DNA of 64,000 bases from Aliiroseovarius sp. S1339. GTDB taxonomy: Bacteria; Pseudomonadota; Alphaproteobacteria; Rhodobacterales; Rhodobacteraceae. The stretch covers positions 62,001-126,000 of the forward strand of contig NZ_JALPQG010000002.1 of NCBI RefSeq assembly GCF_023195695.1. The letters run 5' to 3'. Made by a program: the position numbers and the translations under genes. Of this stretch, positions 1-64,000 are shown piece by piece; position 1 is the stretch's first letter; each line of letters opens with the position of its first letter. The notes beneath the pieces were generated by a model that was not told the origin of the DNA, searched no databases, and saw nothing but the letters and a program-made list of their open reading frames with translations.

Positions 1-1591
1 GCTGTCCAGCCGGTCATCGGCGACGCTGGTGGCCCTGTTTGGCCTTGTGGTGTTCCTTTACGGGCTGATGGGATTTCTGGATCACGTGCGGGGCCGTGTG
101 CTTGCGCGCGTTGGTGCCGGGTTTCAGTCCGCGCTTGACCGCCGCGTCTTTGACGCCGTGCTGCAACAGGCCGAAAACGCCGATCAGCGCGCGCGCCCGG
201 CTACGGGCCTGCGCGATCTGACCAGCATCCAATCCCTTCTGGCCTCGCCCGCCCTGACTGCCTTGATTGACCTGCCGTGGGCACCCGCCTTCCTTGCGCT
301 GCTGTTCGTGTTTCACCCGATGATGGGTTGGTTCGCGCTTGCTGGCGGCGGCGTCTTGCTGGTTCTTGCCTTTGCAAACCAACGCGTCACCGGAGCGGCC
401 CAATTAGAAGCCGCCCAACTGGCTGCCAATGCTGAAGGGCGCACCGAATATATGCGCAAGTCGATCGAAACCGTCCAAGGGCTTGGCATGAAAGAGCCGT
501 TGACCGACGGCTGGAGCGACGTGCGCCGCCAAGCGCTGACCAGCCGCATCTTTGCGGCTGACAAGCGCGGAAGACTGGCAGCAACCACCAAGGCGTTCCG
601 TCTGCTGCTACAGTCGGGCATTCTGGCCTTGGGCGCGTGGTTGGTTCTGAAAGGTGAACTGACACCCGGCGCGATGATCGCGGGCTCTATCCTGCTGGGT
701 CGCGCACTTGCACCTGTGGAACAATCAGTCGCGCAATGGGCGGTCTTCCAAGGGGCGCTGCAAGGCTGGCGCTCGCTTAAAGCCGTGTTATCGACAACCC
801 CACCAGCGCAACAGGTCATGGCCCTGCCCGCCCCCGAAAGCCGGATGGAAGTCACTGGGCTTGCCGTGATCCCCGCAGGCGCAACCAAACCCCTTCTGGT
901 TGGCGTCACCTTCGACATCCAACCCGGCGAGGCCGTGGCTGTGATCGGGCCAAGTGCTGCGGGAAAATCCACACTTGCCAAGGCGTTGACCGGGGTTTGG
1001 CCCGCGCGCGCCGGCGAAATACGGCTGGGCGGCGCAGAGCTCAATCAATACCCGCCAGACCGTCTGGGGCGCCTGTTGGGCTATTTGCCACAAGACGTTG
1101 TGTTGTTTCCCGGAACAATCGCACAGAACGTCGCGCGCTTTGACCCCAAGGCCGACCCAGACGATATCGTCAAAGCGGCCCGTGCCGCCGGGGCGCATGA
1201 TCTGATCCTTGGCCTTCCAAACGGCTATGACACGACCATCACCGATGGCAACAGCGGCCTGTCCGGCGGTCAACGCCAACGTATCGGGTTGGCCCGCGCG
1301 CTGTTCGGCACACCCGCAGTGCTGATCCTGGATGAGCCGAACTCCAGCCTTGATGACAGCGGTGTCCGGTCGCTTAACCAAGCGATTTCGGACGCGAAAG
1401 AAGCAGGTCAGGCCGTCCTGATCATCTCGCACCGCCCATCCGCTTTGGCGCAATGTGAACGCGTTCTGTTGATCGACAAAGGCAGGATGCGTGCTTTTGG
1501 GCCACGTCAGGAAGTGCTGCAGAAATTCGTCAGACAAGGCCCGGCTGTCGTGCCAGCGCAACAAGGTCGGAGGCTTGAAAATGTCAAGTGA
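1..1591 (+). CDS. Type I secretion ABC exporter, permease/ATPase (5' end outside window)
   Basis: This is the inner-membrane ABC component of a type I secretion system (PrtD/HlyB-like), which would power export of a protein straight to the outside. The frame is open to base 1, so the start lies upstream of the window. The N-terminal part is membrane-embedded. The ATPase domain has a Walker A motif GPSAAGKST near 947-973, the signature LSGGQRQRIGLARAL near 1258-1302 and a Walker B ending ILDEP. It overlaps the HlyD-type gene by 11 bases, so the two are translationally coupled. The outer-membrane TolC-like partner and the exported substrate are not in view. The family is secure; the substrate is unknown. 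Confidence 0.9.
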   Translation, partial: LSSRSSATLVALFGLVVFLYGLMGFLDHVRGRVLARVGAGFQSALDRRVFDAVLQQAENADQRARPATGLRDLTSIQSLLASPALTALIDLPWAPAFLALLFVFHPMMGWFALAGGGVLLVLAFANQRVTGAAQLEAAQLAANAEGRTEYMRKSIETVQGLGMKEPLTDGWSDVRRQALTSRIFAADKRGRLAATTKAFRLLLQSGILALGAWLVLKGELTPGAMIAGSILLGRALAPVEQSVAQWAVFQGALQGWRSLKAVLSTTPPAQQVMALPAPESRMEVTGLAVIPAGATKPLLVGVTFDIQPGEAVAVIGPSAAGKSTLAKALTGVWPARAGEIRLGGAELNQYPPDRLGRLLGYLPQDVVLFPGTIAQNVARFDPKADPDDIVKAARAAGAHDLILGLPNGYDTTITDGNSGLSGGQRQRIGLARALFGTPAVLILDEPNSSLDDSGVRSLNQAISDAKEAGQAVLIISHRPSALAQCERVLLIDKGRMRAFGPRQEVLQKFVRQGPAVVPAQQGRRLENVK

Positions 1592-2876
1592 GTGGAACTC
1601 AAAATCATACGTGGCGCAGGGGCTCTGGGCCTTGGTGATTGGGTTTGGCGGGCTGATCGCATGGGGCGCTTATTCCACGATCAGCGCCGCAGTCGTAGCG
1701 TCAGGCTTCATCGAAGTGGACCAACGTAAGCAGGTCGTTCAGCACCCGGACGGGGGCGTTGTCGCCGAAATTCTGGTGCGCAACGGGGACACCATCAAAG
1801 CGGGCGAAGCGATCATCTTGCTGGATGACGCCGAACTGCAATCAGAACAGAACATCCTGAGCCGCGCCCTTTTTGAAGTGCAGGCCAATATCGACCGCCT
1901 GTCCGCCGAAGCGGTCGAGGCCGATCAGATCACTTTTCGCCCCGCGCTGATTGCAGACACCAAAGACGACGCCGACCTGCAACGTATCTTGGACGCGCAA
2001 CAAACCCTGTTTGACACCCGACGCACGACACTCAGCCAAACGGACGATCAACTGCGCGAACGTCGCGCGCAATCCGAAGCCTCGATCGTGGGTCTGGAAA
2101 AGCAACTGTCGGCCAACCAAAAGCAATCTGAACTGATCAAGCAAAACCTGAAGACCTTTCAGGATCTTCTGGACAGAAAGCTGACGGAACGGTCGCAGGT
2201 TTTGGAACTGCAACAGCAAAGCGCCCAGATTGACGGCCAGACCGGAGAAACCGAGGCGCAGATTGCCGTGACCCGCAACGCCATCGCAGGGTACGAGATT
2301 GAGCGCCTGCAAGCCCGGTCCGAGCGGCAGGAAAGTGCCCAAGAGGAGATCAGAAGCCTGCAACCACGCGAGTCGGAATTGCAGGAAAAACTGCGCGCCG
2401 TTGAAACGCGATTGGCACGGCTGAACCTGACGGCGCCGGTGGATGGTATCGTCTATGGGATGAATGTTTTCACAGTCGGCTCAGTCGTGCCTGCTGGTGG
2501 CGAAGTGGCGGCAATCGTGCCGGACAAAAGCGCACTGATCGTGTCGGTGCAACTGGCCCCCACCGAAATTGACCGCGTCACTGTCGGACAGGAGGCGGTC
2601 TTGAAATTCCCCGCCTTCAATGCGCGCACAACCCCCGAAGTGTCCGGTCAGGTCAGCCTGATTTCGGCGGACGCGATGATGGATGAACAAACCGGCCAGC
2701 GCTATTTCGCAGGCGAGGTCGCAATCGACCCATCAGCCTATGAGTTGCTGGGCGAGCACGAGATCATACCAGGCATGCCGGTCGAAGCATTCATCCAGAC
2801 TGGTGCCCAAAGCCCCGCGTCCTATTTGCTAAAACCGTTCACAGACTATCTTGATCTGGCGTTTCGCGAAGAATGA
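1581..2876 (+). CDS. HlyD-family membrane fusion protein of type I secretion
   Basis: This is the periplasmic adaptor that links the upstream ABC exporter to an outer-membrane channel. The 431-aa protein has a short cytoplasmic N-terminus, one membrane segment at about residues 13-35, a split biotinyl-lipoyl domain (HPDGGVVAEILVRNGD near residue 55), a long Gln/Glu/Arg-rich coiled coil at about residues 90-280, and a C-terminal beta-barrel region. The ATG at 1581 was chosen because GGAGG lies just upstream and because it overlaps the stop of the exporter. An in-frame start 90 bases upstream would lie deep inside the exporter gene. Confidence 0.9.
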   Translation: MSSEWNSKSYVAQGLWALVIGFGGLIAWGAYSTISAAVVASGFIEVDQRKQVVQHPDGGVVAEILVRNGDTIKAGEAIILLDDAELQSEQNILSRALFEVQANIDRLSAEAVEADQITFRPALIADTKDDADLQRILDAQQTLFDTRRTTLSQTDDQLRERRAQSEASIVGLEKQLSANQKQSELIKQNLKTFQDLLDRKLTERSQVLELQQQSAQIDGQTGETEAQIAVTRNAIAGYEIERLQARSERQESAQEEIRSLQPRESELQEKLRAVETRLARLNLTAPVDGIVYGMNVFTVGSVVPAGGEVAAIVPDKSALIVSVQLAPTEIDRVTVGQEAVLKFPAFNARTTPEVSGQVSLISADAMMDEQTGQRYFAGEVAIDPSAYELLGEHEIIPGMPVEAFIQTGAQSPASYLLKPFTDYLDLAFREE

Positions 2877-3055
2877 CAGAATGCGTGGCCCCGGATCGGG
2901 GCCGCGCGCCACCAAGTCAAAACGGATCAAACAAACGCTTTCATCAACCTTTGTCCGAAAATGGGGTGGTGGTCTCATCAATTTGCAGGTTGATCTGGAC
3001 AGTCCAGATCAGCCCGCCCTAAAGTCACGAGCGCCATCCAAATTTGGAGACTCTG

Positions 3056-3877
3056 ATGAAACCGATCCTCACAACCGCCCTGATGTTCAGCCTGTTTGGG
3101 GCAACATCCGCCTTCGCCGACAACCATTGCGCCGAAGGAAAGACGTTAACGCCCGACGTTCTGACCATCGCGACCGGAAACCCAGCCTACTACCCGTGGG
3201 TGATGGATGATGACCCGACCAGCGGTGCTGGGTTCGAGGCCGCCGTCGCCTATGAAGTTGCCAAGCGCATGGGCTTCGAAAAGGACGCCGTCGTCTGGAC
3301 CCGCGCGACTTTTGATCAGTCGATCCAACCGGGCGCAAAAGAATTTGACGTCAATCTGCAGCAATTCTCGATCACAGAAGACCGCGAAAAGGTGGTCGAC
3401 TTCTCTGACCCCTATTACTCGGCCGCGATGGCGGTTCTGGTGCGCAAACCAACGATTGAGGGGGGGGCGACAGCTGAAATCGACTCGCTGAAGTCGCTGA
3501 AATGGGGTGTCATGGCTGGTACAACCGCGCTGGAAACCGTGAATACGGCGATTGCGCCTGCGGATGCGCCGCTGCTGTATGATGACAATGTGAACGTCGT
3601 CGAAGCGATGAAGGCCAACCAGATTGACGCGGCTCTTTTCGACCTGCCAACCGCGCTGTATCTCAGCGCCGTCGTACTGGACGACGGAGCACTTCTGGGT
3701 CAATTCGCCGCCGACCGCAGCGAAAACCCCGACCAGTTCGGCATATTGATGGAAGAAGGTAGCCCGTTGAAAGCCTGCGTCAACGAAGCGCTGGCTGCGA
3801 TGACGGCGGACGGATCACTGGCCGCCATCGAAGCTGAGTGGCTGCAAGAAACCACCGGCGTCCCGCTTATCAAATAA
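3056..3877 (+). CDS. Polar amino-acid ABC transporter, periplasmic binding protein
   Basis: This is a family 3 solute-binding protein that would capture an amino acid or related compound in the periplasm and deliver it to the permease encoded next. The 273-aa precursor has a signal peptide of about 22 residues ending near SAFA. The mature part contains family features such as DVNLQQFSIT and EDREKVVDFSDPYY. The ATG at 3056 is preceded by TTGGAGAC, a good ribosome site; a TTG 12 bases upstream would overlap that site. It is the first gene of a three-gene importer operon. The exact ligand cannot be read from sequence. Confidence 0.88.
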   Translation: MKPILTTALMFSLFGATSAFADNHCAEGKTLTPDVLTIATGNPAYYPWVMDDDPTSGAGFEAAVAYEVAKRMGFEKDAVVWTRATFDQSIQPGAKEFDVNLQQFSITEDREKVVDFSDPYYSAAMAVLVRKPTIEGGATAEIDSLKSLKWGVMAGTTALETVNTAIAPADAPLLYDDNVNVVEAMKANQIDAALFDLPTALYLSAVVLDDGALLGQFAADRSENPDQFGILMEEGSPLKACVNEALAAMTADGSLAAIEAEWLQETTGVPLIK

Positions 3878-3888
3878 CGACACACTTC

Positions 3889-4719
3889 ATGCAAAACCAC
3901 AGCGCGGGCCTTACGGCCCGCCAAATCCACGAGCAAAAGGCGCGGCGCAAATCCATTGCGGTGGCGACGCTCAGCACCGTCGTCGTGTTGGGCCTGATCA
4001 TCGTCCTTCTGCCGATGACACCGGGCTGGGACCGGGTGCGCAGCAGCTTCTTCAACTGGGAGATTCTGACCAAGACCTTCCCATCGTTATTGGCAGCATT
4101 CCGTTGGGACGTCGCCATTTTTCTGTGGTGCACCCCCGCCATCGCTTTCCTTGGTCTATTCATCGCGCTGTGCCGTGATGCCCGTGCGCCCGCCCTGTTC
4201 CCGCTGCGGGTTTTCGGCGTGCTGTACACCGACATCTTCCGTGGCGTTCCGGTCATTCTGATCGTGTTCCTGATTGGCTTCGGCATCCCGGGCCTTGGCC
4301 TGCAACGCCCTTGGAACAGCCCCTATATCTGGGGCTCACTCGCGCTGATCCTGACCTATTCCGCCTATGTGGCCGAGATCTTCCGCGCGGGCATCGAAAG
4401 CGTCCATGAAAGCCAGCGGGCGGCGGCCAAATCGCTGGGCCTGTCGCATTTTGACATCATGCGCTATGTCGTTCTGCCTCAGGCGATCCGCCGCGTGGTG
4501 CCGGCCAACATGAACATGCTGGTCGCCCTGCAAAAAGACGTGGCCCTTCTGTCCTTCATCGGCCCGGTCGAGCTGTTGCGCCAAGCTGGTGTTCATAAGT
4601 CCCTGCTCGCAAATTTCACCCCCTATGTGGGTGCCGCGATCATCTTTCTTGCAGTGACAATTCCCGTCACACGCCTTGCCGATTACCTGATCGCAAAACA
4701 GAATAAGGCGCGCAGGTGA
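3889..4719 (+). CDS. Polar amino-acid ABC transporter, permease
   Basis: This is a HisM/GlnP-type inner-membrane permease of 276 aa. The first 40 or so residues are basic and soluble, followed by several hydrophobic segments. The ATPase-docking (EAA) loop is clear: EIFRAGIESVHESQRAAAKS followed by LGLSHFDIMRYVVLPQA. The ATG at 3889 lies 12 bases after the binding-protein stop. It has no strong ribosome site, so it may depend on coupling to the gene before it. Only one permease gene is present, so a homodimer is likely. Confidence 0.88.
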   Translation: MQNHSAGLTARQIHEQKARRKSIAVATLSTVVVLGLIIVLLPMTPGWDRVRSSFFNWEILTKTFPSLLAAFRWDVAIFLWCTPAIAFLGLFIALCRDARAPALFPLRVFGVLYTDIFRGVPVILIVFLIGFGIPGLGLQRPWNSPYIWGSLALILTYSAYVAEIFRAGIESVHESQRAAAKSLGLSHFDIMRYVVLPQAIRRVVPANMNMLVALQKDVALLSFIGPVELLRQAGVHKSLLANFTPYVGAAIIFLAVTIPVTRLADYLIAKQNKARR

Positions 4720-5447
4720 TGTCCATTCTCAGGCTATCGAACGTAAAAAAATCCTTTGGCGACAGCGAAGTATTGTGCGGCATTGATCTTGCCGTCGAAG
4801 AGGGTGAGATGATCTGCCTGATCGGCGCGTCCGGGTCTGGCAAGTCCACGCTGTTGCGCACAATCAACCTGCTCGAGCCGATTGATGAGGGCGAGATCTG
4901 GTTTGACGGCCACGACATCTCGCTGCCCGATGTCGCGCCGCAGCCCATTCGCCGCAAGATCGGTCTGGTGTTCCAAAGCTTCAACCTGTTCCCGCACATG
5001 ACGGCGGTTGAGAACGTGCTGCTGGCCCCCTCGCGCGTTTTCAAAAGGTCGAAAAAAGACCTGCTGCCAGAGATCACACGGCTGTTTGAAGGGTTCAACT
5101 TGAAAGACCGCATGAACGCCTACCCGGACCAATTGTCCGGCGGTCAGCAACAGCGCGTCGCCATCGTCCGCGCGCTTGCAATGCGCCCCAGCATCATGCT
5201 GTTTGACGAGGTGACATCGGCGCTGGACCCCGAACTGGTCAGCGAAGTGCTGGATGTGCTGCTGACACTAAAAGCCCAGAAAATGACGATGATCTTGGCC
5301 ACCCATGAAATGGGCTTCGCCAAGCAGGCGGCCGACCGTGTGTGCGTGCTGGATGGCGGAAAAATAATTGAGACCGGCACGCCTGATCAGATATTCAACG
5401 CCCCACAAACAAAGCGCGCGCGTGAGTTTCTGGCTACCGTTTTGTGA
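4719..5447 (+). CDS. Polar amino-acid ABC transporter, ATP-binding protein
   Basis: This is a GlnQ/HisP-type ATPase of 242 aa that energises the importer encoded by the two preceding genes. It has Walker A GASGSGKST, the Q-loop FQSFNLFPHM, the signature LSGGQQQRVAIVRALAM and a Walker B ending MLFDEVTSALDPEL. The ATG at 4719 shares one base with the TGA of the permease; a GTG at 4716 is an alternative. The residue after the Walker B aspartate is Glu, as in working ATPases. It ends the operon. Confidence 0.92.
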   Translation: MSILRLSNVKKSFGDSEVLCGIDLAVEEGEMICLIGASGSGKSTLLRTINLLEPIDEGEIWFDGHDISLPDVAPQPIRRKIGLVFQSFNLFPHMTAVENVLLAPSRVFKRSKKDLLPEITRLFEGFNLKDRMNAYPDQLSGGQQQRVAIVRALAMRPSIMLFDEVTSALDPELVSEVLDVLLTLKAQKMTMILATHEMGFAKQAADRVCVLDGGKIIETGTPDQIFNAPQTKRAREFLATVL

Positions 5448-6279
5448 CAGGCGTTGGCCTTTCCATTCACCACTCCTGCGCCCCCTTAAGGCGACGCCAG
5501 GGAGCGGAAGCAATTCGCGGCGATTTCGATCCGATCTGCGGCCCCCAAAAAAAGAAGGGGGCGGATTGCTCCGCCCCAAAGTAATCGAAATGAAAGATTG
5601 TCGTGCGGCTGATCAGAAACCAAGAACCAGCGACATACCATCGTGTTGTCGAATTCCTCAAAAACAAGGCAGTGGTTCTGAATTGTATTCGTTCCGGTGG
5701 CTGACACGCGTCGTCACGTTGTTCGTCATCTTGAAGTTCTATCCAAGATCGTTGGTTGCAACGACATTCGCGCTTGAGCCAAGTACGTCGCTGACATTGG
5801 TCAACGAGATCGTATCCGAGAAATCGTAGTAAACGCGTGACGATGCGACGGCCGGGGCCCCCGCCGAGGAAACCATAGAAAGAGGCCAGACCCTGCATGA
5901 CCTCACTCAGCGCGTGATAGTCCGTGGCCAGCGCCCCAAAGGCGCTTTGCGTTGACGAGGTAGTCGTTTTCAACCATGAAAGTTTTCATGATAGCCCCAG
6001 TTGTTCCCCGCGCGCGAAGCACTTGATTTTCGCGACGCAGATGGGCTCTTCGCGCGGGACTGCCGATCTGATCGCCCGTTTGAGCTTGAACGGGATCGCC
6101 TTGGCGTCTTAGCGACACGGTTCATCAGGGCAAAGGCTAGCGAACGGTCTGCTCAAAGCGGACCTTTCATTGCCATCGTTGAACGGCAACTTTGTCCGCA
6201 TAACAGACATCCATCAATTCTTGCCGGATCATCCGTAGTCAGCGCAAATTCAGTTATGTGTGGTGGTTCCCAACCCAAT
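5448..6279. other. Gene-poor scar between importer operon and IS66 end
   Basis: About 830 bases carry no gene that I can support. Open frames run on both strands, but none has a convincing ribosome site, a recognisable domain or an even composition. The longest leftward frame (to 5467) reads straight through a terminator hairpin at 5558-5577, which argues against it. Together with the IS66 fragment to the right, the stretch looks like a decayed insertion region. Confidence 0.5.
5558..5577 (-). terminator. Rho-independent terminator for leftward transcription
   Basis: A perfect 8-bp stem (GGGGCGGA at 5558-5565 pairing with TCCGCCCC at 5570-5577) has a 4-base loop. Read leftward it is followed by TTCTTTTTTT; read rightward there is no T run. 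It is therefore a leftward terminator, yet no leftward gene is recognisable to its right before the IS66 fragment. It may be a relic of a lost gene. Confidence 0.65.
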
Positions 6280-6497
6280 GTAAGCGGTGTTTTGGCCCGC
6301 CCTTCCCAATTGGTTTCTAATTAGCGAGTCCTCTCCTCGTTGAATTGAGGGAGTTTCTCTATGGAGCCTATGTCTGAGTTACTCGTAGATGTCCGGCGAG
6401 GACCGAACGGGCAACGTCGTTGGCCTGATGCCGTGAAAACACGGATTGTAGCCAAGACGTTGCTTGAGGGCGAGACGGTCAATGCGGTTTTCGCTGT
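6280..6497 (+). mobile_element. Truncated left end of an IS66-family element
   Basis: The sequence GTAAGCGGTGTTTTGGCCCG starting at 6280 resembles the terminal inverted repeat typical of IS66-family elements. It is followed about 80 bases on by the start of the first IS66 reading frame. The element is cut off at about 6497, directly at the stop codon of nagB. The rest of the element (most of tnpA, tnpB, tnpC and the right repeat) is absent. The family call rests on the remembered repeat and protein start. Confidence 0.7.
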
Positions 6498-6531
6498 TCA
6501 GTCAAAGATGCTGTCCTGTCCTTGCGGATGA
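6361..6531 (+). pseudogene. 5' fragment of IS66 tnpA (orfA)
   Basis: The frame begins MEPMSELLVDVRRGPNGQRR and continues WPDAVKTRIVAKTLLEGETV, which is the usual start of IS66 TnpA in Rhodobacteraceae. After about residue 44 the match ends, and the frame runs into the antisense of the nagB 3' end before stopping at 6531. It is a truncated, non-functional copy that marks a deletion junction next to nagB. Confidence 0.75.
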
Positions 6532-7280
6532 ACATTCTCGTAGTAATCGGTGAGTTTCAGCGCGCTGGCGGCGGCTTCGTCAAGGATGATCGTGGCCCGC
6601 GCATGGAACTGCAACGCCGAGGCGGGGCAAGCCGCGCTGACCGGCCCTTCGACCATGTTGGCAACGGCCTCGGCCTTGTCCTCTCCGGTGGCGACCAACA
6701 GACATTTCCGCGACGAAAGGATGGTGGCAACGCCCGTGGTTATGGCGTAGCGCGGCGTTTCTTCGAAGGATGCGAAATAGCGTTGGTTGGCGCGGCGGGT
6801 GCTGTCGGTCAGCGTCTTGATCCGAGTGCGAGACCCGAGGCTGGCGGTCGGCTCGTTGAAGCCGATATGCCCGTTCTGCCCGATGCCCAGAAGTTGCAAA
6901 TCAATACCACCCGCCGCCTCGATCAAAGCTTCGTAGTCGAGCGAGGCCGCCTGCGGATCAGGCGCGTCCCCCTTCGGAAGATGAGCGCGCGCGGGGTCGA
7001 TATCGACATGCGCGAAGAACGCTTCTTGCATGTAGTGATGATAGGAACAGGGATGATCCGGGGCCAGGCCGATATATTCGTCCAGGTTGAAGCTGGTCGT
7101 CTTGGCAAAAGACAGACCCTCGTCGCGGTGGCGCTGCGCAAGCGCCTTGTAGAGCGGTAGCATCGTGCCACCAGTCGCCAGCCCCAGCACGGCGTCGGGT
7201 TTGGCGATCACAGTGCGGGCAATGATGTCGGCGGCGCGCTGGATGGCGGCCTGCGCATCGGGAAGGATCAGGACCTTCAT
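6498..7280 (-). CDS. nagB: Glucosamine-6-phosphate deaminase
   Basis: NagB converts glucosamine-6-phosphate to fructose-6-phosphate and ammonia, the last step of amino-sugar breakdown before glycolysis. The 260-aa protein has the family motifs LATGGTMLPLY near residue 34, SFNLDEYIGL with Asp67, and GIGQNGHIGFNEP at 132-144 with His138 and Glu143. Asn136 stands where the E. coli enzyme has Asp; as I recall, the shorter Bacillus-type enzymes have the same change. Its ATG overlaps the nanK stop by 4 bases, so it is the last gene of the sialic-acid operon. A truncated IS66 end abuts its stop codon. No nagA is visible in the window. Confidence 0.93.
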   Translation of the reverse strand: MKVLILPDAQAAIQRAADIIARTVIAKPDAVLGLATGGTMLPLYKALAQRHRDEGLSFAKTTSFNLDEYIGLAPDHPCSYHHYMQEAFFAHVDIDPARAHLPKGDAPDPQAASLDYEALIEAAGGIDLQLLGIGQNGHIGFNEPTASLGSRTRIKTLTDSTRRANQRYFASFEETPRYAITTGVATILSSRKCLLVATGEDKAEAVANMVEGPVSAACPASALQFHARATIILDEAAASALKLTDYYENVHPQGQDSIFD

Positions 7281-8185
7281 GGGATTTCCTTTCTCAGATG
7301 GGCGGCCAGCGCGCCGATCAGCGGCGCATCATGGCCAAGCTCTGCCAGCACAAGGCGCGGGCGGAACAGGTCTGGTTCATCGCTCAGCGCGGCGCGGGTG
7401 CGATCGATATAGCCGGGGGCAAGGCCGATGCTGCCGCCCATTGCCACGGTATCGAGGCCCAGAATGGCCGTCAGGTCACCGATCAGCGACGCGACCGCAC
7501 TGGCCGAGGTCGCGACAATCCGGTCTGCCCAGCCTTGACCTTCCAAGGCAGCATTGAACACAGCGCGGGCATCAATGCCCTCGTGACCAGACGCCGCGGC
7601 GACCGAGGCGATCCCGCGCCCCCCGGCAATGCTCTCTACCGTCGCCATCCGGCCGCTGCCGCAAGGGCCGCCAGCGAAGCGGCTGGACACGAACCCGACA
7701 TGGCCCGCCAAGCCGTTGGCGCTGGAAATCAGACGGTTGCCAATGACCAGCCCGCCACCGACACCGGTTGAGACGGTGATATAGGCGAAGTTGTCGCTGG
7801 CGCTTCCGGCACCGTAAAGCCCTTCGGCAAAGGCGGCGGCGGCGGCATCGTTCAGGCAAGTGGCGGCGCCAAGGTCACGCGCCAGTGCCTGTTGCAGCGG
7901 AAATCCAAGGATCGCGGGCAGTGTGCCGCGGTTGACCGCATGCCAAGCACCCGCTGCATCGACTCGTCCCGCGACAGCAACGCCAAGCGGCGCGCCTTCG
8001 CTGTGGCCGAGCCGGTCCAGCAGGGCGCGAATGGCGGCGATTTGCGCTTCGGGGTCGGCGGCGCTGTCGGTCGGCGCCAGAAGGCGGTCGATGACCATAC
8101 CGTTTTCAATGCGTGCGGCGGCGATTTTGGTTCCGCCCAGGTCGGCGGCGAACCCTGTCAGGGCGTTGCGTGGCAAATCCTTCAT
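7277..8185 (-). CDS. nanK: ROK-family kinase, probable N-acetylmannosamine kinase
   Basis: It would phosphorylate N-acetylmannosamine (ManNAc) to ManNAc-6-phosphate. The 302-aa protein has the phosphate-binding motif DLGGTK at residues 15-20, an ND pair in [13 protein letters not shown] that supplies the catalytic Asp, and GVGGGLVIG. The usual ROK zinc motif (CxCGxxGCxE) is missing: the equivalent stretch reads [15 protein letters not shown]. The gene overlaps nanE and nagB by 4 bases on each side. Context decides between ManNAc and GlcNAc as substrate; a role in ManNAc phosphorylation fits the neighbours best. Confidence 0.85.
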
Positions 8186-8868
8186 GATCGCGCCTCAACA
8201 GCCTGCGCGACTGCGCTTTGGAACCAACCGGTGACATGTTCAAGCCGCGTTAGTGCGGTGCCGACGGTGACGGCATCAGCGCCCGCAGCCATCGCGCTGC
8301 CTGCAAGCTCGGGCGTGTTGACCCGCCCTTCGGCCATGACAAAACCGCCAAGCTGGTGGAACGCATGGATCAGGTCGTGATCCACGCCCTCGACGCGGTC
8401 CTTGGTTTCTGCCGTATAGCCCGAAAGCGTGGTGCCAAGGATCGCTGCGCCTTCGGCCAAGGCGCGCTGCCCGTCCGCAAGCGTCGAACAATCGGCCATT
8501 GCAAGGGCACGCGCCGCGTGGATCGCAGCGACGATAGCCGCTGTCGTTTCGGGGCGGGGCCGGTCAGTGGCGTCATAGGCGATAATGTCGGCGCCCGCTT
8601 CGGCCAGCGCCTTTACGTCGGCCAGATATGGCGTGATGCGCACCGGGCTGTCGTCAAGATCGCGTTTGAGGATTCCGATGATCGGAACAGACACAACTTG
8701 TCGCACGGCAACGAGGTTATCGACGCCCTCAATCCGCAGACCATTTGCACCACCTGCCACGGCGGCCGCGGCCATGGCGGCCACGATTTCAGGACGATCC
8801 ATCGGCCCGTCGTCGACCGGCTGACAGGACACGACGAGACCGCCGCGCAAGGTATCAAGTGCGCTCAT
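8182..8868 (-). CDS. nanE: N-acetylmannosamine-6-phosphate 2-epimerase
   Basis: NanE converts ManNAc-6-phosphate to GlcNAc-6-phosphate. The 228-aa TIM barrel shows the family segments [23 protein letters not shown] (Lys68), [12 protein letters not shown] and [13 protein letters not shown]. The ATG at 8868 lies 5 bases after the TRAP permease stop. A longer frame to 8958 would overlap the permease by about 85 bases and adds non-family residues, so it is rejected. The stop overlaps the nanK start by 4 bases. Confidence 0.92.
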
Positions 8869-8873
8869 GGTTG

Positions 8874-10148
8874 TCAGTCCATCAGGCTCGGCAGGCCGGT
8901 TGACAAGATCGGGAAGGCGCAAACCAGGATCAGCACCACGAAAGGTGGGATCAGCCATGGTAAAATCGCTTTTGCCAGCCGCTGATACGGGATGTCCCCC
9001 ACCTGTGCGACAACGAACAGGGCCATGCCCATGGGCGGCGTCAGGATCGAAATCATCAGGTTCAGCACCGTGATGATGCCAAAATGTACCGGGTCAATGC
9101 CGAACCCCATAGCGACCGGCACCAAGATCGGCACGACAACCAGCAAGATCACCAACGCCTCGATGAAGCAGCCCAGAAAGAAGATCATCACGTTGACCGC
9201 GATCAGGAAGGTCAGTGGGCTGTCGGCGATCGACAGGAAGAACGTCGCGATCTGTTGGGGGGCCTGTTCGCGCGCCATGATGAAGCTAAGCAGGCCGACG
9301 CCCGCGACGATGGTCGCAATTGATGCCGAGGTGGCGGTGGTTTCATAGATCGTATCCCACAGTTTGCGGAACGTCAGTTCGCGGTAGAAAATCAGGTCGA
9401 TCATGATCGCATAAAGGACCGTGATCGCGGCGGCCTCGGTTGGCGAGAAAAGGCCAGAAAAGATGCCGCCGACGATGACGACAGGGGTCGCCAATGCGGG
9501 CAGAGATTTCACGAAAAGTATGCCGATTTCGCCTGCACTGCTGCGCGGATCGCGTGGGTAGTTACGCTTGCGGGCGATAAACCAGACCATGACCATCAGG
9601 GCCGCCGCACACATGACGCCCGGGATGATCCCACCCAGAAACAGTTTACCGATGGATACGTTGGCAATCACACCATACAGAACCATGGTGATCGACGGCG
9701 GAACAAGCGGCCCGATCATCGAAGACGCAGCGGTCACGGCACCGGCGAAATCGTCGTCGTAGCCCGCTTCGCGCATGGCCTCGATTTCCATCTTACCCAA
9801 GCCACCAGCATCGGCCAGCGCCGATCCGGACATGCCGGAAAAGAACAGAGAGGCCAGCACGTTGACATGGCCCAGCCCGCCCGTGACATGCCCGACCAAA
9901 GACCGGGCAAAGCCGAAAAGGTGATGTGTGATCCCGGCCGAGTTCAACACGCCCGCAGCCAGGATGAACAGCGGCACCGCGAGCAACGGAAAGCTGTTGA
10001 GCCCGTCCACCATGCGCTGCATGGCAAAGCTAACGCCCATACCGGTGTAATAGAAATAGCCCATCGACACGAAGATCATGGCGACCCCGATAGGCACGCC
10101 AATCAGCACGAAGATCAGCCAGAGAATACCAACGGTGGCAAGGATCAT
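8874..10148 (-). CDS. siaM: Sialic-acid TRAP transporter, large permease
   Basis: This is a DctM-type membrane subunit of 424 aa that moves substrate across the inner membrane using an ion gradient. It is almost entirely hydrophobic with about a dozen membrane segments. It carries the DctM hallmarks [20 protein letters not shown] and [14 protein letters not shown]. It overlaps the small permease gene by 4 bases and precedes nanE by 5. The substrate (N-acetylneuraminate) is inferred from the surrounding catabolic genes. Confidence 0.9.
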
Positions 10149-10624
10149 AGCGTGGGCTCCCGCGTGACGGTGACGTCGCGACGGCTTAGCAGTCGGCGGA
10201 CGATCCGGTGAAGAATGAGGACGGTGGCGACAAGACCGGACGCGTAAAGCACCGCATCGGTGGTTGGCAGGGTCACAGAGACGTTGTCTGATGTCCGCAA
10301 AACGGTCTTGTAGGCGATCCAGATGAGATGGCCGACGATGCCCAGATAAACGAGGTCGATCACGGTATAAAGGATGCGACGAGCGCCACCGGGAAGCAGG
10401 TCGGCAAGAAAGGCCATCTTAAGCTGGCCATCCTGACGCTCGACCTCGGAAATGCCAATGAAGGCCATCCAGACCCAAAGCCAACGCGCGGTTTCCTCGG
10501 TCCAAACCGGCCCACGAAACAGCGGTGTGCGGCCAAAGACCTGGATCAACACGACCCCGATCAGGACGATGAAGAACACCGAGGCAACAATGCCTTCGAT
10601 GCTGTATTTGCGTGGGTTCTCCAA
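10145..10624 (-). CDS. siaQ: Sialic-acid TRAP transporter, small permease
   Basis: This is a DctQ-type subunit of 159 aa with four hydrophobic segments and the family sequence EETARWLWVWMAFIGISEVE near residue 43. It pairs with the large permease and the binding protein. The separate small and large genes (not fused as in Haemophilus SiaQM) overlap by 4 bases. It lies 60 bases downstream of the binding-protein gene, with a hairpin between them. Confidence 0.88.
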   Translation of the reverse strand: MENPRKYSIEGIVASVFFIVLIGVVLIQVFGRTPLFRGPVWTEETARWLWVWMAFIGISEVERQDGQLKMAFLADLLPGGARRILYTVIDLVYLGIVGHLIWIAYKTVLRTSDNVSVTLPTTDAVLYASGLVATVLILHRIVRRLLSRRDVTVTREPTL

Positions 10625-10647
10625 CGGCTTTCCCCCGTTTCGGTTGA

Positions 10648-10677
10648 TCTCCGCAGACGCGCGAACGCCTGCGGAGA
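10648..10677 (-). terminator. Intercistronic hairpin between siaP and siaQ
   Basis: A perfect 9-bp stem (TCTCCGCAG at 10648-10656, CTGCGGAGA at 10669-10677) has a 12-base loop and lies 8 bases after the siaP stop. No T run follows in the leftward direction, so it is probably not a full stop. It could protect or attenuate the mRNA so that more binding protein than permease is made. Confidence 0.5.
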
Positions 10678-10684
10678 AATTGGC

Positions 10685-11647
10685 TTACTTGCCGCGCACA
10701 CGGGCGATCGCACCTTCGCCGAACTGCTCTTCGAGCGAGTCGTAATAGGGCTTCATCGCTTCGCGGAAAGGCGCAAGATCAGGACGCGTGATGGTCAGAC
10801 CACGCCCTTCGAAAGTGGCGATCAGGTCTTGTTCGGCTTGCACGGTCAGACCGTTGTTCAGCTCGCCACCGGCCGCGACCGCTTCAGCAATCCAGCCCTG
10901 CTCTTCTTCACTCAGGCTATCCCACAGACCGTCAGCGATCTGCACCGCCGCGGATGCGATGAAGTGGTTGGTCATCGCAACATGCGACTGCACTTCGTAG
11001 AACTTCATCGCTTCGATTGTGGGCAGCGGGTTCTCTTCTGCATCGACCTGGTTGGTTTGAAGCGCCAGATAAACTTCGGCAAAAGCGACCGGAGCCGGGG
11101 TGGCGCCGACGTTTTCGGCATATGCAATCAGGAACGGCACGTTGGGTGTGCGCAGACGCAATCCTGCCATGTCATCGATGGACTCGATGGCCCGGTTCGA
11201 TGTGGTCTGGCGCGTGCCGTAATACCACACGTCCAGCAGGCTAACGCCTTTTTCCTCGAACTTGGCCGACATCTCCTGACCCCATGGACCAGCGATGATT
11301 TCCTTCAGGTGCGCGAAATCGTCCGCGACATAGGGCGCGCCAATCAGGTTCAACTCGGGAATGATGTAGCTCATGTCGGGATAGCCGGTGATGACCATGT
11401 CCAACTCGCCCGCCTGAAGCTGTGCGACCATCGCCTTGAAATCGCCAAGCGTCGAGGACGGGAACAGGTTTACGGTCAGTTCACCCCCCGAAAGCTCTTC
11501 CAGCTTGCTGGCGAATTCCTGAGCGCCCTTGTAGACATTCGAGCTTTCGTTGTCCTGCAGACCGAAGGTTAGTTCGCGCTCGGCCATAGCTGGGATGGCC
11601 ATCGCCAGTGTCGCCGCACAGGCGAGTAGAGTGGTTTTCAGTTTCAT
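10685..11647 (-). CDS. siaP: Sialic-acid TRAP transporter, periplasmic binding protein
   Basis: This is a DctP-family extracytoplasmic binding protein of 320 aa that would capture N-acetylneuraminate. It has a signal peptide ending AMA, then family segments such as SSTLGDFKAMVAQLQAGELD, RLRTPNVPFLIAYAENVGAT (containing the Arg that usually pairs with the ligand carboxylate) and LQTNQVDAEENP. The ATG at 11647 is preceded by AGGAGGAT at the right distance; two in-frame starts upstream lie on or before that site. It follows nanR by 58 bases. Confidence 0.9.
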   Translation of the reverse strand: MKLKTTLLACAATLAMAIPAMAERELTFGLQDNESSNVYKGAQEFASKLEELSGGELTVNLFPSSTLGDFKAMVAQLQAGELDMVITGYPDMSYIIPELNLIGAPYVADDFAHLKEIIAGPWGQEMSAKFEEKGVSLLDVWYYGTRQTTSNRAIESIDDMAGLRLRTPNVPFLIAYAENVGATPAPVAFAEVYLALQTNQVDAEENPLPTIEAMKFYEVQSHVAMTNHFIASAAVQIADGLWDSLSEEEQGWIAEAVAAGGELNNGLTVQAEQDLIATFEGRGLTITRPDLAPFREAMKPYYDSLEEQFGEGAIARVRGK

Positions 11648-11705
11648 CATATCCTCCTTGATTTTCAATAAGCGGCGGGCAAACCCGCCAGTTTTGGTAA
11701 TTGGG

Positions 11706-12443
11706 TCACTCGCCGTTCTTGGGCGTCAGAAGCGGCGCCTTTAGGCGTGCGCGATAGGATCGGGTCAAATGGCGGTCCATCACATCGGTCGCAGTCACGA
11801 CATCGCCCTCCAAGACCGCCTGATAGATCTCACGGTGCTCATCATAGGCGATCCGGTCATAGCGTTCCGCATCCTCGGTTGAAGGCCGATGTGCGATCAT
11901 TGTGCTGACGAACATGTCGTGCAGCGTCAGGATCACCTGATTTCCAACGACCGAGACCAGTGCGCGGTGGAACGCGATGTCGGTCGCAGCGAAATCACTG
12001 GTGCCGATGGCGTCGAAATTGCGTTCGAGTGCGGATTGCAGTTTGGCCAACTGGACGGTGTCGGCCCGCTTGGCGGCCTCGCGGGCGGCCCCTGTTTCAA
12101 TGAACTGGCGCATCTGCTCCAGATGAGCGCCGCTTTCAGCATCGCCAAAAATCTCACGAATATGATCGCCAACACCGCTGAGCACGGTCGCGATTGACGG
12201 AAGGGCCGCGCGGGGCCGCTTGCCCGCCCCAGCGACAGCATAACCGCGCGCCTGCATCTGGGTCAGCGCTTCACGCACTGTGGGTCGCGAGACGGAGAAA
12301 CGTTCGCATAGGTGGCGTTCGGTTGGCAGGGGCGAGTCCGGTTGGAACGTGCCGTCCCGGATCTCAGCGATCAAGGCGTCGGCGATCAGATCCGGCGTGC
12401 GCCGCTGTTCCCGAGCATCATCAAAAACGACATCTTCTGGCAT
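11706..12443 (-). CDS. nanR: GntR/FadR-family regulator, probable sialic-acid repressor
   Basis: This 245-aa regulator has an N-terminal winged helix (PLPTERHLCERFSVSRPTVR followed by EALTQM, residues 39-64) and a C-terminal all-helical FCD ligand domain. It is the first gene of the leftward sialic-acid operon, divergent from nanA. A perfect TGGTATTACCA palindrome in the shared promoter region is a fitting operator for this family. By analogy with NanR proteins it would be released by a sialic-acid pathway intermediate. Confidence 0.85.
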   Translation of the reverse strand: MPEDVVFDDAREQRRTPDLIADALIAEIRDGTFQPDSPLPTERHLCERFSVSRPTVREALTQMQARGYAVAGAGKRPRAALPSIATVLSGVGDHIREIFGDAESGAHLEQMRQFIETGAAREAAKRADTVQLAKLQSALERNFDAIGTSDFAATDIAFHRALVSVVGNQVILTLHDMFVSTMIAHRPSTEDAERYDRIAYDEHREIYQAVLEGDVVTATDVMDRHLTRSYRARLKAPLLTPKNGE

Positions 12444-12465
12444 CCAACTCCTCCTCTTACTCTTT

Positions 12466-12476
12466 TGGTATTACCA
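12466..12476. promoter_or_regulatory. Candidate NanR operator in the nanR-nanA intergenic region
   Basis: TGGTA-T-TACCA is a perfect 11-bp palindrome, the half-site spacing expected for FadR-type GntR regulators. It overlaps the likely -10 region of the leftward promoter (TTGACA on the minus strand at 12494-12489, then TAATAC in the palindrome after about 15 bases). It lies 10 bases upstream of a -35 for nanA. One bound repressor could therefore close both directions. Confidence 0.65.
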
Positions 12477-12486
12477 TATAAATTTA

Positions 12487-12514
12487 TTGTCAAACTAAAA
12501 ATCTGTCGTATAGT
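12487..12514 (+). promoter_or_regulatory. nanA: Candidate sigma-70-type promoter of nanA
   Basis: TTGTCA at 12487-12492 and TATAGT at 12509-12514 are separated by 16 bases in an AT-rich stretch, about 90 bases before the nanA start. The -35 box overlaps the -35 of the divergent nanR promoter on the other strand, placing both under the same operator. Confidence 0.5.
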
Positions 12515-12604
12515 AGCAGGCGAACAAAACGCCCTGCAATTGTTAGGCCAAATTATGAGACAGCCTCCCACGGTTGCACCGCAGAACAGAAGGTAGAGAC
12601 ACCA

Positions 12605-13507
12605 ATGACCGAACGACTGACTGGCATGTATGCCGCACTGATGACCGGCCTCGACGATGCTGGAGAGTTTGACGAGGCCCGGCAACGTAACCTGACTGAC
12701 TATGTGCTGAAACAAGGCCTGACTGGACTGTATGTTGGTGGCAGCAGCGGCGAATCCGGTCTTCTGGGTGTCGATGAACTTGCAGTGCAGCAAGGCATCG
12801 TCGCCGACTGCGCCAAGGGAAGTGCAGCGAAGCTGATCGCCCATGTCGGGATGCCGAACCTGCGCGATTCGATCCGCCTTGCGAAACAGGCAGCGGACTT
12901 GGGCTATCACGGCTTGTCCGCTCTGCCGCCCCATTCTTATCCCTTCAGCGACGCCGAGATTGAAGGCTATTACCACGATTTGGCAGGGTCCACTGACCTT
13001 CCGCTGATCGTCTATGAGGTGCCGGTGCGCACCGGTCGGCCGATCCCGCTTGACTCGCTTGAGCGCATTCTTGATCTGCCGAACGTCACGGGCATCAAGT
13101 TCACTTCGACCGACCTGTTCAAATTCTCAATGCTGCGCCGTCGTCGCCCCGACATCAGCTATTTCTTCGGCTTCGATGAAATATATCTGACGGGCGGTGT
13201 GTTGGGTGCAGATGGCGGCATCGGCACGACCTACAACATCCTTGGCAAGCTGTATGCTGCACTCGACGTTGCTCTGCGCGCAGGCGATCTGGCCCGCGCA
13301 CAAGAGTTGCAGGACACCTCGCAAATCTTCGTCGAAGCGCTTTTGGAAACCGGCGTGTTGCCCGGCATGAAGGCCGCATTCCGCGTCCTTGGCATCGACT
13401 GCGGGCTGACGCGTGCGCCAATGGCCTTGCGCATGTCCGAGGACAAAGCCGAAGCACATATGCGCGCCGTGCTCGAACGGCCCGAGGTCAAACCCTGGCT
13501 CGTCTAG
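12605..13507 (+). CDS. nanA: N-acetylneuraminate lyase (DapA-superfamily aldolase)
   Basis: It would split N-acetylneuraminate into ManNAc and pyruvate through a Schiff base. The 300-aa TIM barrel has the carboxylate-binding motif GGSSGES near residue 46, the catalytic Tyr in IVYEVP near residue 137 and the Schiff-base Lys in NVTGIKFTST near residue 165. Context (sialic-acid TRAP importer, nanE, nanK, nagB) separates it from dihydrodipicolinate synthase. It is divergent from the rest of the operon, and a relic of nanM follows 71 bases downstream. Confidence 0.9.
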   Translation: MTERLTGMYAALMTGLDDAGEFDEARQRNLTDYVLKQGLTGLYVGGSSGESGLLGVDELAVQQGIVADCAKGSAAKLIAHVGMPNLRDSIRLAKQAADLGYHGLSALPPHSYPFSDAEIEGYYHDLAGSTDLPLIVYEVPVRTGRPIPLDSLERILDLPNVTGIKFTSTDLFKFSMLRRRRPDISYFFGFDEIYLTGGVLGADGGIGTTYNILGKLYAALDVALRAGDLARAQELQDTSQIFVEALLETGVLPGMKAAFRVLGIDCGLTRAPMALRMSEDKAEAHMRAVLERPEVKPWLV

Positions 13508-13578
13508 GCCTGGCTTTTCTTGAACCCAGATTTTGACGCCGGTCTCCGGCAATTGTGGATCAGGAGGAGGATGCATTA

Positions 13579-14399
13579 TGTCACTAAGCAATCATATGCT
13601 TGGTGGGGTGGGTATGCTCGCCCTCGTCGCGACCGCAGCATCTGCCACTTCCGAGGATTAGCCTAACCTGCCCGTCTGGGTCAAAAACGGGATTTCAGAA
13701 CGCATTGGCAACAGGCTGATTGTCGGTCTGGGCAGCGCCGGCACCCAAGTCTTCGGACTGGACCTGAATGACACGACTGCTGGCTGGCAAGCGCTCGCAG
13801 AATTCGAAGGGCCAGCGCCCTCGCAACCCGCCACCGCGGTTTCGGACGGCGCTCCTTACGTCTTCAGCGGGTCCGGCAACGCGACGCCCGACGCGACATC
13901 TCCGGTGATCTTCGACACGGTCAGCCGTTACGACCCCGAAGCAAATACTCGGGAACCGCTGGACACCTCAACGCCCGTCGACCTGCTGGGCGCCAGCGCG
14001 GTGACTACTAGCCGATGGCCGCATTGCCATCATGGGGGATACAACAAATGACTTTTCGACAAGTATCTTGTCGGGCTTCTTGCCATCGACAAGGAGGCCG
14101 TTCCTGACGGCTGGAGGGCTGTCGTAAACGGCTATATGGGTATGCATCCGAAAGATTTCCGCTGGAACGACATGGTGCTTGCCTACGATGCCGCCGCGAA
14201 CAGTTGGGGCGATCTCGGCAGAGTCCCGGCGCTCCCAAACACCAGGTCGGCTGTTGTGAAAACCGCCCCGGGAACCTTCCTGGTGATCAACGGCGAAATA
14301 AAACCAGGGCTGCGCACTGATGCGGTCAAGTTCGTCACGTTTGGTGAGAATTTGGCCGACTGGTCCGATGTGGCAGTCGTGCCAGCGCCAGTTTGGTAG
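13579..14399 (+). pseudogene. nanM: Decayed N-acetylneuraminate epimerase (kelch mutarotase)
   Basis: NanM normally speeds interconversion of sialic-acid anomers in the periplasm. A strong AGGAGGAGG ribosome site and a signal-peptide-like start remain at 13579. The frame then meets TAG at 13660, just after the signal region. Downstream text still matches NanM: VGLGSAGTQVFGLDLND, DKEA, FRWNDMVLAYDAAANSWG and VINGEIKPGLRTDAVK. A short stretch around 14012-14035 reads in a shifted frame (ADGRIAIMG), followed by a TGA at 14049 within NK-LFDKYL. The frame ends at 14399, well short of the expected length of about 350 residues. At least two stops, two frameshifts and a 3' truncation make it non-functional. 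Confidence 0.85.
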
Positions 14400-14479
14400 G
14401 TCGCGTCGGTCTCGGACGTAGCCATTTCTGAAATGGATGTTCGGGAAGAAACCCACCCGACATTCCTATCGTTGCGGCT

Positions 14480-15385
14480 TCAGCCTTCCCACGGAAGCCT
14501 TTTGCACGTCGAGACCAGATGATCAACGAACAGCCGCTGTCGAGTTGACTGGAAGCGGTTGGGCTGAAACACCGCGTAGATGTCGCGTTTGGGCGATGTC
14601 GCGTAATCAGGCAACACCGCTTGCAGAGCTTGGTTCTTGAGGTGCTCAGCCACGTAGAAAACGGGAAGAATGGAAATGCCAACGCCTTGCAGTGCCGCGC
14701 TGCACAAGATGTCGCCGGAATCTGCCTTGAAATTACCGCGCAAGCTGACCTGACCGATCTGGCCTGTCGCGTCCTGATAGCGCCACTCGTGCAGCCCGGT
14801 GTTTCCCGTGAATGCCAGCATATTGTGATGTGCCAGATCGCCCGGTTCCTCGGGCGTGCCGTGGGTTTCAAGATAACTCGCGCTTGCACATACCACGAAG
14901 GGACAAGAGGCCATGCGCCGCGCGATAAGTGACGTGTCCTTAAGCGCCCCGATACGCACCGCAAGGTCAAACCCCTCGTTGACGATATCGACGAAACGCT
15001 CATCCAAGCTCACGTCCAACTCCACCTCTGGGTACTTTGCTGCGAAAGACGCGATCGTTTCGCGGAAGTATTTGATGCCCAAGCTCTGCGGGAAACTGAC
15101 CTTCAACGGCCCTCGGGGACGCGATTTCAACTCGTAGATTTGTTCCTGTGCTTCCTGCAAATCCTCCAACGCACGCGCCGCGCGTTCATAATAAACCGCG
15201 CCCTCCTCGGTGACAGAGACATTCCGCGTGGTGCGGTTCAGCAGTTTGACCTGCAGGTCATGTTCAAGGTTCTGCACCTGCTTGGACACGGCTGAACTGG
15301 TGATGCCCAACGCGCGCGCAGCACCTGCGAAACTTTCTGCTTTGACGACGGCAATGAAGACGCCGATGCGGGATATGTGATCCAT
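14480..15385 (-). CDS. LysR-family transcriptional regulator
   Basis: This is a 301-aa LysR regulator of the CrgA-like group. The N-terminal helix-turn-helix reads SFAGAARALGITSSAVSKQV, and a periplasmic-binding-protein-like effector domain follows. The start is the ATG at 15385; a TTG 15 bases upstream is weaker. It is divergent from the DoxX / FMN-reductase / pirin operon with a 111-base gap, so it is probably the regulator of that operon. The signal may be a quinone or electrophile, but this is only inferred from the neighbours. Confidence 0.88.
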   Translation of the reverse strand: MDHISRIGVFIAVVKAESFAGAARALGITSSAVSKQVQNLEHDLQVKLLNRTTRNVSVTEEGAVYYERAARALEDLQEAQEQIYELKSRPRGPLKVSFPQSLGIKYFRETIASFAAKYPEVELDVSLDERFVDIVNEGFDLAVRIGALKDTSLIARRMASCPFVVCASASYLETHGTPEEPGDLAHHNMLAFTGNTGLHEWRYQDATGQIGQVSLRGNFKADSGDILCSAALQGVGISILPVFYVAEHLKNQALQAVLPDYATSPKRDIYAVFQPNRFQSTRQRLFVDHLVSTCKRLPWEG

Positions 15386-15496
15386 GCTATTATCAACCAA
15401 ATGGAATGAGTTATCTTCTAGATATCAGTATTATCAAGTGAACTCTGAAATGCAATCTTAGTTCCAGCACAACGAATACTCATCTGGAGAAAGAAC

Positions 15497-15928
15497 ATGA
15501 CACAGCTTACAAACCCGAACTACGGCGCATTCATCACTCGCGTTTCCCTTGGCGGCATCCTTTTGGCCCACGGCCTTTTGAAGCTGCTGGTTTTCACCAT
15601 CCCCGGAACCGTCGGCTATTTTGAAAGCCTTGGGCTGCCAGCAATCGCTGCCTACCTGACCATTTTCGCCGAAATCGTCGGCGGCACCGCGATCATTCTG
15701 GGCCTGTACACCCGTTTGGCGGCGCTGCTGTCATTGCCGCTGTTGATCGGCTCGGTCTGGGCCCATGCAGGCAACGGCTGGCTGTTCAGCGCACCAAATG
15801 GCGGATGGGAATTCCCGGTGCTGCTGGTGCTTCTTGCCGTGGCAGTCGCCCTTCAGGGCGCTGGTGCATTTGCCCTGCGCAAACTGCCGGTGATCGACGA
15901 ATATATCCCACAGCTCTTGAAAGCTTAA
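15497..15928 (+). CDS. DoxX-family membrane protein
   Basis: This is a 143-aa membrane protein with four hydrophobic segments and the DoxX pattern GGILLAHGLLKLLVF near residue 19 and AEIVGGTAIILGLYTRLAAL. The biochemical role of DoxX proteins is uncertain; they often sit beside redox enzymes. A GGAGAAAG ribosome site precedes the ATG. It is the first gene of an operon with an FMN reductase and two pirins, under a divergent LysR regulator. Confidence 0.85.
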   Translation: MTQLTNPNYGAFITRVSLGGILLAHGLLKLLVFTIPGTVGYFESLGLPAIAAYLTIFAEIVGGTAIILGLYTRLAALLSLPLLIGSVWAHAGNGWLFSAPNGGWEFPVLLVLLAVAVALQGAGAFALRKLPVIDEYIPQLLKA

Positions 15929-15963
15929 GACAAACCACTCGCTTCTAGCAGAAAGCCAAATCC

Positions 15964-16548
15964 ATGACCAAACTTCTTATGTTCGCCGGAAGCGCGCGCA
16001 AAGCGTCGACAAACAAGAAGCTCGCAGCCTTGGCTGCGAGCATTGCCCAAGACGCGGGCGCTGATGTCACCCTGATCGACCTGAAAGATTTCGAGATGCC
16101 AATTTACAATGGCGATATCGAAGCAGAGACCGGCCTGCCAGAAAACGCAAAGCGGCTAAAACAGCTCTTCGTCGATCATGACGGTCTGTTCATCGCCTCG
16201 CCGGAATATAACAGCTCGATTTCGCCTTTGTTGAAAAATGCTTTGGATTGGATATCGCGCAAGCATATTGAGGATGAACCACCGCTTTGGGCCTATAATG
16301 GCAAAGTCGCGGCCCTTGGTGCGGTCGCACCCGGTGCTTTGGGCGGCTTGCGGGGTCTTGTTCCGCTGCGCATGATGTTGGGAAATATCGGCGTGACGGT
16401 CGTGCCAAATCAGGTGGCCGTGTCCAATGGTGCAAGCGCGTTTGATGACTCTGGCACCCTGAACAACGAGCAGCAGGCCCAGTTTTTGAAGGCCACGGTC
16501 GACCAACTGATCATGACAACGCGCGCTGTATCGGACGCATCAAGATAG
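15964..16548 (+). CDS. NAD(P)H-dependent FMN/quinone reductase
   Basis: This is a flavodoxin-fold reductase of 194 aa, probably soluble. It has the FMN phosphate loop GSARKASTNKKLAA near residue 9 and the family motif SPEYNSSISPLLKNALDWIS near residue 80. Members reduce quinones, azo dyes or chromate with NAD(P)H. It lies 35 bases after the DoxX gene and 17 before the first pirin, so a detoxification or redox-balance operon is likely. The true substrate is unknown. Confidence 0.87.
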   Translation: MTKLLMFAGSARKASTNKKLAALAASIAQDAGADVTLIDLKDFEMPIYNGDIEAETGLPENAKRLKQLFVDHDGLFIASPEYNSSISPLLKNALDWISRKHIEDEPPLWAYNGKVAALGAVAPGALGGLRGLVPLRMMLGNIGVTVVPNQVAVSNGASAFDDSGTLNNEQQAQFLKATVDQLIMTTRAVSDASR

Positions 16549-16565
16549 AATGAAAGGAACACGTA

Positions 16566-17501
16566 ATGAGCTGGAACCCTTCAATTGAACCAACATGTCC
16601 CGGTGCAGATGGCGTCGATGCCATCGAAACACTGATCGTGCCACGCGCGCGTGACATCGGAGGGTTCGAGGTCCGACGCGCCTTGCCGTCACCCAGACGC
16701 CAAATGGTCGGCCCGTTTATCTTCTTCGACCAAATGGGTCCGGCAGAGTTCATCACCGAACAAGGCATCGACGTGCGCCCGCATCCGCATATCGGCTTGG
16801 CGACGGTGACCTATCTTTACCAGGGAGAGTTCCAACATAGGGATTCACTTGGCACGGACCAGATGATCTATCCCGGTGAAGTGAACTGGATGATCGCCGG
16901 AAACGGCGTCACCCATTCGGAACGCACAAGCGCGCAGACCCGCAAAGGGCCAAGCAGCCTGTTCGGTATTCAGACATGGGTGGCCTTGCCCGAGGAAGCC
17001 GAAGACATGGAGGCTGATTTTGAACACCACAAGGAAGAGGCGCTGCCGTTCATCGAAGGGGAAGGTAAACAGGTGCGGCTTGTTGTTGGCAATGCTTGGG
17101 GTGAACGCGCGCCGACCAAGACATTTACCGAGATGTTCTATGCCGACGCCATCCTGGAAGCCGGTGCAATGCTGCCCATGCCCGACAACCATGAAGATCG
17201 CGGCATCTACGTCACTGACGGCTCAATCGAAGTCGCCGGCGATGTCTTTCAATCTGGTCAGATGATGGTGTTCCGTCCCGGCGACGCAATCACCGTCAAA
17301 GCTGGCCCGGCTGGTGCGCGGCTGATGTTGCTTGGCGGCGAGACACTGAACGGCCCACGCCACATCTGGTGGAACTTCGTCGCCTCTTCAAAAGAAAAGA
17401 TCGACGCCGCCAAGGAAGCTTGGGCCGCAGGGGACTGGGAACACGGTCGTTTCCAATTGCCGCCAACAGACAAAGACGAATTCATTCCCTTGCCGGACTA
17501 A
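16566..17501 (+). CDS. Pirin-family protein (first copy)
   Basis: This is a bicupin of 311 aa. The N-terminal cupin keeps the metal-binding pattern HPHIGLATVTYLYQGEFQHR and GNGVTHSE, so an iron site with His and Glu ligands is expected. Pirins act as quercetin dioxygenases or as redox-sensing partners. The ATG follows AAAGGAACACGTA. It lies 17 bases after the FMN reductase gene, with a second, divergent pirin 50 bases downstream; the two are not recent duplicates. Confidence 0.88.
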   Translation: MSWNPSIEPTCPGADGVDAIETLIVPRARDIGGFEVRRALPSPRRQMVGPFIFFDQMGPAEFITEQGIDVRPHPHIGLATVTYLYQGEFQHRDSLGTDQMIYPGEVNWMIAGNGVTHSERTSAQTRKGPSSLFGIQTWVALPEEAEDMEADFEHHKEEALPFIEGEGKQVRLVVGNAWGERAPTKTFTEMFYADAILEAGAMLPMPDNHEDRGIYVTDGSIEVAGDVFQSGQMMVFRPGDAITVKAGPAGARLMLLGGETLNGPRHIWWNFVASSKEKIDAAKEAWAAGDWEHGRFQLPPTDKDEFIPLPD

Positions 17502-17551
17502 GCGACTGTCGCGTCTGCGGCCGAGCAAGGAACTAACGAAGGACGAATAAG

Positions 17552-18292
17552 ATGATTATCGACCAAAACACCATCCAGCAAGGTGGCATGAGCTTCACCG
17601 TTCGCCCCGCCAGTGAACGGGGGCAGGCCGATTTTGGGTGGCTGAAGTCAGCGCATAGTTTCAGCTTTGGAAACTACTATGATCCCAAGCACATGGGGTT
17701 TGGAAATCTGCGCGTCATCAACGATGACCTTGTCGCGGGTGGCAAAGGGTTTGGCCAGCATCCGCACCAGAACGCCGAGATCTTCTCGTACGTGTTAGGT
17801 GGCGCGCTGGAACACAAGGACTCGCTGGGCAACGGATCAGTTGTCAGCGCAGGCGGCGTTCAATATATGAGCGCCGGATCGGGCGTGACCCACTCCGAGT
17901 TCAATCCATCTGCGACCGATGAAATGCGGTTCTTGCAGGTCTGGTTGCTGCCAGAGGTGCAGAACACCAAGCCCGCATATGACACCATTGATCTGTCGGA
18001 CGAGGATAAGAGTGGGAAGCTGAAATTGTTCCTGTCCCGTGATGGGCGCGACGGGTCGATGACGACCCAGGCAGACGCAAGTGTCTATGCAGCGACCTTG
18101 GACGGCGATCAAACGATCAGCACAGAGCTTCGCGCTGGACGCAAAGGCTGGGTGCAGGTTGCCGATGGGTCATTGAAGGTGAATGGGATCGCTTTGTCGA
18201 AGGGTGACGGGCTTGCCATTGACGGCAGCGGCGCGCTGACCTTTGACCAAGGCAAAACCGCTGAGGCCCTGTTCTTCGACCTTGCCCACTAG
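17552..18292 (+). CDS. Pirin-family protein (second copy, YhhW/YhaK-like)
   Basis: This is a bicupin of 246 aa, shorter than the preceding pirin and of the YhhW/YhaK type. The metal ligands are visible in FGQHPHQNAEIFSYVLGGAL, EHKDS and GSGVTHSEF. A GAAGGACGAATAAG leader precedes the ATG. It is the last gene of the LysR-linked redox operon. Quercetinase activity is known for this subgroup; the natural substrate here is unknown. Confidence 0.87.
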   Translation: MIIDQNTIQQGGMSFTVRPASERGQADFGWLKSAHSFSFGNYYDPKHMGFGNLRVINDDLVAGGKGFGQHPHQNAEIFSYVLGGALEHKDSLGNGSVVSAGGVQYMSAGSGVTHSEFNPSATDEMRFLQVWLLPEVQNTKPAYDTIDLSDEDKSGKLKLFLSRDGRDGSMTTQADASVYAATLDGDQTISTELRAGRKGWVQVADGSLKVNGIALSKGDGLAIDGSGALTFDQGKTAEALFFDLAH

Positions 18293-18454
18293 GGCTGACG
18301 AACGAGGCTGGCGAATCTATGTCTCGGCTAAGCGGCACCCAACGCGGCAATGAAGTTCGGCTGATTGGCCGTTTCCACAGCAAACGAACCTAGCGTGGTT
18401 GAATGGGCTGAGAATTAGAGCACGATAAAGCGGCCGAACGCAGACGTCCCAATA

Positions 18455-18583
18455 TGACGCCGCTGATCAACCAGACATATTCACGCGGCGTTATGCAACC
18501 AAGTCTGGACCGAAGCAATACGTTCGCTATGGTTGTATTAATAAGATGGACGCCCTGAAACGGCGTCACTATAGTTGCATTAA
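18455..18583 (+). promoter_or_regulatory. Repeat-rich region upstream of torE
   Basis: Two direct repeats, CTATGGTTGTATTAA (18527-18541) and CTATAGTTGCATTAA (18569-18583), start exactly 42 bases apart, about four helical turns. An inverted related copy, TTATGCAACC, lies at 18491-18500. Between the two repeats is a dyad, GACGCC (18549-18554) with GGCGTC (18562-18567). Further upstream ACGCCGC (18457-18463) pairs with GCGGCGT (18485-18491). This layout suits phased binding by a response regulator ahead of the tor operon. The motif does not look like the E. coli TorR decamer. The remaining bases between 18293 and 18664 hold no gene I can support. Confidence 0.6.
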
Positions 18584-18664
18584 GGCTGGTTAAGCGAATC
18601 CAAGGTTTTGCAGGTTTGAAACCACTTTCCATTCGCATTCAGCCGATAGGAAGTGGGGTTCGAG

Positions 18665-18853
18665 ATGAACAAAACGGCAGCAAATAGACCCTCAGTTGTC
18701 GCAGCCGAAACGGGGGGGACAGGCAGACGTGAGGTCACGCTGTTCCTGCTGCTTGCCTTCGTCTTGTTGCCAATTTTGATGGTTGGCGCGATTGCGGCTT
18801 ACGGGTTCATCGTGTGGTTTATGCAAATCCTGTTTTGGGGACCGCCCACCTGA
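18665..18853 (+). CDS. torE: NapE/TorE-like small membrane protein
   Basis: This is a 62-aa protein with a soluble N-terminus and one hydrophobic segment (VTLFLLLAFVLLPILMVG and onward) followed by a short aromatic tail, as in NapE and TorE. Such proteins accompany periplasmic reductase operons; their function is not established. The ATG at 18665 was chosen. A GTG 12 bases upstream is possible but lies on the likely AGGAAG ribosome site. It is the first gene of torECAD. Confidence 0.8.
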   Translation: MNKTAANRPSVVAAETGGTGRREVTLFLLLAFVLLPILMVGAIAAYGFIVWFMQILFWGPPT

Positions 18854-18921
18854 TGTTTCCGCAATGAAGCTCACGTGGAAATATAAATGAATAATCCATT
18901 TAGCCGTATGGGTAGGACGCC

Positions 18922-20151
18922 ATGATAAAAAAGACCCTTAGAGCAACCCGGGATCTGTTCCTGAAGCCATCGGTGAAAATCGGCCTTGGAATATTGGTGA
19001 CCGGTGGTTTCATCGCTGGCGCCGCGTCATGGCAGGGCTTTAACACGGCTTTGGAGGTGACCAACAGCGAAGAGTTCTGTCTGAGTTGCCATACCATGCG
19101 CGACAATATGCTGCCGGAGTTGCAGAAAACGGTGCACTGGAGCAACCGGTCCGGGGTACGTGCAGAGTGTCAGGATTGCCATGTGCCTCACGAATTCACC
19201 GACAAGATTGCACGCAAGATGCAGGCCAGCCGCGAAGTGTGGGGGCAGCTTGTCGGCACCATCGGCACACGTGAGAAATTCGAAGAACATCGCGTTGTTC
19301 TGGCGCGGCGTGAATGGGCGCGGATGGAAGCAAACGACTCGCGCGAATGCCGCGCCTGCCATGACTACAAGGACATGGACATCAACCTGATGCGCCCGAC
19401 CTCGCAGGTGGCGATGCGCGCCGCCGCTGAACGCGACGAAAGCTGTATCAGTTGCCACAAGGGGATCGCCCACCATCTGCCGGATCTGAAGGGCACGCAT
19501 AACCCCGCCTTCGACACGCTGGTTTCGGCGGCCTCGTCAACGCGCGTCAAGGCAGAGGACGACTATTACGCGGTCCTGCCGCACAAGATTTACGCAGATG
19601 CAGAGTTGACCCAAGAGATCGGTTCGATCGAGGTGGCCGCCAAGGTGACAGTGCTGGAAGCCAACGACGACGCCCAACGGGTAGAACTAGATTTGTGGCG
19701 CAAGAACAAGGGCTTTGGGAGAGTGTGGTACAGCAATTTTGGGCTGAACATCACCAGTGCCATTCTAAGCAAAGAAGTATCGCGCGACGAAAATCTTGTC
19801 AGCGTGCTGGAGTCCAAGGAAGACCCGGCAACAGGGCTGGAATGGCAAAACGTCAAAGCCGAAGTGTGGATGCCGACCGCAAGCCTGATCGACAGCCCCG
19901 AGGAAATCTGGGAAATCGCGGCCGCCAGCTACAACCAGCAATGCAGCACCTGCCATCGCCAGCCCGAGGTGGCGCATTTTGACGCCAACAGCTGGCCCGC
20001 CCAGTTTGGCGGCATGGTGGGCTTCACCAGCATGGATGACGACACCGCCAAGATGGTGCTCAAGTATCTGCAAAAACACTCGTCCGATTTTATCGAGACA
20101 GCCCATGGTGGCGACCCCACCAAAGGCGTCATTCAATCGGCCCGACCATAA
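18922..20151 (+). CDS. torC: Pentahaem membrane c-type cytochrome for TMAO/DMSO reductase
   Basis: TorC carries electrons from the quinol pool to the periplasmic reductase. The 409-aa protein has a single N-terminal membrane anchor and five haem-binding motifs: CLSCH, CQDCH, CRACH and CISCH in the NapC/NirT-like domain, and CSTCH in the C-terminal domain. This five-haem layout fits TorC/DorC rather than the four-haem NapC. It follows torE by 68 bases and ends just before torA. Confidence 0.93.
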
Positions 20152-20165
20152 CGAGGATGAACCCA

Positions 20166-22685
20166 ATGGACCTTCCGCGGAGAGACTTTCTGAAAGCGAT
20201 GGCAGCGATATCGGGTGCGGCACTGGTCGGACCCAGCCTGCTGACCGCGCGCGCCGCTCAGGCGCAAACAGACGACAGCGCGATGACCGACGATATCACC
20301 ACCTGGAAGATTTCCGGCTCTCACTTCGGTGCGATCCGCGCCAAGGTGGTCGGCGATCGGGTGGTTGAGGTGCAGCCTCTGGAGTTTGACGAACACCCCA
20401 CTGATATGATCAAGGGCATTCCTGGTCTGATCTACGGCACGTCGCGCATCCGCTATCCGATGGTGCGCCTTGACTGGTACAAAAACCGCCACAACAGCGA
20501 CACCACAAAGCGCGGCGACAACCGCTTCGTGCGCGTTGGCTGGGACGAAGCGATCGACATGTTCTATGAAGAACTTGAACGGGTGCAGAAGGATTACGGC
20601 CCTTGGGCGCTGCACACGGCAGGTGTCGGCTGGCGGTCAGTCGGCCAGATGCACAGCTGCGGCAACCACATGGTGCGCGCGGTCGGCATGCACGGGCGCA
20701 GCGTCGGCACGATCGGCGACTATTCGACAGGCGCGGGACAAGTCATCCTTCCCTATATTCTTGGCTCGACCGAGGTCTATTCGCAGGGCACATCGTGGGA
20801 TGTCATTCTGGAGGAAAGCGATCTTGTCGTTTTCTGGGCCAATGACCCGATCAAGAACCTGCAGGTGGGCTGGAACACAGAAACCCACGAAGCCTATGCC
20901 TATTACGCGCAATTGAAAGACAAGATCGCCAGCGGCGACATCCGGGCGATCTGTGTCGATCCGGTGCGCAGCAAGACGCTGAACTACCTCGACTGTGAAC
21001 ACCAATACGTGAACCCGATGACCGACGTGGCGATGATGCTGGCGATGGCGCATACGCTGGTCAAGGAAGACCTGTATGACAAGGAGTTCATCGAGACCTA
21101 CGCGCTTGGCCTTGATCGGTTCCTGCCGTATCTGGAAGGCGAGACCGAGGATATGGTCGAGAAGACGCCGGAATGGGCCGAGGAAATCTGCGGCGTCCCG
21201 GCCGATCAAATTCGCGAGTTGGCGCGGCTGATGGCCAGCAATCGCACCCAGCTTGTGTTCGGCTGGGCCGTTCAACGTCAACAGCACGGCGAACAACCCT
21301 ATTGGATGGGCGCGATCCTTGCGACGCTGCTTGGCCAGATCGGTCTGCCCGGTGGCGGCATCAGCTATTCGCACCACTACAGTTCGGTGGGTGTGTCGTC
21401 TTCGGGTGCGGCAATGCCGGGCTCTTTCCCGCTCAACCTTGATCCGGGCCGCTTCCCCAAGCATGACAACAACAACTATCAGGGCTACAGCAACGTCATC
21501 CCGATTTCCCGCGCCATCGACGCTTTGATCGAGCCGGGGAAAGAAATTGATTTCAACGGCCACAAGGTCAAGCTGCCGCCCTACAAGATGGGCATTTTCA
21601 CCGGCCACAACCAGTGGCACCGCCACCAGGATCGCAACCGCATGAAAGAGGCTTACCAGACCCTCGAAACGGTGGTGGCAATTGACTACAACTGGACCGC
21701 GACTTGCCGCTTTGCCGACATCGTGCTGCCAGCCTGCACGCCTTTTGAACGCAACGATATCGACGCCTACGGGTCTTACAGCAACCGTGGCATTCTTGCG
21801 ATGCACAAGCTTATCGATCCGATGTATAACTCCCGCCCCGATTTTGAGATTTTCAGTGCACTGTGCCGTCGTTTCAACCGCGAGCTGGAATACACCCGCG
21901 GCAAGAACGAGATGGAGTGGATCGAGTTCCTTTACAATGAATGCGTCACAGAGAACGTGCGCACAGAGATGCCGATGCCGTCTTTCGCCGAGTTCTGGGA
22001 AAAGGGCTATCACATGTTTCCCGAAGGCAAGCCTTGGGTGCGTCATGCCAGTTTCCGCGATGATCCCGAGGTCAACGCTCTGGGAACGCCATCCGGCTTT
22101 ATCGAGATTTTCAGCCGCAAGATCGAGAGCTTTGGTTATGATGACTGCAAAGGCCACCCGATCTGGATGGAAAAGGCCGAACGGTCACATGGCGGCCCCG
22201 GATCGGACCGTTTTCCGTTGTGGCTGCAATCGGTTCACCCCGACAATCGCCTGCATTCGCAACTTTGCGAATCCGAGCCATTGCGCGAGACCTATGCCAT
22301 TCAGGGGCGCGAGCCGATCTATATGAGCCCGCAAGACGCCGCTGCACGTGGCATCGAACATGGCGATCTGGTGCGAGCCTATAATGATCGCGGGCAACTT
22401 ATCGCTGGTGCACATGTTTCGGATAACTTCCCGCCCGGCATCGTGCGGATCGAGGAAGGCGCTTGGTATGGCCCGACCGGCCCCGAAATCGGCGCAATTG
22501 ACACCTATGGCGACCCGAACACGCTGACCCTGGACATCGGCACCTCAAGTCTGGCACAGGCCCCCAGCGCCAACACCTGTATTGTGGAGATGGAGAAATT
22601 CGTCGGCGAAGCACCAGCAGTGACGGCATTCGGCGGTCCGACGGAAGTCGACCCGGACGGTAATCCGATTGAAAGCGATGCCTGA
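20166..22685 (+). CDS. torA: Trimethylamine-N-oxide (TMAO/DMSO) reductase, molybdopterin catalytic subunit
   Basis: This is a periplasmic molybdoenzyme of 839 aa that reduces TMAO, and probably DMSO, as a terminal electron acceptor. A Tat signal is clear ([14 protein letters not shown]). There is no N-terminal iron-sulfur Cys cluster, as expected for this type. The segment [17 protein letters not shown] holds the Ser that would coordinate molybdenum. The ATG at 20166 has GAGG at a normal distance; the ATG at 20157 lies on top of that site. It sits 14 bases after torC and overlaps torD by 8 bases. Confidence 0.93.
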
Positions 22686-23373
22686 CGCCGCCATGGCAGA
22701 TCTGAGCACCAGCGAATGGACCGAGGTCAGCAAGCAGCGGGCCTTGGTCTATGGCTGGTTCTCAACGCTCTATGCGGGCGAAATCCCCAAAGACGTGCTT
22801 GCATCCTATCTGGCGGGCGAGGACGCTCCGTTTACGGCATTTTCCGTCCTCGGTCTGGACGCCGAAGTCCAGCGCATCCAAGCTGGCATCGAGGCTTTGC
22901 GCGACGTGGACCATGCGCATCTGGAACTGGCTGCAGATTTCGCGCAGATGTTTCTGATGGATGCAAAGGCCGGTGCGCTGCCTTATGCGTCGGTCTATGA
23001 CGCCGATGAAAAGCGGCTCTATGGTCCGGCCGAGGCGCGTATGCAGAGCTTTCTGGCCGGTGCGTCATTGGCCGTTCAGGATGAATTCAAAGAACCCGCC
23101 GATCACCTGGCCGTCTACCTCGCGGTGATGGCACGCATCACGGAAGAACAAGCGCAGGCCACGGATATCGTCGCCGCTGCGCGTGATCAACTCGCCTTTC
23201 TGGAGGATGCCCTGCTCACCTGGCTGCCTAGTTTCAACGAAGCCAATCAGGAAGCGTCGCCGCGCTACGACGTCTATCCGGCGCTGGCCGCCCTGCTGAT
23301 CGCTGTGGTCAAGCTCGACGCGGGTTTCATTCGAGAGGTTGCCGAACACAGTTCGCCGGTGAACGCGTCCTGA
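22678..23373 (+). CDS. torD: TorD-family chaperone for TMAO reductase
   Basis: This is a cytoplasmic all-helical chaperone of 231 aa that would bind the TorA Tat signal and help molybdenum-cofactor insertion. The family region [20 protein letters not shown] near residue 84 and the C-terminal [20 protein letters not shown] are recognisable. The chosen ATG at 22678 overlaps the torA stop by 8 bases; an ATG at 22693 is an alternative. It closes the torECAD operon. The sensor and regulator (TorSTR or DorSR) are not in the window. Confidence 0.9.
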
Positions 23374-23549
23374 ACAGGCTCAATCAGTTCTGTTTTCACC
23401 TCACGTCGGTGTATCAATGTCGTCAAACTCCCCCTTGCTGAGGCCAACGACAGATTGATCGCGGTGCTCCCTGCACCTGTCAGTTTACATCTACTCTTGG
23501 CGGCAAGACCCGAAGCGCTATCGTTTTCCGTTCCTGCATTCCCGCCCGA

Positions 23550-23786
23550 AACCGCCATCAAATGTGCTACCAATCTCGCACTGTCAGCTTCAGTCCAATT
23601 GTTCGGGTTAGTCACGGCGACCCGTGGCCGAACATAATCCGGGCCGTAGTAGGCATGGCCGTAGCCGGCAGGTGCCGCGTTCGCGAGCATCATGTCGACG
23701 GCAAGTTGGACCTGCGTCACGACCGGCACAGATTTAATATTCGGCGAAACATCAACCGCAGGCGGCTCTCGCATCCATTCCGGTGC
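23550..23786 (-). pseudogene. 3' fragment of an alpha/beta-hydrolase gene (Abhydrolase_9-like)
   Basis: A leftward frame contains APEWMREPPAVDVSPNIKSV followed by PVVTQVQLAVDM, GYGHAYYGPDYV and AVTNPNNWTEADSARL. This resembles, from memory, the C-terminal end of the large membrane-linked alpha/beta-hydrolase family (PF10081). The catalytic part of the family lies upstream of this segment and is absent here, and the flanking residues look like random translation. I call it a remnant. The rest of 23374-24032 has no supportable gene, only a possible IS3 OrfA scrap near 23890-23935. Confidence 0.5.
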
Positions 23787-24032
23787 GCAAAAAGGAAGCT
23801 GGTTCGTTAAATACAATCGGATCGCATGAGTATTGAAGATACGAAATCCGCACATCGCCCGGCCTTTCGGCCCCCCTGCGTCCGTCGTGTGTGAGGCAGA
23901 GAACCGTCGGTTGAAGCGCGAATTGGCGCGGGCTCTCGCGGAGCTCTTTCTTTTTTGAAGCCATTCCATTCGCCGTATTCTGTCAACATTTCCTCTTCAA
24001 TTGCAGCTTTGCGAAAGCCGACCGCCTGGCGT

Positions 24033-24248
24033 TCAATCGTTCGAATCCGTTTGGAGACACCTCAAGGCTTTCTTGATCTTCCTAAGAACGTCCGAGGGGT
24101 CGCCACCCTGCATGCCTTCATTTGCCGCGCGCAGAAGCGCCTTTTTATCGTCACGCCATTGTTGAAGCATGTTGATCTTTTCATCGCGGCTTAAAGTCTG
24201 ATCATTCATCAGATCGGTCGGTGAGTTGTAATTTCCAAGATAAGCCAA
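24033..24248 (-). CDS. Small conserved protein beside universal stress protein, unknown function
   Basis: I assign a TTG start at 24248, because AGGAG lies 7 bases before it and translation then begins MAYLGNYNSPTDLMNDQTLS. That gives 71 aa, charged and probably helical (DEKINMLQQWRDDKKALLRA). A longer frame to 24275 has no ribosome site. It lies 185 bases downstream of the universal stress protein gene on the same strand. I do not recognise a named domain. Similar small proteins beside stress proteins come to mind, so a stress or low-oxygen role is plausible but unproven. Confidence 0.6.
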   Translation of the reverse strand: MAYLGNYNSPTDLMNDQTLSRDEKINMLQQWRDDKKALLRAANEGMQGGDPSDVLRKIKKALRCLQTDSND

Positions 24249-24314
24249 GACATTTCTCCTGTTAACAAATACCAAATTTCGTGATCGACGGTGTCGTAGT
24301 CAGCGGACTGCGCA

Positions 24315-24346
24315 CCGGGGTTGTCTCTACTCAGACATCGCCCCGG
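24315..24346 (-). terminator. Hairpin downstream of the universal stress protein gene
   Basis: A two-part stem (CCGGGG at 24315-24320 with CCCCGG at 24341-24346, and TGTCT at 24322-24326 with AGACA at 24333-24337) lies about 90 bases after the stop of the stress gene. There is no T run, so termination strength is uncertain. It could separate the stress gene from the 71-aa gene. Confidence 0.4.
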
Positions 24347-24433
24347 ATTGCGTGATCAATCACACACTTCAAGCGGCAAAAACCTGCTTCGAGATCCTTG
24401 CAGCTTGGGCCCACACCACGTTTGGCGCCAATA

Positions 24434-25321
24434 TCAAGTCGCTGCGCCGACAGGCTTCGGGTTCCAGATCAATACATCGCAGGCCGCATCTCGCAGAAGA
24501 TGCCTTGAGACGCTGCCGATAAATGCGCGCCTGATCAGGCTGGATCGCCCTTGACCAAGCGCGATCAGATCGAAATCTTGATTGCGGCACAGGCGTGTCA
24601 GCGTCTTTGCAGGGTCGCCTTTCAACACCTCTGACGTGACACTCCGCCCGCACTTTTCCGTCAGATCTTTCAAGTGATCATGGGCATTCTTCACCAGGTT
24701 GCGCAGATAGGCCGCCAGATCAGCCGTCTGGGACCCGGCGCGCAACATGGCTTCTTTGAGTTGGGGCGGGATTTGTACGACTTGGACCACATGCAACCGA
24801 TTTTCCGGCAGAAGGGCGGATATAAAACGAGACGCATTCACCGCGTCGTCGCTGCCATTGGTTGCCAGCATGACACCGCCATATCGACGTTCGACGGGTC
24901 TTTTCACCACAAGCACCGGTATCTGCGTTGCGCCAATCACCCTGTCCGTTGTCGAGCCAAGCAATCTTTCGGTGATTTTCACCCTTTGGTGAGTGCGCAT
25001 GACAATCAGATCAGGCGATATCTCATTACATACCTCGATCAGCCGAAAAGCATGCGATCCCAACTCAATGTGTATCTGAACGTCAGAAGGGTCTGTCCCC
25101 AGTTCGGCTATGGCGCCTGCGATAACGTCGCGCGCCGCAAAGGCTGCCTGACCCAGAAAGGTGGTGATGTCAGTCAGATCCGCGATGTCTCCGGGAAGAT
25201 CGAGAACGTGGACAATGTGCAAATCAGACCGAGACGCCGTTGATATTTCAAGAGCGCGATGAAGGACGGCAACATCCTGCGGAAGTTGCCCAATAGCAGC
25301 GAGGATAGTGAAGTGTGTCAT
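24434..25321 (-). CDS. Tandem-domain universal stress protein (UspA family)
   Basis: This is a 295-aa cytoplasmic protein made of two Usp domains. The first ends with LLGSTTDRVIGATQIPVLVV and the second with FIGSVSRHLLRDAACDVLIW, both matching the G-x(2)-G-x(9)-G-S type nucleotide-binding pattern only in part. Such tandem proteins are common in stress and low-oxygen regulons. It lies among DUF1127 and Rnk-like genes. The nucleotide bound, if any, is not known. Confidence 0.85.
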   Translation of the reverse strand: MTHFTILAAIGQLPQDVAVLHRALEISTASRSDLHIVHVLDLPGDIADLTDITTFLGQAAFAARDVIAGAIAELGTDPSDVQIHIELGSHAFRLIEVCNEISPDLIVMRTHQRVKITERLLGSTTDRVIGATQIPVLVVKRPVERRYGGVMLATNGSDDAVNASRFISALLPENRLHVVQVVQIPPQLKEAMLRAGSQTADLAAYLRNLVKNAHDHLKDLTEKCGRSVTSEVLKGDPAKTLTRLCRNQDFDLIALGQGRSSLIRRAFIGSVSRHLLRDAACDVLIWNPKPVGAAT

Positions 25322-25361
25322 GGCCTTTGCCTCTGCGTAAAGTTACTTTATTCCAACGCGG

Positions 25362-25700
25362 CTATCTGGCAAGGATCATCTTTCCTAACCGCGCGTCTGG
25401 GGCAGAACCGGTCTGATTTGTTGGCTGTTTGGCTGGACAGCTGCGACTTGCGGGCAAGGCGCGCAGCCTCGGTGTTTGTTTGGCGCGCGCCCCTTCTGGT
25501 CCGGCCATGGACCCAAAACTGGCCAGCATGGACCGTGCCGTCCACATCGTCGCATCATATAGCATAACTGCAGGCATCGCATGAACTTTACCCACAGAAG
25601 GTGCTGGTGCAGCCCTCAATGATCGGTCATCTGCCGCTCCTGCCTTGGGCGAGAACAAATGTGGCAATAATTCTTCAAAGTCAGCTTTGCTAATCATCAT
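25362..25700 (-). CDS. Hypothetical protein, uncertain
   Basis: A 112-aa frame begins MMISKADFEELLPHLFSP, with AAAGGG at a usable distance upstream. The C-terminal part is rich in Ala, Pro, Arg and Lys and does not look strongly folded. It lies 40 bases before the universal stress protein start on the same strand. I recognise no domain. It could be a real small gene or a chance frame. Confidence 0.3.
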   Translation of the reverse strand: MMISKADFEELLPHLFSPKAGAADDRSLRAAPAPSVGKVHAMPAVMLYDATMWTARSMLASFGSMAGPEGARAKQTPRLRALPASRSCPAKQPTNQTGSAPDARLGKMILAR

Positions 25701-25806
25701 TGGATTGGCCCTTTCGATTAAAATAGTTGTCGTTCTTTGTGGGGCAGGTCCGGCCTTGACGCGCGAAGGCGGACCCAATCCGACGAGGGTGCGAACAGAC
25801 GGCCGA

Positions 25807-26112
25807 TCAAACGGCGCCTTGGTATTCTCCAATTGAACTTTGATCCACCGCCAGCGGAACCATCCCAAGTTCACGATCATCGAACCCGTCGACAATGCGC
25901 CCGATGTCTTTACGACGGACGCCCATGTCTCTGAGCACATGATCGTCCAACGCTTGCAACGCAGCGATCAGTTTGCGCCGTTTCCAGCCTCGGATGGCTG
26001 TGCGCCACCAGTGGCGCAAAAATCCGTCCTCTTCCGACACGGAAACGGTTTTCATTTCTGCCCAGTTCGGTCGCAGATCCAAGAAATTGTGGTGGAACAA
26101 TATGGGATGCAT
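25807..26112 (-). CDS. DUF1127 family protein
   Basis: This 101-aa protein has the arginine-rich DUF1127 core: RHWWRTAIRGWKRRKLIAAL and then LDDHVLRDMGVRRKDIGRIV. Small DUF1127 proteins in alphaproteobacteria are stress-linked and may bind RNA (CcaF1 in Rhodobacter is one studied case). The ATG at 26112 has GGAGG 5 bases upstream; the TTG 12 bases earlier is rejected. It is divergent from a structured element starting 142 bases away. Confidence 0.85.
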   Translation of the reverse strand: MHPILFHHNFLDLRPNWAEMKTVSVSEEDGFLRHWWRTAIRGWKRRKLIAALQALDDHVLRDMGVRRKDIGRIVDGFDDRELGMVPLAVDQSSIGEYQGAV

Positions 26113-26253
26113 GTCATCCTCCAAGCATAAGATAGCTGAAGCCGTGACGTCGATTTTGCTGTCGTGGAATTTCGAGAGGCGAAATATCGCAAGCGTAAGC
26201 TATGCGGTGCAAAACCTGCGTCTTCTCATTCAGATCCAGATGATCTGTAATAT

Positions 26254-26341
26254 CCCCGAGGCGTGAAGCGGCAACATTTGCCAGCCCCGCCCGGGGCTAC
26301 CGGCGGTTCAGTGTCTTTCCTGCGAAAGGCAGGAACCTCTT
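26254..26341 (+). ncRNA. Candidate structured cis-regulatory RNA, copy 1
   Basis: This stretch closely resembles 32848-32934. A hairpin forms between CCGCC (about 26287-26291) and GGCGG (26302-26306); its loop contains GGGG that can pair with CCCC at 26254-26257, giving a pseudoknot. A conserved GTTCAGT follows. A second hairpin, TTCCTGC (26317-26323) with GCAGGAA (26329-26335), hides AGGA, which lies 7 bases before an ATG at 26342. Stem bases differ from copy 2 in compensating ways. I do not recognise a known riboswitch class. Rightward orientation is inferred from the start codon and its ribosome site. Confidence 0.5.
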
Positions 26342-26500
26342 ATGCAAGCAGGTCATCATCATGTTTCTTATATGGGACGTATGAGCCGCGCTTTCAATCC
26401 TGACAGATTAAATCAGCGGATTTCGAAGCCGGCCCATCGGTTTGTGGGCCATTTGGGCCACAGAACGCCCAAAGTGCCTATGTTTGCGTCTCTGGATTGA
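26342..26500 (+). CDS. Short ORF after structured RNA, copy 1
   Basis: This 52-aa frame starts MQAGHHHVSYMGRMSRAF. Its first 12 residues match the short ORF at 32935 in the pattern M-x-A-x-x-HH-x-x-x-MG, and the two genes share the structured region just upstream with identical ATG spacing. The tail is basic (RLNQRISKPAHRF) and shows no domain. It may be a leader peptide or a small regulated protein. Coding status is unproven. Confidence 0.35.
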   Translation: MQAGHHHVSYMGRMSRAFNPDRLNQRISKPAHRFVGHLGHRTPKVPMFASLD

Positions 26501-26572
26501 CTATTAGTCCATCAATACCTAGGTCCATTTACATGATGGTACATGCAGAACATTTTCGATTTCTACTGCTGA

Positions 26573-26612
26573 ACCGCCCCTTTCCCCGGGCGGTCTAGGC
26601 GCGTCCGCGCCT
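26573..26612 (+). promoter_or_regulatory. Structured leader upstream of the Rnk-like gene
   Basis: Two hairpins stand side by side: ACCGCCC (26573-26579) with GGGCGGT (26588-26594), and AGGCG (26597-26601) with CGCCT (26608-26612). They lie about 70 bases before the ATG at 26681, possibly ending the short upstream transcript or shaping the leader. No T run is present. Confidence 0.4.
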
Positions 26613-26680
26613 GCCACACCCCCGGGGTCTCCTCACATTCCTGAAACGTGAACACGGCGTCTGTCGCCGGAGGAGAAATT

Positions 26681-27133
26681 ATGTTCGATCTCAGTCAGCC
26701 TGACCGGGCAACCATCGCAGTCCATTCCCTTAGCAGAGCACTGCAGAACACGCCTTTGGCATTGCCCAAGACCGATCACCAGAAACTGCAGGAACATCTT
26801 GATGCGTGTGATTGCGCTTTGCGCCCCCGCTCTAAACTTCTGGCGTATGTGCTGGCAAACAAGCTGATGAACACGCGGCCCGTGGATGGGTTGCATTGTT
26901 CTGATCTGGCGGTCGGTGGATCACGCGTCACCTATGCGATTGATGGCGAAACGCCCCAGACAGGTTTGCTTGTCCACCGGGCCAGAGCAGGATTGCCCAG
27001 CGGTATAGTCCCTGTTGCGTCATTGCTTGGTGCCACCTTGATCGGGATGCGGGTCGGTCAACGTGCGCCGCTTCTGAACGAAGACGGAACCATTGGCAGG
27101 CTTGCCGTAATCGACGTCACAAGCCCGATCTAG
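26681..27133 (+). CDS. GreA/GreB C-terminal-domain (Rnk-like) protein, first copy
   Basis: This 150-aa protein has a helical N-terminal half and a C-terminal FKBP-like GreA/GreB/Rnk fold (VGGSRVTYAIDGETPQTGLL and later SLLGATLIGMRVGQRAPLL). Such proteins bind RNA polymerase near its secondary channel. The N-terminal coiled coil of GreA with its acidic tip is not present, so it would not act as a cleavage factor. The ATG at 26681 is preceded by GGAGGAG. A second Rnk-like gene follows 48 bases later; the two differ strongly in sequence. Confidence 0.75.
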   Translation: MFDLSQPDRATIAVHSLSRALQNTPLALPKTDHQKLQEHLDACDCALRPRSKLLAYVLANKLMNTRPVDGLHCSDLAVGGSRVTYAIDGETPQTGLLVHRARAGLPSGIVPVASLLGATLIGMRVGQRAPLLNEDGTIGRLAVIDVTSPI

Positions 27134-27181
27134 GTCCCTGGCCAGGTCCTGCACTCACCTATGAACGAAAGGAGACGTTCA

Positions 27182-27613
27182 ATGTCTACCTCTATCCAAA
27201 CACCGAAAACATCACGCAATCGGAACCCGAAAATCGTCATCAACGCGGATGATCTTACGCATTTGGAAGGACTGGTCGATGGCATGATGAGACGTCATCC
27301 GGCGCTCGCTGACCGCCTGCTTGATGAAATCAGTCGGGCGCGGATTGTGTCGCCTGCTAAGATGCCAAAAAATGTGGTGGGCATTGGCAGCACCGTAACC
27401 TACCGTGATGAAAGCACGGGGCAAAACAAAACGGTGACTCTGGTCTATCCCGAAGACGCCGATATCACGCAGTTTCGAGTGTCGGTGATGACACCTATCG
27501 GTGTGGCCCTTCTGGGGCTGGCCGAAGGGGCAAGTTTTTACTGGGATACACGGGAAAACCAGCGCCGCACGTTGACCATCATCGGCGTAGAGCAACCTGA
27601 GACCGATATTTGA
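27182..27613 (+). CDS. Rnk-like nucleoside diphosphate kinase regulator (GreA/GreB C-terminal fold)
   Basis: This 143-aa protein is closer to classical Rnk: a short N-terminal helical region (DLTHLEGLVDGMMRRHPALA) followed by the conserved VGIGSTVTYRDESTGQNKTV, TLVYPEDAD and SVMTPIGVALLGLAEG. Rnk-type proteins interact with RNA polymerase. The ATG at 27182 follows AAGGAG. It is probably co-transcribed with the preceding Rnk-like gene, and a hairpin follows. Confidence 0.82.
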   Translation: MSTSIQTPKTSRNRNPKIVINADDLTHLEGLVDGMMRRHPALADRLLDEISRARIVSPAKMPKNVVGIGSTVTYRDESTGQNKTVTLVYPEDADITQFRVSVMTPIGVALLGLAEGASFYWDTRENQRRTLTIIGVEQPETDI

Positions 27614-27637
27614 AGCCCGCGTTGCGGAACAGACCGT

Positions 27638-27675
27638 TCAGGCGAGCACCCTCTTGCGGCACGGCGCTCGCCTGA
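27638..27675 (+). terminator. Hairpin after the Rnk-like pair
   Basis: A perfect 10-bp stem (TCAGGCGAGC at 27638-27647, GCTCGCCTGA at 27666-27675) with an 18-base loop starts 24 bases after the Rnk stop. No T run follows, so it is a weak terminator or an RNA-stabilising stem. Confidence 0.5.
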
Positions 27676-27738
27676 CAGCAGATAGATAAAAGATTTGGCG
27701 TAGTTCATGCTGCGCACTGCAATCGAAAGGTGTTTGTG

Positions 27739-28998
27739 ATGAGAGTTGTCGTTATGGGCGCGGGTGTCATTGGCGTCACCACAGCATATTATTTGGCAAA
27801 ACAAGGCGCCGAAGTCGTGGTGATCGACCGTCAGACCGGGCCGGGTCTTGAGACGAGCTATGCCAACGCGGGGCAGCTAAGCTATGGCATGACATCGCCA
27901 TGGGCAGCCCCCGGTATTCCGATGAAAGCCGTCAAGTGGATGTTCATGAAGCGCCGCCCCCTGTTTATCTGGCCGCTGATCAGCCCCACCATGTGGAAAT
28001 GGTGCGTGCAGATGGTGCGCAACTGCAACGAGGAAAGCTATCGCATCAACAAGGGGCGCATGGTGCGTGTCTCAAGCTACTCGCGCGATGTCATGCCAGA
28101 TCTGATTGCCGAAACCGGCATCGAATATGACGGGCGTCAGCAGGGCACTCTGCAATTGTTCCGCACGGCCAAACAGATGAAGGCATCGAAGGCCGATCAG
28201 GACATCTTGGCGGAATATGGATCGCCTTACGACGCGCTGGGTCGCGATGCCTGTATCGCCGTTGAGCCTGCGCTCGCAGAAGTGCGCAACAAGTTCGTCG
28301 GTGGTCTGCGTCTGACCGCGGATCGCACCGGCGATTGCCGCATGTTCACAATCGCCCTGACCGAAAAATGCAGCGAGATGGGGGTTGAATTCCACTATGG
28401 CCAATCCATCAAATCGATCGCTGTCGAGGGGGACAAGGTTGTAGGTGTTGACACGGAAATCGCCGGTCGCATCAGCGGGGACGCTTATGTTTGTGCCATG
28501 GGCAGCTATGCAGTGAACGTGCTGACCCCAATCGGGATCAAACTGCCGGTTTACCCGGTCAAGGGCTATTCGGTGACCTTGCCTGTCACCGACGATGCGT
28601 TCGCACCGCAATCCACGATCATGGACGAAACCCATAAAGTCGCGATCACGCGTTTGGGGGATCGCATCCGTGTTGCAGGACAAGCCGAGATTGCGGGCTA
28701 TTCCGATCGCCTAGGCCCACATGCCACGGATACCGTCAAGCACGTGATCAAAGATCTGTTTCCCAAAGGCGGAGATATTTCTAAGGCCGAGGGCTGGACC
28801 GGTCTGCGCCCGATGACGCCGGATGGAACGCCGGTTCTGGGCCCAACGCAGTTTGACAACCTGTTTCTGAATACTGGGCATGGGACGCTGGGCTGGACGA
28901 TGGCCTGCGGCTCAGGCCGCGCGGTGGCCGACATCGTGCTGGGAAAGACACCAGAGATTTCTATGGATGGGCTGACGGCGGCTCGATACGCACGATAG
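27739..28998 (+). CDS. dadA: D-amino-acid dehydrogenase
   Basis: This is an FAD enzyme of 419 aa that oxidatively deaminates D-amino acids, passing electrons to the respiratory chain. The N-terminal dinucleotide-binding motif is VVVMGAGVIGVTTAYYLA, followed by VVVIDR. The family's SYANAGQLSYGMTSPWAAPG and the C-terminal GWTGLRPMTPDGTPVLG are present. The ATG at 27739 has AAAGG 8 bases upstream; GTG codons at 27730 and 27736 are less likely. No dadX racemase or Lrp regulator lies beside it. A long hairpin follows. Confidence 0.92.
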   Translation: MRVVVMGAGVIGVTTAYYLAKQGAEVVVIDRQTGPGLETSYANAGQLSYGMTSPWAAPGIPMKAVKWMFMKRRPLFIWPLISPTMWKWCVQMVRNCNEESYRINKGRMVRVSSYSRDVMPDLIAETGIEYDGRQQGTLQLFRTAKQMKASKADQDILAEYGSPYDALGRDACIAVEPALAEVRNKFVGGLRLTADRTGDCRMFTIALTEKCSEMGVEFHYGQSIKSIAVEGDKVVGVDTEIAGRISGDAYVCAMGSYAVNVLTPIGIKLPVYPVKGYSVTLPVTDDAFAPQSTIMDETHKVAITRLGDRIRVAGQAEIAGYSDRLGPHATDTVKHVIKDLFPKGGDISKAEGWTGLRPMTPDGTPVLGPTQFDNLFLNTGHGTLGWTMACGSGRAVADIVLGKTPEISMDGLTAARYAR

Positions 28999-29004
28999 CA
29001 CGCG

Positions 29005-29039
29005 CGTCTGCGGTCTGGCAGGAAGCGCGACCGCAGACG
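29005..29039 (+). terminator. Hairpin downstream of dadA
   Basis: An 11-bp perfect stem (CGTCTGCGGTC at 29005-29015, GACCGCAGACG at 29029-29039) with a 13-base loop begins 6 bases after the dadA stop. It has no T run on either strand. A role in ending or stabilising the dadA message is likely. Confidence 0.5.
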
Positions 29040-29263
29040 GTTGACGAAACAGGTTTCGGGCTTGCGATCTAGGATGCGCGGGCAGCCTATTCGCAAAATA
29101 TCTTCGCAGACCAAGAACCATCTGGATCAGATGCGTTCGTGGTCCAAAGGTGAAACTATGATCTGTCGCAGTCCGTTACTTGTCTGGGTGCACCTGGGCA
29201 GGCGAACCTGATAAGATGAAAGCCAAGGTGCCGGATTGGCACAACCGCCAGAAGGGACACTGG

Positions 29264-30307
29264 ATGAACAGCTGGGTTACTGACGCAATCGGAAAGATCA
29301 ACGCGGATGCGCATCGTTCGGCTGACACACATCTTTTCAAGCTCCCTCTGCCGCGTCTTGAGGGCGTGGACATCTACCTGAAGGACGAAAGCACCCATCC
29401 GACTGGAAGCCTCAAGCATCGGCTTGCTCGGTCGCTGTTCTTGTATGCGCTGTGCAACGGCAAAATTCGGGAAGACACGACCGTCGTTGAGGCGTCTTCT
29501 GGAAGCACCGCCGTGTCCGAAGCCTATTTCGCGCGCATGATCGGCGTGCCCTTCATCGCTGTTGTTCCCGAAAGCACCGCGCGCAGCAAAATCAAGCTGA
29601 TTGAATTCTATGGCGGTCAAATTCACTTTGTGGATGCCGCTCCGCAAATGCACAGTGCATCGGTCGAGTTGGCCCGCGAGATTGATGGCTATTTCATGGA
29701 TCAGTTCACCTATGCCGAGCGAGCCACAGATTGGCGTGGCAACAACAACATCGCTGAAAGCGTGTTCACGCAGATGGAACGCGAACCTCACCCGATCCCT
29801 GCGCATTTGATCATGAGCGCTGGCACGGGCGGCACGTCGGCGACGCTGGGACGCTACATCCGCTACAAAGGCTATGACACCGAACTTACGGTCGTTGATC
29901 CGGAAAATTCAGTCTTCTATGACAGCTACATTAGCGGTGATCGCAGTCTGATTTCCGACAAATCCAGCCGGGTGGAAGGGATCGGCCGCCCAAAGGTAGA
30001 ACACTCGTTTCAACCCGGCGTGATCGACCACATGATACAAGTGCCTGATGCCGCCAGCATAGCCACGATGTTGTGGCTGGAAGAGCTGATCGGACGCAAG
30101 GCAGGGCCATCAACAGGGACAAATCTTTGGGGGGCTTTGCGGGTTGCTCAGGACATGGTCAAGGAAGGTCGCCAAGGCTCTATCGTCACGTTGTTGTGCG
30201 ACAGTGGGGAACGGTATCTTGACACCTATTACAATTCTGATTGGGTCAGTGACTGTATCGGTGATTGCCAAAGATATCACGAAGAGTTGGTGGCCGCCCA
30301 TGGTTGA
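29264..30307 (+). CDS. PLP-dependent cysteine desulfhydrase (Cds1-like)
   Basis: This is a fold-type II PLP enzyme of 347 aa, resembling mycobacterial Cds1, which breaks cysteine down to sulfide, pyruvate and ammonia. The PLP lysine is Lys51 in [27 protein letters not shown] at about 78-90 and the phosphate-binding loop SAGTGGTSA at 185-193 are present, with [17 protein letters not shown] between. The ATG at 29264 has AGAAGGGA 6 bases upstream, better than the ATG at 29216. It could also be a cysteine-synthase relative. Its neighbour dadA is another amino-acid degrading enzyme. Confidence 0.8.
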
Positions 30308-30337
30308 CCATTCACTGTAGCCTGATCAACAGAATGA

Positions 30338-31594
30338 CTATTTTGGTTTGACGGGGTCCGTGCGGGGATCAAGTGCCATAGCGATGGGCGTAACATCCGG
30401 AAGCGGCACATACCGTTCCTGTTGGTCTGCTGGAATGACTGGCCGTATGGCGACTTGGGTCAGCACGAAAACTGCATAGAGAATTGCGACGGCGCTTTCG
30501 AAGATAAAAAAGCTGGACGGACCGTAGGCTGACATAAGCGTCGCGGCGAGCACCGGGCCGATCGTCGCCCCGATTGAATATACCATAAGCAAGCGGCCAG
30601 ACGCTGCGATGTAGTATTTCCGTTCCAAACGGTCGAAGGTTTGCGCAACGCAGAGCGGATAGACGCTGCTCATCGCCCCCCCAAAGAATACGGCCATGGT
30701 CAGCAAGGTCGTAAACGGCAGACCAGAGGCGACAAATGTGGCCAATATCCCCCAAGCGGTGCCGACCGCGATCAATGCACCTGACATGACAATACGCCGG
30801 TCGAACCGGTCTGCCACCACGCCCATAGGAAGTTGGAAAACCAGCCCCCCAAGAACCACGGCGCTCATGAACATGGCTGCTTGCGACACGCCCAGCCCGA
30901 TCTTAAGCGCAAACACGACACCCATCGCATAGAAGGACCCGACCATCAGGCCTGCCACGCCTGCACCGACCACGCCAACCTTCGACGCCGAATAAAGATC
31001 CCTGACGTTCAGCACACGGCTTTCGCTTAGATTGGGTTCGCCCAAGCTGGTCATTGCAACCGGGATCAGTGCAAGTCCGATCAGGGACGCCGCCAACATG
31101 AAGAGGTCTGGACCAGAGACATCGGCGATGTTGACCAGCGTCTGCCCCGTCGCAATCGCGAGATAAAAGGTCAACATGTAGAAACTGAGAACCCGCCCGC
31201 GCGTCTCGTTGCTGCTGCGGGTATTCAGCCAGCTTTCAATCGTGGCCGTCAAACCAGCGATGCAGAAGCCGTTGACAATGCGCAGGATCAGCCACGCCAC
31301 GGGATGGAAAAAGGCCGCATAAGCCAGTGTCGCAGCAGCGGTCAGCGCCGCGAAAACGGCGAAGGCTCGAATATGGCCGATGCGAAAAATCACGTGTTTG
31401 CCGCGCAGACCGCCCAATGCCAGGCCAAGGTAATAGGCCGCCATAATCGCGCCGGTAAGGGCGACGGGATAACCAGCACCCTCCATCCGAAGCGGCAGTA
31501 TGACACCCAGAAGGCTATTACCGATCATGAAGGCTGCAGTACCTCCCAAAAGGGCTTTTACCGAGACAAGAATTTCGCGAATGCTTTGTGCCAA
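30338..31594 (-). CDS. MFS transporter (YcaD-like)
   Basis: This is a 12-segment major facilitator of 418 aa from my chosen TTG start at 31594, which has GGAG 7 bases upstream and places the first membrane segment near residue 15, as in the family. A longer frame to 31681 lacks a ribosome site. Family features include GLALGGLRGKHVIFRIGHIR and TIESWLNTRSSNETRGRVLS. The substrate is unknown. It lies convergent to the Cds1-like gene. Confidence 0.82.
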   Translation of the reverse strand: MAQSIREILVSVKALLGGTAAFMIGNSLLGVILPLRMEGAGYPVALTGAIMAAYYLGLALGGLRGKHVIFRIGHIRAFAVFAALTAAATLAYAAFFHPVAWLILRIVNGFCIAGLTATIESWLNTRSSNETRGRVLSFYMLTFYLAIATGQTLVNIADVSGPDLFMLAASLIGLALIPVAMTSLGEPNLSESRVLNVRDLYSASKVGVVGAGVAGLMVGSFYAMGVVFALKIGLGVSQAAMFMSAVVLGGLVFQLPMGVVADRFDRRIVMSGALIAVGTAWGILATFVASGLPFTTLLTMAVFFGGAMSSVYPLCVAQTFDRLERKYYIAASGRLLMVYSIGATIGPVLAATLMSAYGPSSFFIFESAVAILYAVFVLTQVAIRPVIPADQQERYVPLPDVTPIAMALDPRTDPVKPK

Positions 31595-31794
31595 GTTCGT
31601 GCTCCGGTCTTCGCCCTTGTGAGGCTGTGTGCAAGGAAGTGTGGGCAAGGGTATGCCTTCAACAACCCTGCCTAGAAACACCGATTTTGTCGATATTTAA
31701 TGAATGGCTGTTTGCAAGCCATGTCCTGCTTTGCCATCACAAGTGGGATCAATACCGGAACGGATGGCAAGCATGTCTGACGCGAACAGATGAA

Positions 31795-31821
31795 ACAAGC
31801 CCCGGGGATGCCGGGGCTTGT
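31795..31821 (-). terminator. Terminator after dps
   Basis: An 11-bp perfect stem (ACAAGCCCCGG at 31795-31805, CCGGGGCTTGT at 31811-31821) has a 5-base loop and lies 26 bases after the dps stop. T-rich bases follow on both strands (TTGTTTGTCT rightward, TTTC leftward), so it may act in either direction. Confidence 0.65.
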
Positions 31822-31846
31822 TGTTTGTCTAGATTATTGAATGAGG

Positions 31847-32326
31847 CTAGGCGGCCAGTGACCGCAGCATCCAAGCCGTTTTTTCATGAAAAGCGGCGCG
31901 TTCCGTTGCAAGGTCGGCGGTCGCCGGATCATTTTCCGCTTCCGCGATTTCAACCAAGGCACGTGCACGCTCTGTCAGCGTTTCGTGATCCGCCAGAAGG
32001 TCGTTGATCATCTGAACCGCGCTCAGCGCTTCGTTCGCGCTTTTGTCCGTGTCCGAGACCTTTACCGATGCCAGCTGACCCAGCGCCCTGATACGTTCGG
32101 CAATCACGTCTGCCGCCGCGAACATCTCGTCGTATTGCTCTTCCGTCAGACTGTGCACGGCAAAGAACAACGGACCGGTCACGTTCCAGTGATAGGTATG
32201 TGTCTTGATGATAAGCGCGTAGGTGTCGTTCAACACCTCAGCCAGTGCGTCGACAACCGGCTTGGCATTCCGAATGTCGGGTTTTGGGGTGTCGGTCATG
32301 GCAGTTTGTTTCAAAGTCGTGGTCAT
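31847..32326 (-). CDS. dps: Dps-family DNA-binding ferritin-like protein
   Basis: Dps forms a dodecamer that oxidises and stores iron and protects DNA from peroxide. The 159-aa protein has the ferroxidase ligands in place: His46 in THTYHWNVTG, His58 and Glu62 in AVHSLTEEQ, then Asp73 and Glu77 in ADVIAERIRALG. The ATG at 32326 is preceded by GGAGAAG; a longer frame to 32458 is rejected. It lies between a DUF1127 gene and an MFS gene, in a stress-type neighbourhood. Confidence 0.92.
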   Translation of the reverse strand: MTTTLKQTAMTDTPKPDIRNAKPVVDALAEVLNDTYALIIKTHTYHWNVTGPLFFAVHSLTEEQYDEMFAAADVIAERIRALGQLASVKVSDTDKSANEALSAVQMINDLLADHETLTERARALVEIAEAENDPATADLATERAAFHEKTAWMLRSLAA

Positions 32327-32454
32327 GTCTTCTCCAATTCTGAAAGAGGTGCTTTGCGATGTGCATTCGTGCCGGGATAGGGATGGTGAAGTTGCACGCT
32401 GTTCGCGCGACATCGAGTGTCGCGACAGCGCGCTGCTTCCAGCTGCCAACCCTA

Positions 32455-32748
32455 TCACGACGGTCGCAACGCGCCCAGCTGATTGATGTTATCGACACCG
32501 GCTTGACGCGGGCTGATCCGTGCCTTTCGCTCGTGGCAGACAGCCACAAAACTGGGAATCTCGTCTCGTCGAAGTCCGATATCAGTGAGCATTCGGTCAT
32601 CGAGGTGCTGCAATTCAACGGTCATTCTACGGCGTTGCCACTTGTCGATCATTGCATAACGCAACCGCGCGAAAAGACCCATACCGTCGTCTGCCCGATC
32701 TTCGTGCGTAGGAATGTTGATCATTTTTCTAGTCAGATAAATGGACAT
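32455..32748 (-). CDS. DUF1127 family protein
   Basis: This 97-aa protein has the DUF1127 core LRYAMIDKWQRRRMTVELQH and LDDRMLTDIGLRRDEIPSFV. The ATG at 32748 follows GGAGGATAGC. Like the DUF1127 gene at 25807, it is divergent from a copy of the structured element, here starting 100 bases away. The pair of DUF1127 gene plus element seems to be a duplicated module. Confidence 0.85.
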   Translation of the reverse strand: MSIYLTRKMINIPTHEDRADDGMGLFARLRYAMIDKWQRRRMTVELQHLDDRMLTDIGLRRDEIPSFVAVCHERKARISPRQAGVDNINQLGALRPS

Positions 32749-32847
32749 GCTATCCTCCGATTCTGATAAGATGGAACTTGGATTTTCCCGCACCGCTGGC
32801 GGGTCATCTTCGTTCATTTTCATGCATTGGATGAGAGATCAGAATAA

Positions 32848-32934
32848 CCCCAGAGCAGGGACGCGCGCGAACGCTGCGTCCGCCTGGGGCTACAGGCGGT
32901 TCAGTAGTCTTCCCGCGACAATCGGGAACCTTCT
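32848..32934 (+). ncRNA. Candidate structured cis-regulatory RNA, copy 2
   Basis: This is the partner of 26254-26341. CCCC at 32848-32851 can pair with the GGGG in the loop of a hairpin formed by CGCCTG (32881-32886) and CAGGCG (32893-32898). An inserted hairpin, GGACGC (32859-32864) with GCGTCC (32876-32881), lies between. GTTCAGT is conserved. The last hairpin, TTCCCG (32910-32915) with CGGGAA (32923-32928), covers GGGA, again 7 bases before an ATG, at 32935. Where the stems differ from copy 1, pairing is kept. Confidence 0.5.
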
Positions 32935-33024
32935 ATGAAAGCTGAACAACATCATAACCCTCATATGGGCCTCGTGATGTGGTCTTTCAAGGCATCAATC
33001 ACGCCATATCACCCATTGGCATGA
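32935..33024 (+). CDS. Short ORF after structured RNA, copy 2
   Basis: This 29-aa frame begins MKAEQHHNPHMGLVMWSF and stops at 33024. It shares the pattern M-x-A-x-x-HH-x-x-x-MG with the short ORF at 26342; similarity ends soon after. The different lengths but shared starts suggest that the first residues, or the RNA that encodes them, matter most. Coding status is unproven. Confidence 0.3.
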   Translation: MKAEQHHNPHMGLVMWSFKASITPYHPLA

Positions 33025-33158
33025 ATGCGCTCAGATCGGATGCCGAAGCAATACCCAAGCAGCAGCATGCGGATGAGCAGTTCATGCTTCGATCAAGGAA
33101 GAGTTTTCAACGAAATAAGCCAATCTCAGACCCGTCCTTCCATTCACGCGACGCGGGG

Positions 33159-33795
33159 TCAGACGACATTCTTAGTGTAGGCGATCGACCCCGCACTCAC
33201 CCCAAGCACCTTCTCATGAATGTCTGACAACACTTCTTGAGCCCTCTCGGCCCGGGGCCCGTTCTGCGTGGACTTCATAAATCTTGGCATTTGAGCGCTT
33301 GTCTGCCCACAAAGTATACGAGCCAGATCGCTGCCGCGAGCGCCATAGACCGCCACGGTATCATGGACAAGGGTCCCTGCTATATGAGGTGAGTGTCCCG
33401 TCGCAACTCTGAAACTTCCCGGCATGGCCCTCGCTGACAAGGCTTCGTTCATATCATTCGTGAACAGTGGCGTACCCCGACGCCCGGCATAGCGTGACCG
33501 ACAATTCCTGCCTTTGCCATAAAGGAGGAGTTCATCCCGATAAGGTGTCAAACTATGATGAAGGATTCCACTGTGGCGAAATTCTGATTTTCTGGATGTG
33601 ACATTCAGCGTCCACCCACCTTCTTGACGCACGATGTGGCTTCCGATCAGCAAACAATCCAAATCTTTGACGCGCAACGGAACGAGCGACAGCAAGGCGG
33701 GATAGGCAGATCGTTGAAAATACTTCTTTCGATTGCTCGGCTGGTTCTCTTCCTGTGCTTTGCGGCGCCATTTGGCAGTTGAAAGAGCAATGTCA
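33159..33795 (-). pseudogene. Decayed tyrosine recombinase (phage-type integrase)
   Basis: A leftward frame reads KWRRKAQEENQPSNRKKYF, VPLRVKDLDCLLIGSHIVRQ, GGWTLNVTSRKSEFRH and GTPLFTNDMNEALSAR, matching the catalytic domain of integrases. The box that should read HxxR is HIAG in HSPHIAGTLVHD, and the region where the nucleophilic Tyr is expected reads AQMPRFMKS without Tyr. The N-terminal half is missing, and no start codon with a ribosome site is seen. It lies about 0.5 kb from the 3' end of tRNA-Ser, typical of an island integrase. Confidence 0.7.
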
Positions 33796-34312
33796 CGCAG
33801 ACAAAGTGGGCGGACGTGAGCTTGATGTTGACGAAGAAGCAGAGGCCCGCGCGGCGATCACCCTATACGTCTTTGACGTTGGAACGGACGAAGAAGATAT
33901 TGTATTTGTCGAAAGTGAACTTGACCTTAAACACCTCGACATTGACCTTGGGGAGGTCACTGTGTTCCAACCAGATGATTATTGGGATGGGGACGAAGAA
34001 AGGTGAATTCTGATGCACCCACATTTTTGTGAAACGCCTACAAAACAAGGCGCAAACCCCCACTAACTGCCTGATCAAAGGCGACAAACTAAGCGTGATG
34101 GTTAAGCTCCCAAACTCATAACGCTACAACGGCCAAAACCGTCGAAAAATATGGGGTTCAATCACGTAACATTGTACGATTTGCGACCCTGCGCTCTTGC
34201 GACGAAGAACGCACAAGGGCTGATACGTTCGCCAAATTTGCACCCTGAAATGTACCGCAACTGGGAGGAAAGAAAAGTTTATGTTCAATCCCAAAACCTT
34301 AGCTGGAATTAG
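33796..34312. other. Gene-poor stretch between integrase remnant and tRNA-Ser
   Basis: I see no firm gene in these 517 bases. One rightward frame ending at 34006 encodes a very acidic stretch (DLKHLDIDLGEVTVFQPDDY), but it starts inside the integrase remnant without a ribosome site, so I do not call it. I did not find a repeat of the tRNA 3' end here that would mark an attachment site. Confidence 0.4.
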
Positions 34313-34402
34313 TGGCGGAGACGAAGGGATTCGAACCCTCGAGACCCTTCCGGGCCTACTCCCTTAGCAGGGGAGCGCCTTCGACCACTCGGCCACGTCT
34401 CC
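34313..34402 (-). tRNA. tRNA-Ser (GCT anticodon)
   Basis: This is a 90-base class II tRNA on the minus strand. The acceptor arms GGAGACG and CGTCTCC pair, followed by G and an encoded CCA (TGG at 34313-34315 on the plus strand). The anticodon stem CTCCC/GGGAG encloses CTGCTAA, giving anticodon GCT, which reads AGC/AGU serine codons. A long variable arm and the T-loop GGTTCGAATCC are present. Its 3' end faces a decayed integrase gene. Confidence 0.95.
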
Positions 34403-34932
34403 GCTGACCCGTTTATCCATCTCAAAAAGACGGGGCAAGGGCGAAATGGAAAAAATGTCCTGTTGGGCTGGCTATTACCGCATCATGTAATGACGGGTGC
34501 ACAATCGAGTGTCATGGTCAGTTGTGCTGTTGCGCACAGGATGATCGGAGAACACAAGATCGCGGATGCGCAGCGGCCACTACGTTCGCAGCGCCAATCC
34601 TAGCGCTGCGAAACCGCACGGATCGGCTTGGTGCCCCCCCCTGCAGAGGGAGCGCCTTCAGAAACCTTCCTTGGCACACCCCATCTAGGTCGTACGGCGT
34701 TGGCCCGTTGCCATGTCCATTGGATCTGCTCTGCGCAAAAAAGATGCAATCTCTTGACCCCGTTGGACGCAAAGGTTTCAGTAAGAAGTGAACACGTTAA
34801 GATAATGGTCGCAATACAACAGAGAGACGGCGGCAAGACATGCGCTGCCTGCAAAAAAGCGCCTGTAATCATATCGCCAGGAGTTGCGCGGCGGCTCCCT
34901 GACCCATCACGCCTGACAGAATAGGAAATTCA
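34403..34932. other. Gene-poor stretch between tRNA-Ser and the Kef-type antiporter
   Basis: Several short frames cross these 530 bases on both strands. None has a ribosome site, domain or consistent composition. The last 20 bases hold the leader AATAGGAAATTCA of the downstream antiporter gene. The tRNA-Ser promoter must lie just right of 34402. Confidence 0.4.
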
Positions 34933-36807
34933 ATGACCGCCGAGTTCATGCTGATCGCCTTCACGCTGTTTCTGGCTGGGGTTCTGGCTGTGCCCATCGC
35001 ATCGTGGCTCGGCCTTGGGTCAGTGCTGGGCTATCTGACAGCCGGCATCCTTATCAGCCCGTTCCTGCACTGGGTCGGCACGGATGTGGTTGCGCTTCAG
35101 CATTTCTCGGAATTTGGCGTCGTCATGATGCTGTTCATTGTCGGACTTGAAATGAACCCGAAATCGCTTTGGGCGATGCGGTCTCGCATTTTCTTACTCG
35201 GTGGCCTGCAAGTCGTGGTCACAACGCTGATCGTCATGGCAATCGCCATGGCTTTTGGCCAACCTTGGAGCATCGGGCTGGCCATTGGTCTGGTCCTCGC
35301 CCTGTCCTCGACCGCGATCGTAAACCAGACCTTGCGGGAAAAAGGTCTGTTGCGGTCGGACGGTGGGCAGGCCAGCTTCTCGGTTCTGCTGATGCAGGAT
35401 ATCGCGGTGATTCCGATGCTGGCGTTAATCCCATTGCTTGCACTGCCTGAACTGACGGAAGCGATGTCTCATGGTGCCACGGGCGAAGGGGCGCACGGCG
35501 AGGGCGGTCTGAACCTGAGTCTGGTTGACGGGTTGAATGGCTGGCAGACAGGTCTGGTTACGCTGGCGGCCATCGCGGCTGTTGTCTTCATTGGCACCTA
35601 CCTGACCACACCTGTCTTCCGGTTCGTTGCACGCGCCCGACTGCGGGAGCTTTTTGTCACCACCGCCTTGATGATGGTGCTTGGCATTGCGCTTCTGATG
35701 ACTTTGGTCGGACTATCACCGGCTTTGGGCACGTTTCTGGCGGGCGTGGTGATGGGCGGTAGCGAATACCGGCATGAATTGGAAAGCGATATTGACCCAC
35801 TAAAGGGCATCTTTCTGGGCGTCTTTTTTATCACCGTCGGGGCAAGCATTGATTTTGGGCTGTTGGGCCAGAACATCGTGTTGGTTTTGGGTTTGACCTT
35901 TGGTCTGATTGCTCTGAAATGCGTTATCCTGCTGGCGCTGGGGCGGGCTTTCCGGCTGCAGGGGGGCGACAAATGGCTGTTCGGGCTGGGACTTGCGCAA
36001 GCTGGTGAGTTCGGTTTTGTCCTGCTGTCCTTCACCGTCGCGAATGCCGTTATTCCCAAGGACATCGCGGGCATTCTGCTTCTGGTCGTGGCCTTGTCGA
36101 TGTTGCTGACCCCTGCCCTGTTCATCCTATATGACCGCGTTATCGCGCCGCGTTATTCAAACAAAGAAGAGCGCGAAGCAGATATGATCGAGGAGCCCGC
36201 CCCAATCATCGTTGCGGGTCATGGTCGGTTCGGCGGCATCGTGAACCGGGGGTTGCGGGCCGCTGGGCATGATACGACGGTGCTCGACTATTCATCAGAG
36301 CAGTTGGCCCTGCTGCGCCGCTTCAAAATCAGCGTGCATTTTGGCGATGCAACGCGCCCCGACCTTCTGCAAGCCGCTGGCATTGGCGAGGCCAAGATCC
36401 TTGTCGTGGCCATTGACGGCAAAGACGCAATTACCGAGTTGACCCGATATGTTTGCGCGCATTTCCCGCATGTGCATGTCATTGCCCGCGCTGTCGACCG
36501 CAACCACGTCTATGACCTGTGGTCCGTTGGATGCCGCGATGTTATCCGCGAGACCTATGACAGTTCATTACGTGCCACCCGATCGGCATTTGAGGCGTTG
36601 GGCCACAGCCGCGCAACTGCCGAACGCATGGTCGCCGAATTCGATACATCTGATCGCGAGGTCATGCTTGATCTCGCTGAACTTCACGACATTAACATAC
36701 CTGCGGTGGAAAACGACGCCTATATGCAAAGGGTCAGCGAGATGATGGAAGTTTGGCAGGAACAACTGGCCGGAAGGGTATCAAACGCAACGAAAATCGC
36801 TGATTAG
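34933..36807 (+). CDS. Kef-type cation/proton antiporter (CPA2 family) with RCK domain
   Basis: This is an inner-membrane antiporter of 624 aa. About a dozen membrane segments fill the first 400 residues, including GLGSVLGYLTAGILISPFL and ALSSTAIVNQTL. A cytoplasmic RCK/TrkA-N domain starts near residue 417 with IIVAGHGRFGGIVNRGLRAA, a nucleotide-binding loop. It resembles KefB/KefC, which export potassium under glutathione-adduct control, but no KefF/KefG ancillary gene is adjacent. A His/Gly-rich loop (SHGATGEGAHGEGG) lies near residue 180. Confidence 0.85.
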   Translation: MTAEFMLIAFTLFLAGVLAVPIASWLGLGSVLGYLTAGILISPFLHWVGTDVVALQHFSEFGVVMMLFIVGLEMNPKSLWAMRSRIFLLGGLQVVVTTLIVMAIAMAFGQPWSIGLAIGLVLALSSTAIVNQTLREKGLLRSDGGQASFSVLLMQDIAVIPMLALIPLLALPELTEAMSHGATGEGAHGEGGLNLSLVDGLNGWQTGLVTLAAIAAVVFIGTYLTTPVFRFVARARLRELFVTTALMMVLGIALLMTLVGLSPALGTFLAGVVMGGSEYRHELESDIDPLKGIFLGVFFITVGASIDFGLLGQNIVLVLGLTFGLIALKCVILLALGRAFRLQGGDKWLFGLGLAQAGEFGFVLLSFTVANAVIPKDIAGILLLVVALSMLLTPALFILYDRVIAPRYSNKEEREADMIEEPAPIIVAGHGRFGGIVNRGLRAAGHDTTVLDYSSEQLALLRRFKISVHFGDATRPDLLQAAGIGEAKILVVAIDGKDAITELTRYVCAHFPHVHVIARAVDRNHVYDLWSVGCRDVIRETYDSSLRATRSAFEALGHSRATAERMVAEFDTSDREVMLDLAELHDINIPAVENDAYMQRVSEMMEVWQEQLAGRVSNATKIAD

Positions 36808-36924
36808 GTCGAACCTGTTGGCGGCCCAATCCACTTGGTGGACGGCGGCTGGCAGCACAGGTAGACTTCATGGCGCTACAGGATGGCACGCAGCTTGCAC
36901 GGTGCCACTTACAGGGGACACAAA

Positions 36925-37608
36925 GTGCCACACGAAACGTATAAAATCATTGCGCGCAATTCACTTTTCATGCGTGCCCTGCCCGATGCGCATGTCGAGG
37001 CGCTTCTGTCGCAAGCGACATGGCGTCATTTTGAACGTGGCGAGACCCTGTTTATGCAAGAAGACCCTGCCGAAGCGATTCACATCGTTCTAGACGGGTG
37101 GGTCAAACTCTACCGCATGACCCGTGGTGGCAAAGAAGCCGTGGTCAGCGTCTTTACGCGGGGCGAAAGCTTTGGCGAAGCGGTCGCGTTGAGAAATCTG
37201 CCCTATCCGGTGTCTGGCGAAGCCGCCACAAGTTGCGAAATCATGCACATACCGACCAGTGTTCTGGTCCAGCTTGTAAAGCGTGATCCCGAGGTTGCGT
37301 TGTCGATCCTGTCATCGACGTTTACCCACCTGCACGGGCTGGTTACCCAGCTTGAGCAGTTGAAGGCCAAGACCGCCCCTCAGCGGGTCGCAGAGTTTCT
37401 GCTGGGCCTGTGTAATGGGGCGCCAAGCGATTGCTCGATAAAATTGCCCTACGACAAGGTGCTGATCGCTGGACGTCTGGGCATGAAGCCAGAAAGCCTG
37501 TCACGTGCGTTTTCCCGCTTGGGGGCATTCGGGGTGCAGATCGACAAGAGCAGTGCGATCATCAGCGATGTGCAGAAGTTGCGCGACTACGCCCGCAACG
37601 ACGGCTAA
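36925..37608 (+). CDS. Crp/Fnr-family transcriptional regulator
   Basis: This 227-aa regulator has an N-terminal cyclic-nucleotide-type sensor domain (RGETLFMQEDPAEAIHIVLD near residue 37) and a C-terminal winged helix (LIAGRLGMKPESLSRAFSRL). It lacks the Cys cluster of oxygen-sensing FNR and fits the Dnr/NnrR-like side of the family. The GTG at 36925 has AGGGGA 6 bases upstream, better than the ATG at 36883. Its target and ligand are unknown. The torECAD operon and the neighbouring antiporter are possible targets, by position only. Confidence 0.83.
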   Translation: MPHETYKIIARNSLFMRALPDAHVEALLSQATWRHFERGETLFMQEDPAEAIHIVLDGWVKLYRMTRGGKEAVVSVFTRGESFGEAVALRNLPYPVSGEAATSCEIMHIPTSVLVQLVKRDPEVALSILSSTFTHLHGLVTQLEQLKAKTAPQRVAEFLLGLCNGAPSDCSIKLPYDKVLIAGRLGMKPESLSRAFSRLGAFGVQIDKSSAIISDVQKLRDYARNDG

Positions 37609-37733
37609 GGCGAACCGAAATGCATCGCGGTCGAAGACCTGTTCGCCAGTTTCGACAAGTCTGGCATGTGGTTTGAAAATGTTACATCGCCTATTTCATG
37701 CCAGCCAGTGTGGACCGTGATCCGCCACCTTGA

Positions 37734-38720
37734 TCAGAGCTGCACTGGTGCGCCAGTTTCCAGAGATTGCGCGGCTGCATCGGCCAGCAGTTGCGCGCGC
37801 AATCCGTCGTCAATGCTTGGTGTCGGCGCTGTGCCGTTCTGCACGGCCTCGACGAAATGCGCCATTTCTGCTTGGTAGGCTGCCTCGTAACGTTCCAAAA
37901 AGAAATGCTGCGCAGGTGCGGTCCGAAACCCAGTGCCCGTTGCAGCTTCGACCGTGTTTTCCAAGACGTTGGCCGCGCGCAGCATTCCCTTTGATCCATG
38001 CACCTCAATGCGCTGGTCGTAGCCATAAGTGGCCCGGCGGGAATTCGAGATTTGGCAGATCTTCCCGTTTGCGGTCGTCAGCACAACGGCAGCAGTGTCA
38101 ACATCGCCAGCTTTTCCGATTTCGGGATCGACCAGCGCGGCGCCAACGGCAAAGACCTGAACCGGTTCTTCATTTAGAAGAAATCGCGCCATATCAAAAT
38201 CATGGATCATCATGTCGCGGAATATCCCACCGGAGTTTTTGATGTAACTGATCGGCGGCGGGCTTGGATCGCGCGAGAGGATGGTGGCGATCTCGACCTC
38301 GCCGATCTCGCCCGCGCGCAGCCGCGCCTGCAGGTTTACAAAGTTTGGATCAAAGCGGCGATTGAACGCGGTCAGAAACGGCACGCCCGCGGCCTTAACA
38401 GCGTGCTGGCAGGCGACGATACGTTCGGCTGACATATCCACCGGCTTTTCGCAGAAAATAGCCTTGCCGCTCGCTGCTGCCGCATGGATCAGGTCGTAAT
38501 GCGTGTCGGTCGGCGTGCCGATTACCACCGCATCAATATCGGCGCTGGCGATCACTTGGGCGGTGTCACGTATCTCGGCCCCGGTTTTGGCGGCCAGCGC
38601 ATTCGCGGCTTCGGGAAAGGCATCGGCCACAGCAACCACGCGGACGCCATCCAGTCGACCGATTGAACGGGCATGGACCTGACCGATCCGGCCGCATCCC
38701 AGAAGTCCGATGTTCAGCAT
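37734..38720 (-). CDS. iolG: myo-Inositol 2-dehydrogenase
   Basis: IolG oxidises myo-inositol to scyllo-inosose with NAD, the first step of the pathway. The 328-aa Gfo/Idh/MocA protein has the Rossmann motif IGLLGCGRIGQVHARSI at the N-terminus, the catalytic Lys in AIFCEKPVDMS near residue 97 and the GGIFRDMMIHDFDMARFL segment near residue 170. The ATG at 38720 is preceded by GGGAGGATAAC. It is the last gene of the leftward iolD-C-B-aldolase-G operon, one base after the aldolase stop. Confidence 0.9.
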   Translation of the reverse strand: MLNIGLLGCGRIGQVHARSIGRLDGVRVVAVADAFPEAANALAAKTGAEIRDTAQVIASADIDAVVIGTPTDTHYDLIHAAAASGKAIFCEKPVDMSAERIVACQHAVKAAGVPFLTAFNRRFDPNFVNLQARLRAGEIGEVEIATILSRDPSPPPISYIKNSGGIFRDMMIHDFDMARFLLNEEPVQVFAVGAALVDPEIGKAGDVDTAAVVLTTANGKICQISNSRRATYGYDQRIEVHGSKGMLRAANVLENTVEAATGTGFRTAPAQHFFLERYEAAYQAEMAHFVEAVQNGTAPTPSIDDGLRAQLLADAAAQSLETGAPVQL

Positions 38721-38721
38721 G

Positions 38722-39552
38722 TTATCCTCCCTTGAACGCGCGCAATACGTGACGCGTTTTCGCAACCAGTGGGTCGTGGGTTTCCTTCAGGATTTGCACG
38801 CGATCAAAGCGGGCCGGATCCTTGTTCACCGCTTCGCGCAGTGCCTCGCCAAAGGCCATGCGCAGTTCTGTCCCAATGTTGAACTTGCAGATTTTCGACC
38901 TTTGCGCCAAGGCGGTGCGCTGCGCCACCGGCACACCAGAGCCGCCGTGAATCACCAAGGGCAAATCCGTCACCGCTTCGATCGCGCGAATGCGAGTTTG
39001 GTCCAGACCGCCTTGTTTTTCTTGTTGCAGATGGACGTTGCCGACCGAAATGGCCATTGCGTCAATGCCGGTCTCGCGCGCGAATTTCGCGGCCTCGTCG
39101 GGGTCCGTCCCGGCTGAACCTTCGCCACCCGAATATCCGACAAATCCGATCTCGCCTTCGCAAGACACACCTGCCGCATGAGCAATGTCGGCGATCGCGG
39201 CGGTGTCTTCGATATTCTGCGCCAATGGCGTGCGCGAGCCGTCAAACATGACCGAGGTAAACCCACTGTCGATGGCGATCCGGCAGTCCTCGGCCGTATA
39301 GCCGTGATCCAGATGCGCCACGACCGGAACGCTCGCCTGTTCGGCCAGATATCGAAACATCTTGCCAAGGATCGGCAGTGGCGTGTGTTCGCGGCAGGAC
39401 GGACCAGCCTGCAGGATCACCGGCACATTTTCGGCCTCGGCTGCCGCCACATAGGCCCGCATATCCTCCCAACCCAGTGTCACCAACCCAGCCACCGCAT
39501 AGCCACCCCTCAAGGCGGGCTGGAGCACGTCTGAAAGGGTTGCCAGTGTCAT
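38722..39552 (-). CDS. iolJ: Class II aldolase, probable IolJ-type (6-phospho-5-dehydro-2-deoxygluconate aldolase)
   Basis: It would split 2-deoxy-5-keto-gluconate-6-phosphate to dihydroxyacetone phosphate and malonate semialdehyde. The 276-aa barrel has the class II zinc motifs VVAHLDHGYTAEDC and LVIHGGSGVP, with SVMFDGSRTPLAQNI between. It overlaps iolB by 4 bases. In many proteobacteria this step is done by an aldolase domain fused to IolC; here IolC is short and this separate Bacillus-style enzyme fills the gap. Substrate assignment is from context. Confidence 0.82.
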   Translation of the reverse strand: MTLATLSDVLQPALRGGYAVAGLVTLGWEDMRAYVAAAEAENVPVILQAGPSCREHTPLPILGKMFRYLAEQASVPVVAHLDHGYTAEDCRIAIDSGFTSVMFDGSRTPLAQNIEDTAAIADIAHAAGVSCEGEIGFVGYSGGEGSAGTDPDEAAKFARETGIDAMAISVGNVHLQQEKQGGLDQTRIRAIEAVTDLPLVIHGGSGVPVAQRTALAQRSKICKFNIGTELRMAFGEALREAVNKDPARFDRVQILKETHDPLVAKTRHVLRAFKGG

Positions 39553-40391
39553 TTAAACTTCGCGATCATGTCCTTGATGCCGGGAATTGTTTCCAGTTGT
39601 GCTGCATGGGTCGGCTGGAAATATTGCACCAGAGAGCGTTGGCTGAGCCCTCCCAAAATGGTGAAATAATACATCTCATAACCCGGCAGCACCGCACAGG
39701 GATGATAACCCTTGTCGATCATGATCGTCGATCCATCGACGATGTGATAGGCGTCGCCCGGTTCGTTGTCCTCACGCTGCAGCATCTGCATGCCCGAGCC
39801 GTAGTTGGGGCGGAAACGGAAATTATAGGTCTCGTCATGGCGAGTTTCGTCGGGCAAGCGGTCGGTGTCGTGTTTGTGCGACGGGAAGCCAGACCAACCG
39901 CCCTGCCCGACTGTATAAAGTTCGCTGACCAGCAATCGGCCAACCTTGTCATGCTGCTTCTGGCCCAGAATATGTTTGATCTTGCGATGCGTCTTGGTGT
40001 CATCCGAGCCATATTGAACTTTGTCGATGCCATCGACGCGCACGTCGAACGGCTCCAACACCTTTTCGTATTTGGCGCCAGCGATGAAGGTTTCGGTCTG
40101 ATCCGAGGTGCAGACGATGGTGACCTTTGCGCCGACGGGCGCGTAAACGCCTTCGGGCTCGCCATCCCAGACATCGACCGTGCGTTTGCCGAGGGATGGA
40201 AAGGCAACGCCTTCAACCTCGACATCCACAGTGCCAGTCGCAGGCACGATACAGGTTTCATAGCCCGGAACCTGATAGGTGAACGCATCGCCTTTCTTCA
40301 GCTTCACGATATTGAAATAGTTAAGTGGAACCAGTTCGTTATCGGCGTCGACTATGGGTTTGTTCTGGTTGTCATAGGGGGCGATATGCAT
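39549..40391 (-). CDS. iolB: 5-Deoxy-glucuronate isomerase
   Basis: IolB isomerises 5-deoxy-glucuronate to 2-deoxy-5-keto-gluconate. The 280-aa bicupin shows the family segments GGWSGFPSHKHDTDRLPDET and GYHPCAVLPGYEMYYFTILG. The ATG at 40391 is preceded by AAAGGACC; a longer frame to 40532 overlaps iolC and has no family match. It sits 13 bases after iolC and overlaps the aldolase start by 4. Confidence 0.92.
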   Translation of the reverse strand: MHIAPYDNQNKPIVDADNELVPLNYFNIVKLKKGDAFTYQVPGYETCIVPATGTVDVEVEGVAFPSLGKRTVDVWDGEPEGVYAPVGAKVTIVCTSDQTETFIAGAKYEKVLEPFDVRVDGIDKVQYGSDDTKTHRKIKHILGQKQHDKVGRLLVSELYTVGQGGWSGFPSHKHDTDRLPDETRHDETYNFRFRPNYGSGMQMLQREDNEPGDAYHIVDGSTIMIDKGYHPCAVLPGYEMYYFTILGGLSQRSLVQYFQPTHAAQLETIPGIKDMIAKFK

Positions 40392-40404
40392 GTCGCTGGT
40401 CCTT

Positions 40405-41385
40405 TCAATCGTGTGTGGGGCCGGGATGCGAGGACAGGAAAGCCTCAAGCTCGGCAGTTGTGGGCATGGCAGGCGCGCAGCCGACGCGGCTGACGACGAT
40501 TGAGGCACAGGCAGAGCCGCGCAGCACCGCATCCTTCAATGCATGACCGGCCGCGAGGGACGCAATGAAGCCGCCCATGAAACTGTCACCGGCGCCGGTG
40601 GGTTTCAAAGCTGTGACCGGGAAGATGCCGGTTCGAAATTCTTTGTCCTGCGTGATGGTGATCGCGCCCTTTTCGCCCATCTTGTAGACGACGATCTGCG
40701 CGTTGGCCTGCGCCAGTTCACGTGCCTTATCGAGGCCTTGGGTATAATTGCCTGCCATGAAGCCGAATTCGACATCGTTGCCGATGATAATATCGCAAAG
40801 CGCTCCGGCGCGCGAGTATGTGTCGGCGGCGTCCTGTGGCGAAGGCCAGCTGTAGGGGCGGTAATCCAGGTCGAAAATCAGCGGCAGGTCGGCGGCGCGG
40901 GCCAGATCAAAAGCCCGGAACGCAGCGCTGCGGGAAGGTTCGGCGGCGAAAACGGTGCCGGTTGTAATCAGCGCGCTGTAGCTTGCATAATCCACAGCCT
41001 CGACGTCCTCAATGGTCATCTGGAAATCGGCGGCGCCATTGCGATAAATCACCGACTGGTGATCCTCGATGCGGCTTTCGACCACGGCCAGCGAATTGCG
41101 CGCCTCGCCACCGACGCTTTTCACATGCTTGCGGTCGATACCATATTTGTCCAACTCGTTCAGGCAGAACCGCCCGATGGCATCATCGGCAACACTGGTG
41201 ACCAATGCTGTCTTGCCGCCGTGCCTGTTGATCGCAACGCCTATATTGGCGCTGGATCCACCAAGGCAGGTGAAAAACTGCGTCGCGTCTTCGGTTCGCG
41301 TGCCCGGCGGGTCTGGGTATAAATCCATCCCGGCGCGCCCGATGATGACAAAGTCGTTGCCCCTGATACGGTCCAGATTGGCCAT
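40405..41385 (-). CDS. iolC: 5-Dehydro-2-deoxygluconokinase
   Basis: IolC phosphorylates 2-deoxy-5-keto-gluconate. The 326-aa PfkB-type kinase has GGSSANIGVAINRHGG near residue 40 and the catalytic KPTGAGDSFMGGFIA near residue 272. The ATG at 41385 shares one base with the iolD stop. It lacks the C-terminal aldolase domain of the long IolC proteins, which explains the separate aldolase gene. Confidence 0.92.
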   Translation of the reverse strand: MANLDRIRGNDFVIIGRAGMDLYPDPPGTRTEDATQFFTCLGGSSANIGVAINRHGGKTALVTSVADDAIGRFCLNELDKYGIDRKHVKSVGGEARNSLAVVESRIEDHQSVIYRNGAADFQMTIEDVEAVDYASYSALITTGTVFAAEPSRSAAFRAFDLARAADLPLIFDLDYRPYSWPSPQDAADTYSRAGALCDIIIGNDVEFGFMAGNYTQGLDKARELAQANAQIVVYKMGEKGAITITQDKEFRTGIFPVTALKPTGAGDSFMGGFIASLAAGHALKDAVLRGSACASIVVSRVGCAPAMPTTAELEAFLSSHPGPTHD

Positions 41386-43256
41386 CAGACACCTTTGCGC
41401 TGCTTGGCGCGGCTGGATTCCCATTCCTCATGCGCGGCGCGCACTTTGTCGCTTTCGCTGATATGCGGGGTTCCGACCTCCCACCAAGCGTGGCCGCCTT
41501 CGGTCCAACTGTCATGCGCTGCGACCTGCATGACGATCACATAGGTCTTGTCGCTGGCCTTGGCGCGCTTGAACGCGTCACCCAGTTCGGCCGGGCCGGC
41601 AACCGTTTCGGCGCTGGCACCCATCGAGGCCGCATGCGCTTCAAAATCCACCGTAAAAGGTTCGGGCACCGTCGGGCAGTCGGCAAGCAGGTTGTTGAAA
41701 CTTTCGTTGCCGGTGTTGTTCTGCAGCTTGTTGATGACCGCAAAGCCACCATTGTCCAACAGCAGGATGATCAACTTTTTCTGGCTTAGAACCGATGAAT
41801 AGATGTCAGAGTTCAGCATCAGATAGGCGCCATCGCCGACCATGACGATGGTGTCCATATCTGGTTCGCGCTGCGCCTGCGCGATGCGCGCGCCCCAGCC
41901 GCCAGCGATCTCGTACCCCATACAGGAGTAACCAAATTCGACGTCAACCGTGCCGATGTCCAACGTGCGCCAGTTTGCAGTGACCTCGGCGGGCAGACCA
42001 CCTGAGGCGGTGACGATCCGGTCGCGGGGTGTGCACAATTCATTCACCACGCCGATTGCCTGTGCATAAGAATTTGGCCGGTTGCCGTGGGCCACATTGC
42101 GCGCCACCTCGGCGTCCCATTCCGCCCGCAGCGCTTGCGCCTTTGCGGTCCAGTCAGTGGGCGCGGCATAGCCCTTGGCGCGCGCGCCTAGCGCGGTCAG
42201 CGCAAGTTTCGCGTCGCCCACGACGGGCAGCGACAGGTGCTTGGCCGCGTCATGGCGCGCGGCGTTCACCGAAATGAACCGTGCGTCTTTGGCAAACGCG
42301 GTCCACGACCCGGTGGTGAAGTCTTGCAGTCGCGTGCCGACCGCAACGATCACATCCGCCTGTTCGGCAATTTCATTTGCGCTGTTTGAACCGGTGACAC
42401 CCACGGGGCCGATATTCAGCGGATGGGTTGCCAGCATGTTGGCGCGCCCGGCGATGGTTTCAACCACTGGGATGTTGTGCGCTTCGGCAAATGCCGTCAG
42501 TTCGTCCACCGCGCGTGAATACTGCACACCGCCGCCTGCGATAATCATCGGGCGCTTGGCTTGAGCCAGCAACCCGGCAGCCTCAGCAACTTCGTCTACA
42601 TCAGGTGCCATGCGGCGGATCCGGTGCACTTTCTTTTCAAAGAACTTGGTTGGGTAATCATAAGTCCAGCCCTGCACGTCCTGCGGCAGACCAAGGAAGG
42701 CCGGACCGCAATCGGCGGGGTCCAGCAGTGTCGCCAAGGCGGCTGGCAATGATTGGATTATCTGCGCTGGATGGGTGATCCGGTCCCAGTACCGCGTCAC
42801 CGGTTTGAACGCGTCGTTCACGCCAAGGGTCGGGTCGTGAAAATGCTCCATCTGCTGCAACACCGGATCGGGCAGGCGCGTGATGAAGGTATCACCACAC
42901 AGCAACAGCATCGGCAACCGGTTCGCGTGGGCCAGCGCCGCGCTTGTCAAAAGGTTCGACGTACCTGGGCCAGCCGAAGCCGTGCAGAACATAAAGCGTT
43001 GGCGCAACCATTGCTTGGCATAGCCCGCTGCGGCGAAGCCCATGCTTTGTTCGTTCTGACCGCGATACAGCGGCAGTTCTTCCTGCACGCCATGTAGTGC
43101 TTCGCCCAGACAGGTCACATTTCCATGGCCAAAAATGCCGAAACCGCCACCGCAAACGCGCATTTCTTCGCCATCAATCATGATAAACTGGTTTGACAGA
43201 TACCGAATGATGGCCTGCGCCGTGGTCAGGCGAATGCAGTCTTGTGATATGTTCAT
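41385..43256 (-). CDS. iolD: 3D-trihydroxycyclohexane-1,2-dione hydrolase
   Basis: IolD is a thiamine-diphosphate enzyme that opens the inositol ring. The 623-aa protein has the activating Glu in RGQNEQSMGFAAAGYAK near residue 65, the family segment PDPVLQQMEHFHDPTLGVND and the cofactor motif MVGDGAYLMLNSDIYSS followed by LLLDNGG. The ATG at 43256 was chosen by family start; the 126 codons upstream overlap the divergent Gfo/Idh gene and are not coding. It is the first gene of the leftward iol operon. Confidence 0.92.
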   Translation of the reverse strand: MNISQDCIRLTTAQAIIRYLSNQFIMIDGEEMRVCGGGFGIFGHGNVTCLGEALHGVQEELPLYRGQNEQSMGFAAAGYAKQWLRQRFMFCTASAGPGTSNLLTSAALAHANRLPMLLLCGDTFITRLPDPVLQQMEHFHDPTLGVNDAFKPVTRYWDRITHPAQIIQSLPAALATLLDPADCGPAFLGLPQDVQGWTYDYPTKFFEKKVHRIRRMAPDVDEVAEAAGLLAQAKRPMIIAGGGVQYSRAVDELTAFAEAHNIPVVETIAGRANMLATHPLNIGPVGVTGSNSANEIAEQADVIVAVGTRLQDFTTGSWTAFAKDARFISVNAARHDAAKHLSLPVVGDAKLALTALGARAKGYAAPTDWTAKAQALRAEWDAEVARNVAHGNRPNSYAQAIGVVNELCTPRDRIVTASGGLPAEVTANWRTLDIGTVDVEFGYSCMGYEIAGGWGARIAQAQREPDMDTIVMVGDGAYLMLNSDIYSSVLSQKKLIILLLDNGGFAVINKLQNNTGNESFNNLLADCPTVPEPFTVDFEAHAASMGASAETVAGPAELGDAFKRAKASDKTYVIVMQVAAHDSWTEGGHAWWEVGTPHISESDKVRAAHEEWESSRAKQRKGV

Positions 43257-43334
43257 TGTACCCTTGGACCTCTCGGGAAAATCCGGCTTCATACCGATTG
43301 CAGCTTGCGAGAATTCGATTCTGAGGATACAAGT

Positions 43335-43352
43335 TTTGCAACCGGTTGCAAA
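43335..43352. promoter_or_regulatory. LacI-type operator between iolD and the divergent Gfo/Idh gene
   Basis: TTTGCAACCGGTTGCAAA is a perfect 18-bp palindrome with the central CG step typical of LacI-family operators. It lies 79 bases before the iolD ATG and 25 before the rightward Gfo/Idh ATG. The same 18 bases recur at 47650-47667, beside the LacI-family gene. The nearby regulator is the obvious binder. Confidence 0.8.
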
Positions 43353-43376
43353 CCGTATTTTCTTAAGGTGACGCAA

Positions 43377-44483
43377 ATGACGAAACCAATCGGTATCGGA
43401 ATCCTTGGCGGCGGGTATATGGGCAAGGCGCATGCGGTTGCGATGTCTGCCGTCGGCGCGGTGTTCAACACAGCCCTGCGCCCGCGCCTTGAGATGGTCT
43501 GCGCCAGCACTGTGGCCTCGGCTGAGCACTATCGTTCGGCTTTTGGTTTCGCGCGCGCCACCGACGATTGGCAGGTGCTGGTGAGTGACCCCAAGGTCGA
43601 GGCGATTGTCATCGCGACACCTCAAGACACCCACCGCGCCGTGGCCGAGGCTGCCTTTGCGCTTGGTAAGCCGGTGTTTTGCGAAAAACCAATGGGCGCG
43701 TCATTGGAAGATGCGCGCGCTATGGTAAGCGCCGCCGAGGCTGCGGGCGCTCCCAATATGGTTGGCTTCAACTACATTCGCACCCCCGCCAGCCAATTTG
43801 CGCGCCAATTGATTGCTTCGGGTGAAATCGGAGACATCACCTGGTTTCGCGGGGAACACACCGAGGACTTTTTTGCCGATCCGAACGCGCCAGCCACATG
43901 GCGCACATCGGGCGACGCGAATGGCACCATGGGCGATCTGGCCCCACATATGATCAACGCGGCCTTGGCGCTGTTGGGGCCGATCAGCAGCCTGATCGCC
44001 GAGGTTGAAACGGTTCACACGGATCGCCCCGGCGGCAAAGTGGACAATGACGATCACGCCCAGATGATGTGCCGGTTTACGAATGGCGCGATGGGCCAGA
44101 TGTATTTCAGCCGCATCGCGACAGGCCGCAAGATGGGCTATGCCTATGAGGTCACCGGAACCAAGGGTGCCATTCGGTTTGATCAGGAAGATCAAAACGC
44201 ATTGTGGCTATACCGCATGGACGATCCCGAGGCGACGCGTGGGTTCCGTAAAATCCTGACTGGCCCGGCGCATCCCGACTATCTGCCATTCTGTCAGGGA
44301 CCGGGGCATGGCACCGGATATCAAGACCAGATCATCATTGAAGCCCGCGATTTTCTGTACGCGATTGAAACCGGGAAAGCCGTGTGGCCAACCTTCCGCG
44401 ACGGGCTTGACGTGAACCTCGTGATTGCCGCGGCGATGGAGGCATCCCGGACCAAATCGTGGCAGAATGTCGAAACCTTCTGA
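43377..44483 (+). CDS. Gfo/Idh/MocA-family oxidoreductase, inositol locus (first)
   Basis: This NAD(P)-dependent sugar or polyol dehydrogenase of 368 aa begins IGIGILGGGYMGKAHAVAMS and has the catalytic Lys in PVFCEKPMGASLED near residue 103. It probably acts on an inositol isomer or on an inosose (compare IolX/IolW), giving the cell access to other inositols. The ATG at 43377 follows AAGGTGACGCAA. It starts the rightward operon directly after the shared palindromic operator, 21 bases ahead of iolE. Confidence 0.85.
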   Translation: MTKPIGIGILGGGYMGKAHAVAMSAVGAVFNTALRPRLEMVCASTVASAEHYRSAFGFARATDDWQVLVSDPKVEAIVIATPQDTHRAVAEAAFALGKPVFCEKPMGASLEDARAMVSAAEAAGAPNMVGFNYIRTPASQFARQLIASGEIGDITWFRGEHTEDFFADPNAPATWRTSGDANGTMGDLAPHMINAALALLGPISSLIAEVETVHTDRPGGKVDNDDHAQMMCRFTNGAMGQMYFSRIATGRKMGYAYEVTGTKGAIRFDQEDQNALWLYRMDDPEATRGFRKILTGPAHPDYLPFCQGPGHGTGYQDQIIIEARDFLYAIETGKAVWPTFRDGLDVNLVIAAAMEASRTKSWQNVETF

Positions 44484-44504
44484 GATTGTGAAAGGCACGG
44501 AAAT

Positions 44505-45398
44505 ATGACCATCAAAATTGGCAACGCGCCATGCTCGTGGGGTGTGGAATTTGCAGGCGATCCGCGCAATCCGTCGTGGCGTTCGGTGCTAAGTGACTGC
44601 GCAGCTGCGGGATATACCGGCATCGAGTTGGGACCGGTTGGCTTCATGCCCGAAGACCCTGAGGTGCTGGCAGAGGCGTTGAACGAAAACGGTCTTGAGC
44701 TGATCGGCGGCGTTGTATTTCGCGCCTTTCACGATCCCGACGCATGGGACGATGTGATGGATGGGGCCGTCCGCACTTGCAAGGCCCTGAAGGCGCACGG
44801 GGCCGAACATCTGGTGCTGATCGATTCAATCTCGCCGCAGCGCGCACCCACCGCTGGCAGGTCTGAGGAAGCCGTGCAGATGGATCGGGCGGAATGGACT
44901 GCCTATCGCGACCGCATCGCCACCGTGGCGAAAATGGGCGCTGAGGACTACGGCCTGACCGTCGGCATCCACGCCCATGCTGGCGGCTTCATGGATTTCG
45001 AGCCGGAGTTGGAACGGCTGCTGAACGAAGTCGATGAAAGCATCCTGAAAATCTGTTTCGACACCGGGCATCATTCTTATGCGGGTTTCGATCCGGTGGC
45101 GTTCATGAAACGCCATATTGATCGGATATCTTACATGCATTTCAAGGATATCGATCCCAAAGTGAAGGCGGACGTCATTGCCAATCGCACCGGATTCTAC
45201 GACGCTTGCGGACAGGGCATTTTTTGCAATCTTGGCGATGGCGACGTAGATTTCCCGGCTGTACGCCAAGTGCTTCTGGACGCTGGTTTTGAAGGCTGGT
45301 GCACTGTCGAACAGGATTGCGACCCAACGCTTGACCCCGACCCGCTGGGCGATGCGCGGCTTAATCGTGAATACCTTGAAAGCATCGGTTTTAACTAA
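44505..45398 (+). CDS. iolE: scyllo-Inosose dehydratase
   Basis: IolE dehydrates 2-keto-myo-inositol to the dione used by IolD. The 297-aa TIM-barrel protein begins IKIGNAPCSWGVEFAGDP, the family signature. It has metal-ligand segments around VGIHAHAGGFMDF, CFDTGHHSYAGFDP and YMHFKDID, and ends with WCTVEQDCDPT. It lies between two Gfo/Idh genes with 21- and 12-base gaps, so one transcript is likely. Confidence 0.9.
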   Translation: MTIKIGNAPCSWGVEFAGDPRNPSWRSVLSDCAAAGYTGIELGPVGFMPEDPEVLAEALNENGLELIGGVVFRAFHDPDAWDDVMDGAVRTCKALKAHGAEHLVLIDSISPQRAPTAGRSEEAVQMDRAEWTAYRDRIATVAKMGAEDYGLTVGIHAHAGGFMDFEPELERLLNEVDESILKICFDTGHHSYAGFDPVAFMKRHIDRISYMHFKDIDPKVKADVIANRTGFYDACGQGIFCNLGDGDVDFPAVRQVLLDAGFEGWCTVEQDCDPTLDPDPLGDARLNREYLESIGFN

Positions 45399-45410
45399 GG
45401 GCAGACGACT

Positions 45411-46568
45411 ATGACAAAACTGAATTGGGGCATGATCGGCGGTGGCGAAGGCAGCCAAATCGGGCCAGCGCATCGGCTGGGCTCGGGATTGGACGGAGAA
45501 TTCTCTTTTGTTGCCGGAGCGTTAGACCATAGGCCGGACGCGGGGCGCGCTTACGGCCAACGGCTGGGCCTGGCCGCTGATCGCGCTTATGGTGATTGGC
45601 GCGAGATGCTGGACGGTGAACGGGCGCGCGACGACCGCGTTGATCTTGTCACCGTCGCAACGCCCAATGCAACACATTTCGAAATCACTAAGGCCTTCCT
45701 TGAAGCCGGTTTCCATGTGCTGTGCGAAAAGCCGATGACCATGACGGTGGAAGAGGGCGAAGAGATTGTGCGCCTCTCCAAGTCCAGCGGAAAGATTTGC
45801 GCGGTGAACTACGGCTATTCCGGCTATTCGCTGGTGCGCCACATGAAAGCGATGGTGGCGCGTGGCGACTTGGGCAAGATCCGTCTCATCAAGGCTGAAT
45901 TCGCCCATGGCCATCACGCTGACGCGGCGGACGCGGATAATCCGCGGGTGCGCTGGCGTTATGATCCGGCGCAGGCGGGCGTTTCGGCGCAATTCGCCGA
46001 CTGTGGCATTCACGCGTTGCACATGGCATCCTTCGTGACCGGTCAACAAGTTGAAAAGCTGTCGGCCGACACGGTGTCCTGCATCACCAGTCGCGAACTT
46101 GAGGATGACGCGATGGTCAATCTTCGCATGGACGGCGGCGCGGTCGGGCGGCTTTGGACCTCGTCCATTGCAATCGGACGGCAGCATGGTCTGACCTTGC
46201 AAGTCTTCGGCGAAAACGGTGGGTTGCGCTGGGCGCAGGAACAGCCGAACCAGTTGTTTTGGATGCCCCTGAACGGGCGGTTGGAAATCATCGAACGCGG
46301 CGAGGCAAACCTGTCGCCCGAGGCTGACCGCACCAGCCGCGTAACCATCGGCCACGCAGAGGGAATGCCGCTCGCATTTGCCAATATCTATACCGATCTG
46401 GCCGAAGCGATCCGCGCCGGAAAGGAAGGCCGTCCGATGGACCCGGCCGCAGACCTGTATCCACGTGCGGAGGATGGGTTGCGTTCGATGGCGGCGGTGT
46501 TCGCGGTTGCCGAAAGCGGGAAAGCCGATGGCGCATGGGTGGACGCCCGCCCGCCAATGTTCCGCTGA
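45411..46568 (+). CDS. Gfo/Idh/MocA-family oxidoreductase, inositol locus (second)
   Basis: This 385-aa oxidoreductase has NWGMIGGGEGSQIGPAHRLG at the N-terminus, the catalytic Lys in HVLCEKPMTMTVEEGE near residue 105 and a GIHALHMASFVTG segment near residue 205. It belongs to the longer Gfo/Idh group often found in inositol clusters, where members oxidise scyllo-inositol or related polyols. It is clearly different from both IolG and the first Gfo/Idh copy. It is convergent with the LacI gene, 2 bases apart. Confidence 0.83.
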   Translation: MTKLNWGMIGGGEGSQIGPAHRLGSGLDGEFSFVAGALDHRPDAGRAYGQRLGLAADRAYGDWREMLDGERARDDRVDLVTVATPNATHFEITKAFLEAGFHVLCEKPMTMTVEEGEEIVRLSKSSGKICAVNYGYSGYSLVRHMKAMVARGDLGKIRLIKAEFAHGHHADAADADNPRVRWRYDPAQAGVSAQFADCGIHALHMASFVTGQQVEKLSADTVSCITSRELEDDAMVNLRMDGGAVGRLWTSSIAIGRQHGLTLQVFGENGGLRWAQEQPNQLFWMPLNGRLEIIERGEANLSPEADRTSRVTIGHAEGMPLAFANIYTDLAEAIRAGKEGRPMDPAADLYPRAEDGLRSMAAVFAVAESGKADGAWVDARPPMFR

Positions 46569-46570
46569 GC

Positions 46571-47569
46571 TTAGACGCGGGGCTTCAGGGTGCCGCGTTC
46601 GACGAGCGTGCAAGGAAAGACCCGTGCTTCGGGATAACGATCCGGCTCGTCCAGCATCGCGACCATCAACTCGATTGTCGATGACACAATCTGCCGGATC
46701 GGCTGACGGATCGTGGTCAGATTGATGTTCTCCCACCCGGCCATTTCCATATCGTTCAGCCCGATCAGACCAATGTCCTGCGGGACCGCCAGCCCGCTGT
46801 CCTGCACCGCGCTAAGGGCACCGATTGACAGCACATCGTCGCCGCAAAAATAGGCCTGCGCCGGGACGCTTTGCAACAGCCGCAGCATCTCGCGTCGGCC
46901 CGCGTCAAACGTATAGGCGTCAGCAAACGAGTGGCTGACCTTGATCGAAGGGTGTTTGGCAAGCTCGCTCATGAAGCCCTGAAAGCGGTCTTGGGTCGAG
47001 GTTGCAGCCTCGGGCCCACCAAGAAACCCGACCGAATTATAGCCGCGCGCCACCAGTTCACTTGCGGCCATGCGCCCGCTTTCCACATTGTCTATGCCGA
47101 CAACATGCACCTGTGGCGCGCTGGATGAACGACCGAAAGAATGCACCACTGGCACCCCCGCGTCCCGAAAGGCCTTCGCGAATCCCGGCGGCAGGGTAGA
47201 CGAGGCAACCACGACACCATCGACAGAATATTGGCGCAGCATTCGCACCGAATTTCCGGGATCGGTTTCATCAGTCAGATTGACCAGAAGCGGGCGCAAA
47301 CCCCGGTCTTGAAGTCCGCGTGTGAAAAGGTCGAACACCTCGAGGAAGATCGGGTTGTGAAAGTTGTTGGACACAAGGCCGATCAGTTTGGTGCGCCCGG
47401 TCGTGAGGCTGGAGGCGAGCGCATTCGGGTGGTAACCCAATTCATTCGCAGCCTTTTTCACCTTCCGCCGCATCTTGTCCGAGACCGATGCGCCATCAGT
47501 GAAGGTGCGCGAAACAGCAGAGCGGGATACACCCGCGCGTCTCGCGACATCCTTAAGCGTTACGACCAT
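46571..47569 (-). CDS. LacI-family repressor, probable regulator of the inositol genes
   Basis: This 332-aa regulator has the N-terminal helix-turn-helix TLKDVARRAGVSRSAVSRTF, the hinge YHPNALASSLTTGRTKLIGL, and a periplasmic-binding-protein-like core. It is divergent from the inositol ABC importer, with a perfect 24-bp palindrome in the gap, and the same core palindrome stands at the iolD promoter. Repression relieved by an inositol breakdown product is the simplest model; this is inferred. Confidence 0.87.
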   Translation of the reverse strand: MVVTLKDVARRAGVSRSAVSRTFTDGASVSDKMRRKVKKAANELGYHPNALASSLTTGRTKLIGLVSNNFHNPIFLEVFDLFTRGLQDRGLRPLLVNLTDETDPGNSVRMLRQYSVDGVVVASSTLPPGFAKAFRDAGVPVVHSFGRSSSAPQVHVVGIDNVESGRMAASELVARGYNSVGFLGGPEAATSTQDRFQGFMSELAKHPSIKVSHSFADAYTFDAGRREMLRLLQSVPAQAYFCGDDVLSIGALSAVQDSGLAVPQDIGLIGLNDMEMAGWENINLTTIRQPIRQIVSSTIELMVAMLDEPDRYPEARVFPCTLVERGTLKPRV

Positions 47570-47646
47570 CTTGTTTGTGTCCCTGTTCTGTGGCGGCGTC
47601 CTTGTATCTTAGATGCAACCTAAGGACAGCATAAAAAGGTCGGGGC

Positions 47647-47670
47647 TTTTTTGCAACCGGTTGCAAAAAA
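47647..47670. promoter_or_regulatory. LacI-type operator between the repressor gene and the ABC importer
   Basis: A perfect 24-bp palindrome: six T, GCAACCGGTTGC, then six A. Its inner 18 bases are identical to the operator at 43335-43352. It lies 77 bases before the repressor start and 84 before the binding-protein start, so it could control both directions, including autoregulation. Confidence 0.8.
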
Positions 47671-47754
47671 GGGAAAGATGTGGTTACCTTGAGTCGGACG
47701 GATCGGCAAAGACCGGTCTTTTGCCATGACGACGGTGAAACCTGGGAGGAAATC

Positions 47755-48705
47755 ATGACTTCACTGATAAGAAAACTCGTGCTTGCGACGGCTGTTGTCG
47801 CGGCACCACTGCTGGCCGCGACCACGGCTGCGGCAGAAGGCGAAAAATACATACTGGTCAGCCATGCGCCGGACAGCGACAGCTGGTGGAACACCATCAA
47901 AAACGGCATCGCCCTGGCGGGCGAGCAAATGGGGGTCGAGGTTGAATACCGCAACCCGCCAACCGGCGATCTGGCCGACATGGCCCGGATCATCGAACAA
48001 GCCGCGGCCTCTGGTCCGAACGGCATTATCACCACGCTGGCGGATTTCGACGTGCTGAGCGGTCCGATCCGCGCCGCCGTCGATCAGGGCATCAACGTGA
48101 TTATCATGAACTCGGGCACGGCTGAACAGACCCGCGAAGTGGGTGCATTGATGTTTGTGGGGCAGCCGGAATACGACGCCGGATACGCCGCCGGGCTGCG
48201 CGCCAAGGGCGACGGCATCACGTCGTTCGTCTGCGTGAACCACGTGATTTCGAACACAGTCGTCGCTGAACGCTGTCGTGGCTTTGCTGACGGTCTGGGG
48301 ATCGAGTTGGGTAATTCTATGATCGACTCGGGACAGGACCCGGCCGAAATTAAAAACCGGGTGATTGCGCATCTGAATGCAAATCCGGACACCGATGCGG
48401 TTCTGACGCTTGGGCCGACCTCGGCCGATCCAACCATTCTGGCGCTGGAAGAAATGGGGCTGGCTGGTGACATCTATTTCGGCACATTCGATCTGGGCGA
48501 AAACATCGTCAAAGGCATCAAAGACGGGATCATTCAGTGGGGCATCGACCAACAGCCCTTCCTGCAAGCCTATTTGCCGGTTGTTATCTTGACCAATTAT
48601 GACCGCTACGGCGTTTTGCCGGGCAACAATATCAACTCGGGCCCCGGTTTCGTAACCGCTGATGGGCTTGAGAAGGTCGAGATGTTTGCGGGCGAATACC
48701 GCTGA
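47755..48705 (+). CDS. Sugar/inositol ABC transporter, periplasmic binding protein
   Basis: This is a family 2 (RbsB-like) binding protein of 316 aa with a signal peptide ending TAAAEGE, then YILVSHAPDSDSWWNTIKNG. It would bind inositol, judging by the iol genes and shared operator. The ATG at 47755 follows GGAGGAAATC. A strong terminator-like hairpin lies between this gene and the permease gene, which should give more binding protein than permease. Confidence 0.87.
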   Translation: MTSLIRKLVLATAVVAAPLLAATTAAAEGEKYILVSHAPDSDSWWNTIKNGIALAGEQMGVEVEYRNPPTGDLADMARIIEQAAASGPNGIITTLADFDVLSGPIRAAVDQGINVIIMNSGTAEQTREVGALMFVGQPEYDAGYAAGLRAKGDGITSFVCVNHVISNTVVAERCRGFADGLGIELGNSMIDSGQDPAEIKNRVIAHLNANPDTDAVLTLGPTSADPTILALEEMGLAGDIYFGTFDLGENIVKGIKDGIIQWGIDQQPFLQAYLPVVILTNYDRYGVLPGNNINSGPGFVTADGLEKVEMFAGEYR

Positions 48706-48718
48706 TACCTTCCCGAAC

Positions 48719-48750
48719 GGGCGGCCGGACTAATCGGGCCGCCCTTTTTT
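48719..48750 (+). terminator. Attenuating terminator between binding-protein and permease genes
   Basis: GGGCGGCC (48719-48726) pairs with GGCCGCCC (48737-48744) and is followed by six T. It is a textbook rho-independent terminator placed 14 bases after the binding-protein stop and 26 before the permease start, within the operon. Partial read-through would set a high binding-protein to permease ratio. Confidence 0.8.
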
Positions 48751-48775
48751 CCACTCAAAATACGCAGGGCTGATC

Positions 48776-49897
48776 ATGTCTGATACTCCGACTAATCCAC
48801 CTGATGACGAGCGGATCATCGCGCGCTCGCGGTTTCGCGAAGCCTTGATCCGACCCGAACTGGGTGGGATCGCCGGGATCATTCTGGTGTTTTTCTTCTT
48901 CCTTCTGACGGCCGCGGATTCCGGAATGTTCGGACCGGCTGGCGTGATGAACTGGTCGATCGTGTCGGCACAATTCGCCATCATCGCAGTCGGCGCGTGC
49001 TTACTGATGATCGCAGGCGAGTTTGACCTTTCTGTCGGCTCGATGATCGGCTTTGCGGGTATTATTATCGCCATCCTGTCGGTTCAGATGGGCTGGCCGA
49101 TGTGGATGGCAATCATCACGACCTTCGTGTTGTGCACCGCATTGGGCGCGGTGAACGGCTGGCTGGTGATCAAGACCGGCCTGCCCAGCTTTATCGTCAC
49201 CCTTGCGTTTCTTTATATCCTTCGCGGCCTGACCATTTTCGCAGCCATTGCCACGACCCGCAAAACCATCATTGGCGGCGTGCGCGATGTGGCCGAAGGC
49301 GACTGGCTGGCGGCCATATTTGGCGGCAAGATTCTGACCGGTTTCTTTCAGTGGATGGGAGATACCGGACTGATTGAGGTCTTTGAACGCGGCACCCGCA
49401 AGGGCCAACCAGTGGTCGACGGCATCCCGATGCTGATCGTCTGGGCACTCGTTTTGATCGTGTTTGGCCACATCCTTCTGACCCGCACACGGTTCGGAAA
49501 CTGGATTTTCGCTTCGGGCGGCGACGCGCAATCCGCCCGCTATACCGGGGTGCCGGTCAACCGCGTAAAAATTCTGATGTTCATGTTCACCGCGTTCTGC
49601 GCCACAGTCTTTGCCACCTGCCAAGTTATGGAATTCGGCTCGGCGGGCGCGGATCGCGGCCTGCTGAAGGAATTCGAGGCGATCATCTCGGTGGTCATCG
49701 GTGGCGCGCTTTTGACCGGCGGTTATGGGTCGGTGATTGGCGCGGCTTTGGGCGCGCTGATCTTCGGCGTGGTGCAGCAGGGGCTGTTCTTTGCGGGCGT
49801 CGAAAGCTCGCTCTTCCGTGTGTTCCTTGGGGTGATCTTGCTGCTTGCGGTGATCCTGAACACCTATATCCGTCGCATGATTACGGGGGAAAAATAG
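48776..49897 (+). CDS. Sugar/inositol ABC transporter, permease
   Basis: This RbsC-type permease has 373 aa and about ten hydrophobic segments. The family pattern is visible in [20 protein letters not shown] and in [20 protein letters not shown], with [20 protein letters not shown] near the C-terminus. A non-hydrophobic insert lies around residues 165-215 between membrane segments. It ends 1 base before the ATPase start. Confidence 0.87.
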
Positions 49898-49898
49898 C

Positions 49899-50687
49899 AT
49901 GTCCGATAAAAGCAAACCAATCGTCCAGATGAAGAACATCGAAAAGCACTTTGGCGCGGTTATCGCTTTGGCCGGGGTGTCGCTTGACGTGTTCCCCGGC
50001 GAATGCCACTGCCTTCTGGGCGACAATGGTGCCGGGAAATCGACCTTTATCAAGGCATTGGCCGGGGTTCATAAACCCACCAAGGGCGAGATCATTTTTG
50101 AGGGCAAGCCGATGGAATTCGACCGCCCCCGCGACGCAATCGCCGCTGGAATCGCGACGGTTTATCAAGACCTCGCGATGATCCCTCTGATGTCAGTCAG
50201 CCGCAACTTCTTCATGGGCAATGAGCCAATTAAGAAGCTCGGGCCAATCGGCTTTTTCGACCATGAAACAGCCAACCGGATCACCATGGAAGAGATGGGT
50301 AAGATGGGCATCAGCCTGCGTGGTCCCGATCAGGCTGTCGGCACCCTTTCGGGAGGCGAACGCCAGACCGTCGCCATCGCACGCGCGGTGCATTTCGGGG
50401 CGAAGGTGTTGATTCTTGACGAACCAACGTCAGCGCTGGGGGTCCGCCAAACAGCAAACGTTCTGGCGACCGTCGACAAGGTGCGCAAACAAGGCATTGC
50501 GGTGGTTCTGATCACCCACAACGTACGCCACGCAATGGCTGTAGGCGACCGTTTTACCGTGTTGAACCGGGGTCAGACATTGGGCACTGCTGAACGTGGC
50601 AACATCACGCCCGAAGAGCTGCAGGATATGATGGCAGGCGGGGCAGAACTGGCGACGCTGGAAGGGTCATTGGGCGGCACTGTTTAA
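49899..50687 (+). CDS. Sugar/inositol ABC transporter, ATP-binding protein (single cassette)
   Basis: This ATPase of 262 aa has Walker [19 protein letters not shown], the signature [16 protein letters not shown] and Walker [13 protein letters not shown]. Most family 2 sugar importers use a fused double cassette of about 500 aa; here a single cassette must dimerise, as in the FrcA type. It is last in the importer operon. The next 180 bases have no gene I recognise. Confidence 0.88.
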
Positions 50688-50869
50688 CAGGTCTGCATGA
50701 TGAGCGGACGGCGTCTGAAGAAGGCACCAGCGGAACACTCTAAAAGATCGCATCGCAGAGCAAATCGTGAATGACCTCGCTATTGCTCTTTGAAGGCCCG
50801 TATCAGCTGTCGATTATGGGCCGGGCAATAAATTGCGCGAAAGTCCGTTTGGCAGTCTGGATCATCATT

Positions 50870-51166
50870 TCAGCTGGTGTGCCGGGCGACGAAGACTTCG
50901 CATGTCACGCCATTTGCAGAAGCTGAAATCGCATCGGCCGAGACATATTCGACCGTGCCCTCAAGGACCGGTTCGTTCGCGCATTGCGACCCGTCAAGCG
51001 CAGGATCTATGGATATTACCTCAAGCGCATCGTCGGACTGGGTGCCTTTGGATGTTCGCACGCTTCGCACTACAAGTTCTGCCACGGCTGATCCTGATCG
51101 GCACCGCGTTGGACAAACATCCAGCGCGGTGCCCATTGCGATCTTCAGCAGCCGATCGCCGCACAT
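50870..51166 (-). CDS. Hypothetical small Cys-containing protein after the TAXI gene
   Basis: This 98-aa frame starts with ATG at 51166, overlapping the TAXI stop by 22 bases; a second ATG at 51136 is possible. It contains spaced cysteines (LDVCPTRCRSG, DGSQCANEP and VTCEVFVARH) and beta-prone sequence (EGTVEYVSADAISASANGVT), as in small exported domains, but has no clear signal peptide. It may be the third gene of the coiled-coil/TAXI operon, or a frame-shifted leftover. I recognise no family. Confidence 0.4.
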   Translation of the reverse strand: MCGDRLLKIAMGTALDVCPTRCRSGSAVAELVVRSVRTSKGTQSDDALEVISIDPALDGSQCANEPVLEGTVEYVSADAISASANGVTCEVFVARHTS

Positions 51167-52212
51167 ATGCGGGTGCGGTAGGCTTCGTTCGCCTTGCTTT
51201 CAAGCGAGTCCTGAGGCGCGGCTGTAACCTGACCCTGACATTGCATCTGGTAGTTGTCGGCAAGGCCCGCATTCACACATTCACCGATATCCCAACCCGG
51301 CGGGATGTCATTCAGGTCCACGCTTTTCCATTTCGGGTGGCCAACCTGCTGAAGCTGTTGGAAATTGGTCAGTATCAGGTTCGCCATATCCGAGACCGAT
51401 TTGCAGCTTAACCTGTGATATTCGTTTTTGCTGGCGCTATAGTCATAGGTCATCAGCACCGCCTTGACGGCGACGACATCAATCGGGTCAGTCTGAAACG
51501 GATAGGTTCTGGCTGGGATACTGGTCGGCACATAGACCGAACTGAGAGTGGGATCGTTGATCGGCAAGAGGTGGAACTTCGCCGGGTCAATCTGGTCAGA
51601 CAGAAACAGTTTGGTCGGTGCACCCGCGACATAGAACATTGCGTCGATCTCGCCGGCAAGAAGCTGCGCCATGGAATCTGTGGCGTTGATCATCACACGC
51701 TCAGATGGCTGAACGCCCGCAAGATCAAGCACAAGCGATGCGGTCAGAAATGTGCCGCTATCCTCAACACCTACTGCGACGCGTTTGCCGTTCAAGCCGC
51801 CAAGCGAGGTGACATCCCGGCTGGCAAGTATGTGTACCTCTTCGTTGTACAGGGGAAAGGCGATCCGAACGCCGAAAATCGCGCGGGCGATATTCGGATC
51901 ATCGCTGGCAAATGTCTTGAGGTATTCAAGAACGTCACTTTGCACGATCCCAAACTGGGTATTGGAACGCTTACGCACGCCCAGGAAATTTTCCAGCGAG
52001 CCCGCACTTTCTTGAACCGCGTAATTCAACCCACACGCACCGGCAACTGCTGACAAATCGCGCCCGATCTGGATGTAGGTGCCGTTTGGACCACCGGTCA
52101 GGATGTTTTTACCAAACTCCTGTGCGTGCGCGGAGTTACCACTGATGCCACCAATAAACAGACAAATGCCAAAACAAAGAATATTTATAAACTGAAAATT
52201 AAAACGTCTCAC
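51145..52212 (-). CDS. TAXI-family TRAP-type binding protein, orphan
   Basis: This exported protein of 355 aa starts from GTG at 52212, chosen because AAGGGA precedes it and translation begins MRRFNFQFINILCFG, a normal signal peptide ending AHAQ. The mature part shows the TAXI pattern ILTGGPNGTYIQIGRDLSAV near its start and RVAVGVEDSGTFLTASLVL. TAXI proteins normally deliver solutes to a fused TRAP permease; no permease is in the window. Extra cysteines in the C-terminal part are unusual. It follows the coiled-coil gene by 32 bases, suggesting a joint, possibly non-transport, role. Confidence 0.8.
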   Translation of the reverse strand: MRRFNFQFINILCFGICLFIGGISGNSAHAQEFGKNILTGGPNGTYIQIGRDLSAVAGACGLNYAVQESAGSLENFLGVRKRSNTQFGIVQSDVLEYLKTFASDDPNIARAIFGVRIAFPLYNEEVHILASRDVTSLGGLNGKRVAVGVEDSGTFLTASLVLDLAGVQPSERVMINATDSMAQLLAGEIDAMFYVAGAPTKLFLSDQIDPAKFHLLPINDPTLSSVYVPTSIPARTYPFQTDPIDVVAVKAVLMTYDYSASKNEYHRLSCKSVSDMANLILTNFQQLQQVGHPKWKSVDLNDIPPGWDIGECVNAGLADNYQMQCQGQVTAAPQDSLESKANEAYRTRICAAIGC

Positions 52213-52244
52213 AAGCCTTCCCTTCTTCACTTAGAATAATTCAA

Positions 52245-54899
52245 CTAACATGGGCCAATTTCCCGGATCAAAGCGACCAGTGTCTGGCGGTTAACAACCC
52301 CAAATGCGGATTGCAGAGCTTGCACAGTACATGTGCCGCTTTCCAGTTCGGTCGTGAGCTTCGACAATTCCGTGGGCGCCGCGCCCGCAAGCCCCGGGGT
52401 TTGCGCAAGCAGCACACGAATTTGCTGGCGCGACAATGAAATCTCCCGTTTTTTGAACTGCCCTGCCCCCAAAGCGACACCGTCACCTGACGTTTCCGAC
52501 GTGACATCGGCAGCGATATTCACTGCCGCCTGTATCGTAGCAACCGGCTGCGCTTCGGTTTGTTCCGTGATTTCCGGCGCGTTACCACCAATCAATCCGC
52601 TGAGCGCCTTCGTCATCGACTGAATGTTGCTGCGAACCGCTTCTCTATTGACGCTCATTGCTGCGAGTTCCGCTTCGAGCTCCTTGATCTCCTCCAGCCG
52701 TGCTAGCTTTGATTGTTCCAAATCAATCAGTTCATTCTTGGTGCTTACCAACACGTTCTGTGTCTCTGACAGCTCTGCGGACAGACGTTCAGTTTCCTGC
52801 AACGTCTTGTTTTGATCGTCCTGAACTTTCGCCGCCATCCCTTGCAACGCCTCAACTTCGCCTGCGACAACATCACGTTGTTTTGACAATTCGGCCAATT
52901 GAGCATTGGTTTCGTCTGTTTCGGCGATCAAATCTGCCAGCCTTTTGTCGGCATCATTCATGGACGAAATCTTGCGCTCCAGCGCCGTCAACGCCGCTTG
53001 ACCCGAGGCCTGTTCTGCTTGGCTGCGTTCAATTTCGTCGCGAACGGCGGCCAGATCACCTTCCAGATCCAAAAGCAAATCACTGTTCTTCTGAATATCA
53101 GCAGTCAACTGTTCATTGTCCGCGATCTTGGTCGCCATCGCGTTATCAAGCGCTTCCTTTTTCGTCACGAGCACATCCAGTGACCTCAGCATTTCAGCAG
53201 AGCGGTCATCAATAAGCTTCGTCACGGAGCTCAACTCCGTCTGAGCAGTATCCAAAGCGGCGAGCGTGGCGTTTAGTTCGCCCTGCGCGTCCGTCCTTTG
53301 CGCTTCAATCAATGACAGAGCATTCCTGACCTCGCCGGTCTCGGCGTTCAATTTTTTGGATTCTGCAACCAGCGGCTCTAGGCTCGCCGCCTTTTCTTCC
53401 AGGTGGCTCAGAGTAACCCGGCTTGCGCTGATGTTTTGAACGAGTTCCGACTGCAGCTTTTGTTGCGAGGTAGCCGCATCCTGAACCGTAGAAAGATCAG
53501 CCTCGGCGCTGGCAATTTCGGCTTGGATCGACGCCTTTTGTCTGGTGATGGCCGCAATCTCGGATTCCACGCTGCTTTTTTGTTCGTTCGCCTCTTCAAT
53601 CGCCGTCACAAGGGCATTCAAAGCGGCACGAGCATCCTTGGATTGTTGTGCCACAGGTGCCGCCTTGGCAATTTCCGACTTGGTGGACTCCAGTTCCCGT
53701 TTGGCCGTAACTAGTTCAGCATCAGCACGGGCGATTTCGGCGCGGGATTGGTCGACTTCCTTCTGGATTTCTGACAGCGAATTGCGGGCGCTCACCAATT
53801 CAGCATTCACAGCCTCTAACTGCTGCGTTGATTTTTCACTTTGGGTAACCGCATCCTGAAGCTCCTGACGTTTTGCCGCGAGTGCAACCTTGATTTCCTC
53901 TGCTTCTGCCAGCGCCGATTGCTGGCCATCCAAAAGCGCCTGTGTCTCTGAAAGCTTGGCTTGAAGCTTAGAGAGTTTCTGGCTTTCTTCGGATACTTTG
54001 CGGCTCCGATCCAAAAGATCGCTTTTGACGGACTGCATCTGACTGTTCAAATCATCCAACTGGCGCTCGCCTTTTTGGATGTCGTCCGACAACGAAGCGA
54101 CCTTGAGCTCAAGTGCAGCATTCGCCTTGTTAAGTTCACCTGCGCGCAGGGCTTCCTGCTCAGTCGATGCCATTTCCGTACGCAAGCCTTCCAATCGCGC
54201 CATCAGGTCTGCGAATTCATCCTTGGTTGCCGCCAGCGAAGCAGATTCCTTTGCGGCCGCTTTCTCTATGTCGTTGAGAGACGTGCGGCCTTCTTCGAGT
54301 TCAGCATTCAGGCCATCCAATGCGGTTGTGGCGCGGGCCTCCTGCTCCTCAAGGGTTGCGACTTTCGCCGCCAGCGCTTCGGCGGCTTCACTGTCAGCGC
54401 GCAACGTGCTGGCTACCCCTTCAAGTTCCGCGATTTCAGAGCGCAGTGCGGTCAACTGCGCCTTACTGGCCGACGCATCTGCCGACGCCTGATCGGCTTC
54501 GGCTTGACGTTCGGCGACCACAATCGCCGCCGCTTCCGCTGTGGACTTATCCTCAGCCAGGGTTTTCTGGATATCGGCAAGCTCGGCTTCAAGGTCTTGC
54601 CTGGTTCGTTCAATTTCAGCGACCAACAGTAGGCTCGTGCGTCTTCGCTCCAACTGCTCTCGCATCTCACTTTCAAGATCGCGAAGTTTCTTTTCCGTAT
54701 CTGACGTGGCTTCAATCAACTGGTCGCGCTTTTTGGAAACCTGTGCAACCTCGTCTTCCAGCAGCGCCAAACTCTGGCGCAAAGACGTCGTAGACTGGCC
54801 TTGGTTGCTCTCGATCTCAGATGATGTCTGACCAATCGATGGAAGCGGCAGAAGCAAAACAATCAGGCAAAAAAATGCCCTAAAAAAAATAACACCCAA
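52245..54899 (-). CDS. Large exported coiled-coil protein
   Basis: This 884-aa protein has a hydrophobic signal peptide (FFRAFFCLIVLLLPLPSIG) followed by about 750 residues of almost unbroken Ala/Glu/Leu/Lys/Gln/Ser-rich coiled coil, e.g. LRQSLALLEDEVAQVSKKRD. A small C-terminal domain (about residues 815-884) reads SLSRQQIRVLLAQTPGL and ends LVALIREIGPC, with one Cys pair. The start is TTG at 54899 with GGGGGAT upstream. There is no membrane anchor besides the signal, so it should be periplasmic or surface-attached. It heads an operon with an orphan TAXI protein. I cannot name a family. Confidence 0.75.
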   Translation of the reverse strand: MGVIFFRAFFCLIVLLLPLPSIGQTSSEIESNQGQSTTSLRQSLALLEDEVAQVSKKRDQLIEATSDTEKKLRDLESEMREQLERRRTSLLLVAEIERTRQDLEAELADIQKTLAEDKSTAEAAAIVVAERQAEADQASADASASKAQLTALRSEIAELEGVASTLRADSEAAEALAAKVATLEEQEARATTALDGLNAELEEGRTSLNDIEKAAAKESASLAATKDEFADLMARLEGLRTEMASTEQEALRAGELNKANAALELKVASLSDDIQKGERQLDDLNSQMQSVKSDLLDRSRKVSEESQKLSKLQAKLSETQALLDGQQSALAEAEEIKVALAAKRQELQDAVTQSEKSTQQLEAVNAELVSARNSLSEIQKEVDQSRAEIARADAELVTAKRELESTKSEIAKAAPVAQQSKDARAALNALVTAIEEANEQKSSVESEIAAITRQKASIQAEIASAEADLSTVQDAATSQQKLQSELVQNISASRVTLSHLEEKAASLEPLVAESKKLNAETGEVRNALSLIEAQRTDAQGELNATLAALDTAQTELSSVTKLIDDRSAEMLRSLDVLVTKKEALDNAMATKIADNEQLTADIQKNSDLLLDLEGDLAAVRDEIERSQAEQASGQAALTALERKISSMNDADKRLADLIAETDETNAQLAELSKQRDVVAGEVEALQGMAAKVQDDQNKTLQETERLSAELSETQNVLVSTKNELIDLEQSKLARLEEIKELEAELAAMSVNREAVRSNIQSMTKALSGLIGGNAPEITEQTEAQPVATIQAAVNIAADVTSETSGDGVALGAGQFKKREISLSRQQIRVLLAQTPGLAGAAPTELSKLTTELESGTCTVQALQSAFGVVNRQTLVALIREIGPC

Positions 54900-55150
54900 C
54901 AGTATCCCCCCCGAAATACCCCTATCTCAGTAGTAGGAAAACATTACACATATTTGCAAAAAAGTCGATTCCATTTGAAAATTTCCTCGGAATGCCCCAG
55001 CGCACCCGTGTTTTCGCGTTGCGGTACCAACGAAGAAACGCATCCTGTCACAGAGAGGTTTGCGAGCGGGCATGATGCCGAAGTCACAGCGGTTATGACC
55101 ACTGCATGGATAGCCGCCGTTATCCGAATAAGCGACGACGACCACTGCGA

Positions 55151-55909
55151 CTATCGAGACGTAATTTCACCGGGTGCTGGACGGCGTTTGGGCAGGAACG
55201 GTAACCGGGGCACCAGCATCGGCACAGCTCTGCGATAGGCCGCATAATCCGGGCCAAACTCCCGCAGCAGGGCGCGTTCCTCGAACCGCAAACCGATCAG
55301 GATATAGACCAGCATGACAGTAGCAAAAAGCAACCCGTCGGCGGTCATGTGCGGCACCGCAAAGAAGCTCAGGATAAGACCGAGTTGCAACGGATGGCGC
55401 ACGATCCGGTAAAGCAGTGGCGTGCGGAATTTCGACCCGGACTCTGTTGTCCGACTCAGCCCGTTCCAAGCCTGTCGAAGACCGGTGAATTCGAAATGAC
55501 CCAGCAGGAACGTCGCAAGAACGATCAATCCAAGTCCCAGGGAAAAGACCGCCAGCATGACCGCTGCCAACACGCCGTTGATGTCCCAAATGGTGACAGG
55601 GATCGGCCTCCAACACACAAAGATCAGGGCCAGAAGGGCCGAGGATTGCAGAACATATGTCGCCCGCTCGCTTGCAGGCGGGATGATCCGCGTCCACACC
55701 TGTTTGAAGGCCGGTCTGGCCATGATGCTGTGCGCTAAACCGAAGATTGTGATCAAAGCGATGTCGATCGCAACGGCCATCGGCCAAGGGCTTTCGGGAC
55801 CAGAGCTGCGCAGATCCGCAACGTCTTGCAGGAACATAGCCATCCAGACAGCAATGCCCAAAAACAGGCAATAGGACAGGATTGCATAGAGCATGATGAT
55901 ACGTGGCAT
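55151..55909 (-). CDS. MddA-like membrane methyltransferase (methanethiol S-methyltransferase family)
   Basis: This integral membrane protein has 252 aa and about six hydrophobic segments. It strongly resembles MddA, which methylates methanethiol to dimethyl sulfide with SAM: AHSIMARPAFKQVWTRIIPP followed by ASERATYVL, and the C-terminal RTPLLYRIVRHPLQLGLILS, EERALLREFGPDYAAYRRAV of the isoprenylcysteine-methyltransferase/NnrU superfamily. The ATG at 55909 has AAGGAAC upstream. It follows a soluble methyltransferase gene by 29 bases. Activity on methanethiol is inferred from resemblance. Confidence 0.72.
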   Translation of the reverse strand: MPRIIMLYAILSYCLFLGIAVWMAMFLQDVADLRSSGPESPWPMAVAIDIALITIFGLAHSIMARPAFKQVWTRIIPPASERATYVLQSSALLALIFVCWRPIPVTIWDINGVLAAVMLAVFSLGLGLIVLATFLLGHFEFTGLRQAWNGLSRTTESGSKFRTPLLYRIVRHPLQLGLILSFFAVPHMTADGLLFATVMLVYILIGLRFEERALLREFGPDYAAYRRAVPMLVPRLPFLPKRRPAPGEITSR

Positions 55910-55938
55910 CGTAAGTTCCTTTTTCATTAATCTTTGGG

Positions 55939-56601
55939 TCAATTTTGGGGGGCTGGTCTAATCAGCCCGAGCACGGACGCGTGGCCGACCTGCAGAAGTT
56001 GCACCCTTGCAGTGGGAAACAGGAGCGGAATCTGGGCGAGTTCGTCCTGCGTCAAAAGTCGGCCAAGCCCGCGGCGTTGGACGTTGCGATGAACCAATCG
56101 TTGCAACAGCGGCGTTTGACCAAACTCCGCACCCGAGACGAAGCAAACCACGCCTCCGGGCCGTGTGACGCGCACCAATTCGCGCAGCGCGTTCATTGGC
56201 CGGCGGGTCGCTTCCAAAGCCCACGCACTGGTGACCAGATCGAACTGATCCTGTGGGAACGGGATATCCTCAAGGCAGCCCAGACGGCGCTTTGCGTGAA
56301 CTGATCCGGTCTGGGCCAACCTTTCCGGGCAGGCGTCCAGCAAACTGATGTCGAGATACCCATGACAAAGGCGGATCAGACGTTTGGCAACCGAAACCGT
56401 GCCGCATCCGGCGTCCAGAACCCGCAACCCCGGCTGAACGATGGCGGCGGTCGCACCGTCAAACGCATCCTGAGCCTTTTGGCCACCACCGCGCAACCAG
56501 CGACGGTGCGCATTATCGTAGCGATGCGCAATTTGGCCATAGGCGCGCAGGGTGTCCTGCCGGGCGGGGGATGAGGCATGCGAGAAAGCAAGGGGTTTCA
56601 T
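55939..56601 (-). CDS. SAM-dependent class I methyltransferase
   Basis: This cytosolic methyltransferase of 220 aa has motif I VLDAGCGTVSVAKRLI near residue 61, the acidic residue of the next strand in ISLLDACPERL, motif ILPF-like FDLVTSAWALEATRRP and RVTRPGGVVCFVSG. It resembles the UbiE/Methyltransf_11 group. The substrate is unknown. It is followed by the MddA-like gene, so a small-molecule methylation role is plausible. Confidence 0.8.
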   Translation of the reverse strand: MKPLAFSHASSPARQDTLRAYGQIAHRYDNAHRRWLRGGGQKAQDAFDGATAAIVQPGLRVLDAGCGTVSVAKRLIRLCHGYLDISLLDACPERLAQTGSVHAKRRLGCLEDIPFPQDQFDLVTSAWALEATRRPMNALRELVRVTRPGGVVCFVSGAEFGQTPLLQRLVHRNVQRRGLGRLLTQDELAQIPLLFPTARVQLLQVGHASVLGLIRPAPQN

Positions 56602-56664
56602 CTTAGTATCTCTGTTCGTTTGAGGTGATGGTCCCGCCGCACGGCGCGCGGCGGGATCCTTGAT

Positions 56665-57045
56665 CTAGCGGCGTGCAGCGTCCCAGACACCGCCAACGCC
56701 ATCTCCTTTGGTGTCACCAGCCGCGGAATCCCCGGCCCAGAAATACAGCGGCAGTCCCGCCGCCGTGGCCCATTGCAGGGTTCCGTCCGCGCGCTTGATG
56801 ACCTTCGAGCCGTCATTTGCTGCGGCAGTCCCATTAACTAGGAAGGGCGGCCACGATGCGGCGCACGAACCTGTGCAGTTCGACTTCCCGCGCCGATCTT
56901 TGCGGAAGGTATAAAGCGTCTTGCCGCTGGCTTCGTCCGCCACCACGGGTCCGATACCGGTGTTCACGTCGATTGTCGGGGTCGCCATCGCAACCCCCGT
57001 TGTCAGCGCCAGAAGCGCGGATGCGATCATCATTTTGGTTTTCAT
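56665..57045 (-). CDS. Exported protein with secreted-repeat (PF03640-like) domain
   Basis: This 126-aa precursor has a signal peptide (MMIASALLALTTGVAMA). The mature part has the pattern KTLYTFRKDRRGKSNCTGSC and AASWPPFL, then LPLYFWAGDSAAGDTKGDGV, the hallmark of the short secreted repeat often seen in predicted lipoproteins. The pattern with two Cys in NCTGSC could bind haem or metal, but the function is unknown. The ATG at 57045 follows AAAGGAC. Confidence 0.8.
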   Translation of the reverse strand: MKTKMMIASALLALTTGVAMATPTIDVNTGIGPVVADEASGKTLYTFRKDRRGKSNCTGSCAASWPPFLVNGTAAANDGSKVIKRADGTLQWATAAGLPLYFWAGDSAAGDTKGDGVGGVWDAARR

Positions 57046-57076
57046 TGTCTTGTCCTTTCGTATGTCAGCGGTGGGT

Positions 57077-57634
57077 TCAGTTCGCGTAGGCGTGTTCTTC
57101 GCCTTCGGGAATTTCAAAGGTGGCATTGACGCCAATATGCGAGGTGAAGCCGATCAAGGTCTGGAACATCACACCGTCATATTCCGCGTAATCACCCGTC
57201 GCGCCGGTAATCGGGCGCGTGTTGGCAATGCCCGTATCGGCCAGTTCGGTGCCTTGGGTGATGATGACGTCGCCATCATTGAAGTGCATGATCTGTCGGC
57301 TGACCAGCCAGACACCGGTTTTGGCGTCGCCGCCTTCGCCGACGAACCAGCCATCGCAGGTCCATGTGCCAAGCACCTTGTCGGGAAAGGCGGGGCTGCC
57401 GTCTTCCAGGACACCGTCGATGTTCCCGGTCAATGTGCCTGCTGGGTAGATGTAGCCTTGGGTCACGAACGGGTTGCCGTGGGCGGGCATCCCGCTTTCG
57501 TGGACGGGCTTGTCGGCGAAGGCAAATCGGGTGTGGTCTTCGGCCACGTCAAAGCGCGTCAGGGCCTCATCCGCATAAGCGTCGCAGGCCGCGACCGAGA
57601 CGAGTGCGGTCGCAAGGAGAAGTTTCGTAAGCAT
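57077..57634 (-). CDS. Exported protein with allene-oxide-cyclase-like barrel
   Basis: This 185-aa protein has a signal peptide with a possible lipobox (LVSVAAC at residues 11-17), so it may be a lipoprotein. The rest resembles the dirigent/allene-oxide-cyclase barrel: TWTCDGWFVGEGGDAKTGVW, then VIITQGTEL and ITGATGDYAEYDG. The role is unknown. It stands 31 bases upstream of the secreted-repeat gene and probably shares its transcript. Confidence 0.65.
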   Translation of the reverse strand: MLTKLLLATALVSVAACDAYADEALTRFDVAEDHTRFAFADKPVHESGMPAHGNPFVTQGYIYPAGTLTGNIDGVLEDGSPAFPDKVLGTWTCDGWFVGEGGDAKTGVWLVSRQIMHFNDGDVIITQGTELADTGIANTRPITGATGDYAEYDGVMFQTLIGFTSHIGVNATFEIPEGEEHAYAN

Positions 57635-57717
57635 GTTTTTTCCAGTCTAAAAATTAAGGTGAGGGATGCGCCGGTGGCAGGCTGCCACCGGAACGGTTCT
57701 TCTGAACGGAGCGGCTG

Positions 57718-57870
57718 TTAAAGCTGTGGTCCGTATGGGGCGATGTTCGCTGCTTTCTCTCGGAACAATCCGATGTCCTTCAGCAAGTGGTCGTCCAACC
57801 GCAGGAACAGAGCCTGCCTGATGCGGGCATCGCGCCAGTTGCGCCAACGGTGTTTTACAATGCGGAGCAT
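57718..57870 (-). CDS. Tiny DUF1127 protein (50 aa)
   Basis: The frame begins MLRIVKHRWRNWRDARIRQA and continues with LRLDDHLLKDIGLFREKA, the whole DUF1127 motif in only 50 residues. AGGAGAGCAAC precedes the ATG at 57870. Proteins of this size and family are stress-linked and probably RNA-binding in alphaproteobacteria. It lies 52 bases after a second, more divergent small gene of similar type. Confidence 0.8.
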   Translation of the reverse strand: MLRIVKHRWRNWRDARIRQALFLRLDDHLLKDIGLFREKAANIAPYGPQL

Positions 57871-57922
57871 GTTGCTCTCCTTTTGTGATTTGGTTTCAGC
57901 GGGTTAAGCTCTGCCGATCTGA

Positions 57923-58081
57923 TCAGAACAAATCGCGCAGGCGGGTTTTGGGCACCGCCGCAGGAACGCCCAGCTCGGACAAGGCCTGGCCATCCAGATA
58001 CCTTGTGCGCGCTGCAGTTTTGCGGCGAGCGGTCCAGCGGCGGTGAAGGCGGCGGAGCGAGGTGCTAAGCAGTCGGGCCAT
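57923..58081 (-). CDS. Tiny DUF1127-like protein (52 aa), divergent
   Basis: The frame begins MARLLSTSLRRLHRRWTARR and contains YLDGQALSELGVPAA, a degenerate form of the DUF1127 LDDxxLxDIGL motif. GGAGACATGTA precedes the ATG at 58081. It lies 16 bases after the homocysteine methyltransferase gene and may be the second gene of that operon. Confidence 0.6.
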   Translation of the reverse strand: MARLLSTSLRRLHRRWTARRKTAARTRYLDGQALSELGVPAAVPKTRLRDLF

Positions 58082-58097
58082 TACATGTCTCCGGCGA

Positions 58098-59042
58098 TCA
58101 GGCGGCGTGCAGTGCGTCGCAGATTTGCGCCACATGCCGATGATCCGTGCCGCAACACCCGCCAAAGACGTTCAGGTTCGGCAACAATTGGGTGAGAGAG
58201 ACATATTGCTGACCAAGCTCCTGCGGGTTGCCGTCATCCAGCACGTCGCATTCGTCCAGTTCGGCGTGGCTCATCCGCGATGCATTTGCGCGCAGCCCGT
58301 GAATCCTGTGGATCCAATCACCACCCAATTCAAGCAGGTCCCCAAAATGATCGGGATGCACACAGTTGACCATGTAATAGGCCGGCTTCTTCAGGCAGGC
58401 CGCGTCAACCCCGGCAATCGCCTCGGCAAGCGTCTGGCCTGTTGGCAGGCGGCCGTCTGTTTCCAGCGTGAAGCTGATCACGCAAGCCAGACCCCGATCA
58501 CCGGCGGCACGCGCAACGCCAACCGCTTCAGGCACGTTGGTCATCGTCAGCGCAGACACCATGTCGGCACCGCTGTCGGCAAAGGTGCCGACCTGAACGC
58601 CGTGATAATCTTCGGCCTGCTCGGCGGTCATGATCTCGGCCGGGTTATACCCATCGCCCCGCGGGCCGATGACGCCGTTGATCAGAACATTCATGCCCGC
58701 GCCGAACTCCGTGCGCAGATCGCCTGCAAAGGCGACGGCCTCGCGATTGATTGCGGCCAGATCGTCCGCGTCATAACCCAAAAGCGTGGCCCAATCTGGG
58801 TTCGCCCTCCAGGTGTTTGTGTCGAGGATAAAACCGGCATCGTTCTGGCGAGCCGTTTCCATGAATGGTGCGAAATATTCCTTCATAGCGGCACGACCGT
58901 CAGCCGTGCGAAGCATCGGGAAGAACGCGAAATGGGGCATATCAAAGCCCTTGTGAAATAGCATTGAGGTTTCAAAACCGGCATCCGTCAGAAACATCTG
59001 ATCGGTTTGGTGCGGCATCTCTTGGCGTTTCGAATGTGTCAT
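58098..59042 (-). CDS. Homocysteine S-methyltransferase family protein
   Basis: This zinc-dependent methyltransferase of 314 aa would move a methyl group from a donor such as S-methylmethionine or a methylated thiol to homocysteine, giving methionine. The barrel has FLTDAGFETSMLFHKG near the start and the zinc ligands Cys in YMVNCVHPDHF and the Cys pair in GGCCGTDHRH. The ATG at 59042 has GGAGATCAAG upstream. Betaine or dimethylsulfoniopropionate as donor cannot be excluded. Clustering with MddA-like and SAM methyltransferase genes suggests a methyl/sulfur task. Confidence 0.85.
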   Translation of the reverse strand: MTHSKRQEMPHQTDQMFLTDAGFETSMLFHKGFDMPHFAFFPMLRTADGRAAMKEYFAPFMETARQNDAGFILDTNTWRANPDWATLLGYDADDLAAINREAVAFAGDLRTEFGAGMNVLINGVIGPRGDGYNPAEIMTAEQAEDYHGVQVGTFADSGADMVSALTMTNVPEAVGVARAAGDRGLACVISFTLETDGRLPTGQTLAEAIAGVDAACLKKPAYYMVNCVHPDHFGDLLELGGDWIHRIHGLRANASRMSHAELDECDVLDDGNPQELGQQYVSLTQLLPNLNVFGGCCGTDHRHVAQICDALHAA

Positions 59043-59162
59043 CTTGATCTCCTGTCTGAGTGACTGAAGATGTTTGTGACGCCCTACCGTGTGCGCCAGC
59101 GTTGTCGTGATCGTGGTATTGGCCTACAATTTCCGTGGTATTTTCAGGAAAACGCGGGTTTT

Positions 59163-60782
59163 ATGGGTCGTTCACTCAACATATCTCTTTTGGGCGAATT
59201 GTCGGTTTCGGCAGACGGCGAAGCTGTTGCCCTGCCCGCGTCGCGCAAAGCACGCGCGGTTTTGGCCTATCTCGCGGCAACTGGGCGGCCCGTGCGCCGG
59301 GAACGCTTGTGCGAGATGTTTTGGGATTTGCCCGACGATCCGCGCGGATCGCTTCGTTGGGCGCTGAGCAAACTGCGTCAGGTTGTCGATCGCGACGGCG
59401 TTCGTCGTATCATTGCCGATCGGGAACGCGTGGCCCTTTCGCTGAATAACACTCATGTCGAGCTTCGCAAGATCTGGAACCGACTGGCCGATGATCCACC
59501 TCTGATCCCGCCGCCAGAATTGCGCGTGATGGCTGAGCAGTTTGAGCACCCGTTTCTTGAGGGTTTGGAGCAGGCCGGCACCGAGAGTTTTCAACTTTGG
59601 CTCGCCTCTGAACGCGAGAACGTGCATCTACTACATCTAAACGTCCTGCGCCGTCTGGCCTTGCACCCGGACCTCACCCAACCCGAGACGGTGAAATGGG
59701 CTCGGCTGTGGCAAGACATGACACCGCTTGAAGAAGACGCGGCTCGCGGGCTGATCAAGGCGCTGGCGCAATCGGGCCGTCTGGACGAGGCACGCCAGTC
59801 AGAAGCGGATTTTCTTGCCGGGGCAAAAGAGGCCGGGCTGACGGTCAGCGGTTCATTATTGCCGGAAATCATCGACCCACCAGAGGCTGATCCTTCGGCC
59901 GAACGCCCCGCAGAAAGCAGGTCTCGCCAAATGTTGCGCAAACAAAGCATTGGCTTTTGTCGCGCCCCAGATGGTGCCCGAATTGCCTATGCAACCGTCG
60001 GCGAAGGCCCACCGCTGGTCAAGGCAGCCAATTGGCTAAACCACCTTGAACTCGACTGGAACAGCCCGATTTGGGGGCCCACATTTTCAGCCTGCGCAGA
60101 CGGCCGGACGTTCATCCGCTATGATGAGCGCGGCAACGGGCTGTCGGACTGGGATGTGGCAGATATCAGTCTAGAGGCCTTCGTGCGCGATCTGGAAACC
60201 GTTGTGGATGCGCTTGGGCTTGAGCGGTTCCCACTTCTGGGCATTTCGCAAGGTTGCGCTGTGTCAGTCGAATACGCAGCGCGCCATCCTGAACGGGTTT
60301 CGGGATTGGTCCTGATCGGCGGGTATGCCACCGGATGGCGCATTGGTGCCAGCGAAGAAGAGCAAGCGCGCCGCGAAGCCGTCCTGACGCTCACCCGCCA
60401 CGGCTGGGGGACGTCGAACCCGGCCTACAGGCACATATTCTCGCAAACCTTCATGCCTGACTCAAAGCCGGAAGATCTGGAGTGGTTCGATGAATTTCAG
60501 CGTCAGACGACCTCTCCAAAAAACGCCGTTCGGTTCCAGGAGGCGTTCGGGCATATCGACGTGCGTGAAAGCCTTTCGAAGGTTGTCGCGCCCACAATCA
60601 TTTTTCACGCGCGCGAGGATCAGCGGATCTCAATCGATCAGGGGCGCGAACTTGCCATCGGCATCCCCGGCTCCGAATTCGTTCCCCTGGACAGCAAGAA
60701 CCACATTTTGCTTGGGCATGAACCTGCGTGGTTACGATGCGTTGAGCGCACAGGGGAATTCTTGCGAGAGCATTCGATCTGA
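59163..60782 (+). CDS. SARP-type activator fused to an alpha/beta hydrolase
   Basis: This 539-aa protein starts from ATG at 59163, which begins MGRSLNISLLGELSVSADGE. Residues about 1-95 form an OmpR-like DNA-binding domain (RERLCEMFWDLPDDPRGSLR, WALSKLRQVVD), and about 95-240 a bacterial-transcriptional-activation-like helical region. The C-terminal half is an alpha/beta hydrolase with nucleophile motif LGISQGC, Asp in AREDQRIS and His in KNHILLGHEP. The fold may act as a ligand sensor or as an enzyme. It is divergent from the homocysteine methyltransferase operon. A start at 59070 is possible. Confidence 0.8.
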   Translation: MGRSLNISLLGELSVSADGEAVALPASRKARAVLAYLAATGRPVRRERLCEMFWDLPDDPRGSLRWALSKLRQVVDRDGVRRIIADRERVALSLNNTHVELRKIWNRLADDPPLIPPPELRVMAEQFEHPFLEGLEQAGTESFQLWLASERENVHLLHLNVLRRLALHPDLTQPETVKWARLWQDMTPLEEDAARGLIKALAQSGRLDEARQSEADFLAGAKEAGLTVSGSLLPEIIDPPEADPSAERPAESRSRQMLRKQSIGFCRAPDGARIAYATVGEGPPLVKAANWLNHLELDWNSPIWGPTFSACADGRTFIRYDERGNGLSDWDVADISLEAFVRDLETVVDALGLERFPLLGISQGCAVSVEYAARHPERVSGLVLIGGYATGWRIGASEEEQARREAVLTLTRHGWGTSNPAYRHIFSQTFMPDSKPEDLEWFDEFQRQTTSPKNAVRFQEAFGHIDVRESLSKVVAPTIIFHAREDQRISIDQGRELAIGIPGSEFVPLDSKNHILLGHEPAWLRCVERTGEFLREHSI

Positions 60783-61001
60783 TCGTGCCTTGCGTGATAT
60801 CGAACGGACCGGTTTTGCAGACTGCGTGCTGGCCAAACGGCCTTCGCGCCAGATTGTTTTAAGCTGGGATTCATGATCGCAATGATCCGGCGCGGTATGA
60901 AGCGTAGTTCGCCGGTCACAAAATATGCAGCTTCTGACCGGCAGTATTGGCTTGGCCGCTGGCACGCCGTTGAAAGACCTCACCCGTAAAGCTCTTAACT
61001 T

Positions 61002-61319
61002 CTACCGAGGCCCAATGGTCACAACGGAGGCATCACCGCGGCCCATATTTCTTGTGTATCGCATCTCTGCGCCACGTATCTCGATGATTTCGCAATCCAG
61101 CCCAAGGCTTTCCCCTTCAAGCCAAGCGGTACGGCAGAAGAACCCGTTCTCCCAATGCCACTCTCCGGCGAGGGTTTCTGTGCCCACTTGGCCCGAGATT
61201 TTTCCATCCGCGTGGATTTGAAACCTAAGCCCGTCCCCCTTCAGAGGTCGGTCAGCGATGGCGGCAACGAACGCAATTTTATTTTCGATTCTGTGCCAAC
61301 TTGCTTCCGGTGCGCTCAT
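61002..61319 (-). CDS. Conserved hypothetical small beta-rich protein
   Basis: This 105-aa protein starts from ATG at 61319, where AAAGGG is well spaced. The sequence DGKISGQVGTETLAGEWHWE and NGFFCRTAWL, then LDCEIIEIRGAEMRYTRNMG, suggests a small antiparallel beta structure. I recall a group of small proteins with the GFFCR motif, sometimes misnamed dihydrodipicolinate reductase, but no established function. It is isolated, convergent with the SARP-hydrolase gene. Confidence 0.6.
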   Translation of the reverse strand: MSAPEASWHRIENKIAFVAAIADRPLKGDGLRFQIHADGKISGQVGTETLAGEWHWENGFFCRTAWLEGESLGLDCEIIEIRGAEMRYTRNMGRGDASVVTIGPR

Positions 61320-61552
61320 TGTCATTTCCCTTTCAAAATCAGATTTATCTAAGGGGCACCGATAGAAATTGGTCATGCTATCGGTGCAAGGCGTTGAAGC
61401 TGCCCCACCTTTGCGGACAGATCTACAATCCGGTCCTCAGCTGCGACCGGTAAAATCGCGCAGAGTTGCTATGATGTAAAGGTCAGTCCAATATCCTTCG
61501 TACTCCGGGCACCAACTTCGGGTTGGATCAAAGCGAACAGGATGGGAAAGCA

Positions 61553-62341
61553 ATGACCGACAAGTCCAAAACTCTGATCGAGATTTGCCATCAGGCAGGG
61601 CATCTGGCGGCCCGGTATTTCGGTGAACAGGACAAGCTGGTCATTGACCAAAAGGGGCATCAGGATTTTGTGTCTCAGGCCGACCGGAATGTAGAGCTTT
61701 TGACGCGAGAGCTGCTTGCAAAATCCTTTCCAGACGATGCAATTGTGGGGGAAGAACACGCTCCGACAGACGGCACGTCTGGCTTTACCTGGGTAATTGA
61801 TCCAATTGACGGCACCACCAACTTCGTCAATGGCATCCCCGCTTGGACCGTGGTGGTCGCCGGTGTGCAAGATGGCGCAACGCAAGTCGGCGTGATTTAC
61901 GATCCATGCAACGAGGAAACCTTTGTCGCATCGCTTGGGCGTGGGGCGACCTTAAATGGCTCACCGTTGAAACTGAACGATGCGCGTCTTTTGTCACAAG
62001 GCACAGTGGGGATCGGATATTCAAACCGGGTTGATGAACAGGGTGTTTTGAAATTGGTTTCCGGGTTGATCGACGAAGGCGCGATGTTCTATCGCAACGC
62101 CTCTGGCGCGCTTTCACTTGCCTATGTCGCAGCCGGGCGGCTCTTGGGTTATTCGGAAGAGCATATGAACGCGTGGGACTGCCTTGCAGGTCAATTGATT
62201 GTGGCCGAGGCAGGTGGCCGTGTAGAGCAACAAAACGCCGACGCGATGATCCGTGACGGTGGTCGTGTTGTTGTCGGAACAAATGCGGTATTTGAGCGAC
62301 TGTTGGAGATTTCTGAGGCCGCATTTCAGAACCGCAATTAG
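61553..62341 (+). CDS. Inositol-monophosphatase-family phosphatase
   Basis: This Mg-dependent phosphatase of 262 aa (SuhB/HisN type) has the metal-site motifs VGEEHAPTD near residue 66, WVIDPIDGTTNFVNG near residue 83 and the C-terminal MNAWDCLAGQLIVAEAGG. The ATG at 61553 is preceded by GGGAAAG. It may act on inositol phosphate, histidinol phosphate or another sugar phosphate. It is not part of the iol operon, and its 3' end overlaps the convergent ABC ATPase gene by 4 bases. Confidence 0.88.
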   Translation: MTDKSKTLIEICHQAGHLAARYFGEQDKLVIDQKGHQDFVSQADRNVELLTRELLAKSFPDDAIVGEEHAPTDGTSGFTWVIDPIDGTTNFVNGIPAWTVVVAGVQDGATQVGVIYDPCNEETFVASLGRGATLNGSPLKLNDARLLSQGTVGIGYSNRVDEQGVLKLVSGLIDEGAMFYRNASGALSLAYVAAGRLLGYSEEHMNAWDCLAGQLIVAEAGGRVEQQNADAMIRDGGRVVVGTNAVFERLLEISEAAFQNRN

Positions 62342-63411
62342 GTTTCGGGCAACAGAACGGGTCCCTTTTGGGTGAAGCCCACAGTGACGTCCGATCCAAC
62401 TTCAAGTGGCGTATCTACGTCGTCCTGAACCGCGAACATCGAGCCGAAGCTGGCTTCCAGTGTGTATTCCATGCGGACACCGACATAAGTTGCCTTTGCT
62501 ATGCGTGCCTGAAAACCGTTTTCGGCACCGATCACCAATCGCGATGGCCGCACTGCCAGTTTAGCGGGACCAACTCCAAGCCCGCGCGCGGGCAAAACGT
62601 GTCGGTAGTCTTCGATGGCAATCGTTGCCAAATCGTTTTCTACCTTGTCGATCATGCAAGGCAGAATGTTGGCTTCGCCAATAAAATCCGCGACGAACTG
62701 GTCGACCGGCGCATCATACAATTCCCGCGGAGAGCCGATCTGGGCGATAGACGCGTTGCGCATCACGACGATCTCGTCCGAGACGGCAAGGGCCTCTTCC
62801 TGGTCATGGGTGACATAAACAACGGTCAAACCCAAGTCCTGCTGGATCGCACGGATGTCTTCACGAACTTGTCGCCGCAGCTTTGCATCCAGATTTGAAA
62901 GTGGCTCGTCAAACAGCAAGACCTGCGGCTCTAACACCAATGCTCGAGCCACGGCGACCCTTTGCTGTTGGCCGCCGGACAGCTCACTGGGAAGGCGGTT
63001 GTCGAACCCCTTCAGGCCAACTAAGTCAAGCCCGGCAATTGCGCGATCACGCGTCTCGGCCTTCGAAAAACCAGAGAAAGTCAGGCCGTAGGATACGTTT
63101 TCAAGCACGCTCATATGCGGAAACAAAGCATAGGACTGGAATACCATCGAAACGTCGCGATCGGTCGCGGGCAAAGTTGTGACGTCACGATCGCCAATCA
63201 AGATACGGCCTTCTGTGGCCATCTCAAGCCCGGCAATCATGCGCAAGGTCGTCGTCTTGCCGCAGCCGGACGGGCCCAGCAGCGTGACCAGTTTGCCAGC
63301 CTCAACAAACAGGTCGATGCGATCAACCGCAACCACGTCACGTCCAAATCGCTTGGTCACATTCTCGAACCGAACGGGCGCCGCCTTACCGGTAATAAGC
63401 GTTTCAACCAT
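62338..63411 (-). CDS. ABC importer ATP-binding protein (PotA/FbpC-like)
   Basis: This ATPase of 357 aa has Walker A LLGPSGCGKTTTLRMIAGLE, Q-loop MVFQSYALFPHMSVLENV, signature LPSELSGGQQQRVAVARALV and Walker B LLFDEPLSNLDAKLRRQVRE. The C-terminal TOBE-type domain (LAVRPSRLVIGAENG and onward) is typical for polyamine, iron and phosphonate importers. It follows the permease gene by 2 bases. The substrate is undetermined, since the binding protein lies outside the window. Confidence 0.9.
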   Translation of the reverse strand: MVETLITGKAAPVRFENVTKRFGRDVVAVDRIDLFVEAGKLVTLLGPSGCGKTTTLRMIAGLEMATEGRILIGDRDVTTLPATDRDVSMVFQSYALFPHMSVLENVSYGLTFSGFSKAETRDRAIAGLDLVGLKGFDNRLPSELSGGQQQRVAVARALVLEPQVLLFDEPLSNLDAKLRRQVREDIRAIQQDLGLTVVYVTHDQEEALAVSDEIVVMRNASIAQIGSPRELYDAPVDQFVADFIGEANILPCMIDKVENDLATIAIEDYRHVLPARGLGVGPAKLAVRPSRLVIGAENGFQARIAKATYVGVRMEYTLEASFGSMFAVQDDVDTPLEVGSDVTVGFTQKGPVLLPET

Positions 63412-63413
63412 GT

Positions 63414-64000
63414 TTACTCTCCTGCCCCGAATTGCGTACGGCGTCCGATTTTGGTTCGGCCGACAAGTATCTGTAGAAGCCCAACGGCGGACAACATTAC
63501 GACGATCAATGTCGTGGAGTATGCGATGGCGAGGCCGTAGTCGTTGTTTTCGACCCGCCCGATGATGTAACTTGTCGCCATGTCGTATTCTGCTGACACA
63601 AGGAAAATGACCGCTGAGATCGCAGTCATAGCGCGCACGAAGCTATAGACCAGTGCTGCAAGTATCGCAGGGCGCAGCAAGGGCAGGATGACCCGCCGGA
63701 ATGTCTGCCATGAATTTGCGCCCAGCGTCAGCGATGACTCGTCCAAGGACTTATCAAGTTGGCTCATGGACGCGATACCTGCGCGCACACCAACCGGCAT
63801 GTTTCGGAAAATGAAACTCACAATCAGAATAATACCCGTCCCGGTGATTTCGATGGGTGGCACATTGAAAGCCAGAATATAGCTTACACCGATCACTGTG
63901 CCGGGAATGGCGAAGCTGAGCATTGTGCCAAACTCAAAAGCATTCTTTCCCGCGAAGGTTTGGCGGGTCAAAAGATAGGCCGTTATCAAACCGACGATGG
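63414..64000 (-). CDS. ABC importer permease (5' end outside window)
   Basis: This is the C-terminal part of an FbpB/ThiP-type permease, open to the right edge of the window, so the start is not seen. Hydrophobic segments alternate with the EAA-type loop SLDESSLTLGANSWQTFRRV followed by ILPLLRPAILAAL. FbpB-type permeases are often about 500-700 aa with two such loops, of which this would be the second. It is co-transcribed with the downstream ATPase gene. Confidence 0.85.
   Translation of the reverse strand, partial: IVGLITAYLLTRQTFAGKNAFEFGTMLSFAIPGTVIGVSYILAFNVPPIEITGTGIILIVSFIFRNMPVGVRAGIASMSQLDKSLDESSLTLGANSWQTFRRVILPLLRPAILAALVYSFVRAMTAISAVIFLVSAEYDMATSYIIGRVENNDYGLAIAYSTTLIVVMLSAVGLLQILVGRTKIGRRTQFGAGE

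Follow-up and report, generated by a model that had tools for sequence, protein, structure and literature searches.

Predicted leaderless uORFs and competing hairpins in 5′ leaders of DUF1127 and Rnk/GreA-like genes of Aliiroseovarius sp. S1339: candidate ribosome-controlled attenuators

Introduction

DUF1127 denotes a widespread family of small proteins, unclear in function, that includes an RNA-binding member. In Sinorhizobium meliloti, duf1127_1 is kept low by its leader through uORF-dependent attenuation; its authors interpret this leader as sensing how efficiently translation proceeds, and a candidate stem-loop within it turned out to be no terminator (excerpts of PMC12218461). In the trpL leader of the same species, a leaderless uORF at the extreme 5′ end is followed by competing hairpins (excerpts of PMC7298713 and PMC10117765), and in Rhodobacter sphaeroides DUF1127 genes such as RSP_0557 are controlled by RpoHI/RpoHII and lie behind a TTG...TAT promoter (excerpts of PMC10673084).

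Three related elements, copies A, B and C, were analysed in a window of Aliiroseovarius sp. S1339, that is, the whole stretch of 64,000 nucleotides under study (Table 1). As in S. meliloti duf1127_1, a short uORF lies in the DUF1127 leader, here in 35/35 cases, the leaders being compared by description from the excerpts; this differs from the S. meliloti situation in that the uORF there has its own Shine-Dalgarno sequence and a leader of about 30 nt, whereas those of the window are predicted to be leaderless, in that a strong hairpin follows the stop here while no intrinsic terminator was found there (excerpts of PMC12218461), and in that related leaders also stand ahead of Rnk/GreA-like genes. 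The order of predicted leaderless uORF and competing hairpins resembles trpL, although, unlike in the excerpts on that system, there is no Trp codon run and no biosynthetic genes lie downstream. With TTGAAA-N17-CATATC, the class-1 promoter conforms to the RSP_0557 type, for which the excerpts mention no uORF or attenuator. A literature search of open PubMed Central papers found none on the uORF family of the window. The reading favoured here, at a probability of about 0.7 judged from sequence comparison, is that the copies are ribosome-controlled attenuators with leaderless uORFs, placed in the 5′ leaders of stress genes.

Sequence Sets

Strong homologues (E 2e-20 or better) were found beyond chance in 27 of 394 Rhodobacteraceae genomes, four of these 27 having supplied training sequences. 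The similarity-found set comprises 35 homologues, including copies A and B, of which 33 are distinct; residues and promoters were counted in 34 of them, one sequence being too short, with 32 distinct uORFs. The pattern-found set was picked by an exact core pattern, with at least 149 matches in 143 distinct contexts, of which nine were too short and, among the matches listed, 13 of the 134 full-length ones fell in no class; membership of class 1 further requires an AG preceding the core and a stop codon at the fixed place. These three features are invariant in this set because they were selected on, and the set is no census; since it is fixed by construction, stop, residue and gene-link counts are taken from the similarity-found set. 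The promoter profile, pN/pS and uORF-hairpin counts pool both sets with near-duplicates removed, and the T-tract, anti-SD and folding figures come from the pattern-found set, among the matches listed. Among 385 genomes drawn from the class, the core pattern occurs within one mismatch in six, the genome itself included; each of the other five carries one single one-mismatch match.

Results

Copies, uORFs and Promoters

Copies A (26254-26341) and B (32848-32934) are 77% identical over 90 nt (E 7e-11, own-genome search), in agreement with a preliminary description that had paired these stretches; the GTTCAGT that it reported is common to both, its upstream CCCC can pair with the GGGG loop (helix H1 below), and the DUF1127 genes do lie 142 and 100 bases away. 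Its view that the RNA belongs to no known class holds against Rfam, in which tRNA alone matched the window and relaxed scanning of 26150-26650 yielded four matches, all far below gathering scores. The third, related copy C, on the plus strand at 26533-26627, was absent from that description; copy C and its Rnk/GreA-like gene are divergent from copy A and its DUF1127 gene.

Table 1. Predicted features of copies A, B and C and their downstream genes.
Feature	Position	Strand	Basis
Copy A −35 box TTGAAA	26392..26397	−	profile of 61 non-redundant sequences
Copy A −10 box CATATA	26369..26374	−	same 61-sequence profile
Copy A uORF, predicted leaderless, MMMTCLHKRFLPFAGKTLNRR, stop TAG	26297..26362	−	frame conservation
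Copy A helix H2 5′ arm CCGCC, uORF end	26302..26306	−	kept pairing (see text)
Copy A helix H2 3′ arm GGCGG, in common with H1	26287..26291	−	H2 alignment
Copy A helix H1 5′ arm CCCCGGGC, immediately 3′ of uORF stop	26289..26296	−	kept pairing (see text)
Copy A helix H1 3′ arm GCCTCGGGG, then ATATTACAG	26254..26262	−	H1 alignment
DUF1127 gene downstream of copy A	25807..26112	−	PF06568, 31.4 bits, above cut-off
Copy B −35 box TTGAAA	32985..32990	−	61-sequence profile and sequence
Copy B −10 box CATATG	32962..32967	−	61-sequence profile and sequence
Copy B uORF, predicted leaderless, MMLFSFHRRFPIVAGRLLNRL, stop TAG	32890..32955	−	frame comparison
Copy B helix H1 5′ arm CCCCAGGC	32882..32889	−	H1 alignment
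Copy B helix H1 3′ arm GCTCTGGGG, then TTATTCTGA	32848..32856	−	H1 alignment
DUF1127 gene downstream of copy B	32455..32748	−	PF06568, 37.8 bits, above cut-off
Copy C proposed promoter TTGACT-N16-CTAGGT	26497..26524	+	sequence; similar class-2 boxes by eye
Copy C (class 2) uORF MMVHAEHFRFLLLNRPFPRAV, stop TAG	26533..26598	+	class-2 comparison
Copy C helix H1 5′ arm CCCCGGG, within uORF	26584..26590	+	leader fold, shared by 14 class-2 relatives
Copy C helix H1 3′ arm CCCGGGG, then TCTCCTC	26621..26634	+	sequence
Rnk/GreA-like gene downstream of copy C	26681..27133	+	NCBIfam nucleoside diphosphate kinase regulator, weak

At copies A and B the minus strand carries a uORF of 21 codons, about MTMFSLHTRFLLFAGKLLNRR, whose stop lies at one fixed place in 34 of the 35 similarity-found homologues (TAG 22, TAA 11, TGA 1, other 1) and in 45/46 sequences of the pooled near-duplicate-free set, the pattern-found part being among the matches listed. 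ATG, open frame and stop occur together in 31/33 distinct similarity-found sequences, and internal stops are met in 1/35 in the uORF frame; the two remaining sense frames have 35 and 14, and the antisense frames 11, 24 and 24 (n = 35). The pN/pS of the uORF body is 0.65, a value also found in an antisense frame, and column shuffles reach down to 0.54. No long single-amino-acid codon run that would name a signal was found, class 1 having no conserved run beyond two Leu and class 2 having three consecutive Leu codons. Copy B has another ATG in the same frame, 9 nt upstream of the uORF start.

A TTG-N17-CATAT-type promoter stands on the uORF strand, its spacer measuring 17 nt in 58/61 non-redundant sequences (shuffled control, 8%), with TTG at the fixed −35 place in 97-98% of the 61 (33/34 when the similarity-found set is taken by itself), and the ATG 6 nt past the −10 hexamer in 57/61. 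A scan for the sigma-70 consensus listed none of the three promoters of A, B and C. The promoter spacing suggests that the uORFs are leaderless, with transcripts starting at or next to the ATG; frame conservation, together with this predicted spacing, indicates that the transcripts open with a short uORF, as in trp-type attenuators.

Downstream Genes

All 35 similarity-found elements, two of them the window's own, are followed by a same-strand DUF1127 gene. Among the pattern-found matches listed, a DUF1127 gene follows 53/54 class-1 elements (two from the window), and a homologue of the window's Rnk/GreA-like gene follows 46/54 class-2 elements (one from the window) and 13/13 of class 3. Back-to-back copies form 12 divergent pairs less than 400 nt apart, the window included. 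The Rnk/GreA-like gene of the window matches the NCBIfam nucleoside diphosphate kinase regulator with E 8.9e-5, scoring 22 bits where the cut-off is 109, and a Pfam search gave no match. An sRNA family or a mobile element was also considered and rejected, because the downstream genes are fixed.

Competing Hairpins

Helix H1 is paired in 94.6% of cells (slid controls, 31-62%) and H2 in 92.9% of cells in 28 sequences (slid controls, 40-57%). Both, candidates for mutually exclusive hairpins, are kept and use common bases, but the covariation that the preliminary description proposed as a check is hardly seen, with a single H1 pair altered at both positions, a yield not above that of shuffles, and none in H2; the switch therefore rests on kept pairing. 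H2 is predicted before the 3′ arm of H1 exists (mean probability 0.81, rising to 0.90 when the first 41 nt are masked). In all four leaders folded the more stable structure is H1, which would require a kinetic switch. A further hairpin within the uORF, read on the uORF strand, has 36 G-U cells versus 6 A-C cells; its pair −20/−10 is T-A in 39, T-G in 14, C-G in 8, G-G in 1 and C-A in 0 (n = 62), as few C-A arising in 3 of 10,000 shuffles with relatedness uncorrected. In class 2, an apparently covarying helix CGGUU:AACCG was dropped, because the base that changes occupies the third position of an Arg codon. A GATC...GATC inverted repeat follows H1 in 22/44 class-1 leaders, with best arms averaging 4.3 versus 3.9 in shuffled sequences.

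After class-1 H1, T occupies 3.96 of 9 positions versus 1.82 expected, and TTT occurs in 14/45 class-1 and 7/39 class-2/3 sequences, both among the matches listed; the tracts are short, and intrinsic termination is therefore weakly supported. A terminator scan found 11 versus 7.2 expected, no overall excess; from that same scan comes a terminator-like match at 32860-32848, at the H1 3′ arm of copy B. In copy C, the TCTCCTC tract is complementary to GAGGAGA (26670-26676) ahead of the start of the Rnk/GreA-like gene. Anti-SD pairing averages 5.85 versus 4.38 in shuffled sequences, and p 0.05 is reached in only 4/34, among the matches listed.

Discussion

The short T tracts would also suit Rho-dependent attenuation, a possible though unlikely reading in which uORF translation governs Rho access, the role of H1 and H2 is confined to RNA shape and no intrinsic terminator exists, the mechanism put forward for the DUF1127 leader of S. 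meliloti (excerpts of PMC12218461); such a mechanism does not need a hairpin right after the stop, nor the class-1 T enrichment. It is rather doubtful that the uORF peptide is a nascent-peptide sensor stalling the ribosome on a small molecule or drug: 30 or 31 of the 32 distinct similarity-found class-1 uORFs retain H7, R9, A14, G15, L18, N19 and R20, and class-2 peptides have RFLL and LNR in common, but many of the kept residues fall in pairing segments (uORF hairpin, H2), so that a constraint on the RNA can explain them. A small protein working in trans, with incidental leader structures, would account for the conserved peptide-coding frame; it is very improbable given the fixed link to two distinct gene families and the kept hairpins overlapping the stop codon.

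A plus-strand riboswitch or thermometer controlling a tiny HH-MG peptide, as the preliminary description had it, is scarcely credible and was rejected, because 9/35 homologue frames stop within 24 codons and the conserved 'peptide' blocks are the complements of the −35 box, the −10 box and the uORF start. Both plus-strand ORFs do begin as described, each copy has a hairpin with AGGA or GGGA ahead of the ATG, and ATG or GTG holds the start place in 33/35 homologues; nevertheless, this 'conserved ATG' (ATG 29, GTG 4, neither 2) is antisense to uORF codon 7, which encodes His in 30/32 distinct similarity-found sequences, the 'buried ribosome site' hairpin sits inside the opposite-strand uORF, and its C-A breaks are G-U on that strand. 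The nine early-stopping frames include three near-identical ones (G318, G332, G415), one at a contig end (G197) and one anchored with an offset (G243). On viral contigs, 0/13 candidate stretches encode a relative of the peptide. What survives is that a regulatory RNA is conserved and linked to both a tiny peptide and DUF1127; its strand is reversed, the homologues lying ahead of DUF1127 genes on the opposite strand, and the comparison favours the minus-strand DUF1127 5′ leader that the preliminary description had named as its own refutation. At copies A and B, RNA and peptide would thus both belong to the DUF1127 messages. An antisense promoter and an antisense codon can, in this manner, mimic a conserved ribosome site and peptide.

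For the ribosome-controlled attenuator, the sequence comparisons support the strand, uORF, promoter, gene link, and kept H1 and H2; translation, termination or masking, the direction of the switch and the signal are what we infer. The overlap of the uORF with competing hairpins probably lets ribosomes set the gene on or off. Transcription would begin at or next to the ATG of the 21-codon uORF, which ribosomes, to judge from its codon conservation, would translate; the uORF end could fold into H2 (CCGCC:GGCGG), with the class-1 stop codon in the loop, and the post-stop sequence into the stronger H1 (CCCCGGGC:GCCUCGGGG), which shares bases with H2. Under normal translation the ribosome would finish and depart and H1 would form, ending transcription before DUF1127 in copies A and B and, in copy C, letting the adjoining tract mask the ribosome site of the Rnk-like gene. 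Early stalling in the uORF would let H2 form first, H1 being delayed and the gene expressed; the leader would then report poor translation, inducing DUF1127 and Rnk-like proteins.

In summary, a conserved uORF leader ahead of DUF1127 in Rhodobacteraceae, besides that of Sinorhizobium, suggests that translation sensing is a recurring switch of DUF1127 genes, and the same kind of leader links DUF1127 to Rnk/GreA-like genes. Tentatively, and at somewhat less than even odds, these leaders may constitute a family of leaderless attenuators, with peptide and RNA switch in the same bases, forming a small translation-status regulon in which back-to-back copies would couple DUF1127 and Rnk/GreA-like proteins to ribosome activity.

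The duplicated element and its distribution

The pattern is real and conserved: the two related stretches of the preliminary description (copies A and B), each divergent from a DUF1127 gene, are present in the sequence with the features stated for them, and copy B is recovered from its own genome with copy A as query (77% over 90 nt, E 7e-11). Among 101 genomes searched, six more carry clear homologues (three in G006, of the same genus, two each in G007 and G013, and others in G033, G022 and G055), and a covariance model trained on 12 sequences and run over 394 genomes of the family gave 28 matches at E <=2e-20 in 27 genomes; matches at E <=0.05 were obtained in 49 of the 394, with weaker relatives and possibly chance matches among them. 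Comparison with Rfam gave no match for the element; the preliminary description had recognised no known class either. The leader is also present in L101, L105 and L166, records titled Enemella evansiae, Carideicomes alvinocaridis and Nocardioides marinus, whose assemblies may be mixed or mislabelled.

Leaders and neighbouring genes within the window
Feature	Position	Strand	Remark
Stress-type gene neighbourhood	20157-37608		includes formate dehydrogenase-like and CRP/FNR-like ORFs (by eye)
Universal stress protein	24434-25321	-	Pfam
GATC...GATC inverted repeat	26232-26248	-	right after H1
Copy A	26254-26341	-	class 1
Copy C	26533-26627	+	third copy, class 2; precedes Rnk/GreA-like gene, with copy A back to back on the other strand; absent from the preliminary description
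Copy C uORF	26533-26598	+	MMVHAEHFRFLLLNRPFPRAV
Copy-C gene	26681-27133	+	weak resemblance to nucleoside diphosphate kinase regulators (E 8.9e-5, far below NCBIfam cut-off); no Pfam match
Rnk gene	27200-27613		next after copy-C gene; clear Rnk, GreA/GreB C-terminal domain (Pfam)
Ferritin-like protein	31847-32320	-	Pfam
Copy B	32848-32934	-	class 1

Strand and reading frame

Copies A and B had been read as plus-strand RNA switches hiding a ribosome site before a tiny peptide; strand and peptide were misread, as several plus-strand frames stop early and the minus strand is open. The plus-strand frame ends at codon 2 in one homologue (G006c), after MKTEHGHD or MKKEHGHD in five genomes and after MKHEH in G166. 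The motifs of the plus-strand peptide complement minus-strand signals: its conserved FN/FK lies opposite the -35 box, MG opposite the -10 box and HH opposite the uORF start, and its proposed start codon is the complement of the uORF His7 codon. On the minus strand, an ATG, an open frame and a stop were found by script in 31 of 33 distinct homologues; of the two failures, one (G243) reads as open by eye when anchored differently, and the other (G197) sits at the end of a contig. In the 35 homologues found by similarity, the stop is fixed in place and free in identity (TAG 22, TAA 11, TGA 1, other 1), and internal stops interrupt the uORF frame in one sequence, the other sense frames in 35 and 14, and the antisense frames in 11, 24 and 24. 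Of 32 distinct sequences, 30 or 31 retain each of the residues H7, R9, A14, G15, L18, N19 and R20; the pN/pS of 0.65 is not decisive, as an antisense frame also gives 0.65 and column shuffles reach down to 0.54.

The predicted pairing of a hairpin inside the uORF is further evidence for the uORF strand, which is favoured because 36 cells are G-U there vs 6 that would be G-U on the opposite strand. Its -20/-10 pairs are T-A 39, T-G 14, C-G 8 and G-G 1, C-A never occurring (as low in 3 of 10,000 shuffles, uncorrected for relatedness); the similarity-found set alone gives T-A 22, T-G 7, C-G 4 and G-G 1.

Promoter and probable leaderless start

In 61 non-redundant sequences (from 88, similarity-found and pattern-found sets pooled), a promoter-like pair, by our own rule, lies upstream of the uORF in all 61, with a 17-nt spacer in 58, vs 8% in shuffled sequence; the -10 box is mostly CATATC or CATATG. 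When the similarity-found set is taken by itself, TTG occupies its fixed place in 33 of 34. The uORF ATG follows the -10 box by 6 nt in 57 of the 61. With this spacing transcription is expected to begin at the ATG, which makes a leaderless uORF probable. None of the window's three promoters was listed by a plain sigma-70 consensus scan; TTG and TAT, both present in the class-1 promoters, have been described for RpoHI/RpoHII promoters, among them the one of the DUF1127 gene RSP_0557 (PMC10673084).

Genes behind the leaders

Each of the 35 similarity-found elements, of which two are the window's, has a DUF1127 gene downstream on the uORF strand (phmmer E <1e-3), and so do 53 of 54 class-1 sequences found by the core pattern among the matches listed; the latter again include the window's two, whose DUF1127 genes both exceed the Pfam cut-off. 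In the own genome DUF1127 was matched six times, five of them above cut-off; two of the genes have the leader, and near the others no core pattern was found with up to three mismatches allowed.

Among the matches listed, a homologue of the copy-C gene follows all 13 class-3 leaders and 46 of the 54 in class 2, where the window's own is counted; three of the remaining eight class-2 leaders precede, by eye, an Rnk-like protein. Class-2 and class-3 uORFs have an invariant ATG and stops at several places (TAG 33, TAA 11, TGA 5; 49 non-redundant of 67 among the matches listed). Divergent class-1/class-2 pairs less than 400 nt apart number 12, the window's included, and tandem pairs about 1 kb apart number nine, both among the matches listed. 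A further variant, with a uORF resembling MSVCSSQNRGRAFPGSLLNRSLPRAGGRMG, was read by eye in L040 and L041 (G022).

Structure and possible mode of action

Two predicted hairpins would compete around the class-1 stop codon: H1 (CCCCGGGC with GCCTCGGGG) directly past it, and H2 (CCGCC with GGCGG) spanning it; in class 2, the 5' arm of H1 is inside the uORF. Across 28 class-1 sequences the share of cells that pair is 94.6% for H1 and 92.9% for H2, against 31-62% and 40-57% in the respective slid controls. The covariation proposed as a check proved near nil: a single H1 pair has changes in both partners, a level that shuffles also reach, and H2 has zero covarying pairs in the 28. In folding predictions H2 forms while the 3' arm of H1 is still missing (mean probability 0.81, rising to 0.90 when the first 41 nt are hidden; 41 sequences among the matches listed), and H1 forms once that arm is made (four leaders). 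The GATC...GATC inverted repeat occurs in 22 of 44 class-1 leaders.

The tract past class-1 H1 is T-rich (3.96 T of 9 vs 1.82 expected; TTT in 14 of 45 sequences among the matches listed), and that of class 2 is often CTCCTC, complementary to the gene's Shine-Dalgarno (TCTCCTC to GAGGAGA in copy C); this pairing averages 5.85 vs 4.38 when shuffled, p 0.05 being reached in only 4 of 34 among the matches listed. This T enrichment and this complementarity make termination a possible mode of action in class 1 and Shine-Dalgarno masking one in class 2. A 5'-end uORF, base-sharing hairpins across its stop and the T-rich tract past class-1 H1 would be compatible with ribosome-dependent attenuation.

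In S. meliloti, translation of a uORF is reported to repress a DUF1127 gene that tetracycline and chloramphenicol induce, with Rho as the presumed effector (PMC12218461); that uORF has a Shine-Dalgarno, whereas those of the window's type are predicted to have none, resembling in their predicted leaderless start the attenuator uORF trpL of S. meliloti (PMC7298713, PMC10117765). Searches of open PubMed Central papers listed no description of leaderless uORF leaders before DUF1127 or Rnk/GreA-like genes. What remains, judged from sequence, is a set of leaders before DUF1127 and Rnk/GreA-like genes that are predicted leaderless uORF attenuators.
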